A stretch of DNA of 64,000 nucleotides, from positions 1 through 64,000 of the forward strand of contig JAJCXM010000025.1 of assembly GCA_029263455.1 (NCBI GenBank), read 5' to 3'. Both the position numbers and the translations under genes were made by a program. The DNA is from Holophagae bacterium. GTDB lineage: Bacteria; Acidobacteriota; Holophagae; Acanthopleuribacterales; Acanthopleuribacteraceae. Numbering within the stretch: the stretch's first letter is position 1; each line of letters opens with the position of its first letter. Shown here piece by piece: positions 1-64,000 of this stretch. The notes under the pieces were generated by a model that saw only the letters and a list, made by a program, of their open reading frames with translations, was not told where the DNA came from and searched no databases.

Positions 1-525
1 GGAAACGCCCACATTCATACGGGCCGGGTTGGGATTGAGGTCCAAGATCTCGGAGACGCGATCCCAGGCATCGTACTTGTATGTGTAACCCACGTTGGCA
101 TTGACGTAGATGGTGCGGCGTAACAGGTCACGCTGATCAAATTCACGCCATACGATGTGCGGTTCAGCCAGGTCGCGATAGAGGTAAACGGAACAAACGA
201 CGCGGCCCTTGGCATCGACGTAGGAACGCTCGGCGGTTCGGGGCCCGACCACTTGTGTGACGTTACCGATGGGATCACCAAAGGATTCGACGTTGTTGAG
301 GTTACCGGGCTGGTTGAAAGGGTTTTGCGCGAGCAGGTCTTCTTTCGTTGGCCAGCGCGACTTGTAGCCCGGGTAATGGTCGACCACTATGGATGAAGGG
401 TAGGTGTCGTAGGTGAAGTGGATGGCGCTGTCCGACACTTCGGATGCAGTGGCCTGTGCAACCACGATATCTGGAACCTCAACCTCGGTTTCATCAATGG
501 ATTCAGACAGAATGTCGCGAACCAT
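1..525 (-). CDS. Rhs/YD-repeat-like protein, partial (C-terminus beyond left edge)
   Basis: This minus-strand frame is open from an ATG at 525 (or a GTG at 531) to the window edge, 175 codons. It reads as Rhs/YD-type sequence: stretches such as RSYVDAKGRVV, REFDQRDLLRRTIYV and NVGYTYKYDAWDRVSEI follow the pattern of one tyrosine/aspartate strand after another seen in Rhs and teneurin-like shells. There is no signal peptide, and an in-frame TAG lies just upstream at 547-549, so the frame opens in the middle of repeat-like sequence. Rhs proteins are normally over 1000 residues. I infer either a 5'-truncated fragment or a gene whose true start was lost. Polymorphic-toxin shells encapsulate a C-terminal toxin, but that end is not visible here. 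Confidence 0.7.
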   Translation of the reverse strand, partial: MVRDILSESIDETEVEVPDIVVAQATASEVSDSAIHFTYDTYPSSIVVDHYPGYKSRWPTKEDLLAQNPFNQPGNLNNVESFGDPIGNVTQVVGPRTAERSYVDAKGRVVCSVYLYRDLAEPHIVWREFDQRDLLRRTIYVNANVGYTYKYDAWDRVSEILDLNPNPARMNVGVS

Positions 526-716
526 TTTCACCCGTCCGAGATCTTCCTAACACCATTATGGCAAGCGTGCGATAGATCATATTTCACTTTCCTGGGATCA
601 ATCAGTTCGTACCAGTTTAGTTCAGTTTTCCTTATGAATAATTCTTGATGCCCTTCATCAAGTCAAATCGGCTCTTTCTAAACAATAATAGCCCTAATAA
701 TCTTTGGGACTGCGCA

Positions 717-1451
717 ATGGAAGAATCGATATACCAACTTCCAACCGAAATGCTGGCTGTGCGGCGGCGGTTGGCTCGTACCTATATTTGTGGCAACGGC
801 ATCGAAATTGGGGCCTTACACCAGCCTTTGGAAACGACCAATCATGCACAGGTTCGATACCTGGACAGACTTAATGTCGAAGAATTGAGGAATCATTATC
901 CGGAGTTGGCGAGCCTGGACTTGGTTCAGGTCGACATTCTAGACGATGGTGAAAGGCTCAGTACCGTGTCTGCCATGAGCCTCGACTTCATCATTGCCAA
1001 CCATTTTTTGGAACACACCCAAAACCCCATTGCGACCATTGAATCTCATTTGGCTCGAATTAGAGAGGATGGCTATATCTATTATTCCATTCCCGACCGC
1101 GATCACGGTTTTGATAAAGACAGAAATCTGACAAGCTTTGAGCACGTACAACGAGACTACCAGGAAGGTCCTGGCGTTTCACACGAAGAACATCTGCGCG
1201 AATGGGTCACTTTGGTCAACAAGGCAAGTCCCGACCAGGTTGCCACACAAATGGAACAACTCAAATTGACCAATTACTCCATTCATTTCCACGTATGGGA
1301 TGGGCCTTCGTTTGCGGAGTTCTTAGAGCAAACTCGCGTTTTCTTGGGACGGCAATTTGATATCGTTGAGATGACGGCTAACATGAATGAGCATATTGCC
1401 ATCCTAAAGAAATGCGGCACTTTGATTAGTACTCGCCGCCGGTTGAATTGA
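717..1451 (+). CDS. Class I SAM-dependent methyltransferase
   Basis: A predicted soluble methyltransferase of about 244 residues. The SAM-binding motif I is GIEIGALHQPL, followed by RYLDRLNVEEL (acidic motif II region), DLVQVDILDDG and the motif IV/post-I segment DFIIANHFLEHTQNP, a pattern typical of Methyltransf_11-like enzymes often found with glycosyltransferases and cell-surface sugar genes. The frame is open from 645, but the first 24 residues are low-complexity (asparagine-rich) and unlike the rest, so I prefer the internal ATG at 717 (MEESIYQL). Neighbours give no pathway: an Rhs-like fragment lies upstream and a secreted protein downstream. The substrate is unknown. The fold assignment is good, the function beyond methyl transfer is not. 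Confidence 0.75.
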   Translation: MEESIYQLPTEMLAVRRRLARTYICGNGIEIGALHQPLETTNHAQVRYLDRLNVEELRNHYPELASLDLVQVDILDDGERLSTVSAMSLDFIIANHFLEHTQNPIATIESHLARIREDGYIYYSIPDRDHGFDKDRNLTSFEHVQRDYQEGPGVSHEEHLREWVTLVNKASPDQVATQMEQLKLTNYSIHFHVWDGPSFAEFLEQTRVFLGRQFDIVEMTANMNEHIAILKKCGTLISTRRRLN

Positions 1452-1792
1452 GAAAACACCTCAATACCCGAAGTCGATTGTTGAATTCATAACTTGCATG
1501 AAATATCTGTTCTACGGCATATGTTCTGCCTTTTCCACCATTCCAAAAAACGGCGCAATGGCGCCGATAGAAGCAAGGCTTAAGGAGTGAAACTGTGGAT
1601 AAGAAATAATTAACAATTTTGGATTCGTCGTCAGCCAGCTTAGTGTTGTAGCACCGCGGACCTTCCGCGCGTGCAACCCTGAAGATCCATTGGCCCGCTG
1701 AACAGCTAGCTATATTCTATGTGCTCATTGTCCTCAAGGGTTGAATAGGTTGCACTGATGGTTTTGAGTCTAATAATTAATCAAGGAAATCA
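1452..1792. other. Intergenic region
   Basis: This 341-bp gap between two plus-strand genes holds a strong stem-loop oriented for the minus strand (separate entry) and the ribosome-binding site AAGGA just before the ATG at 1793. I see no further gene. A small GC-rich inverted element (GCGGACCTTCCGC) lies near 1655-1668. Confidence 0.5.
1545..1566 (-). terminator. Rho-independent terminator-like hairpin on the minus strand
   Basis: A perfect 6-bp GC stem (CGGCGC at 1551-1556, GCGCCG at 1561-1566) with a 4-nt loop is followed, on the minus strand only, by six T residues (A run at 1545-1550). This is a textbook intrinsic terminator for leftward transcription. No minus-strand gene is recognised to its right before 4492, and the plus-strand gene ending at 1451 would need the opposite polarity. 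Confidence 0.6.
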
Positions 1793-3289
1793 ATGTTGAT
1801 GAAACACAGCCTAATCACCCTTCTAGTCTGCCTACTGGGAATAGTGTCAGTCCAAACGCAAGCACAAACAATTATGCTAAATGGTTGCCAAAGTGGATTT
1901 TGGGAACTTACTAGCAAGGATGTCCAAGCTGATGGCAGTTACCTGTCTAACCGTGCGACTTCGACCTCTCACTGCCTCTTTGACGGATCTGTTTCCATGG
2001 ATGAATTTAGGATGTACGCTGAACAAGGCAAGGTCGTCTTTCGAGGTATGAGCCTGACAAGTATCGCGGACGAAGAAAACAAGCAAAAGACTCTATGGGC
2101 GATGGTAGGGGATAGCGGTTTAACGATCACCGATGGCCACCTTGATAAGGGCGTTTTGAAAACGGAGGGCAGCGGTAAGGATAATTCTGGATCCTTTATG
2201 GAAAGGTCAACAACTACCTATCCGTCTGAGGATCAATACATCTTTGTCCTTGAACGGTCATACGATCAAGGGTCCAACTGGATTTCTCCTTATAACGAGA
2301 TAAGCGCGAAGCGAGTCTCCGACGCCCCACCCCCATTGCCCATAGAGCTAGACGAGGCTGTGGCAAAAAATAATCAACATGTCAGGGCGGTAGGCAGCTG
2401 GCATCTAAGTATTCGTATCGTAAACCCAGATGGTTCGACTGAGTTAAGACATGGATTGGAAAAGGTAACTGTTATTCTTGATGGGTTGGCGGAATTATCC
2501 GAAATATCTGAGTTTGATACAGATGGCACATTGGTCTCACAGAAAGTGCGTTTTTCATCTAGATATGCGGATACGTGGCGTTCAGTCCTGTGGACAGTTG
2601 GCAGCAGCACCGTATTGATCGATGAATTACCTGTTAATTCTCTTAGTGGACATCAAGTAAACAACGGACAAATGGATCGCAAAACCTCGATCAAGGTCAG
2701 CGAACTGAGTCCAAGTCACTATGTGATGGCCATCAAGCGTGACGACCAAACACTCTTGAACGTGATTGGACATAAACTGATACCCGAACCGAAACCAATC
2801 GTTTCGCCGCTGGGAACTGAGGTCACCGATTTCGCCTGTCGAGATTACAATTTCGTGCTGGGAAACTGGAAATTGAACGCATCGTCTTTAAAACCAGATG
2901 GGTCTAGAAATCATGGTGTTGGTTATGTGCACGCATACCCGATTCACGACAACTCAGCGACAGCCGCTGAAATGCACGTTTTTTTTGAAGATGGTACGGG
3001 TTTCCGGGGTACGACGACCAGAGTCTACAATGTTATGTCGGGTCGATGGGACGTAGCGTGGATCAGTGATGGTGGCAAGGCTACCACGGGCCACTCAATC
3101 GCAAATAATACGGATGTCTGCGACGAGATTTGGGCCTCCAGAGATCAGCGAGGCACGTTTAAGGACACACTGAGACTTTTCGACATTACCCACGATCGTT
3201 TTGAAGTACAAATGAACCGTCTTTACGATGGAAACCCAAGGATCATAAAGGATATCTGGGTATATACGGCGTTCCGATTGCAACCTTAA
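1793..3289 (+). CDS. Secreted protein with three tandem DUF1579/calycin-like units
   Basis: A 498-residue exported protein of unknown function. Residues 1-24 form a signal peptide (MKHSLITLLVCLLGIVS core, likely cleavage near VQTQAQ). The body contains three similar units of about 140-160 residues, each opening with the same motif: GFWELTSKDVQADGS near residue 35, GSWHLSIRIVNPDGS near 202 and GNWKLNASSLKPDGS near 355. Each then has beta-rich sequence, as in DUF1579-like or other lipocalin-type barrels that begin with G-x-W-x-L. No enzymatic motif is visible. A ribosome-binding site AAGGA precedes the ATG at 1793; an alternative ATG lies two codons on. The gene stands alone. The repeat structure is seen directly; the calycin fold is an inference. 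Confidence 0.7.
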   Translation: MLMKHSLITLLVCLLGIVSVQTQAQTIMLNGCQSGFWELTSKDVQADGSYLSNRATSTSHCLFDGSVSMDEFRMYAEQGKVVFRGMSLTSIADEENKQKTLWAMVGDSGLTITDGHLDKGVLKTEGSGKDNSGSFMERSTTTYPSEDQYIFVLERSYDQGSNWISPYNEISAKRVSDAPPPLPIELDEAVAKNNQHVRAVGSWHLSIRIVNPDGSTELRHGLEKVTVILDGLAELSEISEFDTDGTLVSQKVRFSSRYADTWRSVLWTVGSSTVLIDELPVNSLSGHQVNNGQMDRKTSIKVSELSPSHYVMAIKRDDQTLLNVIGHKLIPEPKPIVSPLGTEVTDFACRDYNFVLGNWKLNASSLKPDGSRNHGVGYVHAYPIHDNSATAAEMHVFFEDGTGFRGTTTRVYNVMSGRWDVAWISDGGKATTGHSIANNTDVCDEIWASRDQRGTFKDTLRLFDITHDRFEVQMNRLYDGNPRIIKDIWVYTAFRLQP

Positions 3290-3942
3290 CCATCAAACGC
3301 TTGCGGATCATCAAACAACGGGGACCGATATCCTGAAATTACCCCTATGACTCTCAGTCATTTTGGGCTGTATCATCTGGAGGATGTTTATCTGTCGCAA
3401 GTCAGAGTGCCGTCTTGGACGGCCTTAGCAGCAGAGGTCGTAGGTAGATTGATTTGAATTCAATCGCGATGGTTCGATGAAGCAGAGTACCCTCGCGCTT
3501 AAAAGGAGATTGTCGAATATACGAATAACAGAAGTGGATTTACGCACATTTTGTAACAGGCTCTGCAAACCACTCGAATATTCATTTCACGTGACATATA
3601 GCGATCAGAGTAGGATCAATAGCACCCTAAACCATCCTGACTCGCGGTGAAGCATCTCAAAACGAAGCGGTGGGGTCTGTGCCTAATATCTGGCGACTGA
3701 TCAGAAGAATCTCTTTTCGTTAGGGCTTGGGTGATGCTCTTTCGCTTCTATGGGTGACAGCGCTTTTTTCGCGGTCCCGTTGTTATTCGATCCCAACAAT
3801 CTTCAACATCAATGAATCGTAGAGGCTCTGTTTGTCCATTATTGATGCGAGACAGGCGTATCAGGAGATGATCTGATCAACTCGAAATCGGTTTTTCAAT
3901 GCAACTTCACTTTCTCCGATACAATGATCATGGAGCGGCTAT
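3290..3942. other. Long intergenic region upstream of the sigma factor gene
   Basis: These 653 bases have stops in all frames and no convincing gene. A weak hairpin ATGACT/AGTCAT (3347-3361) followed by TTT lies about 60 bp after the previous gene and might be a poor terminator. A GATACAAT box near 3918-3925 could be a -10 element for the sigma gene, but no good -35 is evident. Confidence 0.35.
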
Positions 3943-4491
3943 ATGTCTGATGAATTAACAAACAACCCTTTTGAAAATGGGGCGGCCTTCAACCAGTTTC
4001 TGATGGTTGCTTACAACGATTTGCACCAGATTGCGCAACGGCTCTTCTCAACTGAGCGCGACAATCACACGCTTCAACCCACGGCCCTGGTCCACGAAGC
4101 CTATTTGAAACTTATCAGTAGGGGTTCGAATACTTATTGGAAAAATTCCGGCCAGTTTTATGCCTTCGCTGCGGGTGTCATGCGTCAGATTTTGGTGGAT
4201 CATGCGCGCAAGAAAAATGCCGTAAAACGTGGCGGAACCGAAGTGATTGTTCCGCTGATAGACGAAGCGGACGTAAATAGCATGTTCAATCTTGATATCC
4301 TGGACCTGGACCAAGCGTTGCTCGAATTGGCGGAAAAAGATCCTCGCAAAGCGGAGCTCGTTGAATTGAAGTTCTTTGGTGGCTTGACCAACGCTGAAAT
4401 TGCAGAGCAGTTGGGTCTCTCGGTTAAGTCGATTGAGCGTGATTGGCGCCTTTCGCGTGCCTTTCTCTATAGTCGCGTTCGCAAGAAGTAA
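3943..4491 (+). CDS. PF07638-type (ECF-like) RNA polymerase sigma factor
   Basis: A 182-residue sigma factor of the Acidobacteria/Planctomycetes 'ECF-like' group (PF07638, TIGR02999). Region 2 is LQPTALVHEAYLKLI with FYAFAAGVMRQILVDHARK. Region 4 is the helix-turn-helix VELKFFGGLTNAEIAEQLG followed by KSIERDWRLSRAFL, whose conserved RDW segment is a hallmark of the group. It recruits core polymerase to unknown promoters. A GGAG ribosome-binding site precedes the ATG. Its TAA (4489-4491) is immediately followed by the stop of the facing TPR-kinase gene. In related genomes such sigma genes usually sit upstream of, and co-directional with, a TPR-Ser/Thr kinase, so the facing arrangement suggests a partnership kept after an inversion. 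No anti-sigma gene is adjacent. Confidence 0.9.
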   Translation: MSDELTNNPFENGAAFNQFLMVAYNDLHQIAQRLFSTERDNHTLQPTALVHEAYLKLISRGSNTYWKNSGQFYAFAAGVMRQILVDHARKKNAVKRGGTEVIVPLIDEADVNSMFNLDILDLDQALLELAEKDPRKAELVELKFFGGLTNAEIAEQLGLSVKSIERDWRLSRAFLYSRVRKK

Positions 4492-7317
4492 TTAGCCGTC
4501 TGGCAACAAGAGTTTGGAGAGCTTATTCAACTCCCGCTTAGTAGCGGGGTTATGGAGTTTAGATACGCTGCCAGTCTCTTTCTGTTTGGATAGGATCGAT
4601 CGGGCTTCGTCTGCTTTCCCAAGTTTGTGGAGGCAGGCCGCAAGATAGATTTCTACCTCGGCTGTTCGATGATCCACGGGTCCAAACTTACCAAGGGTAA
4701 TCGCTAGGCTTTTCTCCAGCAGCGACATGGCCTGGGCATGGTTGGATTGCTGCATTTGGATGCGAGCCAAACCCAAGTAGACCAGTCCAAAACGATGGTG
4801 GTCCGGTCCCAGCGCGTCCGTCAGAATATGCTGTGCCTGCTCAAAGGCAAATTGGGCCTCGACCAATTTGCCCTGTTCCAATATGGCAAATCCGCTGTTG
4901 ATCCAGGTGATCCCCACATTCTGATGACCTTCACCCATGGTGTTGATGAAGATGGTGCGGGCTGATGTAGAGTTTGAAACGGCTTCGTCGATGCGGTCCA
5001 TGTCAAGCAAGAGGCGTCCCAAATTATTATAGCCAACGGCAACGCGCCAATGGTTTTCTCCGTAACTTTCAATCAACGACGAGAGCGCTTCACGGTAGAG
5101 CGGCTCTGCTTCCTCAAATCGACCCATCTCACGCAAGAGAATGCCGTAGTTGGTTTTCGTATGTGTGGTTTTATGATGGTCGTCGCCAAACGCTTTTGTT
5201 CGGATTGAAAGCGCCTGGCGGTAGTGATGATCTGATTCCTGCCAACGACCTTGTTTTCGATAGACCAAACCTAGGAAATGATGACATTGCCCAATGTCGG
5301 GATGATTCTCTTCCAAGACGGTTAGTCTCGATTCCATGGCTTTGAGCACCAAGGCCTCAGCGCGGCTCCATTCATCCTTCTCAACCAAGATGTCGGCGAT
5401 ACCCATCAAGTCATTGCTGTAACTGAGGACAGAACTCATGTCTCGGTCGGCTATGTCCAATGCCTTTTGAAAATAGATCAATGCCTCATCGAGTTCCCCA
5501 CGAATCTGGTTGATCAAACCAAAACGGTGGTAAATGGACCCCAATTGCCTATTAGAGCAATCACTACATCGTTCATAAGTTTCGGCTGCCATGAGGCAAT
5601 AGGCTTGTGATTCTTCAATTTGGTTCTGTTTCCAAGACAGCAACGAAAATTCCAAGTAACAAGACACCAGTTTGCTAGATGGTTCTTGCTTCTTGAAGTG
5701 GTCCAGAGCGACGGCAAGCGTGCCCTTGGCCTGATCATATTCCTCGAGCTGGAGATAGGTATATGACAAATATAGATTTGACTCTGATATCAGGTCTTCG
5801 TGGCGATCTGATTGTTGCTCAAAAAAGGCGACTGATTCTTCCAACAGAGATTTGCTTTTCTCGAAGAAGCCCAGGTTATGGTAGATGTAGCCCAGCACCA
5901 TGAGCATTTCGGCACGCAGATCGGGTTGATCGCCCAATTCAATCTCCAAGGTTTGGGTCCCGCGATCAAGCAGTTCCTTGGCGGTCAGGGTGGTGTTAGT
6001 CACATTATCCGGGCTTGAAGATCGAAAAATGCCAGACAGATAGTTGACGAACTGCCTCGATTTCTGAGATTCGTGCAGGGCTTTGTTTTTTTGCTGAGTA
6101 ATCTTTACGGTGTGAAAAATACTGGCACCCAGAAGCAAGGCCATGAAAAGGCCAGCGTAAATGACGGCCGTCAGATTGCGAGTGACAAACTTTCTTGTCT
6201 TATACCAACGATGGTGTTGACGGGCTGTGACGGGAGCACCGGTGAGAAAACCGTGTATTTCGTCGGCTAGTTCGAGCGCGGAGCTATATCTGTTTTCTGG
6301 CTTTTTTTCCAATGCCTTTAGGCAGACCCAATCCAAATCCTCGCGTAAAGACACCAGCCACCTTTTTTGTGAGGGCGTCGAAAGCCTCGCTGGCGGTTCA
6401 AACCTGGAGCTGGGAAGCGGCGGTTGATGTTCCAAAATGGCGTGTTGCAAGCGCGCGATATTAGAAGAGCTAGCGCCAGCGAACGGACGCACACCGGTAA
6501 TCAACTCAAATAACAAGAGCCCAAGACCATAAATGTCACTTGCAGTCGAAATCGGGTTGCCCTCTATTTGCTCTGGACTTGCGTAGTCTGGGGTCATGAC
6601 CTGTTGATGGGTTTGGGTTAAGTCGGCACTCTCTGTCTTGAGAACTTTTGAGATTCCGAAATCAAGAAGTGTCACTTCGCCCTGTTCATTAACCAAGATA
6701 TTGCTGGGTTTTAAGTCTCTGTGTACCACTAGGTTCGTGTGAGCAAAGTGAACCGCGTGGCAGATCTGATTGAATAAATTGAGTCGCTCGCGTAGCCCCA
6801 GTTTCTCGGCGAATTGGACCAGATTTTGGCCTTGTACGTATTCCATCACGAAATAGGGTTGGCCACTTTCAGCCACGCCAGCATCCAGGAGCCTACAAAT
6901 GTTGGGATGATCCAAGCTCGCTAAGATTTCCTTTTCGTACAGGAAGCGTTGATATCGTTCGTGCGTCATATGCCATTGCAGGAACTTAATAGCAACTTCT
7001 TTGTGAAATTGACCATCTGCCCGCGTTGCCTTGAAGACTACGCCCATTCCGCCCGCGCCTAGCTGCTCACCGAGCTCATAGGGGCCGATACGGCTGCCGG
7101 TTGTTGGGCACGCGTTCAACACAGATTGCGAGAGCGGATTGCCCTCCATGAACGTCGACGCGTTTTGATCGCAACTAATGAGCCGCAAGACTTCTGTTAG
7201 GACGTGCCGGTCCTTTTCGCAGGCTTCCACTAAGAATGTGTGGCGTTGTGCTTCGGGAAGCTCAAGCGCTCGATGGAAAAGAGATTCTATTTTGGGCCAT
7301 TGATCGGGTTCTACCAA
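4492..7317 (-). CDS. Membrane-anchored Ser/Thr protein kinase with TPR repeats
   Basis: A 941-residue PknB-type kinase. The N-terminal segment WPKIESLFHRALELPEAQR (residues 7-25) is shared by this kinase class. The catalytic domain spans about 80-355: glycine loop GAGGMGVVF, lysine of VAIKF at 111, catalytic loop HRDLKPSNIL at 199-208, LLDFG at 217-221 and ASPEQ at 246-250. A single transmembrane helix lies at about 383-402, followed by some 500 residues of TPR-like helix pairs, for example YHNLGFFEKSKSLLEESV and YNNLGRLLLDMDRIDEAV. The start is a TTG supported by GGAGG at 7323-7327 with 5-nt spacing. The gene ends base-to-base against the plus-strand sigma gene. The topology implies that the TPR part is outside the cytoplasm if the kinase is inside, or is tethered at the membrane. 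Ligand and substrates are unknown. Confidence 0.95.
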   Translation of the reverse strand: MVEPDQWPKIESLFHRALELPEAQRHTFLVEACEKDRHVLTEVLRLISCDQNASTFMEGNPLSQSVLNACPTTGSRIGPYELGEQLGAGGMGVVFKATRADGQFHKEVAIKFLQWHMTHERYQRFLYEKEILASLDHPNICRLLDAGVAESGQPYFVMEYVQGQNLVQFAEKLGLRERLNLFNQICHAVHFAHTNLVVHRDLKPSNILVNEQGEVTLLDFGISKVLKTESADLTQTHQQVMTPDYASPEQIEGNPISTASDIYGLGLLLFELITGVRPFAGASSSNIARLQHAILEHQPPLPSSRFEPPARLSTPSQKRWLVSLREDLDWVCLKALEKKPENRYSSALELADEIHGFLTGAPVTARQHHRWYKTRKFVTRNLTAVIYAGLFMALLLGASIFHTVKITQQKNKALHESQKSRQFVNYLSGIFRSSSPDNVTNTTLTAKELLDRGTQTLEIELGDQPDLRAEMLMVLGYIYHNLGFFEKSKSLLEESVAFFEQQSDRHEDLISESNLYLSYTYLQLEEYDQAKGTLAVALDHFKKQEPSSKLVSCYLEFSLLSWKQNQIEESQAYCLMAAETYERCSDCSNRQLGSIYHRFGLINQIRGELDEALIYFQKALDIADRDMSSVLSYSNDLMGIADILVEKDEWSRAEALVLKAMESRLTVLEENHPDIGQCHHFLGLVYRKQGRWQESDHHYRQALSIRTKAFGDDHHKTTHTKTNYGILLREMGRFEEAEPLYREALSSLIESYGENHWRVAVGYNNLGRLLLDMDRIDEAVSNSTSARTIFINTMGEGHQNVGITWINSGFAILEQGKLVEAQFAFEQAQHILTDALGPDHHRFGLVYLGLARIQMQQSNHAQAMSLLEKSLAITLGKFGPVDHRTAEVEIYLAACLHKLGKADEARSILSKQKETGSVSKLHNPATKRELNKLSKLLLPDG

Positions 7318-7670
7318 TCGACCCTCCAGGCTCCGTACTTATGGATAGTATGACAGCCAATCGTAGCACGGCTGTCCTACAAGCTTGAACGCGATCCCGA
7401 TACGAATACGTGGGGTTGTTTATGTCTCGCGGCACGCCATATTCGAGTTCTTTGGAAGGCAAATCGCCAGTCTGCGTGACCCAATTCCGCAAACGTGCCA
7501 CAGCCGACCAATCCCTATCAGATAAAGGTTGTTGAAAAGCTAGAGGCTAGGTCAGGTGGTACGCAGTCCAAATACACGGGTCTCAAAGGACCCTATATCA
7601 AATCGATGCTGACCATATCTTTTTAGATTGGTCCAAATACGGGTGAAAAACTCGCTCGAAATGTGACGTG
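7318..7670. other. Intergenic region between two minus-strand genes
   Basis: This 353-bp gap separates the serine hydrolase end from the kinase start. It should carry the kinase promoter. Apart from the GGAGG site at 7323-7327 I see no gene, strong hairpin or repeat. Confidence 0.4.
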
Positions 7671-9182
7671 TCAGGGTTGCCTTACAAATGTCTCGTCGTT
7701 CCAGGTGAAACTGACGAGTGCGCCGTCGTCGTTGCGGATGAAGCGTACCTGTTCGAGACTCTCGAATGGATGATTCTGTGCCGCGAAAAGATCCTTGCTC
7801 GCCGCTAGCAGCTTGGCCTTTTGGGAGTGAACACGCACGGACAATTGCTGGTCCACCAAAGCTATCTCCGCGGTTAAGTAGGGGTTGGCTGCTTGAAAAC
7901 GCCCCACATACTGGCTGAGTTCGTCCTTGCTGGGCGACCATTTCCAGCCACCCCAGCTTTCTTGGGCTCGCTCGTCGGCCAAGCTTGATTGCCGCCACTC
8001 TAATAACTTGCTAGTGCGTTTGGGGTACTCTTGATGCCTTAACGCGGCCATTTCGTCGGCTTTAGGATCATCTAACAAATACTGAAGATATTGGAATAAG
8101 GTTCGGCCCGTGAACCATCCGGTCATATTATCTGAATTGGAGAAGACCGCCACGCCAACACCTAGATCTGGTGAAAAGGCCATGATGGTACGCGCACCTG
8201 TGTATCCGCCGCCGTGGATGTAAAGCAGATGCCCCTGATACTCACACACATTCCAACCCATTGCATAACCCGAGCACGGCAATTCGTAAGGGTTCCGTTG
8301 TTCAGGATCGGTATCCACACCTATTTTATGCGCGGCTAACAGCTGGTCTTGCGTGATGCCTGATCCTTTGGGTCCTGTTTGACGCAATTGTAACTGCAAC
8401 CATTTGGCCATATCGTTCGCGGAAATGACCATACCGCCAGCCGACTGCATCATCTCGTCGGTTTTAGGCTCTATGCCATGCCAACCCTTATCCTCGCCGA
8501 GCCATTGATGGCTCCACGCGACTTCCAAGGGTTTGAAATCCGACGTTCGAGCAGATGTCTTTGACATGCCCAACGGCTTAGTAACTGTGTCTGCAAGCCA
8601 GTCCTGCCATGTCTTCTGAGTTTGCGTTTCCAGAATGGCTGCATAAATGTTGTAGCCCAAATTGTCATAGGCAAAGCCAGGCTCGCGTGCCTTGGCGTAT
8701 TTATTGAGGATATCGACGTAGTCGGCGGGTTCGACGCGCGTGACGTAGGCTTCCAAAAAGGTAAGTGGATCACACTCGATAGGCACTTGATGAGTCAGAA
8801 GGTGACGTAACGTCCAACCATCGCCATCCACTCCGTCAGGCCATCTTAACTGCGGCCAATAGGATTGAATCGAGCGATCAATTGGAAGAATGCCGTCTTG
8901 ATCCAATTTAACCGCTAAGAGTCCTATAAAAGCTTTGGTTTGGGAGGCAACGTAAATCGGTGTGTCCGGCGTCATAGGCAGTTGTGCTTGGGCGTGACGC
9001 TGACCCTGAACATGAGACAGAACCACTTTGTCTTTCGTGACGATGACGGCTGCGAAACCGGGACCCAGGTTGGGCGCGTCCTTTATGAATTCGACTAGTT
9101 TTTGTGCGGCTAGTTCAGGTGTACCGGCGTAACACCAGCTAACGATCCCAAAGCCCCATATGATCTTGCCTAAAACCGACAT
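7671..9182 (-). CDS. Serine hydrolase, beta-lactamase class C / esterase family
   Basis: A 503-residue exported penicillin-binding-like hydrolase. From the chosen start, residues 1-20 (MSVLGKIIWGFGIVSWCYAG) are a signal peptide. The S-x-x-K nucleophile motif is ASQTKAF (Ser 80, Lys 83), the second motif Y-x-N is FAYDNLGYN (about Tyr 172), and the third is HGGGYTG. These three define class C beta-lactamase-related enzymes (PF00144), which include esterases and D-aminopeptidases, so the substrate cannot be read from sequence. The frame extends to 9266, but the ATG at 9182 has GGAGG six bases upstream (AGGTCAACT spacer region) and begins the signal peptide, which decides the start. An AraC-type gene is transcribed divergently 86 bp away and probably regulates it. 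Confidence 0.88.
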   Translation of the reverse strand: MSVLGKIIWGFGIVSWCYAGTPELAAQKLVEFIKDAPNLGPGFAAVIVTKDKVVLSHVQGQRHAQAQLPMTPDTPIYVASQTKAFIGLLAVKLDQDGILPIDRSIQSYWPQLRWPDGVDGDGWTLRHLLTHQVPIECDPLTFLEAYVTRVEPADYVDILNKYAKAREPGFAYDNLGYNIYAAILETQTQKTWQDWLADTVTKPLGMSKTSARTSDFKPLEVAWSHQWLGEDKGWHGIEPKTDEMMQSAGGMVISANDMAKWLQLQLRQTGPKGSGITQDQLLAAHKIGVDTDPEQRNPYELPCSGYAMGWNVCEYQGHLLYIHGGGYTGARTIMAFSPDLGVGVAVFSNSDNMTGWFTGRTLFQYLQYLLDDPKADEMAALRHQEYPKRTSKLLEWRQSSLADERAQESWGGWKWSPSKDELSQYVGRFQAANPYLTAEIALVDQQLSVRVHSQKAKLLAASKDLFAAQNHPFESLEQVRFIRNDDGALVSFTWNDETFVRQP

Positions 9183-9268
9183 AGTTGACCTCCAAAGAGC
9201 ACGATTTATCAACCACAATAATGGCTCGTGCGTATGTAGTCTTGTATGCATGAAACATGGAGACAACG

Positions 9269-9988
9269 ATGACCTTGATCCGAGAAGCTAGCGAGACCGT
9301 TTACACTCCGGACCAATACATGCCCACCCACCGTGACCGCTGGTCCAAATTGGGTTTGATCTTGTCGGGTAGTTTCCATGAGCAGAGCGCAAGTAGCGAA
9401 GCGATGGTGGGCGTAGGTGACCTAATCATCAAGGGCCAAAACCATTGGCATGCCACGCGCATCGGCTGTCAATCAGTGCGGGTCTTTTCTGTGCGAATTC
9501 CTGAGTTAGTGGCTGAAAAGTCAAACGGCTACGCATTGCATCAGGACGATTGGGGCGGCTTGAAACAGGTTCTGGAACTATATTCGGCTTGGAAGCTTGG
9601 AAAGCCCAAATTGTTTCGAATGAGGTACCAGCGGATGATGCGTTTTTTTGCTTCCACACGTCCACAAACAAAACAGGCTCCCGAATGGCTGTTGCAGACA
9701 AGGGACCGTTTGCTGGCATCACATGAGGTACAGGTCAAGGAGTTAGCGGCAGAAGCAGGCTGTCATCCTGTGCACCTAGCTCGATGTTTCCGAGCCACTT
9801 TCCATTGTTCTATCCGCGAGTTTCGTCAACTACTGCGATTGAAGTCGGTACTGGTCTCGTTGCCCAAGAAGGATAATTTGGCGCAGGTGGCTCAAGATGC
9901 TGGATTCTACGATCAGAGCCACATGAATCACTCCTTCCGCAACCAGTTCGGCGTGAGTCCTGGCCTGTGGCGCAAAGCGAACACATGA
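9269..9988 (+). CDS. AraC-family transcriptional regulator
   Basis: A cytoplasmic DNA-binding protein of about 239 residues. The N-terminal half resembles a small cupin-like sensor (GLILSGSFHEQS, VGDLIIKGQNHWHATR). The C-terminal 100 residues hold the two helix-turn-helix motifs of the AraC family: VKELAAEAGCHPVHLARCF, and LAQVAQDAGFYDQSHMNHSF followed by FGVSPGLWR. The frame opens at 9257, but the ATG at 9269 has GGAGA with a six-base spacer and is preferred. The gene is divergent from the serine hydrolase gene with a short shared promoter region, the usual layout for a regulator and its target. The effector is unknown. Confidence 0.9.
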   Translation: MTLIREASETVYTPDQYMPTHRDRWSKLGLILSGSFHEQSASSEAMVGVGDLIIKGQNHWHATRIGCQSVRVFSVRIPELVAEKSNGYALHQDDWGGLKQVLELYSAWKLGKPKLFRMRYQRMMRFFASTRPQTKQAPEWLLQTRDRLLASHEVQVKELAAEAGCHPVHLARCFRATFHCSIREFRQLLRLKSVLVSLPKKDNLAQVAQDAGFYDQSHMNHSFRNQFGVSPGLWRKANT

Positions 9989-10446
9989 TTGCTCGTTTGC
10001 GCCACAGTCGTCTTACTTCAATCAACGCTCTCACCAGGAGTGTGATTTAGCCATATAAGCGCCGGAACGCTTATACGTGCACTGTCCCGGTAATGCACCC
10101 GAATTCCTTCTGTCCCCGTAAAATTCGTTCTTTCCCATCGGTTATTGTGATTGGTGCCGGTCTTGGCCGGGCAGTTGCTTATCAAAGTATTTGGGCCTAC
10201 CCGCTCTAACCGTTATTGAGTTGAGAGACAGATGCCGTTCGTCGTTGCGCCTATCAAACGAAGGGGTTAGAACTTCACACTGGGTTGTGCCAACCAATCA
10301 ACCTACACGTTGTTGCTGAGGTGATGCCGCAGGGAAGATTTCGTTTCGCAGCAAAAACTCATCGTGCTAGAGCGATCGTTTGTTGGCTATCATGTGTAGT
10401 TGATAGTGAATTCGGACGAGTTTTTGAGACCTGAGGGGTTCCTGAA
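9989..10446. other. Intergenic region
   Basis: This 458-bp region contains a perfect stem-loop (separate entry at 10054-10075) and a GAGGGG ribosome-binding site for the gene at 10447. I see no open frame with coding character. Confidence 0.4.
10054..10075. repeat. Perfect inverted repeat (8-bp arms, 6-nt loop)
   Basis: TATAAGCG (10054-10061) and CGCTTATA (10068-10075) flank the loop CCGGAA, 66 bp after the AraC gene stop. There is no T run on either side, so it is not a classic terminator. It could be an mRNA 3' stabilising hairpin or a protein-binding site. Confidence 0.5.
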
Positions 10447-11109
10447 ATGCCTATGATGAGAGATAAAGTTAATCGTTTGATGAAAATAATTGCTATACAG
10501 GCATGCCTAACGTTGTGTGTCTTTGCACAAGTAGAAATTTGCCCAGCGGCGTCCCAATTAGAGGTTTACATCCCGCTCGAGGGTGACAATGACCTTTTTG
10601 AATTTAGTATTTGGAGCGGGCCTGCTAGCGATCATCGCGCCACAGGAATCGCTTTACAAAAAGGTCCGCAAGGCTGGCAGGGCTTTTTCATATCAAAGTC
10701 GATTAATCTTCCCTTACACCCGAAGGACGGAGATTGGGAGCAGTGGATTCAAGAGCTTGATGATTTACAGCTGTTTGATTTGGAGGGCGATGCGCGATTG
10801 CCTTATCCATCTTGCGTCACCACGAAACTATTGAGTGATGGTGAGCTGGTTGCGACCGAACAATGGCCTACGGGCTACCACTACCTTGTCTGTGTGGAAT
10901 ACAACCGCTACGGAGATAAAAGATCCTTCAGCTACACCTTACCTTGGCAATGTGACATAGCCAAGGATTGTCCTGAATTTGAGCACGCCTGCAAAATGAA
11001 GAAGGTTGTTACGTATATTTATGGGCACACACAAGTGCTCAAAGAAGGTCAGCTCTACGCCCTGAACGCAATTGAAGAGTTGGAACGTGTAAAGCGGAAT
11101 GGGCATTAG
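10447..11109 (+). CDS. Hypothetical secreted protein
   Basis: A 220-residue protein I do not recognise. After a basic start (MMRDKVNRLMK) comes a hydrophobic stretch IIAIQACLTLCVFAQVE with probable signal-peptidase cleavage near residue 30. The mature part is acidic to neutral with several cysteines (YPSCV, YLVCVEY, QCDIAKDCPEFEHACKM), which could form disulfides in the periplasm. GAGGGG lies eight bases before the ATG; other in-frame ATGs lie within the first 15 codons. The gene stands alone, with a repeat element immediately downstream. No domain is recognised. Confidence 0.6.
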   Translation: MPMMRDKVNRLMKIIAIQACLTLCVFAQVEICPAASQLEVYIPLEGDNDLFEFSIWSGPASDHRATGIALQKGPQGWQGFFISKSINLPLHPKDGDWEQWIQELDDLQLFDLEGDARLPYPSCVTTKLLSDGELVATEQWPTGYHYLVCVEYNRYGDKRSFSYTLPWQCDIAKDCPEFEHACKMKKVVTYIYGHTQVLKEGQLYALNAIEELERVKRNGH

Positions 11110-11164
11110 CGTGCCAATATGCTGCGCGTTGTTATCTTTTCGATTTATCCACGGATGAATAGCA

Positions 11165-11358
11165 TCCTCCGGCGGAGTGCGAGTATCGACAGGAGCCCGA
11201 GCGACTGAGGTACCGCTTTGGACGAAGTGTTTGCCACACTGAAGAGTTCGCACCGGCCATCGAACCCAGTGAGGTGCTCGGGTAAGTGACGTGAAGTCAC
11301 GCGAAACTACGCTACTTTGTCGCTTGCGAACGTCGCTGCGCTCGATTCACAGACCGGG
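11165..11358 (+). repeat. Dispersed intergenic repeat, copy 1
   Basis: About 190 bp that match 17023-17215 closely when read side by side. Blocks shared without change include ATCGACAGGAGCCCGAGCGA, CTGAGGTACCGCTTTGGACG, AGTGAGGTGCTCGGGT and GATTCACAGACC. Inside the element, CCCGAGC (near 11197) and GCTCGGG (near 11276) are inverted, so it can fold. The two copies differ mostly in the middle. Both copies are intergenic. A minus-strand frame through each copy reads the same peptide (GTSVARAPVDTRTPPE), but this simply reflects the DNA repeat. I do not recognise the family. Confidence 0.8.
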
Positions 11359-11375
11359 AACCTTCGACTTACTCC

Positions 11376-11440
11376 ACCTCTTCGGCGAAAGCGGTGCCTC
11401 AGTCGCTTCGTCTCCTGTCGACTCCGACACTCCGTCGGAG
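11376..11440 (-). repeat. Inverted partial copy of the dispersed repeat
   Basis: Read on the minus strand, this stretch aligns to the first 60-70 bases of the element at 11165: TCGACAGGAG, AGCGACTGAGG, ACCGCTTT and CTCCG-CGGAGTG are shared in the same order. The two lie head to head about 150 bp apart, giving a long potential stem. The segment also carries its own small hairpin, CTCCGA (11422-11427) with TCGGAG (11435-11440). Confidence 0.65.
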
Positions 11441-11840
11441 ATGTGAATATCCATCAGGGTCGAGTTTCACGTTTGCAGTCCCAGAAAATGGTCGTGCCTA
11501 TCACGTTATGAATCGAACAGTAAGTCCCGCCTCCGCTTAAGAGCGGCACGCAGGCGCTTTTCTTTGCGACTACGTCAAACAGTCGATTTAGCAGGAAATC
11601 CTTGGATGAGTCAGCCTCTAACAGCCTGAATTTCAACACTGGCACATATTTGTTATCAGGTCACGTAAAACTGAATTGTCTGGTGACCCGAACATACGGG
11701 TTCACCGGTTAGCAGCGTCATAGCCAACACGACGCTCATGAAAATCTATTTCACGATTAATTTTTGGTCCGGTTTTCCGGACTTTTGCGCGTCAGCGATT
11801 AGAGGGACTTTGTCGCTCCGATCAACCTAAGGGAGAATCC

Positions 11841-12473
11841 ATGAAATATATAACCATCGCCACCATCATTGGCGTTTCCATCGCTAGCTTAGCGCAGGTC
11901 AACGTCGACGATTTCAGCACACCTCAAGGTCCCATTACCCAGTCAGGCGCGATTGGTTCCATGACCGATATGGCCACCGGCGCAGGCATCCTAGGTAGTG
12001 AGCGCACCATCCGTGTCACCTTGGCCAATGCATCGGGAAGCGCGACCTCGGAAGTCACAGGTGGCAATATCACCTTTGTATGTGACCAAGATGCTGACCT
12101 TGAAGTCTGGTGGGACGGCGACACCATGAGCGCATTCAATACGACTGGTTTGGGTGGGGTCGATCTCACTCAATCCATGATGCAAGATCGTTTGACCATC
12201 AACGTTAACGCCAACGACAATACAGGTGCCAACATGGGCGTAACCGTCTACACCGATGGTTCCAACTCTTCGGAACACCAATTCACCATGCCAAGTTCGG
12301 GCTCGGTTGAACTCATGTTCAGTAACTTCAACACCTTGTCGGGCGCAGGTGCTGACTTTACAAACGTAGGTCTGGTCTTCTTTCGCACCATCGACAGGGT
12401 AGGCGCCCGTTCCTTTAGCCTATCGTTCCTTGAGTCAACGCCGGTTGAGCTCGTCGAATTTAGCGTTCAATAG
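11841..12473 (+). CDS. Secreted protein, autotransported-like beta-rich domain, unknown function
   Basis: A 210-residue exported protein. Residues 1-18 (MKYITIATIIGVSIASLA) are a signal peptide. The mature chain is glycine, threonine and asparagine rich with predicted beta structure: DDFSTPQGPITQS, LGSERTIRVTLANASGS, EVWWDGDTMSAFNTTGLGG. I have seen this opening (DDFS-PQGP, followed by GGER-like) in PEP-CTERM-type exported proteins, but no sorting tail is present; the chain ends in TPVELVEFSVQ. A GGGAG site sits five bases before the ATG. The last 14 bases overlap the end of the facing TPR-kinase gene. Role unknown, probably extracellular or surface. Confidence 0.65.
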   Translation: MKYITIATIIGVSIASLAQVNVDDFSTPQGPITQSGAIGSMTDMATGAGILGSERTIRVTLANASGSATSEVTGGNITFVCDQDADLEVWWDGDTMSAFNTTGLGGVDLTQSMMQDRLTINVNANDNTGANMGVTVYTDGSNSSEHQFTMPSSGSVELMFSNFNTLSGAGADFTNVGLVFFRTIDRVGARSFSLSFLESTPVELVEFSVQ

Positions 12474-15327
12474 TCAAGCGCGCTTGGGCTTCACGGGTTG
12501 CGACGGCGTCGCGGCCCAACACCCGCACCAGTAATTCATGACTGAGTTCTAGTCCCTCCTCCGAGCCAGGTTGCATTAAGTCCCTGGCTATGGCCGCACA
12601 AATACTTTGCGTGTTGGCGACTTGCCAATGATCGGGTGGTAGCACTTCACGATATAAGGCAAGCGCCTCTTTCGCCAACGTCGCTGCTTGTTCTAAACGG
12701 CCACCAAGCCTGTAAATCTCTGCTAGTTGCGCCTTTGAGTCGCCCACTTGCGGATGCTTTTCTCCTAGCTTTTGTATTCTAATCTTCAATGCCTCGGACA
12801 AGAGGTTTTCGGCCTCCTTATTGCGATCCAGTGATCGATATAGCCAGCCCAAACTATGCATTGAAAGCGCTGTCATTGGGTGGTCCGCTCCCAACAGAGC
12901 GCGTCTCATTTCAAGTGAGTCCAAATAATATCGCTCAGCTTCTTCGAATTGGGACAGGTTTCTGGCCACCCAACCCAAGTTATGCAGATTGGTTGCAACC
13001 ATGGGGTTTTTAGGGCCATATGCATTTTGGTTGATGGAAAGAGCCTGTTTATATAGCTCGTTTGCTGATTGGAAATCACCGCGCACTTGTTTGACACCCG
13101 CCACGTTATTGATTGCCAGGGCGAGTTCGGGATGGCCAGCGGGGAAACAGGATTCGCGGATTGCTAGTGCTTCAGCAAACAATGTTTCCGACTGCGCATA
13201 ATCACCCACGCGATAGCGATTGACGGCTAGATTATTGAGTGTCACGGCAACATCGGGGTGAGCTTCTCCAAGGGTTGCTCGTCGGATGTTGAGCGCTTCT
13301 CGAAGGTTCATTTCGGCGTTGCCAAAATCGCCATCCCGATCATTGATGTCAGCTGCGATGGTCAAAAGCGTACCCAAATAGGGATGATGTTTGTCGAGAA
13401 ACGTGCGCCCAGATGAAAGCGCGATTTGGATGTGTTCTTTGGCTTGCGCATTGTTGCCCGCTTGAACCAAGACGTCTGCCAATTCACCATGCGCGCTGAT
13501 ACGCGTCATTTCCCCTACCTGCCCATCTAAGCGTGACAGCATGTCCAAGGCCTGCTTTGCCGTAGCCACCGACTCCTGAACTTGGCCACTCTCCCGCAAT
13601 ACGCCAGCTAGACCCAATAGTGATTGCACGACAGCGGGATGGCTGGGCTCGAGTTTGCCTTTGATGTGTTGCACGTTCTCCTGGATGATGCGTTTGGCTT
13701 CATTAATGTTCCCGCGCCGGATTTCTGTCGCCGCATATAGACAGGCCAGTCGTGCTCCGAGATCCACAGAAAGTGTGTCACTGGTGCCAGTCCTCAGCGA
13801 TTCCAGTAACTCATGTACCTGATTGTATTGAGCTTGAGCAAAATGGACCTGTGCTCGATCAAGCATTAACTCTCCTCTTTTGGAGCGACGATTACCGTCG
13901 ATCTGGCTAGATAGATTAATGGCTCGATCCAGGCAGTCGGCCGCTTCATTGTATTGGCCAAATTCGGCATATATTTTCCCAAGTGAGGCCAGCAACGTTG
14001 CTTGGTGCCTGGGTTGCTGGCCTAAACTCTCGGCATAGGACTTACCAGATGCAAGTACCTCAAGGGCCGATATAGACCCGCCCTTGGCTTGACGGGCAAT
14101 ACGAAAGGAGTCGATCAAAGCCTCATTGACCGATTCCGTTTCCGCCATCAATACACGTGACCTGGCTTGCTGTTGTCTTAAACGGCTGGTTTGAAACATT
14201 GAAAAGGCCAGTAAGCAAGCAAGTGTCAGGAGCGTTGCGCCTGTGATGAGTGCCCGTTTGGGGTTGCGTAAGAAAAGCAGTATCAGTTCGTCCCAACCGC
14301 TAGTCGACGCGATGCTGATGGATCGCTTTTCCAGGGTTCGTTTTAGGTCGGTGCGCATTAACTCAAGGGAAGGGTATCGCCGGTTAGCTTCTGGTTCGAG
14401 TGCCTTTTTGAGAATGGCGCGAACCGATTGACTAGGTAACCCATTGGGGAAGGCAACTGAGCTGGCGTCCTTGTCAGGCCCATCATCATCGGCAGGACGT
14501 CGCCCGGTCAAGAGCTCAAAAAGAACCACCGCCAATGAGTAAATGTCCGATGCGACGGTCATGCGCTGACCTGCCCTCTGTTCAGGGCTTGCGTAGGCCC
14601 AGGATAGGGCGCGTTCTTCGTCGAGATTCTGGGTCTCCATCAATTGCGCAATGCCGAAATCGATGAGTTTCACACGACCTTCATCAGTGACCAAGATGTT
14701 CGATGGTTTTAGATCGGCGTGGATGATCAGGTTAGCGTGCGCAAATTGCACCGCGTCACAAACTTGCAAGAAAAGATCGATACGTTGATTGAAGCTGAGT
14801 TGGTGACGGGCGCAATAATCTCGAATCGAAATGCCTTGCACGTATTCCATGATGACATAGGGGTAACCACCTGTTGTCCCGCCATCAAGCATCAACGCGA
14901 TGTGCGGGCTAGTGAGATCACTGAGTATTTGTCGTTCACGGCGGTGTCGCTCAGGGCGGGTGCTGCGGCTGGGTTGTCGACCAATCTTGATGGCAACTTG
15001 GCGATTGAACTCGCCATCAGTGCGCTCTCCCAGATAGACGTCGCTCATGCCGCCTTGCGCGATAAGTTCTTGTACGCGATAGACGCCAATTACTTTGCCG
15101 CACCAGTTCTGTGCGCGTTGATTATTGTCTCGGTGTATGGCCTCCAATGCCGATTCGGGGAAGAGGATCCCCATGTCGTCGCCTTGCAATAAGCCTTCAA
15201 TTAGTCCTGCTAACTCGGGATCGCTGGCGGCAATGTTTGTCAACATCTGCTTTCGAACTTGTTGGCTTTCATCCACAAGCATTGCGAATTGCTCCTGTGC
15301 CACGGCAAAACGAGCTTGATCTAACAT
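12460..15327 (-). CDS. Membrane-anchored Ser/Thr kinase with TPR repeats, non-RD type
   Basis: A 955-residue TPR-kinase. The catalytic domain spans about 83-330: loop IAQGGMSDVYLGE, VAIKI (Lys 114), catalytic loop IIHADLKPSNILV (203-213), LIDFG (221-225) and ASPEQ. The arginine of the usual HRD is replaced by alanine (His 203, Ala 204, Asp 205), so this is a non-RD kinase that keeps its catalytic aspartate. One transmembrane helix lies at about 359-378, followed by more than ten TPR units such as LNNLAVNRYRVGDYAQSETL and LHNLGWVARNLSQFEEAER. The ATG overlaps the last seven bases of the upstream sigma gene (ATGTTAG), implying translational coupling. The 3' end overlaps the facing secreted-protein gene by 14 bp. 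Confidence 0.93.
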   Translation of the reverse strand: MLDQARFAVAQEQFAMLVDESQQVRKQMLTNIAASDPELAGLIEGLLQGDDMGILFPESALEAIHRDNNQRAQNWCGKVIGVYRVQELIAQGGMSDVYLGERTDGEFNRQVAIKIGRQPSRSTRPERHRRERQILSDLTSPHIALMLDGGTTGGYPYVIMEYVQGISIRDYCARHQLSFNQRIDLFLQVCDAVQFAHANLIIHADLKPSNILVTDEGRVKLIDFGIAQLMETQNLDEERALSWAYASPEQRAGQRMTVASDIYSLAVVLFELLTGRRPADDDGPDKDASSVAFPNGLPSQSVRAILKKALEPEANRRYPSLELMRTDLKRTLEKRSISIASTSGWDELILLFLRNPKRALITGATLLTLACLLAFSMFQTSRLRQQQARSRVLMAETESVNEALIDSFRIARQAKGGSISALEVLASGKSYAESLGQQPRHQATLLASLGKIYAEFGQYNEAADCLDRAINLSSQIDGNRRSKRGELMLDRAQVHFAQAQYNQVHELLESLRTGTSDTLSVDLGARLACLYAATEIRRGNINEAKRIIQENVQHIKGKLEPSHPAVVQSLLGLAGVLRESGQVQESVATAKQALDMLSRLDGQVGEMTRISAHGELADVLVQAGNNAQAKEHIQIALSSGRTFLDKHHPYLGTLLTIAADINDRDGDFGNAEMNLREALNIRRATLGEAHPDVAVTLNNLAVNRYRVGDYAQSETLFAEALAIRESCFPAGHPELALAINNVAGVKQVRGDFQSANELYKQALSINQNAYGPKNPMVATNLHNLGWVARNLSQFEEAERYYLDSLEMRRALLGADHPMTALSMHSLGWLYRSLDRNKEAENLLSEALKIRIQKLGEKHPQVGDSKAQLAEIYRLGGRLEQAATLAKEALALYREVLPPDHWQVANTQSICAAIARDLMQPGSEEGLELSHELLVRVLGRDAVATREAQARLTIER

Positions 15328-15881
15328 ACTGGAGCCAGTCGACTTCTAAGCCATGCACTGGCGAAGCGCCAATGGCGGATGACGGATGATCTGCCTATGT
15401 CCAGACATTCTGCGGTTTCATCAATGGTGAGTCCGGCAAAATAACGCAGCTCAACCACGCGCACGATGTCCTTATCTAATTCGAATAGTTCCGTCAGTGC
15501 TTGGTCCAGATCGATCAAATCAGGGTGATCGTCAAAGCCGGTCAATACAACTTCGTCGGGTTCTACGCCCGCTGGCGTGTATTCTCGCTTTTGGGCACGT
15601 TGGCGACGTACATGATCAACCAGCGACCTTCGAATAACGCGTGCAGCTACCGAAAAGAACTGGGTGCGATTATGCCAATTTGCGTCGCGCTGTTGAATGA
15701 GACTGAGGACGGCCTCGTGGAGAAGTTCCGTTGTCTGTAGCGACAACTGCGTGCCATTCAATTGGTTAGAGGCAATGCGACGTAGCCAAGGATAAATGCA
15801 TTCCGCTAGCTCAGCGCTGATGGTACCGGATCGAGACCAATCAACCAGCATACGTGTGAGTTCAGCAGAGTCTTCCATCAT
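15321..15881 (-). CDS. PF07638-type (ECF-like) RNA polymerase sigma factor
   Basis: A 186-residue sigma factor of the same group as the one at 3943. Region 2 includes LQTTELLHEAVLSLI and FFSVAARVIRRSLVDHVRR. Region 4 is ELRYFAGLTIDETAECLDI followed by SSVIRHWRFASAWLRSRL. The stop codon lies inside the start of the TPR-kinase gene, so sigma and kinase are almost certainly made together. In this family the kinase is thought to act upstream of, or on, the sigma factor; that is an inference here. The start may be either of two adjacent ATGs (15881 or 15878). Confidence 0.9.
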   Translation of the reverse strand: MMEDSAELTRMLVDWSRSGTISAELAECIYPWLRRIASNQLNGTQLSLQTTELLHEAVLSLIQQRDANWHNRTQFFSVAARVIRRSLVDHVRRQRAQKREYTPAGVEPDEVVLTGFDDHPDLIDLDQALTELFELDKDIVRVVELRYFAGLTIDETAECLDIGRSSVIRHWRFASAWLRSRLAPVC

Positions 15882-16111
15882 GGCTAAAGTCTAACGTAAG
15901 TGGGGACCGCGAAACCATAGATGTCCCCATACCAGCCCATCACTACCGAAAATAAGATACGTAGCGACTCTCCGAGCGGCGATCTATCTGTTGGGCAGGA
16001 GGCATCGTGAGGCATTTGCCAAAGAAGCAACCACGCAGGTCAATATGGTGTAATACTCACTTATTATGAAGGCTCTCATGCGTACACCGGAAAACACAAG
16101 ATGGCAAGTCT

Positions 16112-16714
16112 ATGGGATTTAAACATTTTCGAAATCTTTTGTTGATAATCCTAGTCTTGATGCTGACAGACTGTGGAATCGTGGCCATCAAACCGTATGT
16201 GACCGACCCGCCTACACATAAAATACAGGACACAACATCACGCCTAACCGTCGCCATCAGAGCAAACGACATCCGTGATGCTGACGTAATTATCGAAAAG
16301 CTGCAAACGGAACAATTGTTCGATCAAGTTATCCATGAATCCCAGCCATCTACTTATGATGTCCTTATTGACATCAATCGCGAGCCTGGTTTCACATGCG
16401 GAAACCCTCAGATATTGACTTATTTGTCTTTCGGAATCATTCCAACTGGAAACGTCGCACGTGATTGGCTGACGATCAAATTCATGGCGCTAAATCCATC
16501 ACGTGTATTGAAAATAGAACGAGAGCTCAAGGCCGAAACCCGCCATGGATTATGGGCCTTATTCTTGCGAGCAAGCAAGAACTGGAAACGCCCAGATTGG
16601 GACCATGACGCAACAGGCTCCCTGAATGCCATTTTTGAAGTAATTTTGGCAAACCAGGATGAGATCTCAAAACTGACGCGTAACAATTGCGACGAAGTCC
16701 TGCTGAATAGGTAA
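16112..16714 (+). CDS. Hypothetical lipoprotein-like protein
   Basis: A 200-residue protein with a basic start and hydrophobic core (HFRNLLLIILVLMLTDCG). The cysteine at about 21 could be lipidated, but the lipobox LTDC has Asp at -1, which is unusual. The mature part carries TSRLTVAIRANDIRDADVI, YDVLIDINREPGF and a more hydrophobic middle QILTYLSFGIIPTGN. I recognise no domain. It stands alone, about 230 bp from the divergent sigma gene. Probably an envelope protein of unknown role. Confidence 0.55.
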   Translation: MGFKHFRNLLLIILVLMLTDCGIVAIKPYVTDPPTHKIQDTTSRLTVAIRANDIRDADVIIEKLQTEQLFDQVIHESQPSTYDVLIDINREPGFTCGNPQILTYLSFGIIPTGNVARDWLTIKFMALNPSRVLKIERELKAETRHGLWALFLRASKNWKRPDWDHDATGSLNAIFEVILANQDEISKLTRNNCDEVLLNR

Positions 16715-16803
16715 AGTAATTGTGACTAAAGAAAGTTGGCTACAGCCGCTAAGATCACACTATCAGTGAAAATGGCGACGAATGATGGTTTGAAGTCCGG
16801 TGT

Positions 16804-16827
16804 AGGGGCGGTTCGCGAACCGCCCCT
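16804..16827. repeat. Perfect 24-bp palindrome (REP-like)
   Basis: The sequence AGGGGCGGTTCG followed at once by CGAACCGCCCCT is a perfect palindrome with 12-bp arms and no loop. Very similar GGGGCGGTTCGCGAACCGCCCC elements occur as dispersed intergenic palindromes in several phyla (from memory, not checked). It lies 90 bp after a gene end. Confidence 0.7.
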
Positions 16828-16959
16828 GGTACATTGAGATGGCAGCCGAATGCACATGCACAAAGAATAGTTAGATATTGACCGTCGTCGTAGCCGGGGT
16901 TTCTTTTTGCTTCTTTTTCTTTGCGGAGGCTGTGGAAACGGTGGAAAGGTGAATACTCT

Positions 16960-16984
16960 GCCCACCTAAGTGACACAGGTGGGC
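16960..16984. repeat. Inverted repeat GCCCACCT / AGGTGGGC
   Basis: Perfect 8-bp arms (16960-16967 and 16977-16984) around a 9-nt loop. There is no adjacent T run. It lies between the 24-bp palindrome and repeat copy 2, so the whole block may be one composite element. Confidence 0.55.
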
Positions 16985-17022
16985 ACGGAGCTGTATTAAG
17001 GCTTAACGACTACGGAGGAACG

Positions 17023-17215
17023 TGTTCTGGCGGAGTGCGTGTATCGACAGGAGCCCGAGCGACTGAGGTACCGCTTTGGACGAAACCTTTGCCGAATCGA
17101 ATAGCCAGCAGCGGGCATCGAACGCAGTGAGGTGCTCGGGTGAGAGGCCTGAAGTCACCCACACCTGCCGTCCTCCGCACTTGCGAACCTCGCTGCGCTA
17201 GATTCACAGACCTGG
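17023..17215 (+). repeat. Dispersed intergenic repeat, copy 2
   Basis: The second copy of the element at 11165, same orientation, about 5.9 kb away. The core GGCGGAGTGCGTGTATCGAC through GATTCACAGACC is preserved, with differences concentrated in the middle. This copy lacks the inverted partial partner seen downstream of copy 1. Confidence 0.8.
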
Positions 17216-17629
17216 TCAACAGCAAAGTGATTTCTTATTTTCAACTATGCAAAAGACCATTGAAGCACTAGGCGGCCGTCTCTCGTTAGTCGCGGAGTTT
17301 ACGGACATTGAACCTGTCATCCTAGTAGGTTTTCAAGGTCTTAGGACCGAACGCTGAGCTGAGCACAACATTTGATTGCATCATAGTTGAAATAACCCTT
17401 CCCCGGTGGGTCAAAAATATGTGAGGAACGTTGCTCAGGCTACTATCGGTAGCGACGCGCCGCCGGAAGAGGTACTGATCGTGTTTAATGTATTTCGATC
17501 GGAAAGTCGAACATCATTTCTACCCGCCTTTTGTTTGTCTCCTTACGCTGGTTATTTTAATATTTAATCTGCGGTTTTACGACGATGCTGTCTAGCCTCG
17601 AACACAACGTTAGTCCAAAGGCATTCTGC

Positions 17630-18817
17630 ATGAGTATTAGATGGAACACATTTGAGCCCGGCAATCAGGTCGAAGAACTTGAACGACAAAAGAAGTTAAC
17701 TGCTATCGAGTCTTGGTGGCGTCAATTTGAGAGCAGAACTTCAAAGATAGAGGCTCTATTCAAAAGGGAAGACAAATGGGATCTCGCAAGCTGGATGCTA
17801 GAAAACCTCCAAGCTATAGAGTCTAAGTTGATGTGGGAGTTTGGCCCTGGCCTTTCAGGCGGTCATCGGCTCATAGTGACACCTGAAAGCGACTACTATC
17901 TTCGACCATTTGTTGATGAGATACTCCGGCTTTCACCAGAAATTGAGGGTTGGACATTCTATGGTCACCGGTTGCCTGAATCACTTGAGCAGGCTTCTTC
18001 AATGGTCGAGAGCCGATCGGGAGTCGGCTTAGCCGCCACAAGCTTTCGATGCCAACCGGCGAGTTTCAACTTGATCGATGTCATCATTGAATTCCCTGGC
18101 CAGTTCTTACGCCAAAACGAACAACTTGCCTATTCACAAGCATTCATCCTAATCGAATCCCTATTAGGAGAAGCAACATTGAATACATGGATCGGTGCTA
18201 TTGATATTGGCAAAAGATCTTGGTTCAGCAAAAGTAAGCATCTTGAGAATTTCGCTGAGACAATCGATCACATGATCTGCAGCTTTCAGGAACAGCTACC
18301 CGGTCTGCCCGCCTTACGAATGTCAGAGGATTCGTCATGGTCGCTATTTGAAACCAAGCCCGTTCAAGCAAATGACTATCCAGCTCGCACTGACATACTT
18401 GTCGGCACTGCGATGAACGCGGAACTGTGGCAGAACGCATTTGAGGGAACACGATTCTCTTCAGGGCGTTACTCACGGACAAATGAGACGTTCTGCTATC
18501 TCAAGATAGACGGTTCCGAGGGACTCGATGGAACAGTATTTGATGATAGATCCCATATTGAAGATACTCTGATTGATGCCTTACTCCCAGATGAATTGGG
18601 AGGTCACATCGGAGGCGGCACCGGTCTTCGCTACTCATACATCGATCTTGCAATTACCGATCTTTCACGCGCTCTGCCGATCATTAGACAGGTTCTTCAA
18701 TCGGGGCGGCTCACAAAGCGATCTTGGCTTCTTTTCTTCGATACGGAATGGCAGAATGAGTGGTACGGAATTTGGCCGGATTCACCGATGCCACCCATGG
18801 CGTCAGAGTACGAATAG
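17630..18817 (+). CDS. Conserved hypothetical protein, two-part architecture
   Basis: A 395-residue soluble protein. The first half has SWWRQFESRTSKIEALFKRE, MWEFGPGLSGGHRLIVTPES and GWTFYGHRLPESLEQA. The second half has TFCYLKIDGSEGLDGTVFDD, GGGTGLRYSYIDLAITDL and SWLLFFDTEWQNEWYGIWPD. I believe this family recurs in diverse bacteria as a protein of unknown function, but I cannot name it. The frame is open from 17585; the ATG at 17630 (MSIRWNTFEPG) follows an AAAGG site and is preferred, since the first 15 residues look non-coding. Neighbouring short genes of similar character follow on the same strand, an accessory-looking cluster. Confidence 0.7.
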   Translation: MSIRWNTFEPGNQVEELERQKKLTAIESWWRQFESRTSKIEALFKREDKWDLASWMLENLQAIESKLMWEFGPGLSGGHRLIVTPESDYYLRPFVDEILRLSPEIEGWTFYGHRLPESLEQASSMVESRSGVGLAATSFRCQPASFNLIDVIIEFPGQFLRQNEQLAYSQAFILIESLLGEATLNTWIGAIDIGKRSWFSKSKHLENFAETIDHMICSFQEQLPGLPALRMSEDSSWSLFETKPVQANDYPARTDILVGTAMNAELWQNAFEGTRFSSGRYSRTNETFCYLKIDGSEGLDGTVFDDRSHIEDTLIDALLPDELGGHIGGGTGLRYSYIDLAITDLSRALPIIRQVLQSGRLTKRSWLLFFDTEWQNEWYGIWPDSPMPPMASEYE

Positions 18818-18933
18818 ATGACGTCTGATCAATCATGATTTGAAATCTAATGCTGTTGGCCCTCCATCTACTACAGCAGGACCAATTGGAGTAAGGCGAT
18901 GTTTGTTTTATCGATGTCTGCCCTGAAAAGAAT

Positions 18934-19203
18934 ATGTGGGACAAGACGATTTGTTACTTTGATTCAGCTGCTGCCCAGGATTCTATGTACCTTCCGTTTG
19001 TCTCGGCCCTAAGAGAATTGGAGAGACATGATATTCACAGACTCTTTTTCGTCTATACGTCACTCAACAATCTGTGCATTGGGCCATCAAACCCGAGTGA
19101 ATTAGGGAATGACGATGTCGTAAGGTTAGGTTATCGGAATGAAGAGTATGAATACCAAACACGGGATCAAGATAGTCGGAGAGATATATTTCGATCACGT
19201 TAA
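18934..19203 (+). CDS. Short hypothetical protein
   Basis: An 89-residue frame whose first 75 residues look coding: FVSALRELERHDIHRLFFVY, TSLNNLCIGPSN and DDVVRLGYRNEEYEY. The last part overlaps the next frame by 65 bp, so one of the two starts or ends may be wrong, or this gene may have lost its original C-terminus. There is no clear ribosome-binding site. Function unknown; size and surroundings would fit a small accessory or immunity-type gene, which is speculation. Confidence 0.4.
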   Translation: MWDKTICYFDSAAAQDSMYLPFVSALRELERHDIHRLFFVYTSLNNLCIGPSNPSELGNDDVVRLGYRNEEYEYQTRDQDSRRDIFRSR

Positions 19204-19591
19204 TGTACAAGACTGTATTGTCTTGGGATGGGATTGTACTTTGGCTGCGCTGCGCATTAGATTGCATGTTTCACTGCTACCGAAGCATCCGCAATATATG
19301 GCTCCCCTTGCAGAAGATCGCTCCTGTTTCGTCAGTGGGAAACTTGTTTTTCCCAATCCCAGGAATTTATCAGGCCTCGATCCAATGGATCAGGTTACGC
19401 CATCCCTAGATCCAGATGGTTCGCTCGATTACGACACCCTGCATGGCGTCTGTTCGATTGCCGAAGGGTATTATTTGGAGGGCGAGTTTGGTAGCGTAAT
19501 TCTCGCATCTGACGCTCCTGTACTTTTGCTTGCGGGCACAAGCCATGTCTACCCCGCCCGTATTCTTGCCCAACGCACACCAGAACACTGA
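19139..19591 (+). CDS. Hypothetical protein
   Basis: A 150-residue soluble protein (ATG at 19139, or at 19148 three codons later). Segments such as GEIYFDHVNVQDCIVLGWDC, CFVSGKLVFPNPRNLSG, DGSLDYDTLHGVCSIAEGYY and GEFGSVILASDAPVLLL look like a compact alpha/beta domain. No family recognised. It overlaps the preceding short gene and is followed by AT-rich sequence and another very short frame, all in the same direction. Confidence 0.55.
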   Translation: MKSMNTKHGIKIVGEIYFDHVNVQDCIVLGWDCTLAALRIRLHVSLLPKHPQYMAPLAEDRSCFVSGKLVFPNPRNLSGLDPMDQVTPSLDPDGSLDYDTLHGVCSIAEGYYLEGEFGSVILASDAPVLLLAGTSHVYPARILAQRTPEH

Positions 19592-20064
19592 CCACATTTT
19601 GATCCATAATAAGATCCGGTCATTGGACATAGGCATGTTTAAAGTGCCTAGTGGCTATTGCGAAATGTGGTTGCTCCATGTGAGTCTGTTGCCTTTCTTG
19701 GTGCTTCTTGACTATGGACAACACAGTTTATTGACTTAGTAAGACAGGCGCTCGACGAGCAAGCTCATCGATGTCGCATTTTCATCATATTGATGCAGCG
19801 GTCGAAAGCGGCAGCAAGCTGCTCGCACTCCATATCGGACTTGCATGGTTTTCTCCGAGCGATTCTCAGAGTGACAAACTAGTCGACGTTCCCCATGCAC
19901 TATTTCTATCTCTCCAGGATTGGATTGACAGACTCACTTGAACTTGTCCCCGTTAAGAGCGTTGGGCGAAAATAGCCGAAAGCATGGATTCACCTTGCCC
20001 CTGCCAAGGCTTGTCCAGTAACATTGGTTTAGCTTTTTAACCAAGAATTAGGGGTCGCATTTCA
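19592..20064. other. Intergenic region with one short frame
   Basis: This 473-bp stretch holds the 56-codon frame described separately and another short plus-strand frame ending at 19739 without a ribosome-binding site. It ends just before the signal peptide of the frameshifted propeller gene. No strong hairpin was seen. Confidence 0.35.
19771..19941 (+). CDS. Possible small ORF or gene remnant (56 codons)
   Basis: A short frame starting MSHFHHIDAAVESGSKLLA and including HIGLAWFSPSDSQSDKL and ALFLSLQDWIDRL. The composition looks protein-like, but there is no ribosome-binding site and the frame is open further upstream, so this may be the tail of a decayed gene. It follows two other short hypothetical genes on the same strand. 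Confidence 0.3.
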   Translation: MSHFHHIDAAVESGSKLLALHIGLAWFSPSDSQSDKLVDVPHALFLSLQDWIDRLT

Positions 20065-21194
20065 ATGAAAAAACTTCTTTTTTCTGCGCTATTTCTCTGT
20101 TTTCCCGTACATGCCCAAATCTCAGTTGTACTTGACTCCTCCGATGGGCGCTCGATGGGCCAGGTGGTCTTGCGGTTGATAGCGCAGGAAATTTGTACGT
20201 AGCTGGGACGTTTAGCGACAACGTGTACAAGATCACACCGGGGGGTATGATCACGGAAATTATCGACGCGACCGGTGGTGGGGTCAGTGTGATGGATAAT
20301 CCCTCAGATATTGCGGTGGACGGATCGGGGAACGTTTACGTGTCTGCCTATAACAGTGATAACGCTTACAAGATCACAGCTGGCGGTATGATCACAGAAA
20401 TCATCAACGCGTCGGGTGATGGCATGGGCAATACGCTGGAATATCCAACCGATATTTGTGTAGATGGAGCGGGCAATGCTTATGTGAGTGGCTTAATCAG
20501 TGACAATGCCTTTAAGATCACACCGGGTGGAATGGTCACGGAAATCATCGATGCCGCTGATGGGCTTGATGGCGGGAATTCAATCGCGGTGGATGGATTC
20601 GGCAACGTTTACGTGAGTGGTCTAACCAGCGACAACCTGTTCAAGATCGCACCCGGGGGTACGATAACGGAAATTCTGGACGCGTTGGGTGATGGCATGG
20701 GCAATGGCTTCGACTTGGGAAGTGGTATCGCGGTGGATGGATCGGATAACGTTTACGTGTGTGGATATGAAAGTACCAACGCCTTTATGATTACGCCAGG
20801 TGGAATGATTACAGCGATCATCGACGCGGCGGGTGATGGCATGGGCAATACGCTTGATAACCCAGTCGATATCACCGTAGGCGCAGATGGAACAGCCTAT
20901 TTAACGGGGCAGGCAAGCTACAACGCATTCAAGATCACTGCAGGGGGCATGATCACAGAAATTATCGACTCGATGGGTGATGGCGGCAATCCGCTAACCA
21001 TTGCCCAAGGCGTAGCTGTTAATGCAGCGGGCGATGTATTCGTGTCTGGAAATTTTAGCGACAACGTATTCGTTATCATGGCCGAACCGCCTTGTGGCGC
21101 CACCCCCGAATTCTTCACTGAACTCGGAAACTGGCCAATTATCGCGGACACCCTGGCAGCCCTGATCTTGATCGTGAATGATGCTTGCATGTGA
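20065..21194 (+). pseudogene. NHL/SBBP-type beta-propeller secreted protein, frameshifted near its start
   Basis: From the ATG at 20065 comes a clear signal peptide (MKKLLFSALFLCFPVHAQ) and ISVVLDSSDG. That frame then stops at a TAG near 20200. A shift of -1 near 20145-20155 restores a long frame (LDGPGGLAVDSAGNLYVAG and onward to 21194). The body has about seven repeats of roughly 42 residues of the form DIAVDGSGNVYVSG, SDNAFKITPGG, MITEIIDAAGDGMGN. One extra G in GATGGG at 20143-20148 would give a continuous DGALDGPGG. The gene is thus either a recent pseudogene, phase-variable or mis-assembled. TTG at 20193 opens the long frame but would lack the signal peptide. The C-terminus (GNWPIIADTLAALILIVNDACM area) is unrecognised. 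Likely an extracellular propeller when intact. Confidence 0.75.
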
Positions 21195-21384
21195 GAGTTG
21201 GCAATATCTGATAACCGATTAAATGTCGCGGTTTCTGGCTTGCCAAGACGGTCAAGAAGAGACATTTAGTCAAATATGGAAAGGCCGCCATCTGAACGTG
21301 TTTCGAATCAACGGATCGTCAGCCTAAACCCCCTGCATGTACGAGTACGTGTGTGTTGGTCGCTGATAAATGTGTGCAATGTTT

Positions 21385-22407
21385 TTAGGCAAGCATGTTC
21401 TTCCATGCTTGGATTGTGTGTTCTGGGAGTTGCGTGATTCCTGCGAAATACTGCGACATGAATTTCTTGGGCATTTTTAGGGCCGCTTCATGGGCTAGCA
21501 CAAGGTCTCCTGGGCGATGCTCCATGAGTTCATCAAGAAGTAACGATGATTGCTGGATATCTTTGCGTGATTTAAGCTGTTGAAAGGCTCCACGGCGTTG
21601 GGCTACGACCAATTTGTGTATGGCGAATCTTGCAGGATTGGGAACATGAACCAGAATTCCAGACTTTGCAATAATCGCTGCGGGTTCCGTGTCATGCAAA
21701 AGGTATTCAAGGAAGCGTAGACCGGTCGCATTCATATTTAGGTTCTTCATCAAGACAGGCTGACGTTTGGGGCCAATCAATGGTGTCAGAAACTCAACTG
21801 TGAGATCAAGATCCTTTATTCTAAAGCTCGGCAATACGCGGTTTTTGAGGTCGAGGATCTGAATGAATTCCAAGTCGGTTCCTATCAGCCTTGGATCCGG
21901 TTGGCTATTGGCCGGCACACCCACTCGAATCGCGTCGTCGGCGATATCACTATCACTCGTTCGCGTTGATTCATTGGGCCATTTTAATCCAAGCATATTC
22001 CCATAGGTTGCAAATGCCTGAGACCCGACCAAGACCCCTCCATTTTCAAAGACGCCCATCGTATTAAGGACGTCTAGAACCTTAGCTTCACCCCTTGTCG
22101 GGACAGCCGCTCCGCCTTGCCTAAGCATTGCGACAAGTTCGCTACGACGCTGGACCAAGGGCTTAGCCTCATCCCACCGCTTCTTTACCCTCTTTATCTC
22201 GTCTGCTAATTTTGGGGCATCTTTTCCTAGGTACGTCTGGCACTTTCGACCCAATATGCTCGATTGCAGGTACCAATACTTCGTATCACCTATCGTCTTT
22301 GATACGAACGACCCCTTTTTATCCAGAATTGAGACCGTATCGATCAATTGCTGGAGTAATTCCGAATAGAGAAGGCTGGTCGTGTTTGACAGTGACTTTA
22401 TACGCAT
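21385..22407 (-). CDS. Nucleotidyltransferase-fold protein (GSU2403 / NTP_transf_8-like)
   Basis: A 340-residue protein of the NTP_transf_8 type (PF12281). The core segment is FENGGVLVGSQAFATYGNML, followed by TRTSDSDIADD, the expected acidic metal-binding region of a polymerase-beta-like fold (G-S, then D-x-D). The N-terminal 120 residues carry the helical YWYLQSSILGRKCQTYLG and VKKRWDEAKPLVQRRSEL. Later parts include FRIKDLDLTVEFLTPLIG and a helical tail. Biochemical function is unknown; related folds serve as toxins (AbiEii/MenT) or as tRNA-modifying enzymes. The start codon itself lies in one of four copies of a decamer operator-like site, implying tight control or autoregulation. It is a single-gene unit with no obvious partner gene. 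Confidence 0.75.
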   Translation of the reverse strand: MRIKSLSNTTSLLYSELLQQLIDTVSILDKKGSFVSKTIGDTKYWYLQSSILGRKCQTYLGKDAPKLADEIKRVKKRWDEAKPLVQRRSELVAMLRQGGAAVPTRGEAKVLDVLNTMGVFENGGVLVGSQAFATYGNMLGLKWPNESTRTSDSDIADDAIRVGVPANSQPDPRLIGTDLEFIQILDLKNRVLPSFRIKDLDLTVEFLTPLIGPKRQPVLMKNLNMNATGLRFLEYLLHDTEPAAIIAKSGILVHVPNPARFAIHKLVVAQRRGAFQQLKSRKDIQQSSLLLDELMEHRPGDLVLAHEAALKMPKKFMSQYFAGITQLPEHTIQAWKNMLA

Positions 22408-22463
22408 GTCTCAATATACTGCGTATAAATTTTATACGCAATAGTATTGCTTGTGCGTATAAA
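22397..22463. promoter_or_regulatory. Four copies of decamer TGCGTATAAA (operator-like)
   Basis: The decamer occurs at 22397-22406 (minus), 22420-22429 (plus), 22431-22440 (minus) and 22454-22463 (plus). The middle two make a perfect inverted repeat with one central base. The first copy overlaps the ATG of the nucleotidyltransferase gene (ATGCGTATAAAG). Such arrays usually bind a dimeric repressor cooperatively; the AT-rich copies may also contain the -10 box. No regulator gene is adjacent. Confidence 0.75.
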
Positions 22464-22575
22464 GCTGGTCTTGACTTATTTTGTAGTTTCCAACATGCAT
22501 GATCTATTAGAGTTAACGAGCAAGCGCGGGCTGGAGACGTTTGTTTTCTTGAATGTGGTGGAAACCAGACGTGAC

Positions 22576-22866
22576 TTAGATCGGGAAATGGTGGTCGCTA
22601 GAGTGCAGCTCCGGGTGACGGCCCATAACGCCGTCTTTACAGAGCTCACAGGACAAACCCAACTCACAACCATCGTGGGTGCCGATATGTTCGTGATCCT
22701 CAACGCAGCTAGCCAACTCAAATAGCTTTCGACAAGCTGCTAAATCGATCACGCAGTCGAAATAGACCCATTCTCTAACCTTAGACCAGGCTTGACCGCG
22801 GGATGTGATCGCCATACCGGCGTCAATGAGCGCCTGCTCCACTTCAATGAGATGTTCACATGTCAT
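22576..22866 (-). CDS. Small cysteine-rich conserved hypothetical protein
   Basis: A 96-residue cytoplasmic protein: MTCEHLIEVEQALIDAGM, then SRGQAWSKVREWVYFDC, LAACRKLFELASCVEDHEH and SCELCKDGVMGRHPE. Cysteines and histidines (CEH near the start, C-x2-C-x2-DG-x-MG-x-H near the end) suggest zinc binding. I believe closely similar small proteins are widespread, with no known function. It is upstream of and co-directional with the nucleotidyltransferase gene, but the decamer array between them suggests separate promoters. Confidence 0.75.
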   Translation of the reverse strand: MTCEHLIEVEQALIDAGMAITSRGQAWSKVREWVYFDCVIDLAACRKLFELASCVEDHEHIGTHDGCELGLSCELCKDGVMGRHPELHSSDHHFPI

Positions 22867-23051
22867 AACTCGCCACCATTATCCACAAGCCTTACGTATC
22901 CTGCGTTGCTCGTCAACATCCAATTTCACCATTAATACGGGCCAAAAAAACCAATCATCGTATTCGGATCTCAACGAATGTACCGAAATTCATGGATCAA
23001 AAACATGGCTATCTTGGTTAGACTAAGGCAAAAGATATTGGGGGCGGACTG

Positions 23052-23672
23052 ATGGCTAAAGTCGACTTTTCCAAATGGAAGCCGTTTGCGCTGGAAGCAA
23101 TCATGGTTTTTGTGGGCGTGTTTGCTGCTTTTCTGTTGGATGATTGGCGTGAATCAAAGGCGCTGGCTGATCGACAACGGCAAATTTACGCCGCCGTACA
23201 AAAGGATTTGCTGCGCTACGTGTCGGCCGGCGAAGACGAAAAATCCGGCTTTGTCACCGGTTTTCAAAAAAATGAGAAAGTCATTTCAGAACTCATTGCA
23301 AAGCAAGAACTCAGCCGACAGATGGTTCTGTTCGGAGACTATTGGCATATTGAAATCATTGACTCGATGTTGAAGAGTGGCATGTTGAGCGACATAGATA
23401 TCGACACCTTTTCTCGAATTTCGAGGTTCCACAGCATTCACCAGAACATGCTGATGATGATTCAACGATTCAATGATTTTTATGAAAATAACGTCACCGC
23501 CAATTACGGCGTGGATGGCAGCGGTTTGTATGATCCTGAAAGTGGTGAATTGAGCTCAAGATACATAAGCGTCCAAGATTACAGCCACCGGATCTGTCGT
23601 TTCGCCGAATTGACCGTTGAACTGGCAGCAGAGATAGCCGACGAAATCGAGACAAAACACCTGGCCGATTAG
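23052..23672 (+). CDS. Membrane-anchored protein, DUF6090-like
   Basis: A 206-residue protein with one N-terminal transmembrane helix (PFALEAIMVFVGVFAAFLLD) directly followed by DWRESK, and then a helical, charged domain. The pattern of a short basic start, helix and D/N-W-R/N-E is typical of a small membrane family (DUF6090-like) common in marine and soil bacteria; the function is unknown. A GGGGGCGGACTG stretch precedes the ATG. It is followed 69 bp later by the amidohydrolase gene on the same strand, perhaps in one transcript. Confidence 0.65.
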   Translation: MAKVDFSKWKPFALEAIMVFVGVFAAFLLDDWRESKALADRQRQIYAAVQKDLLRYVSAGEDEKSGFVTGFQKNEKVISELIAKQELSRQMVLFGDYWHIEIIDSMLKSGMLSDIDIDTFSRISRFHSIHQNMLMMIQRFNDFYENNVTANYGVDGSGLYDPESGELSSRYISVQDYSHRICRFAELTVELAAEIADEIETKHLAD

Positions 23673-23741
23673 CACATAGCCGCAAACTGTTGGCACTAGT
23701 TAGCGAGGCTGATCAAGAGAGGGGACTCAAAGAGGAATATC

Positions 23742-25160
23742 ATGAAAAATCAATTCGCAGATTTAAAGTCCGCTCGGCTGACCATTCTAGTTTCCTTGTG
23801 TCTGTTGCTAGCTTGCGGAAAACCGCAAGCAGCTCCGGAAACGCGTACATCTGACGATAGTTTGCTTATTACTGGCGTCTCTATTGTTCAGCCTTCTAGC
23901 AATCAGTTATCGGAGCCGCGCGACATTCTCATCGTTGCTGGCATGATTACGGCGGTTGAGGAGTCTGGCACTATCGCCCCGCAACGTGCCAGTCAGGTTC
24001 TGCAGGCTGAAGGCCTATTTGCTCTGCCTGGATTGATTGATGTCCATGCCCATATTGGCGATGGTGGCATTGGCGAGCAAACGGATATCGATCGCGAGAT
24101 GGCGCTAGCTCAATTTGTACGTTACGGCGTGACGACCATTTTTGTGCCAGGCGGTGGCGGCGGTAACGACGATCAGCTTATCGAATGGAAACGCAGGCAG
24201 GCTGCGGGCGAGATCGTTGCTCCTGGACTTTACGGTTCGGGAGCCCTGATCACAGCACCGGGCAGTCACCCGATTGGGACGATCTGGGACATGCCTTTGG
24301 ATACTGATCCTGAGATTGTTTATCAGCGAGGGGCGATCGCTCTTTCCGAAGATGAAGCGGTTGATCCGTTACTAGAAAAGAAAGTAGCGATGAAAGTCGA
24401 TGCCATCAAAGTCATCATAGAAGACGGCCCGGGTCCCTGGTTCCCAAAACCAAGGCTGTCGACCGCCAAGGTGGCGGAGTTGGTTAGTGCTTCTCATCAA
24501 CGTGATTTGCGTGTGTTTGCCCACGTCAGTTCGGCGGATCATATACGCGATGGAGTGGAAGCTGGCGTTGATGGCGTGATGCATTCTGCCGAGGATTCCA
24601 TTCCGGATGAGTTACTGAGGGAGATGGCACGTCTTCAAGTCTTTTTTGTGCCCACCTTGTCGCTATACGATGGTTTTTTTGATCGAGCGCTCGGGAACTT
24701 TGATCCGGAACCCTACGCGCTTGCCGGCGTATCCAGAAAGGCGATTGCCAGTATGGAAGATGAGGGTTGGCGTAGTCGGTCCATTGATTCGGCAGAATGG
24801 GTTGAGCCGACAAGAAAGATTCTCAGCGATAACATAACGCGTGCCGCCAAATTCGGGGTTCCTATTGCTTTGGGGAGTGATGTTAACAACCCTACCGTTT
24901 ACCCCGGCTACTCGGCCCACGAAGAGCTAGAGCTGTTGGTAGAAATGGGCCTCTCACCGGCAGCGGCACTAACGGCCGCGACCAAAAGTGCGGCGTCGTT
25001 TTTGAGACAATCAACTCGTTTGGGCGAGCTTAAGGATGGATTTGAGGCGGACATCCTGATCCTCAAGAATAATCCCCTTCAAGACATCCTCAACACGCGC
25101 GCCATTGACGCGGTCGTCTCTGACGGGGTCTTAATCGAAAACATCGTCTCAACTTTATAA
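23742..25160 (+). CDS. Amidohydrolase-family lipoprotein (imidazolonepropionase-like)
   Basis: A 472-residue metal-dependent hydrolase (PF01979). The signal sequence ends in a good lipobox, SLCLLLACGK, so the protein is probably lipid-anchored. Metal and catalytic motifs: LPGLIDVHAHIGD (HxH), IKVIIEDGPGPW (candidate bridging Lys region), RVFAHVSS and GVMHSAED (histidines), and ALGSDVNNP (catalytic Asp). The end GELKDGFEADILILKNNPLQ is the family's usual closing motif. Related enzymes act as prolidases, carboxypeptidases or amidases on small molecules; the substrate cannot be deduced. It ends four bases before the facing S41-like gene. Confidence 0.88.
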   Translation: MKNQFADLKSARLTILVSLCLLLACGKPQAAPETRTSDDSLLITGVSIVQPSSNQLSEPRDILIVAGMITAVEESGTIAPQRASQVLQAEGLFALPGLIDVHAHIGDGGIGEQTDIDREMALAQFVRYGVTTIFVPGGGGGNDDQLIEWKRRQAAGEIVAPGLYGSGALITAPGSHPIGTIWDMPLDTDPEIVYQRGAIALSEDEAVDPLLEKKVAMKVDAIKVIIEDGPGPWFPKPRLSTAKVAELVSASHQRDLRVFAHVSSADHIRDGVEAGVDGVMHSAEDSIPDELLREMARLQVFFVPTLSLYDGFFDRALGNFDPEPYALAGVSRKAIASMEDEGWRSRSIDSAEWVEPTRKILSDNITRAAKFGVPIALGSDVNNPTVYPGYSAHEELELLVEMGLSPAAALTAATKSAASFLRQSTRLGELKDGFEADILILKNNPLQDILNTRAIDAVVSDGVLIENIVSTL

Positions 25161-25164
25161 CCAG

Positions 25165-26817
25165 TTAGTCTGTGGACCTGTCGGTTTCTGCGAGTGACGT
25201 AATGTTGTTGAGAAATGCGATTGCTTGACGATCACTGGGCTTGATGGCCAATGATTTCCGTACTTCGGCGATGGCTTCTGCGGGCTGGTCATTTGCGATG
25301 ATGCGTGCCAGCAAAAAATGTGAGGCGGCGTTATTAGGTCGCGTGGTGACAGCATCGCGGAGTAGCGTCTCTGCGTCTGTGCCTGAGCCATTGCGCCACA
25401 ACCATTCGGCTGCGTAGATTTGTAACTGATCGAACGCATACCACCTGAACTGAGGCTGATTTCGCAGAGCTCGAATTGTCTCAACGATGCCGTTTGCTCC
25501 AGACCGCTCATAGGCTGCTTCGATTTGACTCACAACCGATGGCTGTGGCTGATGTGACAGAGCCGTTTCCAGGGCAAGGTCCGATCCGCGCAAGAATTCC
25601 TCGTGAGCCAAACTGATACTGATGTCGGGCGTGATAGCTTGGCGGGCGTCTCTAGGATCGAGTTTTTGCCAGTAAAGCGTAGATATTCTGAGCGTGATTC
25701 CTGATTTTGAGAGTCTGGTTTTGCGGGAATCTCCATATGCATTTGCGGGTGCACCGGTAGGTTCGCCGACAAAACTGGCCAGTGTATGTTCGGTGAGATA
25801 GGCCGCAAACGTGACAGCCGCTGAAAATGTACCGCGCCCAATCAGAGCTATCAAATTTCCCGGTTTATTGACCGATTCCGATCGAATAATCTCATGCAGA
25901 AGAGCCTTGCCTACCTCGTTACTGCCGCCCATGTTGCGGCGCAGGTCAATGATGAGACGTTCTGTTCCCTGGTCCGCCATTTCACGGAACATGCGTTGTG
26001 AAAATAGTTTTAGGCTCTCATCCGCGTCGGCCACCTCATTGAAGGTCATCACGCAGGCGTTACGCTTTGGATAAAACACAAAGCTGTAATTGGCTTCATC
26101 ATTTGCCCGCCATAAAGGGGTAGCTGCGAGCTGTTCATGGAAGGACCAATCTATGGGTGTAAAGGCTTTTGCCGGGCTTAGCTGGTGTGAACGCCCGCCT
26201 TTATCACACGAAAAGCTGGCCTTTAAATCGGACTCGACGACGCCTAAATGGGCTAAGAGTTCAGGAATACAGAGATAGGCGGGTGCAAGCAATCTGAAGC
26301 CCCAGTCGTTGTCGCAGTGGACATAGGGTTTCAGTCGTTCCAACACTTCGGCAACCGGAATATCGTTGATGTGCGTTATTTTCGACGCCAACAACGACTT
26401 GTGTTCTTTACCCGCTGCCACAACGTGAAGACCGTCGTCGAACTCGTACAATCGAAGAGGGTATTGAGACAGCACAAGGTTTGGGTATGTGGGTAATGGT
26501 GTTGAGGAGTGGCCTTGCCGGAACGCGAACTCAGGATCTTGTGGCAAGGTTAAGCGAGAATGGCCGTCACCGATCAGCGCGATTAAGCGCGTCATTTCGA
26601 ACATGATCCCATGTGAGCTGAGCTGGTTGACGCGCTGGCGTAAATTCTGAACCTCGTGCTGCCATTGCGACTGCGTGATTCGTGTAAACGGGTGCGGATG
26701 ATTCTCCATAACGGCTCTTTCGAGCTCATTAATATCTGTTTGCCAATCAATTGCTGACGGATTGCCAACCATGGCAAATGACGTTGTGGTAATCATGACC
26801 ATCAATAAATTCATCAT
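25165..26817 (-). CDS. S41-family peptidase-like protein with C-terminal TPR
   Basis: A 550-residue exported protein. Residues 1-20 are a short hydrophobic leader (MMNLLMVMITTTSFAM). The N-terminal helical part (DWQTDINELERAVMENHPH, LIALIGDGHSRL) is typical of tricorn/CtpA-like S41 peptidases. A PDZ-like loop (KITHINDIPVAEVLERL) follows. The catalytic domain has LIIDLRRNMGGSN and IGRGTFSAAVTFAAYL, in which the Ser of TFSAA is the expected nucleophile. The last 120 residues read as TPR (NNAASHFLLARIIANDQPAE). It is the last gene of an apparent operon with ECF sigma, anti-sigma-like and DUF4097-like genes (30-bp spacing). Confidence 0.8.
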   Translation of the reverse strand: MMNLLMVMITTTSFAMVGNPSAIDWQTDINELERAVMENHPHPFTRITQSQWQHEVQNLRQRVNQLSSHGIMFEMTRLIALIGDGHSRLTLPQDPEFAFRQGHSSTPLPTYPNLVLSQYPLRLYEFDDGLHVVAAGKEHKSLLASKITHINDIPVAEVLERLKPYVHCDNDWGFRLLAPAYLCIPELLAHLGVVESDLKASFSCDKGGRSHQLSPAKAFTPIDWSFHEQLAATPLWRANDEANYSFVFYPKRNACVMTFNEVADADESLKLFSQRMFREMADQGTERLIIDLRRNMGGSNEVGKALLHEIIRSESVNKPGNLIALIGRGTFSAAVTFAAYLTEHTLASFVGEPTGAPANAYGDSRKTRLSKSGITLRISTLYWQKLDPRDARQAITPDISISLAHEEFLRGSDLALETALSHQPQPSVVSQIEAAYERSGANGIVETIRALRNQPQFRWYAFDQLQIYAAEWLWRNGSGTDAETLLRDAVTTRPNNAASHFLLARIIANDQPAEAIAEVRKSLAIKPSDRQAIAFLNNITSLAETDRSTD

Positions 26818-26847
26818 TATTTCTTCCCATCCATCTTAATCTGCTCT

Positions 26848-27534
26848 TTAGCGTTTGATGACGATATCGCCACTAATTGTTGAGATCGTCATCTGAAGAT
26901 CAGCGTTATGGGGCCCAATTCTCAACTGATCTCTTGCGTCGTTGGCCATGCCTGTTTTATTGCTGATATCACCTCTAGGTGACTCCGCCGTGACTGCCAC
27001 GTTACTGCTGCGGCTCAGTTTCACACGAACATTGCCACTGCCTGTGGTGACGTAACCCATGGTTGATGCTCGTGTTTCGCCTAGGCTGATTTCTACGTCA
27101 CCAAACGCATTCATGATAGCGAACGAATTGACGGGGTTTTCAAGAAAAATGTCGCATCCCAAACCCTCGAACTCTAATGTGCCGGGCCAATAAACTAAGG
27201 TGAATACGTCGCGGTTGGATTTGAGTTGGCAAATGAGGGCAGGCGCCTGAGGCAAATGGATGGTCGTGATGCGGTTACTGTTTTGTGTGGTTCCCGTGAT
27301 CTTTAGGCTGGAGCCTATCGTCGCAAATTTCAGTCCGCCATTCTCAACAGGAACCCAGTTTTCGTTGTCGAATTTAGGCTTGACGTTAACCAGTACCTCG
27401 CCTCGGTCATGCGCGATGACGCGAATATCACCAACAATATCGATGAGATAGATGGTGTCAATGGCATCGCTTTCCAAGGGAAAAGCATGATCCTGGAAAG
27501 AATGTGTAATTAGCAGACAGAGCAATATAATCAT
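26848..27534 (-). CDS. DUF4097-like putative beta-helix protein
   Basis: A 228-residue exported protein. A short signal sequence (MIILLCLLITHSFQDHAF) precedes repeating beta strands that end in G-D-I/V: LIDIVGDIRVIAHDRGEVLV, AFGDVEISLGETRAS, TGSGNVRVKLSRSSNV, SPRGDISNKTG and TISGDIVIKR. This is the pattern of the DUF4097 'putative adhesin' beta-helix, often found beside ECF sigma and anti-sigma genes. A GAGG site lies six bases before the ATG, and the gene sits eight bases after the anti-sigma-like gene. Confidence 0.75.
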   Translation of the reverse strand: MIILLCLLITHSFQDHAFPLESDAIDTIYLIDIVGDIRVIAHDRGEVLVNVKPKFDNENWVPVENGGLKFATIGSSLKITGTTQNSNRITTIHLPQAPALICQLKSNRDVFTLVYWPGTLEFEGLGCDIFLENPVNSFAIMNAFGDVEISLGETRASTMGYVTTGSGNVRVKLSRSSNVAVTAESPRGDISNKTGMANDARDQLRIGPHNADLQMTISTISGDIVIKR

Positions 27535-27542
27535 GGGTTACC

Positions 27543-28145
27543 TCAGAAATACGCTTGAGTAAGAGCGACCCAGCGCGGGTCGGATTGTGTTTCAGCCATT
27601 GTGTGTGCCATCGCAGTAGATGTATCCCGGTCCTTGAGGCTGATGACGTCCAAGAGCGCCAGTTTCACTAAGGGGTCTGATTCGGCCTCAAAGGCATCGG
27701 CCACCCAGTTCAAGTCGAGGTTGTTGCTCGTCTTTAAACGCTGTGCGGCAGCGATGCGAATCAGCGCCCTCGAATCCAGCAGGTTAACTTTTATGTCCTG
27801 TTCCCACTCTTGGAATGATGTGCCGGGTGCTTGGCTGATTTGGTTCAAAAGTGTAAAGGTCGATTGCTTTGGTTCGTGTTCTTCAAGGTTCAGCAAGGAC
27901 AGCGATAGGGCCAAAACACAGGCAGCCGCAAGCATCCCTACGATGATTCGTATTCTCTTGCGCGCTTTACGCATGGGTTTCGGATGCGTTACGCTCTTTT
28001 CGTGCTCAAAAAACGCAAACATGAGGCCGAGGGTGTCGTCTTGCCCGTCAACAAGTTCAGCCAGCTCAACTTCATCGGCTAAGGAAGACTGACCTTTGTA
28101 GAATTGGTCACGCAACTCGGTCAGTCTCTCGTTGTGACTACTCAT
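27543..28145 (-). CDS. Anti-sigma-factor-like single-pass membrane protein
   Basis: A 200-residue protein with a charged cytoplasmic N-terminus (LTELRDQFYKGQSSLADEVE, then a short conserved-looking EHEKSV), a transmembrane helix (IIVGMLAAACVLALSLSLLN, about 67-87) and a helical outer domain resembling HEAT-type repeats (SRALIRIAAAQRLKTS, DPLVKLALLDVIS). Its ATG overlaps the last eight bases of the ECF sigma gene (ATGAGTAG). The position and topology are those of an anti-sigma factor, but the zinc-binding HxxxCxxC motif is absent, so the call rests on context. Confidence 0.65.
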   Translation of the reverse strand: MSSHNERLTELRDQFYKGQSSLADEVELAELVDGQDDTLGLMFAFFEHEKSVTHPKPMRKARKRIRIIVGMLAAACVLALSLSLLNLEEHEPKQSTFTLLNQISQAPGTSFQEWEQDIKVNLLDSRALIRIAAAQRLKTSNNLDLNWVADAFEAESDPLVKLALLDVISLKDRDTSTAMAHTMAETQSDPRWVALTQAYF

Positions 28146-28626
28146 CGATCAGCTCCCTTAATCTGGCTCTGGCGCGGCAAATTAAGACCCGGATGTGGTT
28201 TGCATTGGTATCCAAATGCTCGGCAATACGCTTTACCGTCATGCCTTCTACGTGGCGCAGTTGCATCACCAAAGGCACCGGATCCGGTAATTCTCGGATG
28301 AAGCCCAATACACTTTTGAGTTTGTCGCGTCCAAACGCTATTTGTTGCGGTCCTGGCTCTTTGCTGGCATGCACGTTTTCTAGATCAACCTGAGTTAATG
28401 ACGGTTTTCGCATACGGTCGAGGCATGCGTTTCTCACCACTTGCGTCAGCCACGCATCTATTTTGGTGGGGTCGTCGGGGCCTGATTGGCTAGATTTGAT
28501 TTTGATATACACGTCTTGAATCGCGTCCTCGGCTTCGGAATCAGAGCGGACGAGCCAGCGAGCCAGCCGAAACAGGCGGTCACGCTGAGCGACGAAACAG
28601 GTTTCGGTGTGTCTCGGGTCATCCAT
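28138..28626 (-). CDS. ECF sigma factor
   Basis: A sigma factor of about 162 residues. Region 2 is LARWLVRSDSEAEDAIQDVY, WLTQVVRNACLDRMRK; region 4 is VMQLRHVEGMTVKRIAEHLD with ANHIRVLICRARARLRELI. The frame opens with a TTG at 28653, but the ATG at 28626 (MDDPRHTETCF) gives the usual sigma-2 length. It heads a run of four minus-strand genes: sigma, anti-sigma-like, DUF4097-like, S41-like. Such regulators usually control their own operon; the targets are not visible. Confidence 0.88.
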   Translation of the reverse strand: MDDPRHTETCFVAQRDRLFRLARWLVRSDSEAEDAIQDVYIKIKSSQSGPDDPTKIDAWLTQVVRNACLDRMRKPSLTQVDLENVHASKEPGPQQIAFGRDKLKSVLGFIRELPDPVPLVMQLRHVEGMTVKRIAEHLDTNANHIRVLICRARARLRELIDE

Positions 28627-28933
28627 GCTTAATAGACGTCGATTCCAGGCCAACCATTACAAAAAAACTCCCAAGCTCACTAATATTGGCAATTTGACTT
28701 CATGACCCTTGTTGGGGGTAAGTCTAGGCGGCAGAACCGATTTTGAATAGTTCACTTCAAGCGAAGAGTCTGTTCCTGAAAAGATGTGGCCTTGACGCGC
28801 TGATCCAAATTGGTAGGGAAATAACGCGGCGAGCATCAATGGGTCGTGAATTCCAATGGGTTGTGGAGCAGTGCCACGATCTGTGAGAATAGCCATTCGC
28901 ACTAAACTCAAGAATGATTTAAGTGGAGTAAAT

Positions 28934-29479
28934 ATGAAATGGAATGCTCGGACGGTACATCGTGAGGTTGCCTACTTTTATGTCGGCCTGATCATCTCGT
29001 TCTCGCTGTCAGGGATTTTTCTCAACCATAGGCAGTCTTGGTTTCCAACCAACTATGTTTATGAGACGCGGCCCGTCTCAATAACAATGCCTGATTCGGC
29101 GGACGCAATTGACGCTGAATTTGTGGATCAGTTGGCGTCCGAATTAAACATTGAAGATGTATTCAAGGGTTTTCGCGTACGCGGTGACCGGTTAAGAGTC
29201 ACTTATGAAAACACGACGCTTGAAGTGGATGTGAACACGGGCGCGGGCGATATCGAAGAGTTCTTTGCTGTGCCACTACTGTCTCAAATGACGCAATTGC
29301 ATGTGTCGACCCATAAAGGTTGGATCTATTATTCAGATGTCTTTGGTATCGGAATGTTGGTCATTGCCTGCACGGGCATGTTCATTCAAAGAGGATCATT
29401 GAGTTTCCGGCAGCGTGGTTGGAAGCTCGCACTTTTGGGTATTCTGTTCCCGCTCGTTTTTCTCTTCCTGCTGAGTTGA
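28934..29479 (+). CDS. PepSY-associated transmembrane protein
   Basis: A 181-residue membrane protein. An N-terminal helix (VAYFYVGLIISFSLSGIFLN) after the basic MKWNARTVHRE is the classic PepSY-TM opening. The periplasmic part includes RVRGDRLRVTYENTTLEVD and LHVSTHKGWIYYSD. Two more helices follow (VFGIGMLVIACTGMFIQ, LALLGILFPLVFLFLLS). Related proteins act with iron or electron-transfer systems. The frame is open from 28856, but ATG 28934 has GGAG six bases upstream and begins the family motif. The next gene starts four bases after the stop, so the two are probably co-transcribed. Confidence 0.8.
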   Translation: MKWNARTVHREVAYFYVGLIISFSLSGIFLNHRQSWFPTNYVYETRPVSITMPDSADAIDAEFVDQLASELNIEDVFKGFRVRGDRLRVTYENTTLEVDVNTGAGDIEEFFAVPLLSQMTQLHVSTHKGWIYYSDVFGIGMLVIACTGMFIQRGSLSFRQRGWKLALLGILFPLVFLFLLS

Positions 29480-29483
29480 GGCC

Positions 29484-30734
29484 ATGTTTACGATTCTGTT
29501 CCTATTATTGAGTGCTTCCGATTGGCCTGGCTTTTTAGGGCCCAACAGGAATGGCGTGGCAGACGAAGTTAATGTCGAACAAATCTGGGGTGACGCAGCT
29601 CCTGAAATTCTATGGCAAGTCACGTTGGGTGAGGGCTATGCCGGACCGGCCATTGTCCATAACCGTGTTTATGTATTTGATCGGCAAAATAATATGGAGC
29701 GCCTGCGTTGCTTGGATGCCAAAAATGGTCAAGTCAAATGGGTGCAATCCTATCCAACCAACTACGAGGACATGTACGGATTCAGTAATGGGCCGCGAAC
29801 GACGCCGTTGGTGGACGGGCAACTCGTCTATACATTTGGCGTTGAAGGCATGCTCAGCTGTCGTGATGTGTCGAACGGTTCCTTGGTCTGGCAGATCGAT
29901 ACGCGTGCGAAATACGGAGTCGTACAAAACTTTTTTGGTGTGGGTAGTGCGCCGCTAATTTATAGAGATATGATCATCGTCATGGTCGGAGGCAGCCCGG
30001 CCGATAGCCCGAACATCAAGTCGGGAAAGACCATTAGTAACGGGTCCTGCGTGGTCGCTTTTAACAAGGAAACAGGTGCAGAGATTTATCGGATGGGCAA
30101 CTATTTGGCCAGCTATGCTAGCCCTGTCATTACCTCCCATTCTGGCCGTGACTGGTGCCTTGTTTTTGCGCGTGCTGGCTTGCTGGGGCTCAATCCTGTA
30201 AACGGCCAACAAGATTTCTTTTTTCCTTGGCGCGCGCGTCGCAATGAAACCGTCAATGCAGCTACTCCTGTGGTTCATAGCCAAGAAATATTAATCACCG
30301 AGTCCTATGAAAATGGTGCCGCGCTACTCAGGTTCGGAGACGCTGGAGTAACACCCTTGCGTTTGGATGATCGGCGCAATCAAACCATGGCCAGCCATTG
30401 GGCGACACCTATTTATCATCAAGGCTTTCTGTACGGTTGCCATGGAGAAAAGACTAGTAACGCCATGCTGCGCTGCATTGATTGGGAATCTGGCGAAGTG
30501 ATGTGGGAAGAGGCAGGACTTGGTCGCACCAGCATTACTTTGCTGGGTAAATATTTGCTGGTACAGAGCGAGAATGGCGTACTGCGACTGGTCGGCGCAC
30601 AAGCATCAGGTTATCGTGAAATTGGCCAGCTGAAACCTGTTGGATCTCCTGCTTGGAATGCACCTGCCGTTGCTGGCGGTCGAATTTATGTTCGCGGTCC
30701 CAAGCGTTTGGTCTGTTTAGGGCCTCCAAGCTAA
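29484..30734 (+). CDS. PQQ-type beta-propeller secreted protein
   Basis: A 416-residue exported propeller. A short signal (MFTILFLLLSAS) precedes DWPGFLGPNRNGVADE, the usual start of PQQ-like outer-membrane/periplasmic propellers in planctomycetes and acidobacteria. Repeats follow with the form VYVFDRQNNMERLRCLDAKN, GSLVWQIDTRA, GSCVVAFNKETGAEIYRMG and GGRIYVRGPKRLVCLG. No catalytic residues are seen; such proteins bind or scaffold rather than carry PQQ in most cases. It is coupled to the PepSY-type gene upstream. A decayed relative of its last codons lies at 34325-34407. Confidence 0.85.
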   Translation: MFTILFLLLSASDWPGFLGPNRNGVADEVNVEQIWGDAAPEILWQVTLGEGYAGPAIVHNRVYVFDRQNNMERLRCLDAKNGQVKWVQSYPTNYEDMYGFSNGPRTTPLVDGQLVYTFGVEGMLSCRDVSNGSLVWQIDTRAKYGVVQNFFGVGSAPLIYRDMIIVMVGGSPADSPNIKSGKTISNGSCVVAFNKETGAEIYRMGNYLASYASPVITSHSGRDWCLVFARAGLLGLNPVNGQQDFFFPWRARRNETVNAATPVVHSQEILITESYENGAALLRFGDAGVTPLRLDDRRNQTMASHWATPIYHQGFLYGCHGEKTSNAMLRCIDWESGEVMWEEAGLGRTSITLLGKYLLVQSENGVLRLVGAQASGYREIGQLKPVGSPAWNAPAVAGGRIYVRGPKRLVCLGPPS

Positions 30735-30958
30735 ACGTCGATTCATGCATTGGCAAGCCCAATCGGCCATAGGGCCCGTGCGCTGTAAGTTGGTATTTCG
30801 CTAAGAACAACGCATGGCTATGGCAAACCCATCTAGCGAGTGGACGAGAACGATCGGCTATGAGACAGCGCTAGCAACAAACTCGCCGTTGATTCATCTT
30901 TTTTGAATCCAAAACGTGGTCAGAACCATTCAGAATAGATATAGGTAAGGAGGTCCTC

Positions 30959-31294
30959 TTGAACGATATCGTCACCGTCGCCGCTATGCTGTGCATCACC
31001 CTGTTCCTAACCACGCTTCTCATCCTCTTCTTTCGCAATAAGATGGAGCAGCAAAAGACATTACAAAAACTAATCGAAACCAGCGAAGAACCCAGTGCCG
31101 TCATCGAAAAAGTTTTGCAAAACACCAATCGCAAAATGAGTGATTTGAGGAGAGGCATGCTTTTGCTCACTGTTGGATTAACGGTCATGCTGATTTTCTT
31201 CTATTTGGGAGGCGTGGCTTGGATGTTTGGGCTGTTGCCTGTTGTCGTTGGCTTGGTTTATCTCTTCTTTTGGTTCTTGAATGGTCGAGCTTGA
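30959..31294 (+). CDS. Small membrane protein, DUF6249-like
   Basis: A 111-residue protein with an N-terminal helix (DIVTVAAMLCITLFLTTLLI), a charged helix (RNKMEQQKTLQKLIETSE) and two closing helices (GMLLLTVGLTVMLIFFYLGG, LLPVVVGLVYLFFWFL). This order matches DUF6249-type proteins that accompany ECF sigma factors. The start is a TTG decided by a perfect AGGAGG at 30948-30953, five bases upstream. It overlaps the sigma gene by 14 bp. Confidence 0.75.
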   Translation: MNDIVTVAAMLCITLFLTTLLILFFRNKMEQQKTLQKLIETSEEPSAVIEKVLQNTNRKMSDLRRGMLLLTVGLTVMLIFFYLGGVAWMFGLLPVVVGLVYLFFWFLNGRA

Positions 31295-31826
31295 GTCTCT
31301 GCAAGACGAATTGGATTGGATAAGGCGGGTGGTCGTTGCAGACGACCATTGCGCCTTTTCGCTCCTTGTTGGCAGTCACCAGTCAGCCATACGTCAATTC
31401 TTGCGTAGACTTACGCGGCAAGACATGGAACGGGCAGATGACTTGGCCCAAGAGACCTTTTTGAAAGCCTACTTGCACATTCGCAGCTACCGCCAGGAAG
31501 GTCGTTTTCGCAGTTGGTTATTCAAAATCGCTTACCAGATTTTCTTGGGCGATCAACGACGGCTGGTACGAACACCTATGCTTGAATCTGACTTGAGCCT
31601 GCTAACCGACAAGCCTTCAACAGTCGACGAACGTTTGTCGGTCGACAAGGCGTTGAATCAGTTGCAAACACAGGAAAAAACAGCTTTGATGTTGCACTAT
31701 GAATACAATATGACCCATTCTGAGATCGCCTCTATTTTGAAAAGACCCTTGGGTAGCGTTAAATCGACCATTCGCCGCTCGTTAGAGAAGATGCGAACGC
31801 TAATGAAAAAGGAGCGTGAACCATGA
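31281..31826 (+). CDS. ECF sigma factor
   Basis: A 181-residue sigma factor: region 2 RADDLAQETFLKAYLHIRSY with FRSWLFKIAYQIFLGDQRR, region 4 ALMLHYEYNMTHSEIASIL with GSVKSTIRRSLEKMRTLMK. The gene overlaps its upstream neighbour by 14 bp and its downstream neighbour by 4 bp (ATGA), so the three are translated as one block. The small membrane proteins on each side are candidates to hold or release the sigma factor. Confidence 0.9.
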   Translation: MVELESLQDELDWIRRVVVADDHCAFSLLVGSHQSAIRQFLRRLTRQDMERADDLAQETFLKAYLHIRSYRQEGRFRSWLFKIAYQIFLGDQRRLVRTPMLESDLSLLTDKPSTVDERLSVDKALNQLQTQEKTALMLHYEYNMTHSEIASILKRPLGSVKSTIRRSLEKMRTLMKKEREP

Positions 31827-32116
31827 AGCATGAACCGGAAGACACATGGCTGTCCAATGCCCTCAAGCAAGAGCCGTTGCCCGATATGGGATTCACGAGG
31901 AGGGTCATGGCACGCTTACTCAAACGCGAACTCGTTAAGGTGTGGGTATTTGAGGCGACATTAATTTTCACCATGCTCGTTAGTTTGCTACTTGTGGTGC
32001 TTAAGACCGATCTACTTCACGCTCTTCCGCCAGCCACGTCATTTGGGCTGGCCGGTTGTCTCCTATTATTGGCGTTTCTTTGGTTCGATACCGAACCTAA
32101 GGGTCTTATTAATTAA
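31823..32116 (+). CDS. Small membrane protein, probable anti-sigma partner
   Basis: A 97-residue protein with an N-terminal soluble segment (EDTWLSNALKQEPLPDMGFT, RRVMARLLKR) and two hydrophobic helices (VFEATLIFTMLVSLLLVVL, SFGLAGCLLLLAFLWF). The arrangement (short LPDxGF-type cytoplasmic tail before membrane helices, directly after an ECF gene with a 4-bp overlap) is that of small anti-sigma proteins. No zinc motif is present, so this is a context-based inference. Confidence 0.6.
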   Translation: MKHEPEDTWLSNALKQEPLPDMGFTRRVMARLLKRELVKVWVFEATLIFTMLVSLLLVVLKTDLLHALPPATSFGLAGCLLLLAFLWFDTEPKGLIN

Positions 32117-32162
32117 GCGTTTATTAAAGGTGGGCGGCCCATGATTAGGACCGCCGATCAAT

Positions 32163-32182
32163 AGCGCTATTTCAGTAGCGCT
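32163..32182. terminator. Stem-loop at convergent gene ends
   Basis: AGCGCTA (32163-32169) and TAGCGCT (32176-32182) form a perfect 7-bp stem with a 6-nt loop, spanning the stop codon of the hydrolase gene and lying 46 bp beyond the facing gene. A second, imperfect stem (GGGCGG near 32130, CCGCC near 32151) lies between. No long T run is present; a shared terminator function is possible. Confidence 0.35.
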
Positions 32183-34008
32183 TCGAGTTCTTTGCGACCT
32201 GATTTTGTTGCCGTCTGCGATGGGCTGGTACCTGCATTGTTAGCCAACTCCCGATCACAGCCCGCTGTAATTAATCGTTGTGCAGCTGCAACTGAACCGT
32301 TCTCAACGGCATGGTGGAATGCGGTGTAGCCAGTTGAGTTGGTGGCATCGATTTGGGCGCCTAGTTCCAACAACAAATCGATCATATCTGGATGATTGAA
32401 CCAGGCCGCCCAATTCAGGGCTCGTCTACCTGATCTACTCTTTCGAGTATCTAAGAGATTAACATCGGCTCCTCCTTCGATGGCTTCCCTGGCCAGCTTC
32501 AGGTCACCTGATCTGGCTGCCTCCCACAATCTTGTTTGTGCATCGTCTGAGTCGCTAGCCTGAGACGGGTAGGTCACGGGATCAAGGACCACTTGCGCTG
32601 GAAACTGCAGCGGTTGACTCAGCATGAAGGCTTTCACCAGTTCACGCATCGGCGGCCAATTTTCGTAGAGGTTGTACAGGGCTCCATGAGAACCACCAAC
32701 CACCTCAATCAAGTGACCGTTGCTCAGTGACGCAAGCACGTCTCGAGCGTTATCTATGGGCGTCGATGTATCCCAGGTACCGTGAATCAAGAGCACGGGC
32801 TTGTCGGATTGAACATTTTCTCTGAATGACTCGCCTAAGTCGGCAAAATTCCATGTTTCCGATAGCGCTATCAGGTCAAGGTTAGAGAAGCCAAATACAT
32901 GGTTGGCGGGGTCTTTGTCGATCAAGCTACGACGCGCCGGACTTACACCGGATGCTGTGTCCATGATGAATTTCATCGCGTTTGGTGCGCGAACTCGGCT
33001 GAGGCTGAGACCAGCGCGAGCCGGTAAGCTGAAATCACCCTTATCCATGGCTAGGATGAGTTCTGGCCACAGATGAGGATTGTCGCGACTGCTGGCTTTC
33101 CAATCGGCGATGAACTGGACCAGTAATTCGTTGACCCAGATCTCATGTTCTTGGTCGCCTCTTTTGACTAGGACTTTGACGGGTTGCTTCTTAACCCGTT
33201 CAATCACGCGTTCCAAGGCGGCAATCAAGCCGCCATTGGGCATTTGCGTTTGAAATGCGCCAGATGCCTCAACAGAATGTGCGATGCGTTTAAGCGTTTC
33301 CAGTTGTTGGGAAGGTCTGTCGTAGGTGTGATCGGGACCTTCAAGGCCATAAAAGATGGCGTTTTCAACCTGTTCCGGAAACTTCCTAAGGTAATGGAGT
33401 CCTAAGTGCGAGCCGTAACTGCCGCCTACTAGAATCACCTTCTCGTAGCCCAATGCCGATCTCAAGTCGTCCATATCTGACGCATTCTCGTCGGTATTGT
33501 AAGCGCTTAAATCAACGCCCTGATTGAGCCAATAGGCGCGGCAGTCCTCGGACAAGCCTTGAAGTAATTTGATGACGGAATCTCTTTGGATCGGCTTATC
33601 GGTTTCGATTCCTGCCTGGCCCTGACATTCGAGGGCAGGAATCGAGCCGCCGGCTCCCCTCTGATCAAAAACCACCACATCTGCGAATGACTGATAGAAG
33701 GCTATTTCTTGATAACGTTCCAGTCCTTTGAATTGTTCTATTCCTGAGGAACCTGGTCCTCCCGCTAACATGAAAATGGCGGCTTTTGTCTGTGGATTAG
33801 GCGATTTCAGCCTGTAATAGGGGATCGATATTTGGCGCGTTGATTCTTTGCTCCTATTTTCAGGAAGCGTTAAACGGCCCGATTCAACCTCAACCTTCTC
33901 ACCTGATTCGCTGGTCACGCTGAGCATTTCCCAAGTCAATCTTTCGGCTTCGTTTGCCAAGGTGTGGCCCAGGCAGAACAGAAAAATAATTAACATCGTC
34001 AATCTCAT
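32167..34008 (-). CDS. Proline-iminopeptidase-like alpha/beta hydrolase fused to ankyrin repeats
   Basis: A 613-residue exported protein. Residues 1-18 are a signal peptide (MRLTMLIIFLFCLGHTLA). The alpha/beta hydrolase part has the oxyanion motif MLAGGPGSSG, VVFDQRGAGGS, the nucleophile elbow LVGGSYGSHLGL, and the later GTWDTSTPI (Asp) and GGSHGALYN (His), as in S33 tripeptidyl aminopeptidases (PF00561 with TAP-like C-terminal domain). From about residue 490 there are three to four ankyrin repeats: RLWEAARSGDLKLAREAI, NWAAWFNHPDMIDLLLELGA, AFHHAVENGSVAAAQRLI. A GGAGT-type site (AGGAG, six bases) precedes the ATG. The fusion is unusual. Confidence 0.88.
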   Translation of the reverse strand: MRLTMLIIFLFCLGHTLANEAERLTWEMLSVTSESGEKVEVESGRLTLPENRSKESTRQISIPYYRLKSPNPQTKAAIFMLAGGPGSSGIEQFKGLERYQEIAFYQSFADVVVFDQRGAGGSIPALECQGQAGIETDKPIQRDSVIKLLQGLSEDCRAYWLNQGVDLSAYNTDENASDMDDLRSALGYEKVILVGGSYGSHLGLHYLRKFPEQVENAIFYGLEGPDHTYDRPSQQLETLKRIAHSVEASGAFQTQMPNGGLIAALERVIERVKKQPVKVLVKRGDQEHEIWVNELLVQFIADWKASSRDNPHLWPELILAMDKGDFSLPARAGLSLSRVRAPNAMKFIMDTASGVSPARRSLIDKDPANHVFGFSNLDLIALSETWNFADLGESFRENVQSDKPVLLIHGTWDTSTPIDNARDVLASLSNGHLIEVVGGSHGALYNLYENWPPMRELVKAFMLSQPLQFPAQVVLDPVTYPSQASDSDDAQTRLWEAARSGDLKLAREAIEGGADVNLLDTRKSRSGRRALNWAAWFNHPDMIDLLLELGAQIDATNSTGYTAFHHAVENGSVAAAQRLITAGCDRELANNAGTSPSQTATKSGRKELEALLK

Positions 34009-34609
34009 TCTTTACTCCTGTTGGTTTAGTTACCGGCACTCGCAGATATTTAGCCGGGCCCAGCCAACTTGCCGTATGTGCTCCTTAGTTCGAATGCCGC
34101 ACATCCAGATTTGGATGCACGCGGAGCCAAATTTGATGTGTTTGGGACGGTTAATGTGGTTGTCAGCGCGTCAAAACGCGATCATAGGATGTAACTATGG
34201 GCGTTGGTCAAATGGGTCCTTGGCGCCGATGTCCTAACCATTCGTTTACAACGCTCATGAAGCAATACGCTCCCTTCAAGCCATCGGGAGGACCGTTTGT
34301 TGCTCATCCAACTCGTATTTGTGTGCTTGGCTTCATCTTTCTGGCGGTCGAATTTATGTCCGTGGCCCCAAACGCTTGGTCTGTCTGGGACAATCCAATA
34401 GTTGCAGTTAGCTCATTGGCAAACCATATCGAGAATAGATTTGTGGCACCCTAATTTGGACATCGCAGCAAAAAAGAAAGGCATGGTAAAAGCACAGATT
34501 TTTCCTACCATCATGGGTGGAATGCGAAGCGGGCAATCTTGAGGCTCTAGATAACGACCATTTTGGATTGGGGACTATTCACATTAATATGGTGATGAGC
34601 TGATTGAAT
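34009..34609. other. Intergenic region with a gene remnant
   Basis: A 601-bp stretch that contains the PQQ propeller remnant at 34325-34407 and otherwise only short open frames on either strand without ribosome-binding sites. The bases after the remnant (CTCATTGGCAAACC) also resemble those after the intact gene at 30734, which points to a decayed segmental duplication. Confidence 0.5.
34325..34407 (+). pseudogene. Remnant of a PQQ-propeller paralogue (3' end)
   Basis: These codons translate to GGRIYVRGPKRLVCLG followed by QSNSCS and a stop. The intact gene ending at 30734 has the identical stretch GGRIYVRGPKRLVCLG. The two DNA segments differ at seven positions here, all of which are synonymous, so the copy diverged while still under selection and was lost later. 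Nothing of the upstream propeller body can be recognised. Confidence 0.75.
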
Positions 34610-35110
34610 TCAATGAACGTGGTGCATAAGCTCATCGACAAACTCAAGTAGCTTCTGTCGCATAAATGGCTTTTCTATCAACAGCATAGGATTCTCTTTG
34701 ATGAATTTTTGCACCTGTGGCGCATAGGCCCCACCGCTCATAAACCCAATATGGTTGGCTTGATTTTCATTTAGTTTTTTTACCTCGGAGAAAAAATCGA
34801 CGCCGGTCATTTGCGGCATCATCAAGTCACAAAGAATGAGGTCAAAGTATTCTTGTGTAATCAGGTGTAGCGCTTCCTTTGCGCTTGAGGTGCTTTGCAC
34901 ATGATGGTGGTCAGACAACATCCTGCTTACCAATTTAGCCAATACGGGGTCGTCGTCGACTACCAGAATTTTACTCTTTTGGGATGACCTGCGTTTGCAA
35001 GTGTTTACAGTTGAAAATATTTTTCGGTTTTTACAGATTCTCGTGCAAGAGCGTCTTTGTAAAGTGATGTTAAGCGAAAAGACAAAACAGGTAGGAACCG
35101 GGTTGCACAA
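34610..35110 (-). CDS. Single-domain response regulator
   Basis: A receiver-domain protein. The receiver spans about residues 46-166: KILVVDDDPVLAKLVSRML (acidic pocket), LILCDLMMPQMTG (phosphoacceptor Asp), GFMSGGAYAP (Ser switch) and LLIEKPFMRQKL (Lys). No output domain is present, so it probably works in a phosphorelay or by protein contact. The first 45 residues are atypical and the TTG start at 35110 has no good ribosome-binding site; the true start is uncertain and the N-terminus may be shorter. The hybrid histidine kinase 4 kb away is the only sensor in the window that could be a partner. Confidence 0.8.
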   Translation of the reverse strand: MCNPVPTCFVFSLNITLQRRSCTRICKNRKIFSTVNTCKRRSSQKSKILVVDDDPVLAKLVSRMLSDHHHVQSTSSAKEALHLITQEYFDLILCDLMMPQMTGVDFFSEVKKLNENQANHIGFMSGGAYAPQVQKFIKENPMLLIEKPFMRQKLLEFVDELMHHVH

Positions 35111-35412
35111 AACCTACTCTAGCTACCCAAGAAAAGGGTCATTAACTGCTCTCCGAAAGAATTTGCATGTAGCTTCCAGTGAAACTGGAACCAACAAGAT
35201 CGCCGCTGACTCCGACTGGATTTGACTTTGTTTTTCCAGTTCATCGGGGTGATTGAATGTCTTCGCTAGAATTAACTGCCAATAGTGGCTCTGCTGTTGG
35301 TATTCTAGGCCGAATTTGCATGACAAGATGCATCACAGAATTTGTCGCGTGTTAGACAGAGGACCACCGATTGACGGGCACCCAGCAAATTGTCCGAGGC
35401 AGGATCTGGCCC
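35111..35412. other. Intergenic region between divergent genes
   Basis: About 300 bp separating the response regulator and the methyltransferase. I see no gene and no strong hairpin; promoters for both directions should lie here. Confidence 0.35.
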
Positions 35413-35937
35413 ATGTACGAACGTCACGAAAACGAGCAATACTTCTTCGACCAAGCAACCATTGGAACGCTGGCCTCTTTCGTAGCTCAGTATCAGTCTG
35501 TCTGTTGTTTGTGTACGCCGATGCTTGCCAAGAACTTAAACCACAACTCACTAGACGTGACCGTACTCGATAAGGACCAGCGGTTTTCGGACATTCCTGG
35601 TTTTCGGGACTACAACTTATACGAGCCGGAGTGGATAGATAAGGCGTTTGATCTCATCATCTGTGACCCGCCGTTCTTTAATGTTTCCTTGTCACAGCTG
35701 TTCAAAGCCATTCGCATGTTGAGCCATAACAACCTGCAGCAGCCTTTGATGATCAGTTACCTGAAACGTCGTGGATCGGCCATTACAGGAACATTTGCGG
35801 CCTTTGACTTGAAACCGTCCGGTTACTTTCCTGGCTACCAAACCGTTCAAAGCTGTGATCGCAATCAGATCGAGTTTTTCACCAATTTGAGCGACGTTAT
35901 CTTGGCCCCTTTGCAGACCGGGCCGGAAGTTACGTGA
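35413..35937 (+). CDS. Methyltransferase of the EEF1AKMT1/N6-Mlase type (PF10237-like)
   Basis: A 174-residue SAM-dependent methyltransferase. Segments match the pattern of PF10237 (eukaryotic EFM5/EEF1AKMT1 and N6-adenine MTase-like): NEQYFFDQATIGTLASFVA, CCLCTPMLAKNL, TVLDKDQRFSDIPGFRDYNL and the catalytic DLIICDPPFFNVSL (DPPF motif). In eukaryotes this family methylates lysine in elongation factor 1A; the bacterial target is unknown. The frame opens with TTG at 35371; ATG 35413 (MYERHENEQ) has AGGA eight bases upstream and is preferred. The stop is three bases before the facing kinase gene ends. Confidence 0.7.
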   Translation: MYERHENEQYFFDQATIGTLASFVAQYQSVCCLCTPMLAKNLNHNSLDVTVLDKDQRFSDIPGFRDYNLYEPEWIDKAFDLIICDPPFFNVSLSQLFKAIRMLSHNNLQQPLMISYLKRRGSAITGTFAAFDLKPSGYFPGYQTVQSCDRNQIEFFTNLSDVILAPLQTGPEVT

Positions 35938-35940
35938 CGC

Positions 35941-38526
35941 CTACTTCGATGGGTGCCAGCGTTTGCGTTCCAGTTCCTCTTTCCAGCGATCGGGAAGCAC
36001 GGCTGCAAAATCGTCCGCACAATCAGCCCATAAAATAGAGTCATTGGATTCCACCAGCCATTGATCAAATCCTTTGTCCACACTGTTGCGGTTAAGTCTT
36101 GCTTCGTGCAGAAGCTGCACAAATTTCAAACTTGCTTCGTCAGCTTCGCCCAAAGTGAGGCAACTAGTCGACTTGTCCCAATCGCCAATGGCTGCAAAGC
36201 CTGCCGCCAATGACGACCACAGTATTGGGCTTTCCGGTTTCCCTTCAAGCAGCCGGCGTTCCAATAACTCGCGGGCCTCGTTATGGCGGCCCAATCGAAT
36301 AAGCGAGGATACGTAATAGCGTTCGGTATGCAAGGCTGTAAAGCTGGCATAACCAGTTTGTTGGTAACGCCACTGCATACAAGTCTTTAGGACTGGCTCG
36401 GCAAGCTCAGCTTTGCCATATACGAGATAAAAGTAGCCAAGATTGTGGGCGACAAGCATGGTCAAGGGCACTGAATCGCCTAAATGCTCAACAGCTATTT
36501 CAAACGCTTTTTCTTGGGTGCGAATGGCGTGATCAACATCGCGGCGCAAGGTCGTCGTTGCGTATTCGTTCATGACGCTGATGGTCTGATAGTCATGTGG
36601 ACCGAATATGCGTGGATTCTCTTCAAGCAACTCTTCCAAGTATTGAATGCCCTCATCGTAATGATCCGTCTGCACCAGGCACGACGCCAGGTTAGATTTG
36701 AGAATCAATGCGTCGGGGTTATCGGATCCGTGCTGAGCGATGTGGGTCTCGTACACGCGACGCATGTGTGGTTCAGAAAGGCCTGGCTGATCCATGGCCC
36801 CGTAAATGGCGGCCAACAAATTAATGATCACCAATGTATCCTTGTGATCGGGGCCAAACACTTGTTCGTGACGCGAAACCAACGAGGGCAACAACGTTAA
36901 GGCTGTTTCATATTCTTCCATGTCGTAGAGTAGGATGCCGGCAACGTATTCGGCATTTAGCGTCTGCTCGTGCAGTGGTCCCAATTCACGATTTGCTTTG
37001 TTGACGGCTACATCGATAATGCCACTGGCCTCATTGAACAATCCCAGCATGATGTAGGTTTCGGCCAAGGTCGCGCGAATCTCAATTTCGACGGCGGTAT
37101 CCTGCGAATCCGATTCATTTAGCGCGCGTTCGGCACCTTCTAAGACATCTACCATGCGCGCGTCGCGACCCAACTCGCGGGGGTCGGCGGAGACCAACAT
37201 ATCCTTCAAGAAGTCATTGATCGCTTGCGCGCGCCTGGTCTCTTCGTCGGCTCTCGTAAGAGCGCGCTCTGCGCGGATATAACCGACGCCTGCCGCCACG
37301 CCGCCGCCGATCAGACTCAATACAACGATAACGGCCGCTCCCACTAAGTAACGATGGCGGGCAATGTACTTTCGCACAAGGTAAAGCGCATTTGGCGGGT
37401 GGGCCAAAACGGGCCGACCTTCAAGGTAACGCTGGAAATCAGCTGCAAGGTCAGAAGCGCTGGGGTAACGCAGGTCGCGTTCCTTAGCTGTCGCCTTTTT
37501 CACAATCAAGTTCAGGTCGCCTTTGAGTAGCCGTTGTAAAGATTGCGCTTCAAGGTTTCTGGCCAGAATGATCTTCTTTTTGTCTTTCGATTCCAGAGCG
37601 GCAAATCGTTTCGACATGGAAGGCGGCTCGCGATTAAGAATCGACTGCATCACTTCAAAAATAGAAACGTCGCCAAAAACAAACGGCTTCTCGCCACACA
37701 ATAGCTCGTAGCAAATCATGCCCAGCGCATAAATGTCGGTTCTAAGATCCACATCATCGGCATGGTTGACCTGTTCAGGGCTCATGTAGGCAGGTGTGCC
37801 CAAGATAGAGCCGGTTTTAGTACGTGCGGCCTCTTCATCTCCCAGGGGATCCAAGGCCTTAACAATGCCAAAATCAATAATTTTGGGCGTGGCAGATTCC
37901 GATTCCCATTGCACCATGATGTTGGAAGGTTTGAGGTCTCTATGGATTAGACCGCGCATGTGTGCGTGGTGCACGCCTTCACACACTTTGATCATCAGCC
38001 GTAAGCGTTCATCAATATTGAGTTGGTTTTCGTCGGCAAATTTGATAAGTGGATGCCCGTCGACGTATTCCATGGCGAAGAAAGGCAAACCGTTTTCGGT
38101 TGTTCCTGCGTCAAAGAGTTTGGCGATGTAGGAATGCTCTAATCGCGCTAATGCTTGCCGTTCCAGCAACATACGCCCCGCATTGTCTTTACCGAATTGA
38201 TTGATAATTTTGAGGGCCACCAAACGTTGCACGGGTTCTTTTTGTTCGGCGAGGAAGACCTCACCCATGCCGCCCATGCCCAGCAAGCGAATGAGTCTGT
38301 ACTGATCTATCCAGTCTCCAACTTCGGTGGTCTCGCCATGGATAGCCGCCAAATTGGGTCCGACAATGGTTTCGGCCGTGTCTGAGGAGAGTAGGGCTTC
38401 GACCTCATTTCGGAGTGCGCTGTCGTCGCCGCAAGCCTGGTCCAGGAACTGAGTACGTGCCTCACCGGAAAGTTCCACCGCCTGCATAAATACATCTTTG
38501 AGACGGTTCCATTGTGTTTGCGACAT
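35941..38526 (-). CDS. Membrane-anchored Ser/Thr protein kinase with TPR repeats
   Basis: An 861-residue TPR-kinase. N-terminal region QWNRLKDVFMQAVELSGEAR resembles the one at 7317. Kinase domain about 77-360: GMGGMGEVFLAE, VALKI (Lys 106), LIHRDLKPSNIMV (HRD 195-197), KIIDFG (216-220) and YMSPEQ. A transmembrane helix (LVGAAVIVVLSLIGGGVAAG) lies near residues 395-415, with a charged linker, then TPR units (for example LETLLEENPRIF region, YHNLGYFYLVYGKAELAE-like text). No sigma gene is adjacent; its neighbours are the methyltransferase (facing) and a long gap. Confidence 0.93.
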   Translation of the reverse strand: MSQTQWNRLKDVFMQAVELSGEARTQFLDQACGDDSALRNEVEALLSSDTAETIVGPNLAAIHGETTEVGDWIDQYRLIRLLGMGGMGEVFLAEQKEPVQRLVALKIINQFGKDNAGRMLLERQALARLEHSYIAKLFDAGTTENGLPFFAMEYVDGHPLIKFADENQLNIDERLRLMIKVCEGVHHAHMRGLIHRDLKPSNIMVQWESESATPKIIDFGIVKALDPLGDEEAARTKTGSILGTPAYMSPEQVNHADDVDLRTDIYALGMICYELLCGEKPFVFGDVSIFEVMQSILNREPPSMSKRFAALESKDKKKIILARNLEAQSLQRLLKGDLNLIVKKATAKERDLRYPSASDLAADFQRYLEGRPVLAHPPNALYLVRKYIARHRYLVGAAVIVVLSLIGGGVAAGVGYIRAERALTRADEETRRAQAINDFLKDMLVSADPRELGRDARMVDVLEGAERALNESDSQDTAVEIEIRATLAETYIMLGLFNEASGIIDVAVNKANRELGPLHEQTLNAEYVAGILLYDMEEYETALTLLPSLVSRHEQVFGPDHKDTLVIINLLAAIYGAMDQPGLSEPHMRRVYETHIAQHGSDNPDALILKSNLASCLVQTDHYDEGIQYLEELLEENPRIFGPHDYQTISVMNEYATTTLRRDVDHAIRTQEKAFEIAVEHLGDSVPLTMLVAHNLGYFYLVYGKAELAEPVLKTCMQWRYQQTGYASFTALHTERYYVSSLIRLGRHNEARELLERRLLEGKPESPILWSSLAAGFAAIGDWDKSTSCLTLGEADEASLKFVQLLHEARLNRNSVDKGFDQWLVESNDSILWADCADDFAAVLPDRWKEELERKRWHPSK

Positions 38527-39008
38527 ACCTGTTCACCTAGCGTTGAAGCCCTATTTAATCACGTGCATGATGGACGTGACATGGGAGCTCCCAAAAAAGG
38601 CGCAGGCGATGGGCACGAAATGCCAAATTTCATGTACGAATTTGGAAGGTTTAGCTTTTGTAACTGACGATTAGTGCGGATCTAGAGCTTTATGAACATA
38701 ACTGGTCGAATGAGTCTAGATAACAAAATGTACGAAAATCTGAATTTTCCGGAATATGAACAATGGTGTTGAGTCAGGACGATTCGTGACTAATGTCACG
38801 CCCTGCGATGACGAATGTCGCTTGAATGGACGAAGGAATAAAATTAACCTCAGCATTATATTTATGTTGAGAGACTATCTTGACGATAACGGAGGTATCA
38901 TCAAAACGAGATACCTTGAGTCCGACGCAGGCGTCGACTTTTCTGGGCTTAACATCGCAACCTATTACCCCGTCCAGTGATAACTAGAAACAGCTAAGTA
39001 GATAGAAC
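38527..39008. other. Divergent intergenic region between kinase and hybrid histidine kinase
   Basis: This 482-bp region must carry promoters in both directions. A 10-bp palindrome GGGAGCTCCC lies at about 38585-38594 next to a run of six A. The motif ATGTACGAA occurs twice (near 38632 and 38729). I see no convincing gene. Confidence 0.4.
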
Positions 39009-42000
39009 TTGATTCTTACTTCAAATAGCCATTTCGCTAAGCCAAATCTATTGGCGTTTTCGAGGATCGCCGCGTGGATCGTCGCGTTACTTTCGATCGT
39101 CGTTCTTTGCGCCTGGATATTTGAAGTACAGTTGATCAAGAGCGTTGCCCCTAATTTTGTGACCATGAAATCCAATACCGCTTTGGCGTTTTTGTTTTCG
39201 GCGGCTTCATTATGGTTGTTGCAGACTGAAAAATCCGTGAAGAAGTCGAGGTTGGCGTCGCGAATTTGTTCGTTGACTGTCTTTGTCATTAGTTTAGTAA
39301 CTATATTGGAGTACCTATTTGGTCTCAACTTAGGCATAGACCAGATTTTGTTTCAAGATGATCCCAATTCACTTAATACGCATTCACCAGGTCGAATGTC
39401 GCCAGCCACGTCCTTTAATTTTTTTGTCCTGAGTGCGGCTATTTTTTGTTTGGACTGGCGGCCTAAAGTCTCTTATCCTCTGACCCTGGTGGTATTGATC
39501 GTCTCGTTGATCGCGGTATTGGGATATGCTTATGGTGTACATTCTCTGTACGAAGTTAGTTTTTATTCGTCCATGGCGATCCACACAGCTGGCGCGTTCA
39601 CGTTGTTGTCACTTGGACTGCTCGCCTCGCGACCAGAAATTGGATTTACGCAGGTTGTTGTCAGCGAATTCGCCGGTGGCATCGTTGCTCGTCGCTTGTT
39701 GTTGGTGATCCCCCTAGTGCTTTTTGTGCTTGGACTATTGCGCCATGCAGGGGAAGTACAAGGTTATTATGACGGATCTTTTGGCGTGGCTTTGATGGTA
39801 ACGATAAGCATTGCCACAGCGATGTTTTTAACAGCTTGGACGGCTCAGATCGTTCACCGCCTCGATTTGCAACGGGCTCATTCGCTGGAAGAAGTGAGGG
39901 CTTCTCGCGAATGGCTCAATCATGTGGTTTACAGCATGGGTGAAGCCGTTATTACAACGGATGATCATCGTCGTGTCAGATTAATGAATGCTGTGGCAGA
40001 GGAGCTAACCGGATGGTCGGAGAGGGAAGCTTCGGGACGAACGATTAGTGAAATTTTCGTCATTTCAGACGAGCAAACGGGCCAGGTTCTTGAGGATCCC
40101 GTAACCCAAGTGCTGCAAAAAAGATCGATTGAACGTCAGTTCGACCATATTCAATTGACGTCGCGGCAGGGGGTTAAGAGACCTATTGCTGATAGCGGCG
40201 CACCTGTTCTTGACGCCCACCAAAAACTTATGGGAGCCGTATTGGTTTTCAGAGATCGAACGGAAGAACGCGCGGCGGAAAGAGCGGTATCCGAAGCACG
40301 CAAATTTGCTGAGAGCATTGTTACTACCATTAACCAACCTATTCTCGTATTGGACCACCAATTACGAGTGATGGCGGCCAATCCAGCGTACTATCGCGCC
40401 TTTCAGGAATGCGCAAAAGAAACGATTGGAGCTAACTTCTTCAACCTGGGTGCCGGTCATTGGGATGTAGGTGAAGTTCGCCAAAACCTTAGCTCCATTC
40501 TGCCTCTTAATACGACGTTGGAAGGATTTCAGATTGAGCAGACATTTGCCAAGATTGGGCGACGGATCTTAAAACTGAATGCCCGACGAATTTACCGACA
40601 AGAAAACGAAACAGACACATTGCTTGTCACGATCGACGATTATACGGCACGTTACCGCGCCGAAAGCAAATTCCGTGACCTACTAGAATCGGCACCTGAT
40701 CCCATGATCATCATCAATGAAGAGGGTGAAATTGAGCTCTTGAATCGGCAAACTGAACATGTGTTTGGATACGATCGCGGAGAGTTAATAGGTAAGCCCA
40801 TCGAGTGTCTTATCCCTCCGCGTTTTCGCGAAAATCACCCAAGCTTCCGTGCCCAATATCTAAAAGATGCGGTGACGCGAAAAATGGGACAAGGTGCTCA
40901 ACTTTATGGTTATCGGAAGAATGGAGAAGAGTTCCCGATCGACACCAGCCTTGGGCCGCTGATAACCGATGACGGTGTGCTTGTTTCCTGTGCGATTCGC
41001 GATGTTTCTGATCGCAAGAATTTGGAAGAACGCTATTTTCAGGCACAAAAAATGGAAGCTGTTGGCAAACTAGCTGGGGGTATTGCCCATGATTTCAACA
41101 ACCTGTTGACTGTTATTATCGGCTATGGTGAGTTGGTATTGACCCATATGGCGAAGGACGATTCGCAACGAGATTCAATGGAATCGATTTACGAAGCGGG
41201 TGGCCGAGCGGCAGCGTTGACGAGACAACTACTTGCTTTTAGTCGACAGACGCTAATCGAACCAAAGAACCTAGATCTTAATGCCGTTGTGGCCGACACA
41301 GAAAAGATGCTCAGCCGCCTTATTCCTGAAGACATTACACTAACGACGCTCTTTGACCGAGATATTCAGTTGATCTGTGTTGATCCAGGCCAAATTGGAC
41401 AGATCCTTATGAACTTGGCAGTCAACGCCTGCGACGCGATGCCGAAAGGTGGTCAACTCACCATTGAAACGCATCATGTAGAATTCGATCAAGGCTATGT
41501 CAGTCAACATCCACAAATTAAGGTGGGTAATTATGTTCGGTTGACCGTTTCTGATACCGGATTTGGAATGGCGCCTGATATAAAAGCCAAAATATTTGAG
41601 CCCTTCTTTACGACCAAAGGAATCGGTAAGGGAACAGGTTTGGGGCTTTCGACCGTGTATGGCATGGTTAAGCAAAGCCTTGGTTCTATCGAAGTGTACA
41701 GTGAGGTTGGCGTAGGAACGACATTCAAACTCTATTTTCCGACCGTTAGCGCTGGTGCAGTCCTATCGCAGCCTGAAAAAGTGAAGCCTTCTGCCAAAAC
41801 GGGAACGGAAACGGTTCTTCTAGTTGAAGACGAAGAAGGCGTGCGCAAATTCACAAAACTAGCCCTGGAATCCTATGGCTATAAGGTGGTCGAAGCAGAA
41901 AATGGGGCGCGTGCTTTGGCACTTGCCAACCGATATGTAGGTACCCTGAATCTGTTGATGACTGACATCGTCATGCCCGAAATGAGCGGTCGTGAGTTGT

Positions 42001-42173
42001 CCGAGAAACTAGCTGAAAAATTTCCAAATCTAAAGAAACTTTACGTCAGTGGTTACACCGATGACACCATCGTTCGCCATGGCCTATTGAATGCGGGATC
42101 ATCCTTTTTGCAGAAACCGTATTCGGTGCATGTTTTGGCTCGTCGTGTCCGCGACGTCCTAGATATGCAATAA
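39009..42173 (+). CDS. Hybrid sensor histidine kinase with multi-span membrane sensor and PAS domains
   Basis: A 1054-residue hybrid kinase. Residues 1-290 hold about seven transmembrane helices (for example IAAWIVALLSIVVLCAWIF, PLTLVVLIVSLIAVLGYAYG), then three PAS regions (EWLNHVVYSMGEAVITTDD near 300; AESIVTTINQPILVLDHQL; KFRDLLESAPDPMIIINEEG). The HisKA box LAGGIAHDFNNLLTVI has the phosphoacceptor His at 694. The ATPase domain shows NLAVNACDAMPKGG, DTGFGMAP and GKGTGLGLSTVYG. A C-terminal receiver has LLVEDEEG, LLMTDIVMPEMSG (Asp 986), SGYTDD and LQKPYS. The TTG start at 39009 has no clear ribosome-binding site, but no later start would keep the first helix. A receiver on the same chain plus the lone regulator at 34610 could form a relay. 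Confidence 0.9.
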   Translation: MILTSNSHFAKPNLLAFSRIAAWIVALLSIVVLCAWIFEVQLIKSVAPNFVTMKSNTALAFLFSAASLWLLQTEKSVKKSRLASRICSLTVFVISLVTILEYLFGLNLGIDQILFQDDPNSLNTHSPGRMSPATSFNFFVLSAAIFCLDWRPKVSYPLTLVVLIVSLIAVLGYAYGVHSLYEVSFYSSMAIHTAGAFTLLSLGLLASRPEIGFTQVVVSEFAGGIVARRLLLVIPLVLFVLGLLRHAGEVQGYYDGSFGVALMVTISIATAMFLTAWTAQIVHRLDLQRAHSLEEVRASREWLNHVVYSMGEAVITTDDHRRVRLMNAVAEELTGWSEREASGRTISEIFVISDEQTGQVLEDPVTQVLQKRSIERQFDHIQLTSRQGVKRPIADSGAPVLDAHQKLMGAVLVFRDRTEERAAERAVSEARKFAESIVTTINQPILVLDHQLRVMAANPAYYRAFQECAKETIGANFFNLGAGHWDVGEVRQNLSSILPLNTTLEGFQIEQTFAKIGRRILKLNARRIYRQENETDTLLVTIDDYTARYRAESKFRDLLESAPDPMIIINEEGEIELLNRQTEHVFGYDRGELIGKPIECLIPPRFRENHPSFRAQYLKDAVTRKMGQGAQLYGYRKNGEEFPIDTSLGPLITDDGVLVSCAIRDVSDRKNLEERYFQAQKMEAVGKLAGGIAHDFNNLLTVIIGYGELVLTHMAKDDSQRDSMESIYEAGGRAAALTRQLLAFSRQTLIEPKNLDLNAVVADTEKMLSRLIPEDITLTTLFDRDIQLICVDPGQIGQILMNLAVNACDAMPKGGQLTIETHHVEFDQGYVSQHPQIKVGNYVRLTVSDTGFGMAPDIKAKIFEPFFTTKGIGKGTGLGLSTVYGMVKQSLGSIEVYSEVGVGTTFKLYFPTVSAGAVLSQPEKVKPSAKTGTETVLLVEDEEGVRKFTKLALESYGYKVVEAENGARALALANRYVGTLNLLMTDIVMPEMSGRELSEKLAEKFPNLKKLYVSGYTDDTIVRHGLLNAGSSFLQKPYSVHVLARRVRDVLDMQ

Positions 42174-42328
42174 AGTGCCTTAGAACGAACCCTCCTCTAT
42201 GTTTTTGCTTTATATGTAACTGAATTATGTCATTCGGATGTGGTGTAATGTGCGCCGAACGCTAACTTTTACGGTTATTGATACTTAATCGCGCTAGCAT
42301 GGTTCATCCGATCACGTTGGAGGATGGC

Positions 42329-43999
42329 ATGATTCAATTTGCGTGGGTTATTTCTGCACTATGGCTACAAGAAGTCAGTTTGCCACTGTCGGAGTATGAG
42401 GCGCTGTGGCGGCGTGTACATCCCTCTGAGTTTCAGGTTAATGATGAGCGTGAAGCAGCCATCATCGAACGCGCCGATGTACAGATGACCATTGACAAGG
42501 ATCGCGTGCGTCTTAAAACCAAGTACCGAATTCGCGTCGTGCATAAACAAAAAGTCCGATTGTCGCTTGGTTCGGGACGCTTGGTCTCCATCGATTCCCA
42601 TGGCTCCGCTATCTTTGTTGAGCGTTCCGACGATACAAATCAATGGGTTGTTGATGAAGAAGCTGGCGTTTACGACGTTTCTGCGGACATGGTTTTGCCG
42701 CTCACACCGCTGACGTCTACGGCTCGTGCATCCTCTCAGATTGAGTGGCTAGCTCCAGTGGCTGGCGCTATTCGGGTGCAATTGAAGCTACCCGAAGATA
42801 TGGAAATCGCCTGCGATAAAGGTGGAGTCATGCTGGAGGGAGACTCTCCGATTCTGATTGCTGAGTCTGGTGAACCGCTAATTCTGCATGTGGGCAACCG
42901 CCGCCAACAGGAGGAGCAACAACCTTTTTCCTATCGAGCGCAAGTAACGGCATCGGATTCGGTGGCACGGACACGACGACAGATCCGCACCCAAATCAAC
43001 CTGATTAAACAGGGCGGCGAGTGGCAACCGCTTGTCATTCAGCTACCCGAAGGCGCAGAGCTGGCACGCATCGAAGCGCCCGACGAAGTAGGGCACACAG
43101 TGGAGGAGTCGCGCTTGACAGTTAATGTGCCCGTTGGTTTCGGTCGCATCTGTGACTTAGGCTTGGTGTTTCGCCTGGAACCAACGCAGTCGTTTCTTAA
43201 CCTTGTGCCGACCCCCGAAGGTGCCGTTCAGACTGAATGGTTAGTGGGAACGTTAATCGAAGGAGACGGCCTGTTGGTGTTAGTCGATAGCGGACGTACA
43301 CAGATTGTGAACAACACAGACGAACTCATAACGAGAATAAACCAGACGTTCTCCCGCTTCCATGCTCGTGGAAGTCAAGTGAGCGATTTCGGGACTGCCC
43401 TTGAAGCACAAACATCAGATGCCTTAGCTGAGTGGTCGGTGGAATGGTCTGAAACCGCTGAACTTCTGGCGCTGCGCATAGACACCGCTCACGTGCGTGT
43501 CACTTTGGGGTCTGCCGGTCATGCGCTCTACCAAGTGTGGTTTGAAGTATTCAACAACGGCGCGGGCCGCCTGGACTTCATGCTTCCTGAAGGCGCGCAA
43601 TGGACCAAAGTGATGCGAGACCAAACGGTTGTGCAGGCCGCGCAATTGGGCCGATCGATCAGTGTGCCCCTACGCGCCGCACCTGAAACAAAGCAGATCG
43701 TGTTCTGTTCCGCGATCGTGCCCTTAGATTTACCGAATGAAGGCTCATTCCGGCTAGCGCTTCCAGCCTGCTCGGCTCCTATGGCCCAAGTGCGTTTGGC
43801 TCTGATTTCGCCGCCTGGCTTTAAATTGAAGGCCAGTGCTGACAAACCGAACAGGCAATTCGCGCCACCTAGTCACGCTGAAATAATGTTTCCGCAGGGC
43901 TTTGAAGAGGTCGCGTACGGGTGGAATGCGATGGCAAGCCAGTTGGAACCGGTGACGATAGATGTTGATGTGAAAAACACGAGGGATGGCTGGCTATGA
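42329..43999 (+). CDS. Large exported protein of unknown function (first of a coupled pair)
   Basis: A 556-residue protein. A signal-like start (MIQFAWVISALWLQEV) is followed by SLPLSEYEALWRRVHPSE, then long beta-rich sequence (VQMTIDKDRVRLKTKYRIRV, LGSGRLVSIDSHGSAIFVE, EWLAPVAGAIRVQLKLPED). I recognise no named domain. The frame opens at 42278 with a TTG, but the ATG at 42329 has GGAGG five bases upstream (42319-42323) and precedes the signal, which decides the start. The next gene overlaps by 4 bp (ATGA) and starts with a similar motif, so the two are co-translated and probably assemble together. Confidence 0.7.
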   Translation: MIQFAWVISALWLQEVSLPLSEYEALWRRVHPSEFQVNDEREAAIIERADVQMTIDKDRVRLKTKYRIRVVHKQKVRLSLGSGRLVSIDSHGSAIFVERSDDTNQWVVDEEAGVYDVSADMVLPLTPLTSTARASSQIEWLAPVAGAIRVQLKLPEDMEIACDKGGVMLEGDSPILIAESGEPLILHVGNRRQQEEQQPFSYRAQVTASDSVARTRRQIRTQINLIKQGGEWQPLVIQLPEGAELARIEAPDEVGHTVEESRLTVNVPVGFGRICDLGLVFRLEPTQSFLNLVPTPEGAVQTEWLVGTLIEGDGLLVLVDSGRTQIVNNTDELITRINQTFSRFHARGSQVSDFGTALEAQTSDALAEWSVEWSETAELLALRIDTAHVRVTLGSAGHALYQVWFEVFNNGAGRLDFMLPEGAQWTKVMRDQTVVQAAQLGRSISVPLRAAPETKQIVFCSAIVPLDLPNEGSFRLALPACSAPMAQVRLALISPPGFKLKASADKPNRQFAPPSHAEIMFPQGFEEVAYGWNAMASQLEPVTIDVDVKNTRDGWL

Positions 44000-46131
44000 T
44001 GACCACGATTATGTTTCTATTCACAGTCATGGCCCAGGAATCAGTGGTCAATTTGCCTTTAACCGATTATCTAGAACTTAAAAAGGCGGCCGAACAGCTT
44101 GATCGTGATCAAGCCCTAATGCCGGAACTCACACTGGTTTCATGCGAAGCCGTCGTGCATTTCAAGGAGAAGATTGCCGAGATCGATACAAACTTCACGA
44201 TACAAGTTTCAGGCAAGCTCGACGATCTTGCCATTTCTCTGACCGGTACGCCCGTTTCTGCTGTAACTGGTGATCAGCCAAGCAGTGTCAGGTACGTTGA
44301 CGGTAAACTTTGGTTCACGCCATTGAAGACAGGCCGGCACCAAATTAAGGTGCGATCGGTGACGGCGCTTTCGTCTTCGCGTGGAACGAAATCCATGCGC
44401 ATGGCGCCCTTTGAAGCCTCCGTAAATCGCTTAACGTTAGTACTTGAATCCAAGTGGGATTGGCGTTTGCCCGACGCGGCACTTATTCGAGAAACAACGG
44501 GCGAACAGGAGACGAGCGTTGAGTTGGCCCCGCCATTGGGCATCGATAGTCGGCTAAGTTTAGTCCCAAAACTGGATCAAAACGTCGCTTTACGTGCAGA
44601 AGCTACGCTTGTAACCATCATGGATGTTGGCCGCGATTCGACACGTTTCCTGCACGGTGTCTTTTATAAGGTTTATTCGGGGTCGCTTGCCGAACAATCG
44701 CTTGTTGGATTGGATCGCGCCCATCTGGAACAAGCCTGGACCAGTGACGTGAATTTCAGCCGAGATGAAGTTTACCAATCAAATATGATCGAAATTCAAG
44801 GTCAAAAACGGATTGTGAACCCTGCTTGGAATAGTGAACGCGCATCGATTCCCTTGATCCACCTACTTGAGGATACAGGCTATGCTGTGTGGAAGACACG
44901 ACCTCTAAAGGGCGACACATTGACGTTACCTTCACTTGATCCTGGCGTGCCTATCCGCGCCCATTTTCTTGTGCAGTCGTCGTCGCGTGTCGTTGAAGCC
45001 CAACTCTCCGAAGTAGATGGGTGGCAGCGGGTTGACATGACCGATTTGCCGGCGGAATTCACAGAAATGGCAAAGGCTGAACAATGTTCGGCTTTGTCTG
45101 TGTGGCGCAGAGCCGCAGCTGAATCTACCAGTCAGATCACACTTAAACGTTTTCCAGATGCCGAGGAACTAGAAACGGTCGTTGCCAGTCGGACCACAAC
45201 CACCTTGGTCACCATCGAAGGACGGCTGGTCCACCGCGATGTCCTGCAACTCAAACGTATGGGCTCTTTTCTTGAAATGACCTTACCAGCCACCGCCAGT
45301 TTGTGGTCTACTTTGGTCGATGGCGTTGCCATCAGGCCGCTTGTACAGGGCGACTTGGTTAAGATACCTGTGACGCCCGGTCGTCGTGACAAATGCGAGT
45401 TAGAGGTTGTTAGCGTTGCCGAACACAACATGCCTTCCTCTCGCACCACATTGGCGCTCTCATTACCCGCGTGGCGGGTGCCCGTTTTGCAACATGAATG
45501 GAAGCTAGTACTCCCTGAACATCGTCGTTACCGTTTCCGGTTTGGCGATTTAGAGCCGGTCCCACTTTCGCAATATGAGGCAACAGGTAATGTATCCGTT
45601 TCGATTGGCAAACATTCTGGGGGCGGAATAATCGCTGGCCGTATAACAGACGATAACGATTCAGCTCTTCCTGGAGTGGTGGTCGGGCTTGCTCAAAACC
45701 CGAGCACGACAGTTGTTACTGACGCCGACGGAAGGTTCAAAATCTTCAACTTGGAGCCAGGTAACTACACAATCGTTGCCACAATGGCTGGCTTCAACAC
45801 ACTGAAAAACGAGGTGCTCGTGCGCTCCGGCACAACGCACACTTTCAATTTGGTTTTACCTCTGGCGTCGGTTAATGAACTGCTTGTAATTAGCACAGTC
45901 GGAAAGTCACGGAAATCGACGCCTGATGAGCTGGCTGGCGCATCGTCCTTTCAGAACACCTACCTGGCGCAACAGGTCATTCAAGAAGATATCTATTCCA
46001 ATTTCCAAGCTGGATTAGTTGGAGGCGTTAGACCAATCCCTGTGGCTGTTCCTGAAACCGGAAAATTAATGGTGTTTTCTGGTGTGTTGCCACCTTCGAC
46101 CATCCGCTTGGAATTAGATGTGAAAAAGTGA
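43996..46131 (+). CDS. Large exported protein with carboxypeptidase-regulatory-like domain
   Basis: A 711-residue protein beginning with a signal-like segment (MFLFTVMAQ) and NLPLTDYLELKKAAEQLD, a near match in layout to SLPLSEYEALW of the upstream partner. The first 530 residues are beta-rich. About residues 540-632 form a carboxypeptidase-regulatory-like domain (PF13620): GRITDDNDSALPGVVVGLAQ, TVVTDADGRFKIFNLEPGNY, VATMAGFNTLKNEVLVRSG. The tail (TPDELAGASSFQNTYLAQ, QVIQEDIYSNFQAGLVGG) resembles the linker of Oar-like TonB receptors, but no plug or barrel follows. The 4-bp overlap implies co-translation with the preceding gene. Cell-envelope role inferred, function unknown. Confidence 0.75.
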   Translation: MMTTIMFLFTVMAQESVVNLPLTDYLELKKAAEQLDRDQALMPELTLVSCEAVVHFKEKIAEIDTNFTIQVSGKLDDLAISLTGTPVSAVTGDQPSSVRYVDGKLWFTPLKTGRHQIKVRSVTALSSSRGTKSMRMAPFEASVNRLTLVLESKWDWRLPDAALIRETTGEQETSVELAPPLGIDSRLSLVPKLDQNVALRAEATLVTIMDVGRDSTRFLHGVFYKVYSGSLAEQSLVGLDRAHLEQAWTSDVNFSRDEVYQSNMIEIQGQKRIVNPAWNSERASIPLIHLLEDTGYAVWKTRPLKGDTLTLPSLDPGVPIRAHFLVQSSSRVVEAQLSEVDGWQRVDMTDLPAEFTEMAKAEQCSALSVWRRAAAESTSQITLKRFPDAEELETVVASRTTTTLVTIEGRLVHRDVLQLKRMGSFLEMTLPATASLWSTLVDGVAIRPLVQGDLVKIPVTPGRRDKCELEVVSVAEHNMPSSRTTLALSLPAWRVPVLQHEWKLVLPEHRRYRFRFGDLEPVPLSQYEATGNVSVSIGKHSGGGIIAGRITDDNDSALPGVVVGLAQNPSTTVVTDADGRFKIFNLEPGNYTIVATMAGFNTLKNEVLVRSGTTHTFNLVLPLASVNELLVISTVGKSRKSTPDELAGASSFQNTYLAQQVIQEDIYSNFQAGLVGGVRPIPVAVPETGKLMVFSGVLPPSTIRLELDVKK

Positions 46132-46171
46132 TCAGGGAATTCATCCTCTCTCTTTTTAAATAGGTAGATGC

Positions 46172-46191
46172 CGGGGACATGCTTGTCCCCG
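46172..46191. terminator. Stem-loop between convergent genes
   Basis: CGGGGACA (46172-46179) and TGTCCCCG (46184-46191) pair perfectly around a 4-nt loop (TGCT), midway between gene ends at 46131 and 46217. It lacks a long T run, so it may be a bidirectional weak terminator or a dispersed palindromic element; similar GGGGACAAGCATGTCCCC elements recur in some genomes (from memory). Confidence 0.5.
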
Positions 46192-46216
46192 ACTACTTGA
46201 TCGGCACTGAAGCTGG

Positions 46217-46900
46217 CTATTTCGATTGAAAAGGCATGCTGAGATCGCCCGAAAGGATCGAATAGACTCGGTAGACGCCCAGCATCGGGCCCTCGCCATC
46301 GGTCGACACTTTTAAGAACGCACTAACCGCGTCATACTTGAAAGGGCCTTGATGGCGAAGCCGCGAATGTGGAACGAATACCGAAAGCACGTGCTCATGC
46401 AAACGCACTTCGAATCCGGGTGAATCCATGTACATCGGCATGCCCGGGTTTGTTGGTGGAAGCAGGTTCGCTAGTGATGCCTTTTCAGCCGCAACCACGG
46501 ACAACCCGCCAGGAACTTGTGTATCCTCGCCGAGCACGACCCAGTGTGTGTGATAGATGACGCCATCGTTGGCGTAGTCGCCGTCCATGTCCTCATCCCA
46601 CAATGGCGTATCGTCAAAGTCAGGATGTGACGTGACTGCTAATGCCAAGATCCCCTCTGCCTGACGGAAGCCAACCACCTTCGGGTCCAAGTCGGTGACA
46701 AACACATAAGCCAAAACGCCGGCGCCGTTCACTTGGCCATGGATTTTTGGGACCGTTTCACCTGCGATACCTTCCACGCTAATCGTGAATAGCCATAACG
46801 CCTGCTCTTGCTTATTGGCGACGGACGCTGAAGAAATAATCAGGTTGGGATGTTCGTATTGAACACCGTCCTGCGTAAGAAAAAGTAACATCCATAACAT
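46217..46900 (-). CDS. Exported hypothetical protein
   Basis: A 227-residue protein. The start MLWMLLFLTQDG has AAGGAG seven bases upstream and a short hydrophobic leader; the frame's earlier ATG at 46930 would overlap the previous gene and is not favoured. The body has AVTSHPDFDDTPLWDEDMDG, YANDGVIYHTHWVVLGED and EVRLHEHVLSVFVPHSRL. The phrase DGDYANDGVIYHTHWVVL looks like a conserved signature I have met in unnamed proteins of proteobacteria. It follows the thioredoxin-like gene after two bases and is surely in its operon. Confidence 0.65.
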   Translation of the reverse strand: MLWMLLFLTQDGVQYEHPNLIISSASVANKQEQALWLFTISVEGIAGETVPKIHGQVNGAGVLAYVFVTDLDPKVVGFRQAEGILALAVTSHPDFDDTPLWDEDMDGDYANDGVIYHTHWVVLGEDTQVPGGLSVVAAEKASLANLLPPTNPGMPMYMDSPGFEVRLHEHVLSVFVPHSRLRHQGPFKYDAVSAFLKVSTDGEGPMLGVYRVYSILSGDLSMPFQSK

Positions 46901-46902
46901 GG

Positions 46903-47427
46903 TCAAGCTCCTTGCTCGGTTGCCAGGCAACCTTGATCGTTACAACCTGGTGTGGTTTGGTGATTGGCTGCCGGACGGGCCCCGTGAGCGCCGACTAGTA
47001 AGCCGTAGTCAAGGCCTTCTAGCCTTCCAAAATGACGCCATGATTCATGGCCGTCACGGTTAATGACCAGGCTACTGGGCGTACCCTGAATGCCCAGCTT
47101 TGCCATCGTTTGTGGTAAACGGCCCGCGCCCGCTGCATCAATCGCTACTGGAAACGTGTATCTGAACTCACTTAAGAACGCCTTTAGTGCCAGCGCGTTC
47201 ATATGCTCATGATGCTCAAATACCGAGTGAATAACGAGGATCTTGATGCCATGTTGACTGCGGCGATCCCACAGCGCTTGCATCAATGGCAGACTTTGCA
47301 CGACACAGGCAGGGCAGAGCATCTGAAAGAAATGCAGCAATACGGGTTGTCCCTGTAATTCGTTTAGGTAATTTGGGTCGCCATTGACCCATTGATCGAT
47401 GTTAAGTTGATCGATGATCTTTTTCAT
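46903..47427 (-). CDS. Thioredoxin-like (TlpA/AhpC-TSA) protein
   Basis: A 174-residue thioredoxin-fold protein. The active-site motif is HFFQMLCPACVVQSLP (CPAC), with cis-Pro loop LGIQGTPSSLVINRDG. No signal peptide is seen, so it may be cytosolic. The ATG at 47427 (MKKIIDQLNI) has AAAGGAG five bases upstream; the earlier start at 47508 is rejected. The operon contains the exported protein just downstream, and an HxlR regulator is divergent 126 bp away, suggesting redox-linked control. A CNDQGC motif near the C-terminus is an extra cysteine pair. Confidence 0.82.
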   Translation of the reverse strand: MKKIIDQLNIDQWVNGDPNYLNELQGQPVLLHFFQMLCPACVVQSLPLMQALWDRRSQHGIKILVIHSVFEHHEHMNALALKAFLSEFRYTFPVAIDAAGAGRLPQTMAKLGIQGTPSSLVINRDGHESWRHFGRLEGLDYGLLVGAHGARPAANHQTTPGCNDQGCLATEQGA

Positions 47428-47553
47428 CACAGCTCCTTTACGCCTGCGCTTGCTTTCGATTACAGGCTTGAATTTCGCTATGATGGAGGCGGAATTCAAA
47501 TCCAACAATCCCGCACTTTTTGGTAGGGTACTTACTCGACGGATGGCATTAGC

Positions 47554-47886
47554 ATGGTTACAGCGAAAAATAGTTCAGGCATTAAGGGCGTTCTGCAAGA
47601 CATCATCGGTTGTAAGTGGAGTCTGGCTGTCATTGAAGCAGTGCGAAACGGGGTCAACCGGCCCGGCGCCTTGGAACGTCATATTGAAGGCATCTCAGCT
47701 AAAGTCTTGAGCCAGCGACTCAAGAAGCTAACTCGCTATCGGGTACTTGAACGCACCGAGTTTGCCGAAATTCCGCCTCGGGTTGAGTACATGATTTCTG
47801 AAAAAGGTAGTCAACTGATCGAGGTTCTGGATGCCATTCAGGAACTTGATGAACATTGGCTCAACGAGTCAGAGACAGCAACCTAA
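47554..47886 (+). CDS. HxlR-family transcriptional regulator
   Basis: A 110-residue winged helix protein (PF01638). Motifs: LQDIIGCKWSLAVIEAVRNG with the HxlR-typical single cysteine before KW, RHIEGISAKVLSQRLKKL, and YRVLERTEFAEIPPRVEYM with the usual wing and S-E-K-G. Regulators of this family sense redox or aldehyde stress. Divergent from the thioredoxin-like gene, which is the likely target. Confidence 0.9.
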   Translation: MVTAKNSSGIKGVLQDIIGCKWSLAVIEAVRNGVNRPGALERHIEGISAKVLSQRLKKLTRYRVLERTEFAEIPPRVEYMISEKGSQLIEVLDAIQELDEHWLNESETAT

Positions 47887-48048
47887 ACCATCGGTATTTA
47901 CTGCCTCTTGGGCCTTTGGCGAACACGGCAAAGTGCGCGTCAATTGTGTAGACCCGAGAAGGTACCCTTCAACTAGTCACGCTGGTTGGAGCAAACGGTT
48001 GGCGCGTCAACTAACGTGAACTATCCAGGACCTGGAACTCCAAGAAAC

Positions 48049-48465
48049 TTAGGCGTCTACCAGGGGCAATAGTCGCGAATCTGACAGGGCTGCTGTTCGA
48101 TGACCTAACCCAGCCAAATACGCCTGATTACTGGTAAACGCTTTGAAATCTGCCAATGATGGTTGTCGAACAAGCAAAACCAGATCCCATCGTTCTTCGG
48201 CGGGGCCGATAAGAAAATCGCCGCCTTCGCCCATGTACATGAGGCTGCCGCCATGGTTTTCTAGAAATGGTTTTGCGTGGTCCATGTATTTTTGGTAAGC
48301 GGCCCGTCCTGAGAGTGGCTTGTCAGGGGCCAATTCTGGGCTGCCCGAGTAGTCAGCCAGCTGGCGAAAACGCAAGAGATTCAACATCACCACTTCGCCT
48401 TCAATATTACGTAAAAACAGCTGGTTGGCGGACTCCGGTGTCGGCATTAAATAGCTCTCAGACAT
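48049..48465 (-). CDS. DUF1330-like protein
   Basis: A 138-residue protein: VVMLNLLRFRQLADYSGSPE, AAYQKYMDHAKPFLENHGG, GEGGDFLIGPAEERWDLVLL and ADFKAFTSNQAYLAGLGHR. This is the dimeric alpha/beta-barrel pattern of the DUF1330 / EthD-like group. No catalytic function is known. A GGGAGGGA site lies five bases before the ATG. It stands alone. Confidence 0.75.
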   Translation of the reverse strand: MSESYLMPTPESANQLFLRNIEGEVVMLNLLRFRQLADYSGSPELAPDKPLSGRAAYQKYMDHAKPFLENHGGSLMYMGEGGDFLIGPAEERWDLVLLVRQPSLADFKAFTSNQAYLAGLGHRTAALSDSRLLPLVDA

Positions 48466-48584
48466 GATTCCCTCCCTGATCGGATTTTGATTCGCAGCAT
48501 AACAGAATGTCAGTTCTGGGCTAAGCGATTGAGTCAGACTGATCTGTGTCTTGTACTTACGAAATGGATAGAACCTAATGAGAA

Positions 48585-50327
48585 TCAGAATAGACCCTTG
48601 ATTTGGCCCGTCTCGGTGTCTAGGTCCACGTTCATGAACGCCGGTCGTGACGGCAGACCGGGCATGGTTTGCATCTCACCCAGAAGCGGATAGATGAAGC
48701 CAGCACCCGCACTCACTCGCACTTCGCGAACGGGTAGCGTGTAGCCCTGTGGATCGCCCTTGAGCCTTGGGTCGTGGGAGATGCTTAGGTGGCTCTTTGC
48801 CATGCAAATCGGCAAATGACCAAGTCCTAATTTCTCGTACTTCGCTATTTGTTTTTCGGCCTTCTGTTCGAAGATCACTTTGCCAGCTCGATAGATTTGG
48901 GTCGCGATGGTCTTGATCTTTTCGCGAATGGACATGTCTAGCGGATAAGTGAACTTGAAGTTCGAAGGTTGTTCGCAAGCTTCAACTACAGCCTCGGCCA
49001 ATTCTCGAGCACCCTCGCCTCCGCGCGACCAATAGTCACCAACAACGGCTTGGGTCGCGCCCGCCTCGATCGCTAACCTGCGTACGAGTTCCAATTCTTG
49101 TTGCGAATCGGTAGGGAACTGGTTAATAACCACCACGGCTGGAACGCCAAACGTGGAAACAATACGCAAGTGAGCGCGAAGGTTAGCCATGCCTGCTTCC
49201 ACCAGTGGCAGGTTCTCTTCGACATAGGCGCGCGCAAGTGGACGGCCCGGAACCGCTTTTGGACCACCGCCGTGCATTTTTAGGGCTCGAACCGTGCAAA
49301 CAATGACGACGGCGTCTGGTTGCAGGCCCGAAGCGCGACACTTGATATTGAAGAACTTTTCCATGCCAATATCTGCGCCGAATCCGCTCTCGGTGATGAC
49401 GTAGTCCGCGAGGCGTAACGCCATTTTGTCGGCAATGATGGAGCTGTTTCCTTGTGCAATGTTCGCAAATGGGCCCGTATGCACAAAAGCGGCCTGTCCT
49501 TCGATCGTCTGCATGAGATTAGGCATGAGCGCATCTCGTAACAGGACCGTAACAGCGCCAGCGACGCCTAAATCCTCCGTCGTCACAGGTTTTCCGCGTT
49601 TGTTAAAGGCCACGATCACGCGGCCAACCCGAGCTCGAAGATCGCTTAAGCTGTTGCTGTTGGATAGGATCGCCATCAGTTCTGAGGCAGCCGCGATATC
49701 AAAGCCGGTCTCTCTCGGTATTCCATCACCAGTGCCGCCGAGCCCAATCACGATATTGCGCAATGCGCGGTCGTTGGCATCAACCACACGTGACCAGTTA
49801 ACGCTGTGAGGATTGATGTGTAGCGGTGTTAGACCGATCTTCTCGAGTTTCGAATCTGGCAAACGGTTTTCGTGATAAAGCCTAGCGTCCAGTGCCGCTG
49901 CAATTGTGTTATGTGCAATGCTAACGGCATGGAAATCGCCGGTCAGGTGGAGGTTGAAATCTTCCATGGGCACCACTTGACTGTGTCCACCACCTGCCGC
50001 GCCACCTTTTATTCCAAATGTCGGGCCCAAACTCGGTTGACGTATACAAATAATGGGCCGTTTCCCAATGCGGCCGAGCCCTTGTGTCAATCCAATCGCC
50101 GTGACCGTTTTGCCTTCGCCAAGCGGTGTAGGTGTGATGCAAGTGACATCCACGTATTTGCCTTTTGGTGCGTCTTGGAGTCGCTTGAGGAGACTCAACT
50201 TCACTTTCGCTTTATGTTCGCCATAAAGCACAAGCTCGTCGTCTCTGATGCCGGACTCAGCTGCGATCTGGCGGATTGGTCGCAATACGGCTGCTTGAGC
50301 AATATCTAGATCTGTCGGCTGTGGCAT
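48585..50327 (-). CDS. fhs: Formate-tetrahydrofolate ligase
   Basis: A 580-residue enzyme that joins formate to tetrahydrofolate with ATP, feeding one-carbon metabolism. The P-loop-like CITPTPLGEGKTVTAIGL, RQPSLGPTFGIKGGAAGGG, FNLHLTGDFHAVSIAHNT, ADYVITESGFGADIGMEKF and the closing MQTMPGLPSRPAF are family signatures, and the length is standard. The frame opens at 50363, but ATG 50327 (MPQPTDLDI) has AGGAG six bases before it and decides the start. It stands alone on the minus strand; no fold or glycine-cleavage genes are near. Confidence 0.96.
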   Translation of the reverse strand: MPQPTDLDIAQAAVLRPIRQIAAESGIRDDELVLYGEHKAKVKLSLLKRLQDAPKGKYVDVTCITPTPLGEGKTVTAIGLTQGLGRIGKRPIICIRQPSLGPTFGIKGGAAGGGHSQVVPMEDFNLHLTGDFHAVSIAHNTIAAALDARLYHENRLPDSKLEKIGLTPLHINPHSVNWSRVVDANDRALRNIVIGLGGTGDGIPRETGFDIAAASELMAILSNSNSLSDLRARVGRVIVAFNKRGKPVTTEDLGVAGAVTVLLRDALMPNLMQTIEGQAAFVHTGPFANIAQGNSSIIADKMALRLADYVITESGFGADIGMEKFFNIKCRASGLQPDAVVIVCTVRALKMHGGGPKAVPGRPLARAYVEENLPLVEAGMANLRAHLRIVSTFGVPAVVVINQFPTDSQQELELVRRLAIEAGATQAVVGDYWSRGGEGARELAEAVVEACEQPSNFKFTYPLDMSIREKIKTIATQIYRAGKVIFEQKAEKQIAKYEKLGLGHLPICMAKSHLSISHDPRLKGDPQGYTLPVREVRVSAGAGFIYPLLGEMQTMPGLPSRPAFMNVDLDTETGQIKGLF

Positions 50328-50869
50328 ACATGCTCCTACTTTTTGTTCTTGGGCGACGACCAATAGAATAATCGATGGATTCAGGGCCTGGGCCTAAATA
50401 CTAGCCCAAGATCTGACGGCTGCAAACGATTGCTTTTTAGGGAAGAGTGCCGATTAGCGAGCATAGATTGAATTCCCAATCATCAATCACGGCACAATGC
50501 TAGCTGGGCAATGAACAATCATGAGAGCGATGAATGCGGACTAAATGTGTTGTGACGGGAGCCGATGACGTTATGCAGGGGATTGGGTCGAGCGGCCCAC
50601 TTACGTGACATTCTCAGGGCATTCTTATGGTCGAAACTATTTGTGATAGTCTATCGGCGCCGCTCGCGATGCTGATCACGTACTTGCGGTACGGACAAAC
50701 AATTTGATGTTAACCAATGCGCTCGGGGGCATGTGTGTATTAATGAATGATTTGATCACCGAAATCGCTGTGCGACATGGCGATGCCGTGGATGCGGTGA
50801 CCCGAATTAACCAAATTCTCAATCGTGAAAAAGGTCTGATTCCACCCGAATAAGCGTAAGGAGCCTGCA
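50328..50869. other. Divergent intergenic region
   Basis: This 542-bp region has the short frame at 50707-50853 (separate entry) and an otherwise stop-rich stretch. The TAAGGAG site for the carrier gene lies at about 50858-50864. No strong hairpin was seen. Confidence 0.35.
50707..50853 (+). CDS. Short ORF or gene remnant upstream of the carrier gene
   Basis: 48 codons reading MLTNALGGMCVLMNDLITE and IAVRHGDAVDAVTRIN, ending REKGLIPPE. The composition is protein-like and the frame is open upstream to about 50656, but there is no ribosome-binding site. It could be the C-terminal end of a decayed gene or a real small protein. It ends 16 bases before the carrier gene start. Confidence 0.3.
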   Translation: MLTNALGGMCVLMNDLITEIAVRHGDAVDAVTRINQILNREKGLIPPE

Positions 50870-52228
50870 ATGGATGCGAATAAGTTAAAAGCCCCCAATA
50901 CATTTATCATCATAGGTGGCATATTGCTGTTGGTTGCCATTGCCACCTGGATACTGCCGGCTGGGTCTTTTGACCGACAGGAATTTGAGAACCGTCAGGT
51001 GGTCGTGCCGGGCACGTATCAAACTTTGGAAGCACAACCGCAAGGGTTGGCGTCAGTATTGATGGCACCAATGCGTGGTTTTGTGGCCGCTGCAGACATC
51101 ATTGCGTTTGTGCTCCTGGTGGGAGGCGCGTTCGGCGTTTTGCAGAAGACTGGTGCCATTGATGCCGGAATCGCTGCTTTGGTCCGCAAGACCCGAGGCT
51201 CACGAAAACTCAGCATGGCCATGATTCCCATCATCATGTTCGTGTTCTCCTTTTTTGGAGCGCTCTTTGGCATGAGTGAAGAAGTGATCCCCTTTGTATT
51301 GGTTTTTGTGCCGCTAAGCCTAAGTCTTGGTTACGACTCCATTGTGGGTGTGGCTATGCCTTTTGTTGGGGCAGGGTTTGCTGGCGCGTTCCTTAATCCA
51401 TTCACGGTGGGAGTGGCACAGGCTATCGCTCAACTCCCGCCTGGCTCGGGCTTTGGTTACCGCGTAGTATGCTGGTGCGTGATCACGACAACGGCCGTTG
51501 CCTTTGTCATGTGGTACGCCCACCGCATTCACCGCGAACCACAGCGCAGCCCGGTATACGAGCTGGATGTCATCAAACGCCAATCACTGCATCTGGACAG
51601 CAAAGCCGATTTGCGAATGACGTCTCAGCACATTCAAGTATTGGTGGTTGGAGTACTTGGCTACGGCTGGTACATAGAGGAGATAGCAGGTCTTTTCTTG
51701 GGAGCCGGAATCGCTGCTGGAGTTGCTGGTCGTATGCGGTTTGCCGCTATCGTTGATGGTTTAGTTGATGGTGCAAGGTCATTACTGTCAACAGCCCTGA
51801 TTATCGCTGTCGCGCGCGCCATTTTGGTCGTCGCTGAGCGTGGTCGCATTATTGATACTTGTCTCAATGCGCTGGCCTCGCTCATTAATGGTCTGCCTGG
51901 ATTCGTCTGCGCTCAGATCATGTTCTTCGTACAGTCGCTGCTGAACTTTTTTGTTCCCTCAGGTAGCGGCCAGGCGGCTTTGACCATGCCTGTCATGGCG
52001 CCATTGGGTGATTTGGTTGGTGTATCCCGCCAAACGGCGGTGTTGGCCTATCAGTTCGGGGACGGATTCAGTAATCTCATCATCCCAACCTCTGCCGTGT
52101 GCATGGGCGTATTGGCCTTAGGCGGCGTGCCTTGGGAGAAATGGGCACGTTGGATCTTGCCATTGCAAATTATGTTTGTGCTCTTGGGTATGTTGTTACT
52201 GATCCCACCGTTCTTGATGGGATGGTAG
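50870..52228 (+). CDS. YfcC-family (DcuC-like) membrane carrier
   Basis: A 452-residue inner-membrane protein with about 11-12 helices. Family signatures include TFIIIGGILLLVAIATWILP followed by AGSFDR, AFVLLVGGAFGVLQKTGAID, FFGALFGMSEEVIPFVLVF and SGSGQAALTMPVMAPLGDL. These mark the YfcC group (PF03606), which transports C4-dicarboxylates or amino acids with unknown exact substrate. AAGGAG lies six to seven bases before the ATG. Its stop is 41 bp from the facing kinase gene. Confidence 0.88.
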   Translation: MDANKLKAPNTFIIIGGILLLVAIATWILPAGSFDRQEFENRQVVVPGTYQTLEAQPQGLASVLMAPMRGFVAAADIIAFVLLVGGAFGVLQKTGAIDAGIAALVRKTRGSRKLSMAMIPIIMFVFSFFGALFGMSEEVIPFVLVFVPLSLSLGYDSIVGVAMPFVGAGFAGAFLNPFTVGVAQAIAQLPPGSGFGYRVVCWCVITTTAVAFVMWYAHRIHREPQRSPVYELDVIKRQSLHLDSKADLRMTSQHIQVLVVGVLGYGWYIEEIAGLFLGAGIAAGVAGRMRFAAIVDGLVDGARSLLSTALIIAVARAILVVAERGRIIDTCLNALASLINGLPGFVCAQIMFFVQSLLNFFVPSGSGQAALTMPVMAPLGDLVGVSRQTAVLAYQFGDGFSNLIIPTSAVCMGVLALGGVPWEKWARWILPLQIMFVLLGMLLLIPPFLMGW

Positions 52229-52269
52229 TCATCGTTATTTATTTCAAATGAAAGCCGGCATAAACGCTA

Positions 52270-55254
52270 TTAACGTATTTGCTTAAGCCAACTTGCGATT
52301 TCTTGAGTTTCTTTAGCGTCCTCACCGAGGGTATCTTGGACGATGATTAACGCGGACTCTAGCATCGTGCGGGCTTCGTCGATCTTACTCTGCTGCCCCA
52401 GAACGGAACCCAGTAAGGCGCGGGCATGGGCCGTACGCCAATCGTTAGATGTGTAGGTCTTTTCCATGATCGTCACGGCTCGTCTGATACGTTCTTCTGC
52501 TTCAGGGTACCGCTTTCCGTGCACATCTACCTGTGCCAACCCAATCAAAGTCGCGGCTACCTGATAGTGATCTGGACCCAAGCTGGTTTCTTGAATCACC
52601 ATCGCATCGCGAAACAATGTCGCGGCTTCTGTTAGTTTGGCTTGGTCTAAAAGAAACTTGCCGTATTCCGACATGATGTTGGCGAGCGAAGGGTGATCTG
52701 CTTTAAGCGTGTCTCGGCTGATAGAAAGTGCTTTAGCAAAATAGCTATCGGCCTCGTTGCTCTGATCCATGTTCCAGAGAATATTAGCCAAAATCCCCAT
52801 CGTATTCGCGACTCGTGAATCTTGTTCGCCGTAGATGCGTATGCGCATAGCCAAAGCCTCGCGACAGAGAGGTAGCGCTTCTGCAAACTTATGTTGTTGC
52901 TGCAGCATGCCTGCTAGGTTGCCGAGCGAATAGCTAATCTTAGGGTGGTCCTCTGTGAGGCTTGCTCGCTGTATGGCGAGACACTTGCGAATCAAGGGTT
53001 CCGCTTCTTCAACGCGTCCTTGCCGTTGAACAGTCACAGCAAGATTATTTAGCGCATTGGCATATTCGGGATGCTGCTCGCCTAACTGATCCCGCCTGAT
53101 CTCAATCACTTCTCGAAAAAGCGGTTCTGCCTGTTCCATTTCGCCCCTACGAACTAAGAACACGGCCAGATTGTTTATTGCGCCGGCCGTTTCTGGATGA
53201 CGGTCACCAAAGAGCGTTCGCGCCATGTCGAGTGCTTGTTGGTAGTGCGGTCGTGCGGACTCGTTGTCACCTTCAAGAGAGAGCGAACTAGCCAAACCCC
53301 TTGTTAACTCAAATCGATCTGGATGGGCTTCATCACCATAGATATCTCTAGCAAGTCCAAGGCCCTCGCGGTAGGTGGCAATCGCTTGGTCAAGCGTGCC
53401 GCGTTCCCGGTGAAGTGAGGCTAATTGATATAGGTCCTTAAGCACCAGCGGGTTCGGCTGATTGGGTTCGCTTCGATCAAGGGCCAAAGCCTCCTGCAGC
53501 AAAGGTTCAGCCATGTCGAAGTCCCCTTCGCTCCGTTGGATCATAGCAATTGATCGCAGGCAGTGGGCCACATCTGGATGTCCGTTGGGGTGCAACAGTC
53601 GTTGCATCTCCAATGCCTTTTGGTGGAATGCCAGCGACTCGGCGCGATCACCCTTGTCCCAGTAAAGAGAAGCGATGTTGGACAGGCATTGTGCCACTTC
53701 CGTTCGATCGCCTAGATCGCGAAGCTGTGCCAGCGCTGAATTTAGTAGCGGTAAGGCTTCGTCATAGAGACCTAGCGAGTGGTACACCATGCCAATGGTG
53801 TTCTTCATTCGTGCCTGGACCAACGGCTGGTCATGAAGTTCTTTATCAATAGAAATGGCACCATTATCGAGAATCTCACGGGCCGTGATCGAGTTTCCGC
53901 GAGCTTCGGATGGTAGGGACACTTGAAATAGGCCGACCAGGAAATCGGAGACTTCATGGGCGGTAGCTGCTTCGTTCCCAGCACGGTCAGCTTCAGCTTG
54001 CGCACGGGTGAGACCAATCGTCGTGCCAACGATACCGCCCACTAGTGCGAGTACCAAAACTAATGCACCAATCACGGTAAACGTATTGCGTTCGAAGAAC
54101 TTACGCGCCACGTACCATTTGGATGGCGGCCTTGCTTCTACAGGTTCGTGCGCAAGGTAGCGACGGAGGTCTTCGGCCAAGGAAGTAGGCGATCCGTATC
54201 TGGCGTCACGGTCCTTGGCGATGGCGCGCATGACGATCCAGTCCAGGTCACCTCTTAAACGCTTTTCAATGGCCAGCGGTTGACTGCAACGTCGAGTGGC
54301 CGCTTGTGCTTGCTCTTCGTCGGAAAGCGAATGCCATTTGGTACTTGGTTTGGATGCCTCGTCCTTGGCGACGCGATGCAGGACCTGAAGGATGCCTAAC
54401 CCTTTGGCGTCATGCGGCTTGCAGCCCACCAGCAATTCGTAGAGTAGGATGCCCAAGGAGTAGACGTCAATACGCGTGTCCACGTCGTCACCGGATTGAA
54501 TGACCTCAGGTGCCATATAGGACGGCGTACCCAGAATGCGCTGCCCGGTCAGGTCCTGGTCTTCCAACAGACCCTGGTCGATCACCTTAGCCACGCCGAA
54601 ATCGATGATCTTGGGAACGTTTCGCCCATTTATGCGCGCTACAAGGATGTTGTTGGGTTTGATATCGCGGTGAATGACACCCTTTTGGTGTGCGTGGGCC
54701 ACACCTTCACAGACAAGGCGGAACAGCTCCAGCCGCGCGTTGAGGTCAAGAACCTGATCGTCACAAAATTCGGTGACCGGTTTCCCATCCACATATTCCA
54801 TAGCGAAGAAGGGCAGTTGTTCCTCAGTCGTCGAGGCTTCATACAGCTGCGCAATGTATGGGTGCGTGAGGTTAGCTAACACTTGGCGTTCAGCGTGAAA
54901 ACGGGCCAATGCTTGACTTTGCCGCATGGGTCTAGGCACGATTTTGAGTGCCACCTTACGGGTGATCGGCTCCTTCTGTTCGGCCAGGTAGACGACGCCC
55001 ATACCGCCTTGTCCCAACAGTTCGATGATTTCATAACAGCCGATACGGCGCTCTGTTTCCAGTTGGAAGGCCGGGGCGGAACTTGGCTGGTCGGTATGGG
55101 TTGCATCGGAGGCCATGTAGGCCTCTACATCACGCTTCAGATCGGCATTATCGCCACATTCTTTTTCAAGGATGCGGGCGTGTTCAGCGGCTGGAGCATC
55201 GCTCAGGCGTGCAACGATGGCTTGGATACGTGTCAGGCGGTCTAGTCGATCCAC
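52270..55254 (-). CDS. Membrane-anchored Ser/Thr protein kinase with TPR repeats
   Basis: A 994-residue TPR-kinase. Kinase domain: ELLGQGGMGVVYLAEQKEPI, VALKIV, GVIHRDIKPNNILVA, KIIDFGVAK and YMAPEVI. A transmembrane helix (VIGALVLVLALVGGIVGTTI) near residue 400 is followed by a long series of TPR units (SLGLYDEALPLLNSALAQL, NNLAVFLVRRGEMEQAEPL, YSLGNLAGMLQQQHKFAEAL). The frame opens at a TTG (55284), but GTG 55254 has GGGGAG five bases upstream and decides the start. Two other kinases in the window share the GKP-type and FAMEYVDG wording, showing recent family expansion. No sigma gene is next to it. Confidence 0.94.
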   Translation of the reverse strand: MDRLDRLTRIQAIVARLSDAPAAEHARILEKECGDNADLKRDVEAYMASDATHTDQPSSAPAFQLETERRIGCYEIIELLGQGGMGVVYLAEQKEPITRKVALKIVPRPMRQSQALARFHAERQVLANLTHPYIAQLYEASTTEEQLPFFAMEYVDGKPVTEFCDDQVLDLNARLELFRLVCEGVAHAHQKGVIHRDIKPNNILVARINGRNVPKIIDFGVAKVIDQGLLEDQDLTGQRILGTPSYMAPEVIQSGDDVDTRIDVYSLGILLYELLVGCKPHDAKGLGILQVLHRVAKDEASKPSTKWHSLSDEEQAQAATRRCSQPLAIEKRLRGDLDWIVMRAIAKDRDARYGSPTSLAEDLRRYLAHEPVEARPPSKWYVARKFFERNTFTVIGALVLVLALVGGIVGTTIGLTRAQAEADRAGNEAATAHEVSDFLVGLFQVSLPSEARGNSITAREILDNGAISIDKELHDQPLVQARMKNTIGMVYHSLGLYDEALPLLNSALAQLRDLGDRTEVAQCLSNIASLYWDKGDRAESLAFHQKALEMQRLLHPNGHPDVAHCLRSIAMIQRSEGDFDMAEPLLQEALALDRSEPNQPNPLVLKDLYQLASLHRERGTLDQAIATYREGLGLARDIYGDEAHPDRFELTRGLASSLSLEGDNESARPHYQQALDMARTLFGDRHPETAGAINNLAVFLVRRGEMEQAEPLFREVIEIRRDQLGEQHPEYANALNNLAVTVQRQGRVEEAEPLIRKCLAIQRASLTEDHPKISYSLGNLAGMLQQQHKFAEALPLCREALAMRIRIYGEQDSRVANTMGILANILWNMDQSNEADSYFAKALSISRDTLKADHPSLANIMSEYGKFLLDQAKLTEAATLFRDAMVIQETSLGPDHYQVAATLIGLAQVDVHGKRYPEAEERIRRAVTIMEKTYTSNDWRTAHARALLGSVLGQQSKIDEARTMLESALIIVQDTLGEDAKETQEIASWLKQIR

Positions 55255-55699
55255 ATGCGCTCCCCGCTGAGCGAATCGACGCAATACGAAGACTCGCTTT
55301 AATCATTTGCTGCGGGAATCGTCGCAAAAATCGCAGTAAGAAGCTAGGACTTGTAACGACGATCTCTCAAGTTCATCAACCGGATCCCTGACGACCTCAG
55401 GTTCGACTCACGAGTGATACAGCCTAATTGTCGATGGAGAGAAAAAATCTACATGTCAACCTGAGCGCACGGGTCAAATCGATGATTGAGGTAGACGTCA
55501 ATCTCAGTAAGAGTCGTTTACCCGTTTTTATGATATCAGGGGAGCTAGCTGCTAATTCTCCCCATCGGTCCAAGAAAACAACAACATAGTAAAATCTGCC
55601 TGAAGTATTTTCCGCGTGCCTGTGCTCATATACGAATAAAGGAGATAGATTCTAGGCAAAACCGATTTACACCGGTCTTGCCTAGAAACGTGAAGCCAG
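55255..55699. other. Intergenic region upstream of the kinase
   Basis: A 445-bp minus-strand promoter region for the kinase. It contains the strong terminator of the preceding gene (55650-55687). From 55300 to 55640 I see no gene and no other structure. Confidence 0.4.
55650..55687 (-). terminator. Strong intrinsic terminator of the IPTL-CTERM gene
   Basis: On the minus strand TTCTAGGCAAGACCG pairs with CGGTTTTGCCTAGAA over 15 bp with one G-U pair and an 8-nt loop. It begins 13 bases after the stop at 55700. A pyrimidine-rich tail (TCTATCTCCTTTATT) follows, so it fits a terminator that separates this gene from the kinase. Confidence 0.8.
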
Positions 55700-56104
55700 T
55701 TATTTAGTGCGTCTAACGAACCAAATAGCAGAGATCCCTAATAATGCTAGGAAGGCCATAAGACCCCATTGGTTTAGCGTAGGAATGGCAACGAAACCGT
55801 TGACAATTGTTCCACCGACCACCAGGTCATAAGTACCTAAGTTAGCAGGACCGAATCCACATACGACCAATTGGTATGGGACACCAGCAGCCAAGGCAAC
55901 GCCGTCCCCAGGAACGATAGCGCTACCGAAACCGACACCGCCGTCATCGTCCCAGGCAGCAATATTATTGGCTGGATTTAGCGGATCAAATGGATCGCAA
56001 TAAAGGAACAAAACTGAATCAGCAAGTGACCCTAATACAACTTCGGCGTCTAGGTTCTCGCCGCCCGGGCTAACGATGGCGTCATCCGATGCGCATGGCT
56101 CCAA
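55700..56104 (-). pseudogene. IPTL-CTERM surface protein, 5'-truncated
   Basis: A 134-codon frame ending AIPTLNQWGLMAFLALLG followed by ISAIWFVRRTK, the IPTL-CTERM sorting tail (conserved I-P-T-L, helix, positive end) used with exosortase-type processing. Before it is a small domain: SPGGENLDAEVVLGSLADS, LYCDPFDPLNPANN, WDDDGGVGFGSAIVPG. There is no signal peptide; the frame opens only at a TTG, and readable sequence (NWIELEPCASDDAI) continues a few codons upstream into the end of the SUKH-like gene before a TAG at 56120-56122. An intact protein of this kind would need an N-terminal signal, so this is the 3' end of a longer gene cut by the neighbouring locus. Confidence 0.75.
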
Positions 56105-56105
56105 T

Positions 56106-56606
56106 TCAATCCAGTTCGTCTAGTTTCGATTCAAGTTTGTCATGTAGAAGTTGGGTCATGAAATCTGGGAAATCGTGGGATAAAGGAATGAGAGCCGCAC
56201 GAATGTTTTGATCGTTAAAGGGAAGCTTAATCCAGTTTCCAGTTGATCGATCTTCGAAACTAATCAAATCCAAATCTCTATAAAAACTTGAATGGTCCGC
56301 CCAAAACACACTTGCGTTGATGTCTACACAGATCGCGTTGCCGCCAATGGAGGAAGCAATCACTAAATAACCTCTTTCCCGAAGGTCGACGCCCGGGCTA
56401 CCTAACAATTCATCTAATAGGCCCCTAATCGATTTAACGCGCATTCCGGACGCGGCGTACGTTTCCTTGGGGAGGCATGTCGTAAGGTACTTTTGTAGAC
56501 ATGGACTCTCAAGCCAGGGGGCGAATTCTGAAAGTTCGACTTTGTCGTGTTTTTCAGGTGCGGAACCAGATCTGGCGTGAACTAACGATCTAATTGTATT
56601 GAACAT
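56106..56606 (-). CDS. SMI1/KNR4 (SUKH)-like protein
   Basis: A protein of about 166 residues. The centre GYLVIASSIGGNAICVDINA, VFWADHSSFYRDLDLISFED and the tail SHDFPDFMTQLLHDKLES fit the SUKH fold (SMI1/KNR4), commonly an immunity protein of polymorphic toxins but also of general use. ATG 56606 (MFNTIRSL) has AGG six bases upstream; the GTG at 56618 is an alternative. It lies 46 bp downstream of an unknown gene in the same direction. No toxin gene is adjacent. Confidence 0.55.
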   Translation of the reverse strand: MFNTIRSLVHARSGSAPEKHDKVELSEFAPWLESPCLQKYLTTCLPKETYAASGMRVKSIRGLLDELLGSPGVDLRERGYLVIASSIGGNAICVDINASVFWADHSSFYRDLDLISFEDRSTGNWIKLPFNDQNIRAALIPLSHDFPDFMTQLLHDKLESKLDELD

Positions 56607-56664
56607 GCTTACCTGCACTTACTGTATTCATATATAAGGCTTTTAAGTTCCTAAGCTTCAGCTT

Positions 56665-57798
56665 TTAAGTCGCTTGCATTTCTTTGGCGCGAATTCGACT
56701 CCAGCCAATGGCCAGGTATCGGGATTCGCTGTCGAACTTGCCTGGCTTTTCGGCTTTTATGGTGTCGCTAATCTGTATGGCAAACACATCTCGAACCCAT
56801 TTGCGTTTCGGGTGACTGAGCGTCCACAACAAAAGCTCACGCGGCCTAAATTGCTCAAAGATGGCCTGATCCATTCTTTGCTCAAGTCCCTTTAGGTATC
56901 CGAGTACGTCGCCCTTTTGAGGATAATCGCCAGCAGACATGTGTTGTTTGAAACCGTTCAGAGACCGTTTGAAGTGATACATAATCGACGCTTGGTCAGC
57001 CAGCGAACACCAGACGACGTGCCTAAACCTAGGGTTCATTGACAGCGCGTCCAATACATCGCGCCAATCCAAGCGAATCGCCGTCGTAACTACATCGTTA
57101 TGCATCGAGTTTAGGCGCGAACCGTGACGAGCGTTTGCCCAGTCAAGGCACCATTCACGCACTGGCTGCAATTCAGATGGCTGAAAGTGATGCTGAATGC
57201 AAGGCAATGTGATTGCGTCGTTGGCGAGGATTTCGATGCCTTCACTGTAGTCCGCCAATATGGATTCTTGTAATCGGTCACAGCAACCCTTGTGACCTGA
57301 TCGGCAACCGTAAATACATATGGTGATCGACGAACAATCGTCAAGAAATTCGTCGATCTCGATGCAGTCCTTTCGAAAAACGGACGCGGAGTCGACGAAG
57401 TTTTCAAAGTCATGACCTCCGCTGTCCAACCATAAGCGGAGCCACCGCTGGCCATTATCAAGATCGTCGCGATCACCATGCTGAAGCAAATAGACCCCTT
57501 CGATTGAGGTCCAGAACCAAGGGTCACTAGTTTGATTTGCACGCTCCTTGGCTGACTGCAACCAATCACCCTCGCTCAGATACCAGTCCAGCGACGGACT
57601 GTAAGCAGCAAACGAAAAACGGAGATTGAAATCCATTTCCGACCGAATCGCATCGATTTGCCTCATCGCCCAGCTGTCAATTTCAGAGTAACGTTCTGCG
57701 TTCGGGGCATGGAGGTTCTCAACTTGAGGTAGGTCGATTTTCCTCTGAAACTCTTGGTAGAGGTCGTCAACCTCGAAGCTAAAATCTAACCAATCCAT
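56665..57798 (-). CDS. Hypothetical protein, 377 residues
   Basis: I do not recognise this protein. It is soluble, acidic, tryptophan-rich and helical: MDWLDFSFEVDDLYQEFQRK, DWYLSEGDWLQSAKERANQ, FWTSIEGVYLLQHGDRDD, CIYGCRSGHKGCC and VREWCLDWANARHGSRLN. A cluster of cysteines (ITICIYGCRSGHKGCCDRLQ) might bind metal. It is followed by a SUKH-like gene, so a toxin/immunity or related accessory role is possible; this is speculation. Confidence 0.6.
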   Translation of the reverse strand: MDWLDFSFEVDDLYQEFQRKIDLPQVENLHAPNAERYSEIDSWAMRQIDAIRSEMDFNLRFSFAAYSPSLDWYLSEGDWLQSAKERANQTSDPWFWTSIEGVYLLQHGDRDDLDNGQRWLRLWLDSGGHDFENFVDSASVFRKDCIEIDEFLDDCSSITICIYGCRSGHKGCCDRLQESILADYSEGIEILANDAITLPCIQHHFQPSELQPVREWCLDWANARHGSRLNSMHNDVVTTAIRLDWRDVLDALSMNPRFRHVVWCSLADQASIMYHFKRSLNGFKQHMSAGDYPQKGDVLGYLKGLEQRMDQAIFEQFRPRELLLWTLSHPKRKWVRDVFAIQISDTIKAEKPGKFDSESRYLAIGWSRIRAKEMQAT

Positions 57799-57851
57799 AC
57801 GTATTCCGTTCTCGTGGTTATTCCTGCGTTGAGTGGTCTGTGTTGATCACT

Positions 57852-59207
57852 TTAGGGCGCTTCTGCTTTGAACCGTTTGAGTTGTGCGGCGTAGTGGGCG
57901 TTGCTGGGGTTGGCTGCAAGGGCTGCTTCGATCGCGTTCACTGCCGCTTGTTTTTCCCCACGGGCAAAATGTAACTCGGCCAGTGTGTCGAGGGCCGCCG
58001 ACCTAATGTCGTCGTCGGAGGCGGCTTCAACGGCAGCTTTCGCCCATCCAAGCGCCTGCTCGCTTGCGATCTCTGCTTCAAACAATAACCAAGCGTCGTT
58101 ATTCAACCATTCACTGCTTTCCTCAGGGCGCGTGCGTTGCAAAAACGATGCGCAGGACGAGGGTTTCACCGCGCATTCCAGCCAAACCATGTGCTTGCGG
58201 GCTGAGCTGAAGTAGGGCGATGCCTTGTCGTCCGGGTCCCACAGTTTTGAGCGCGCAAAACCGAGCGCTTGTTGATTGGCGACACCTGCCTCGTAGAGAA
58301 CCGTCAGGCCGAAGCGCTGGCGCGATGAGTGCTCTTCGGCAGGACCAAGGGCCATGATCGCTTCAAGATGGGCCCTGACTTCGGGAAAATTTTTGTGGCT
58401 ATACCAGGCTTCAGTTGCGCGCAGAAAATGCCACCTGAGGGCGTACCACGTCTCATCTTTGGGCTGTTCGATGCCATCCAAGTAACGCCAATAACGCGCC
58501 ATTATTTGCTTTCGCTGATCGCGCGCAACGCTCCAATGGTCGCGAATTAGCCAGTAGATTCGGTTTTTGGCATCAAACAGTTCTGTTTTTAGCGTTGCTT
58601 CAATCTCGGCCAGGAAGTGATCACTTTCAGCCTCTCCAGCATAGACAAGACTGCCTAGAGCGCTTAACTCCCTAGAACGATATAGAGCGCGTGGGTTTAA
58701 TGCAAACGCCTTGGCATAATAGGCTTGTGCAAGCTGGTAGTGGCCGCTGAAAAGGGCCAGCTCTCCCACTTTTTCGGCCATTGATTCGCTGGGCGTTGCG
58801 TTGAAAGACGCGATCAAAGCGTCAATGGGGTCGAGTCCAGCGACAAAAGCATCGATGATGTGCGTGAACTGTTGACGTTTATAACCGATCCAGCTGAATC
58901 CAGCTTTGTTATGTTTATCGTGCAGCACGAATAGTGGACTGCCTAACTTTGCGTATTGGTCCAATATGGAGCGACCTTCGGTGGTGTCTTCGTCAAGTTC
59001 GCAAAGCACAACCTTGTTCAAATTGGTCTGTAACTCCTGATCACTGGTCAGTTGTTCCTCAAAGTACAGGCACCCTGGACAGGTGACGGTGTGCCCGTAC
59101 ACCAGCAGCGGCTTACGCGATTCGATGGCTAGTCGTTGCGCCGCTTCGTATTTCGCTTGCATCTCACCTGTTAATAAGTAACTGCAAATTAGGTGAACAA
59201 AAAGCAC
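57852..59207 (-). CDS. Thioredoxin-fold protein with C-terminal TPR
   Basis: A 451-residue protein. Near the start, ESRKPLLVYGHTVTCPGCLY carries a CPGC active-site motif in a thioredoxin-like fold, then LCELDEDTTEGRSILDQYAK. The remaining 350 residues are TPR-like (ALFSGHYQLAQAYYAKAFAL, AAVNAIEAALAANPSNAHYA). The GTG start begins with a weak leader (MLFVHLICSYLL), so it may be periplasmic or membrane associated. Role in disulfide chemistry of envelope proteins is likely; partners unknown. Confidence 0.75.
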   Translation of the reverse strand: MLFVHLICSYLLTGEMQAKYEAAQRLAIESRKPLLVYGHTVTCPGCLYFEEQLTSDQELQTNLNKVVLCELDEDTTEGRSILDQYAKLGSPLFVLHDKHNKAGFSWIGYKRQQFTHIIDAFVAGLDPIDALIASFNATPSESMAEKVGELALFSGHYQLAQAYYAKAFALNPRALYRSRELSALGSLVYAGEAESDHFLAEIEATLKTELFDAKNRIYWLIRDHWSVARDQRKQIMARYWRYLDGIEQPKDETWYALRWHFLRATEAWYSHKNFPEVRAHLEAIMALGPAEEHSSRQRFGLTVLYEAGVANQQALGFARSKLWDPDDKASPYFSSARKHMVWLECAVKPSSCASFLQRTRPEESSEWLNNDAWLLFEAEIASEQALGWAKAAVEAASDDDIRSAALDTLAELHFARGEKQAAVNAIEAALAANPSNAHYAAQLKRFKAEAP

Positions 59208-59520
59208 AGCTCCCCCACTCGTTAGCTTTCAAATGGGTGATCTCAATAAGTCATTAGGAATGAATATAACCCAAATCGATTGCGTCCTCATCTTCCAAAG
59301 TGAGAGGAAGCAAGCTTCAACTTTAATCGAATGAATATTGGGCGCTCGATTGACCGGCTTCAAGGCTTGAACGACTCAGAATTGTGATGATGAGTTCGAA
59401 ACGAAGATCTAGACCCTCTCAAAGAGAAATCAACGCCTTTGAATGCACTGGGAAATTAGTATCGTTGATCTGATACTGAGGGATACGAAGGGATGGCTGG
59501 TAAGGCGTCAAATCGCTTAA
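59208..59520. other. Intergenic region between two minus-strand genes
   Basis: A 313-bp gap without a gene or strong structure. A promoter for the thioredoxin/TPR gene should lie here. Confidence 0.35.
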
Positions 59521-61920
59521 CTATTTTAACGTTTGATATGGAAAGAACAGACTTAACCATCGATCGGTTCTTGCTTGCCAACTTGCCCAACCAGATCCTT
59601 CGTTCACTTCGCCGCCCGAAGGTTCAAATCCTCGCTCCTCGAACACTTTGAACAAGCGACGATTGTCATCTGCCATGCTCCAGGCCTCGACAGGATTACG
59701 CAAATCGTATTTGCCCCAGTCCATATAGATGGTTAATTTCTGATCAAGCGGATTAGTTACAAGGCTTTGCACGCCGCCATCAAATGTTGTTAGTGCATAG
59801 AGCGATTGAATAGCTAGGTGACCCATTTGTGTGGGTAACTTGAGTGCGCAAAATGCGGCATCCGAAGCACTCCAGCCCATGCCGACACAAGCTCTGGCTT
59901 TGGCGTCGCGCAGTGTTCGATAGGTTTGATCAATGGACGGGATCAATTCTTCTGTCATCATCTTTGCCATCGCGTGGCTAGCTCCGCCACCATCACGCAA
60001 AATGAAAACCGCAATCATCGGACGTACGGATTTTGATTCGATGAGATAGTCAAAAGACGAAGTCAGGGGTGTTTGAAGTGCTTTTGAACCTGCAAAGATA
60101 TAAATGACGGGGAGCGCGCCTAACATATCGTTGTAGCCGAAAGGCGTATAGACGGCTATTGGAATCTCGCTTTTCAAGATGCCGCTCGAAAACTGAAGTT
60201 TCGTGACATCGCCGTTATTTTTTGTTTGACCGTTTAGGTGGCTTGGCGCAGTGCGATTTGGCATTGCGAACCATGATAGGTTCAGGCTCCCGCCAACGAT
60301 GGGTTCGAACTCGGGTCCGTAAACCATAGAGAGCTGTGTGAGCGGATTATGTCTATCATTGGTAAGCTTAAAGTCAACGATATAGGCATAGCTAAGTGCC
60401 GCATTTGCTTCCAAGCGAAACGAACGCGCGAAAAGATCACTATTGGCCATCCGCGGAAGGGCCTTTTCTTGACGCGCACCTACCAAATCGCCGGCAATGG
60501 CGACGTCTTGCGCTTCTCCTTGGAAATAGAACAGCGCTTGATCGCCATTTATGATCGGAGAGATGGGATGGGACTCAATGAAGTCGGCGACCGCATCATG
60601 CATAGTTGTCGGATCTCTTAGCAGCTCTTTGAGTTGAATAAGTAGCTCATGTTCCTCAAATTGATCGGAAAGGGCGATGGTAGAAGTGGTCGGCTTTCTG
60701 CTGAGCACATCTATGCGGGCAATCTTGCTCATACTACGGGCGTAAATCGACCCCTCTGAAAAACTAGGCGACGTCCAACTGACGTCGTTGAAGACATCTA
60801 GACTTGCTAACTCCTGATAGGCGTGCGGTTGAGCTTTGGCTATATGTATACTTCCCGTTTTTGTTTGGATTACCAGATGTCCATCAACGATAATCGGGAA
60901 ACCGTCTCCGGGAGATCGACTACGCCAAACAAGTGATCCTGTTGTCGCGTCGATGCATGAAAGGATGCGTGAACTGTAGGCATAAAAATGTCCATCCAGG
61001 TATAGCGGCACCGCGTAGCTATTGCGAATGGATCCACTCTCCCAAATCTTTGTTGCAGAACCATCGGCACTTATCCCAACCAATAAGCTTTGGTCGTCTC
61101 GGTGAGCTAGCAGGACACGATCTTCGTCTATGAGGACGGCAGACATACTTTGTGCACCCCGTGTGCCCGCTCCTTGGTGTTCATAGCTCCAGAGTAAGGC
61201 TCCGTCGCTCGGGTTGATACCGAATACATGCGAGTTCCCCGCCGCTACGAATTGCTGGCGATCCATTAATGTGCCGATGACCGCTGATTGATAATCAACG
61301 ACGTCAGTTCCGGCCTTCCATTTCAGCGCCCCGTTATTGATGTCAAATCCAGCAAAGGCCTGTTGGTATCCACCTATGGGAACGATGACGATACCTTGTA
61401 TTATTTGAGGTGAGGCAGAAAAGCCGTAATGAGGTTTGATGGCCTTGAATTCGGCCATCAGGTCTCGTTTCCACCGCAACTGTCCAGAATCTGTTGCGTA
61501 GCAAAACAGTCCGCCTCTTGGCGAGAGCATAATGACACTTCCATCTGCTACTGCGGGAGTAGCAAGTGGACCCGAGTGAGAGCCGTCGTGGCCCAAGTAC
61601 GATGGGCCCAGCGATGTTTGCCAAAGGGTGGTACCAGTGTCGGATTCAATTGCAATTGTATAGTCAAGGGTTCCATCCGAATAGGCTATAAACAGCTGAT
61701 CGGCTACCACAGCGATGCCTGAATAGCCGCTACCCAAATCCTTTTGCCAGGATATTGATAGGGTGATGGCCTGATTGTCGGAAAAAATGTTGGTCTCGTT
61801 AGTGTGACCGTGTCCATGAAAGCCGCGGAAGGCGGGCCAATCGGCCCCGCTGCCTAAACAAGTTCCTGCCCATAGACAAAAGAAGATCGCATATTGCAAG
61901 CACACTAATGAGAATTTCAT
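59521..61920 (-). CDS. PQQ-type propeller fused to an esterase-D-like hydrolase domain
   Basis: A 799-residue exported protein. A signal peptide (MKFSLVCLQYAIFFCLWAG) precedes a PQQ-like propeller of about 380 residues (WQKDLGSGYSGIAVV, TGTTLWQTSLGPSYLG, GALKWKAGTDVVDYQSAV). Then come an E-set/CBM48-like piece (QALFYFQGEAQDVAIAGDLV) and an esterase-D/Fes-type hydrolase (IAVYTPFGYNDMLGALPVIY, TEELIPSIDQTYRTLRDAKA, ACVGMGWSASDAAFCAL). The nucleophile elbow reads GWSAS instead of GxSxG, and where enzymes have GHxWxxW this one has GSGWASW, lacking the catalytic His. The hydrolase is thus probably inactive or divergent. The frame starts at 61932; ATG 61920 begins the signal. Confidence 0.85.
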   Translation of the reverse strand: MKFSLVCLQYAIFFCLWAGTCLGSGADWPAFRGFHGHGHTNETNIFSDNQAITLSISWQKDLGSGYSGIAVVADQLFIAYSDGTLDYTIAIESDTGTTLWQTSLGPSYLGHDGSHSGPLATPAVADGSVIMLSPRGGLFCYATDSGQLRWKRDLMAEFKAIKPHYGFSASPQIIQGIVIVPIGGYQQAFAGFDINNGALKWKAGTDVVDYQSAVIGTLMDRQQFVAAGNSHVFGINPSDGALLWSYEHQGAGTRGAQSMSAVLIDEDRVLLAHRDDQSLLVGISADGSATKIWESGSIRNSYAVPLYLDGHFYAYSSRILSCIDATTGSLVWRSRSPGDGFPIIVDGHLVIQTKTGSIHIAKAQPHAYQELASLDVFNDVSWTSPSFSEGSIYARSMSKIARIDVLSRKPTTSTIALSDQFEEHELLIQLKELLRDPTTMHDAVADFIESHPISPIINGDQALFYFQGEAQDVAIAGDLVGARQEKALPRMANSDLFARSFRLEANAALSYAYIVDFKLTNDRHNPLTQLSMVYGPEFEPIVGGSLNLSWFAMPNRTAPSHLNGQTKNNGDVTKLQFSSGILKSEIPIAVYTPFGYNDMLGALPVIYIFAGSKALQTPLTSSFDYLIESKSVRPMIAVFILRDGGGASHAMAKMMTEELIPSIDQTYRTLRDAKARACVGMGWSASDAAFCALKLPTQMGHLAIQSLYALTTFDGGVQSLVTNPLDQKLTIYMDWGKYDLRNPVEAWSMADDNRRLFKVFEERGFEPSGGEVNEGSGWASWQARTDRWLSLFFPYQTLK

Positions 61921-61998
61921 GTCTGGTTGCAAGATGTGGTTTGTCCCTCCAGTAACGTTCGTTTGGCCTTCATTTGACAGCCAAGAAATTGTCTGGGT

Positions 61999-62514
61999 TC
62001 AAGGAAGCTCCTTTTTGCCTTGAATCCAAGCTTGCCACAGCTGGTTGAAGGAGTAATGCAGATTGTATTCTGAGGAGTTGAAGTGTTCAATGCGACCTGC
62101 CAAGGCACGTATCCGCCTGTTGGTCATAAGGAAAAAAATATGTTCACATAAGCATAGGTCCATTCGAAGTTCGATGGCTTTTTGATGTTTTGGGGTATTC
62201 TCAAGCATGGAAACAAGTGCCTCAAAGCTACAAATTACAAAGAGACGCTCTGACTCCGTCATCTTATTTCTTAAGGCTAACCGCAGAAATGACCGCAAGT
62301 AGAATGGACGTACTTTTTTTGAGCTAGGACCCAGTTGGCCACCCGCCGAACGTTCTTTTAACTGCTTTATCCACCAAGAAATCCTGTCTGTTCTGGTGGA
62401 GTAAAAATCTTGAAGGTTCGGCCACATCGAACCAAGACCACGAACGACGCTTAGACTTCCTTGGCGCGACATACAACAGAGTTCAAAAACACTTTTCTCG
62501 TCTAAGTAAATCAA
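61999..62514 (-). CDS. Hypothetical protein
   Basis: A 171-residue (or 157 from ATG 62472) protein I do not recognise. It is basic and helical: LGSMWPNLQDFYSTRTDR, SKKVRPFYLRSFLRLALRN, ESERLFVICSFEALVSMLE and CEHIFFLMTNRRIRALAGR. No motif suggests a function. It precedes the PQQ/esterase gene by 66-78 bp in the same direction, so the two may be co-transcribed. Confidence 0.45.
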   Translation of the reverse strand: MIYLDEKSVFELCCMSRQGSLSVVRGLGSMWPNLQDFYSTRTDRISWWIKQLKERSAGGQLGPSSKKVRPFYLRSFLRLALRNKMTESERLFVICSFEALVSMLENTPKHQKAIELRMDLCLCEHIFFLMTNRRIRALAGRIEHFNSSEYNLHYSFNQLWQAWIQGKKELP

Positions 62515-62830
62515 AATTCGCTCAAATCTAACTCACTTGGTAATCCATTCTAGGCGCTCAGCATACGCACCACCAACACGTAATATACCTACTATCGCTG
62601 ATTGCGCGTTTTGTCCAGTTTTGAAAAGAATCTCCGACAACAAAAGTCAGAGTCGAGCACATGGGAACGCATTCCCTTTCGCCAATCGATAGCTGTAGTG
62701 TGCTTTCAACTATAATTGGCAGGTGGCATTCTCTTGGATAGGGCACCACGTTCTGTGGCGTAGCGAGGGTAACAGGTGACATTTGACGGCGTAAATGCAG
62801 TACTCCTATTGAAGTGCTTGCTTTTTTGGG
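62515..62830. other. Divergent intergenic region
   Basis: A 316-bp region between divergent genes with no further gene or structure I can support. Confidence 0.35.
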
Positions 62831-63634
62831 ATGGGATTTGTGTTGGCTAAAGAGCAGGTAACCTGGCGAAAACCTAAGGCGACTGCTGTAGCGGAGTTAC
62901 GTGACGAGCGACGAAATCTTGTTCGTCGCATTGGTGAATCCTGGCTGCTTTTCGCCATCATCTGTATTCCCATATTACTCGCCCATGGCTTGATTCTTCC
63001 TGACATGTTGGCCAATCTGGCCAAGGCGATGTGGGTTGCCTCGCTCACGGTCCCTTTCTCGTTCGCCCTGATGCTTTCGGTCAAGCTTTTCGAGGTTTGG
63101 TCGCGCCCAAAGTACATGCTCACTGAATTGGGAATATCAGGAAGACAATTCATCTTATTTGAGGGTGTGTCCTTTTATTCGCTGCATCCTCAACTAAATC
63201 CCTGCCGAATCTGTTTCTGGAGCAGGTTAGGGGAAGTTAGGTTTCGGGTACCTTTGCCAGGTGATGACCAGATTAAGGACCTGGTGATCAAACGGTTTAA
63301 CGAGAGTATGGTGTGCCGTGAAGTCGACGATAAAGAAGCTCAGGTGCCAGACATTCCGTATCGGATTGTTATGATTGGGTCGCTACTCTGCGTGATGTGG
63401 GCTACGTTCGTGGGTTATGGATTGGCCGGACTGCTGCTAAAAATCGCTGTGAAACACCCTGTGTTCTGGGTTTGTGTAGCCTCGCTGCTTCCGGCCACAG
63501 TCTTATATGCGGCGCTGCGCAACAAAATGTCAGGGTTTCGCCTTTTCGCCTATTCCGTCAGCGCCGCTTTCGCGCCCGTATTTCTGCTAACGATGCTGAT
63601 GACGGCCATGTATATCACTGCTTCATTTGTCTAG
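62831..63634 (+). CDS. Multi-span membrane protein with PH-like central domain
   Basis: A 267-residue inner-membrane protein with two N-terminal helices (ESWLLFAIICIPILLAHGLI, MWVASLTVPFSFALMLSV), a cytoplasmic stretch of about 90 residues (YMLTELGISGRQFILFEGVS, CRICFWSRLGEVRFRVPLPG), and two or three C-terminal helices. The middle fits a bacterial PH-like (YdbT-type) domain in pattern only. Start could also be the GTG three codons later; neither has a strong ribosome-binding site. Function unknown. Confidence 0.6.
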   Translation: MGFVLAKEQVTWRKPKATAVAELRDERRNLVRRIGESWLLFAIICIPILLAHGLILPDMLANLAKAMWVASLTVPFSFALMLSVKLFEVWSRPKYMLTELGISGRQFILFEGVSFYSLHPQLNPCRICFWSRLGEVRFRVPLPGDDQIKDLVIKRFNESMVCREVDDKEAQVPDIPYRIVMIGSLLCVMWATFVGYGLAGLLLKIAVKHPVFWVCVASLLPATVLYAALRNKMSGFRLFAYSVSAAFAPVFLLTMLMTAMYITASFV

Positions 63635-63638
63635 TCGG

Positions 63639-63670
63639 AAGTGAGTGTGATTACTTCAGTCAACTCACTT
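63639..63670. repeat. Stem-loop after the membrane protein gene
   Basis: AAGTGAGT (63639-63646) pairs with ACTCACTT (63663-63670) over a 16-nt loop directly after the stop at 63634. It lacks a T run but could serve as a weak terminator or 3' stabiliser. Confidence 0.4.
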
Positions 63671-63791
63671 GTGATTGATCGTCGATGTAGGGCTGACGAT
63701 AATTGGCCAAGTCCAACAGCTTGGCTTCAAGTAACAAAGCGTGCCATACGCTTCAATTCTCGATAGCCAAATCATTGCGACTTTCCGACCT

Positions 63792-64000
63792 CTACCTTAG
63801 GTTTCGGATGCCCGCGTTCCTGGCTTCGGCGATGATGGCTTCACGCTGTTTCACCAATTTCGCGCGCTCCTGTTGCATGCGCTTGACTTGAGAGTCCTGG
63901 CGAGCCCTGGACACACCGACACCGGTGTCAGGAATTTCCATACCAAGATCGTCAATCTCGTTCGTATGAAATCCGCCGCCTCTATCGATCTCATATTTTT
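63792..64000 (-). CDS. Partial gene at right edge, C-terminal end
   Basis: A minus-strand frame open from the window edge to a TAG at 63792-63794, about 69 codons. It reads KYEIDRGGGFHTNEIDDL, PDTGVGVSRARQDSQVKR and EAIIAEARNAGIRNLR. The end is charged and helical (coiled-coil-like). Function unknown; only the C-terminus is visible. Confidence 0.55.
   Translation of the reverse strand, partial: KYEIDRGGGFHTNEIDDLGMEIPDTGVGVSRARQDSQVKRMQQERAKLVKQREAIIAEARNAGIRNLR

Follow-up and report, generated by a model that had tools for sequence, protein, structure and literature searches.

Two large genes, here called ORF1 and ORF2 after the order in which they lie on the forward strand of the window (the whole stretch of 64,000 nucleotides that was analysed), share four bases that serve as the stop of the first and the start of the second (Table 1). 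A GGAGG sequence stands a few bases 5' of the ORF1 start codon at 42329, and from the overlap we infer that the two genes are translationally coupled. The initial annotation had described them as overlapping by ATGA and as encoding mostly unassigned proteins, the second with a carboxypeptidase-regulatory-like domain near its C-terminus and neither plug nor barrel, about 150 bp downstream of a hybrid histidine kinase on the same strand, and in all these respects it stands. The gap to the kinase is 155 bp, and the domain in ORF2 is CarboxypepD_reg (PF13620, residues 546-621, E 1.5e-16), the only one to pass the cut-off; ORF1 and the rest of ORF2 gave no Pfam or NCBIfam match above it, and PDB sequence searches returned nothing except relatives of CarboxypepD_reg or chance matches. 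Since neither protein matches a plug or beta-barrel model in Pfam or NCBIfam, ORF2 does not classify as a TonB-dependent receptor. ORF1 and ORF2 represent what we call families A and B, respectively.

Table 1. Features of the two-gene locus and positions of the longer relatives; unprefixed coordinates are those of the window
Feature	Coordinates	Strand	Description or basis
Hybrid histidine kinase, neighbour	39009..42173	+	3 PAS, HisKA, HATPase, receiver
ORF1 (family A)	42329..43999	+	556 aa, probably exported; three predicted beta domains, no CarboxypepD_reg
ORF1 N-terminal motif VSLPLSEYEAL	42374..42406	+	Family alignment
ORF1 domain 1, counterpart of the M1-N-terminal-domain-like domain in the family-A model	42443..42907	+	Alignment column mapping; model fold
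ORF1 domain 3, best conserved part of the A/B family	43451..43876	+	Alignment mapping
ATGA, ORF1 stop / ORF2 start	43996..43999	+	4-base overlap, read from the sequence
ORF2 (family B)	43996..46131	+	711 aa, probably exported; A-like plus CarboxypepD_reg inserted near the C-terminus
ORF2 N-terminal motif VNLPLTDYLEL	44047..44079	+	Family alignment
ORF2 domain 3, first part	45157..45582	+	Alignment mapping
CarboxypepD_reg / transthyretin-like domain, predicted insertion in ORF2 domain 3	45631..45858	+	Pfam and AF2
ORF2 C-terminal conserved motif GVRPIPVAVPETGKLMVFSGVLPP	46024..46095	+	Kept in G001 and G401; predicted to complete domain 3
Loci of ~1000-aa relatives	L009:5338-11154, L008:5089-10801, L121:7104-13195, L122:6582-12674, L124:2424-8130		

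Both proteins begin with a short hydrophobic stretch followed by a motif of the form V-x-LPL-[ST]-x-Y-x-x-L, as had been noticed at the outset, and a relaxed form of it occurs near the N-terminus of 45 of the 51 aligned family members. Because of this recurrence, and because the A and B profiles are clearly homologous (E 3e-41, hhalign), the shared motif is more than a chance resemblance; in a model of family A described below, a helix is predicted at about residues 41-51, the place equivalent to the ORF1 motif. As read, both signal sequences are atypical in their shortness and in having no charged N-region, and it is mainly the ordinary signal peptides of relatives that lead us to regard ORF1 and ORF2 as probably exported. 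Very short hydrophobic signal-like starts of the same kind occur in several predicted exported proteins of the source genus (42329, 43996, 46217 (-), 26848 (-) and 29484 in the window; L007 8877-10943 (-)), examples being MIILLLCLAQEVTLPL in L007 and MLWMLLFLTQD in the window.

The source genome (G000) belongs to a small family of Acidobacteriota with seven genomes in our comparison set. A genome of the same genus (G001) bears a coupled pair with ORFs of 529 and 689 aa, 28-30% identical, and a pair that is equally close (24-30% identical, with the same C-terminal motifs) is found in a genome of another family (G401), orthologues of both ORF1 and ORF2 being present in each. The pair also recurs in Terriglobia-type genomes, where the counterpart of the ORF2 motif GVRPIPVAVPETGKLMVFSGVLPP reads ..GVLPVRVDVPRAG..F.RPLVLDEET. 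Searching public genomes with the ORF1 sequence by itself gave no match; profiles were needed to reach the distant pairs, and it was a profile of longer, ~1000-aa relatives that led to them. The genome scan with the B profile A5 yielded 42 loci, nearly all titled Acidobacteriota, and a 4-base overlap is present in 36 of the 39 at which both genes could be placed (33 ATGA, 3 GTGA). Thus, rather than being found apart in relatives, A and B stay adjacent in distant Acidobacteriota. What marks the pair at our locus is that the two genes are adjacent, co-oriented and homologous and overlap stop to start, and that ORF2 has its CarboxypepD_reg near the C-terminus, followed by a conserved C-terminal motif.

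In a survey of 396 Acidobacteriota genomes, the A profile matched 21 (~5%), and B was adjacent in all eight genomes with a strong A match; B-profile matches in 389 of the 396 were discounted, since nearly all of them are the CarboxypepD_reg domain alone. Judged by these profile matches, the A-B unit is conserved but patchy, and with any A match in so small a share of the genomes it is not a core function. No universal conserved neighbour of the pair was found across the 42 loci. In nine of them (L073, L076, L080, L083, L084, L096, L102, L103, L105) the pair is followed by a co-oriented ~450-aa protein-kinase-like gene, in most cases no more than 200 bp away. A contig titled Betaproteobacteria (L066) carries a typical Acidobacteriota A-B pair, its B protein 59% identical, and the label may be wrong. 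By eye, a single 611-aa gene in G211 (L056:8808-10643 (-)) combines an A-type N-terminus with a B-type C-terminal half including CarboxypepD_reg, and looks as if A and B had been fused by deletion.

In profile comparisons (hhalign), ORF2 aligns with the B profile over residues 10-695 and clearly prefers it (E 1.5e-25, versus 3.9e-12 for A), whereas ORF1, matched by the A profile over nearly its whole length, prefers A only slightly (1e-12 versus 2.3e-11 for B). A B profile of the window type finds the B proteins of G305 (4.6e-36) and G243 (2.7e-34), with matches that extend well beyond CarboxypepD_reg. On a tree of domain 3, the A proteins of the window, G001 and G401 form one clade (100/99), as do their B proteins (100/100), the tested ~1000-aa relatives form a separate one (99/98), and A and B split once, in 75% of bootstrap trees, some branches being long. 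This single split is as expected if one old duplication gave rise to A and B, which were then inherited together, and it is suggestive of their being paralogues of that origin. Within the chain, domains 1 and 3 are alike by profile (E 1.6e-5), and no similarity between domains 1 and 2 was detected by profile.

Structure prediction, which the initial annotation had proposed as a check, succeeded in part. The AF2 model of ORF2, for which an alignment with 31 B proteins was used, is poor overall (pLDDT 56) except for its transthyretin-like (TTR-like) domain, which is confident (pLDDT ~90) and superimposes closely on that of carboxypeptidase D (Z 13.9, rmsd 1.3 Å). For this reason a representative of family A (L065:6001-8001) was modelled next, with 51 sequences and a good result (pLDDT 83.4, pTM 0.54), so that the A fold discussed here is taken from a relative ~20% identical and not from ORF1 itself. 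Its top match (Foldseek, VIA-align) is Ost1/ribophorin I (E 4.5e-9, Z 14.9, residues 62-395), where the overall rmsd of 24 Å reflects two domains that are alike but set at another angle. Next in rank are the N-terminal domains of M1 aminopeptidases and leukotriene A4 (LTA4) hydrolase (Z 13.8, rmsd 2.8 Å over 147 residues). M1 N-terminal domains also align across residues 390-709 of the low-confidence ORF2 model, with ~150 residues matched; as this alignment spans the insertion, the C-terminal motif is predicted to complete the last domain. From the models we infer that A and B are strings of beta-sandwich domains, at least one of them like the M1 aminopeptidase N-terminal domain, a fold that Ost1/ribophorin I likewise uses in tandem, and that the last domain of B carries the transthyretin-like domain as an insertion.

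These likenesses have clear limits. One domain of the A model has the N-terminal-domain fold of the M1 enzymes, but A and B have no catalytic domain; the HExxH zinc site and the GxMEN motif occur in none of the 51 family members, and there was no M1 Pfam match among the matches listed for them. Similarly, ORF2 has its CarboxypepD_reg in common with TonB-dependent receptors and carboxypeptidases but differs from them in lacking plug, barrel and peptidase, and in that the domain appears to be inserted within another one. Closer at hand are the relatives of ~1000-1076 aa (in G000, G001, G401, G357 and G386; Table 1), which have the N-terminal motif and domain 3 in common with A and B but are single longer chains anchored by two C-terminal membrane helices, and whose genes directly follow that of a large protein of another kind (814-963 aa). 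The latter contains TonB_C in L008 and L009 (G000, G001), with a weak anti-sigma match in L009, and this arrangement suggests an envelope role for the family. A VWA domain in the same upstream protein was suspected by eye and was dropped, as Pfam did not confirm it. Two further proteins of ~1590 aa, in G213 and G199 (L055:8980-13761, L060:3240-7958), have two copies of the family domains per chain, each copy followed, by eye, by membrane helices.

The reading that we favour, though we give it somewhat less than an even chance, is that A and B make up a coupled exported heterodimer that acts as a non-catalytic binding or scaffold complex in the envelope, the kinase not included. Translational coupling would supply A and B in equal amounts; both would be exported and form a soluble heterodimer, in the periplasm or at the cell surface, which would act as the binding or scaffold complex, with the insertion of B or the N-terminal helix as a possible docking element. 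That HExxH was not found makes a non-catalytic scaffold or binding pair the most likely kind of function. A and B are likely to belong to one assembly, although coupling and shared inheritance are no proof of binding.

Several alternatives have to be weighed against this heterodimer. First, A and B could be structural proteins of the surface, forming a stalk, an adhesin or an S-layer-like array rather than a periplasmic binding pair. The multidomain beta-sandwich architecture would suit such a role, S-layer and MSCRAMM models give weak scores for the CarboxypepD_reg region, and Foldseek listed pilin structures among the matches of the low-confidence ORF2 model. However, the common TTR-like domain is where the S-layer and MSCRAMM matches lie, neither an anchor or sorting signal nor repeats or an export apparatus were seen, and the confident family-A model gives domains of the M1-N and Ost1 kind instead, such that we regard this alternative as unlikely, if the strongest of those considered. 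Second, A and B might be redundant paralogues that share an operon and never meet, as duplicates with the same domain plan might do; against this, the two have remained recognisably different neighbours, joined by the same overlap, despite deep divergence, and we hold it to be rather less probable than a surface structure. Third, and a shade more doubtful again, B could use its receptor-like CarboxypepD_reg and linker to dock on outer-membrane receptors, making the pair an accessory of TonB-dependent uptake. The source genome encodes many ~1000-aa proteins that contain this same CarboxypepD_reg, the structural matches include a SusC N-terminal extension, and the ~1000-aa relatives follow the TonB_C protein; yet no receptor gene adjoins the pair in the loci read, and some B proteins (L063) have an eroded CarboxypepD_reg or none.

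A more specific proposal, which we consider improbable, is that A-B is a bacterial relative of Ost1/ribophorin I, that is, a paired exported complex binding secreted or modified polypeptides in the envelope. Ost1 (PF04597) is a non-catalytic subunit of oligosaccharyltransferase, reported only from eukaryotes and from TACK and Asgard archaea (PMC11417166), and has two similar luminal beta domains and binds glycosylated peptides (review, PMC7226087). Exported, beta-rich and non-catalytic, it resembles A and B as we read them, and the family-A model aligns with it, domain by domain, over two tandem domains. Its membrane-helix end is paralleled in some relatives of A and B but in neither A nor B, which, moreover, come as a gene pair. 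At the sequence level, PF04597 gave no match at E 1 in eight pair-bearing genomes and was not among the matches listed for the 51 family members. Three of the eight pair-bearing genomes have an STT3 profile match and five have none; a link to N-glycosylation is therefore not supported.

The least probable reading, and a very improbable one, is that the hybrid kinase is a dedicated sensor or regulator of the pair: it lies on the same strand, separated by its 155-bp gap with no convincing terminator, but the same-genus genome G001, in which the pair is retained, contains nothing that matches the kinase's sensor region (window 39036-40100), no hybrid kinase stands beside the pair in G001, none is among the neighbouring genes read in G401, and at the four of 42 Acidobacteriota loci where a kinase of hybrid type is in view (L080, L092, L103, L105) the nearest is 1.5 kb off, none being within 1 kb. 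On these comparisons we rejected the linkage; the kinase most likely lies beside the pair by chance and is no part of the system. Of the undescribed envelope assembly with its own sensor that the initial annotation had envisaged, the pair itself therefore holds, being conserved, coupled and without a family model, whereas the co-occurrence with the kinase does not. The window also encodes several large Ser/Thr protein kinase-like proteins with tandem repeats (4492-7317 (-), 12460-15327 (-), 35941-38526 (-) and 52270-55284 (-)), some of them beside short sigma-factor-like genes.

Taken together, the sequence comparisons mark A/B as an undescribed family of the Acidobacteriota that no database used here names, and no relevant paper came up in a literature search on the two genes together. 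Treating the kinase as separate from the pair avoids an annotation that would mislead. Should the Ost1-like arrangement of domains prove true, an arrangement reported in eukaryotes and some archaea would gain a bacterial example, and if A-B is indeed a relative of Ost1, the tandem domain would have existed outside archaea and eukaryotes and would work without an oligosaccharyltransferase. The cell envelope of the Acidobacteriota is little studied, and these two large envelope proteins, conserved and coupled as a pair and without a Pfam or NCBIfam model, offer a defined and testable target within it.
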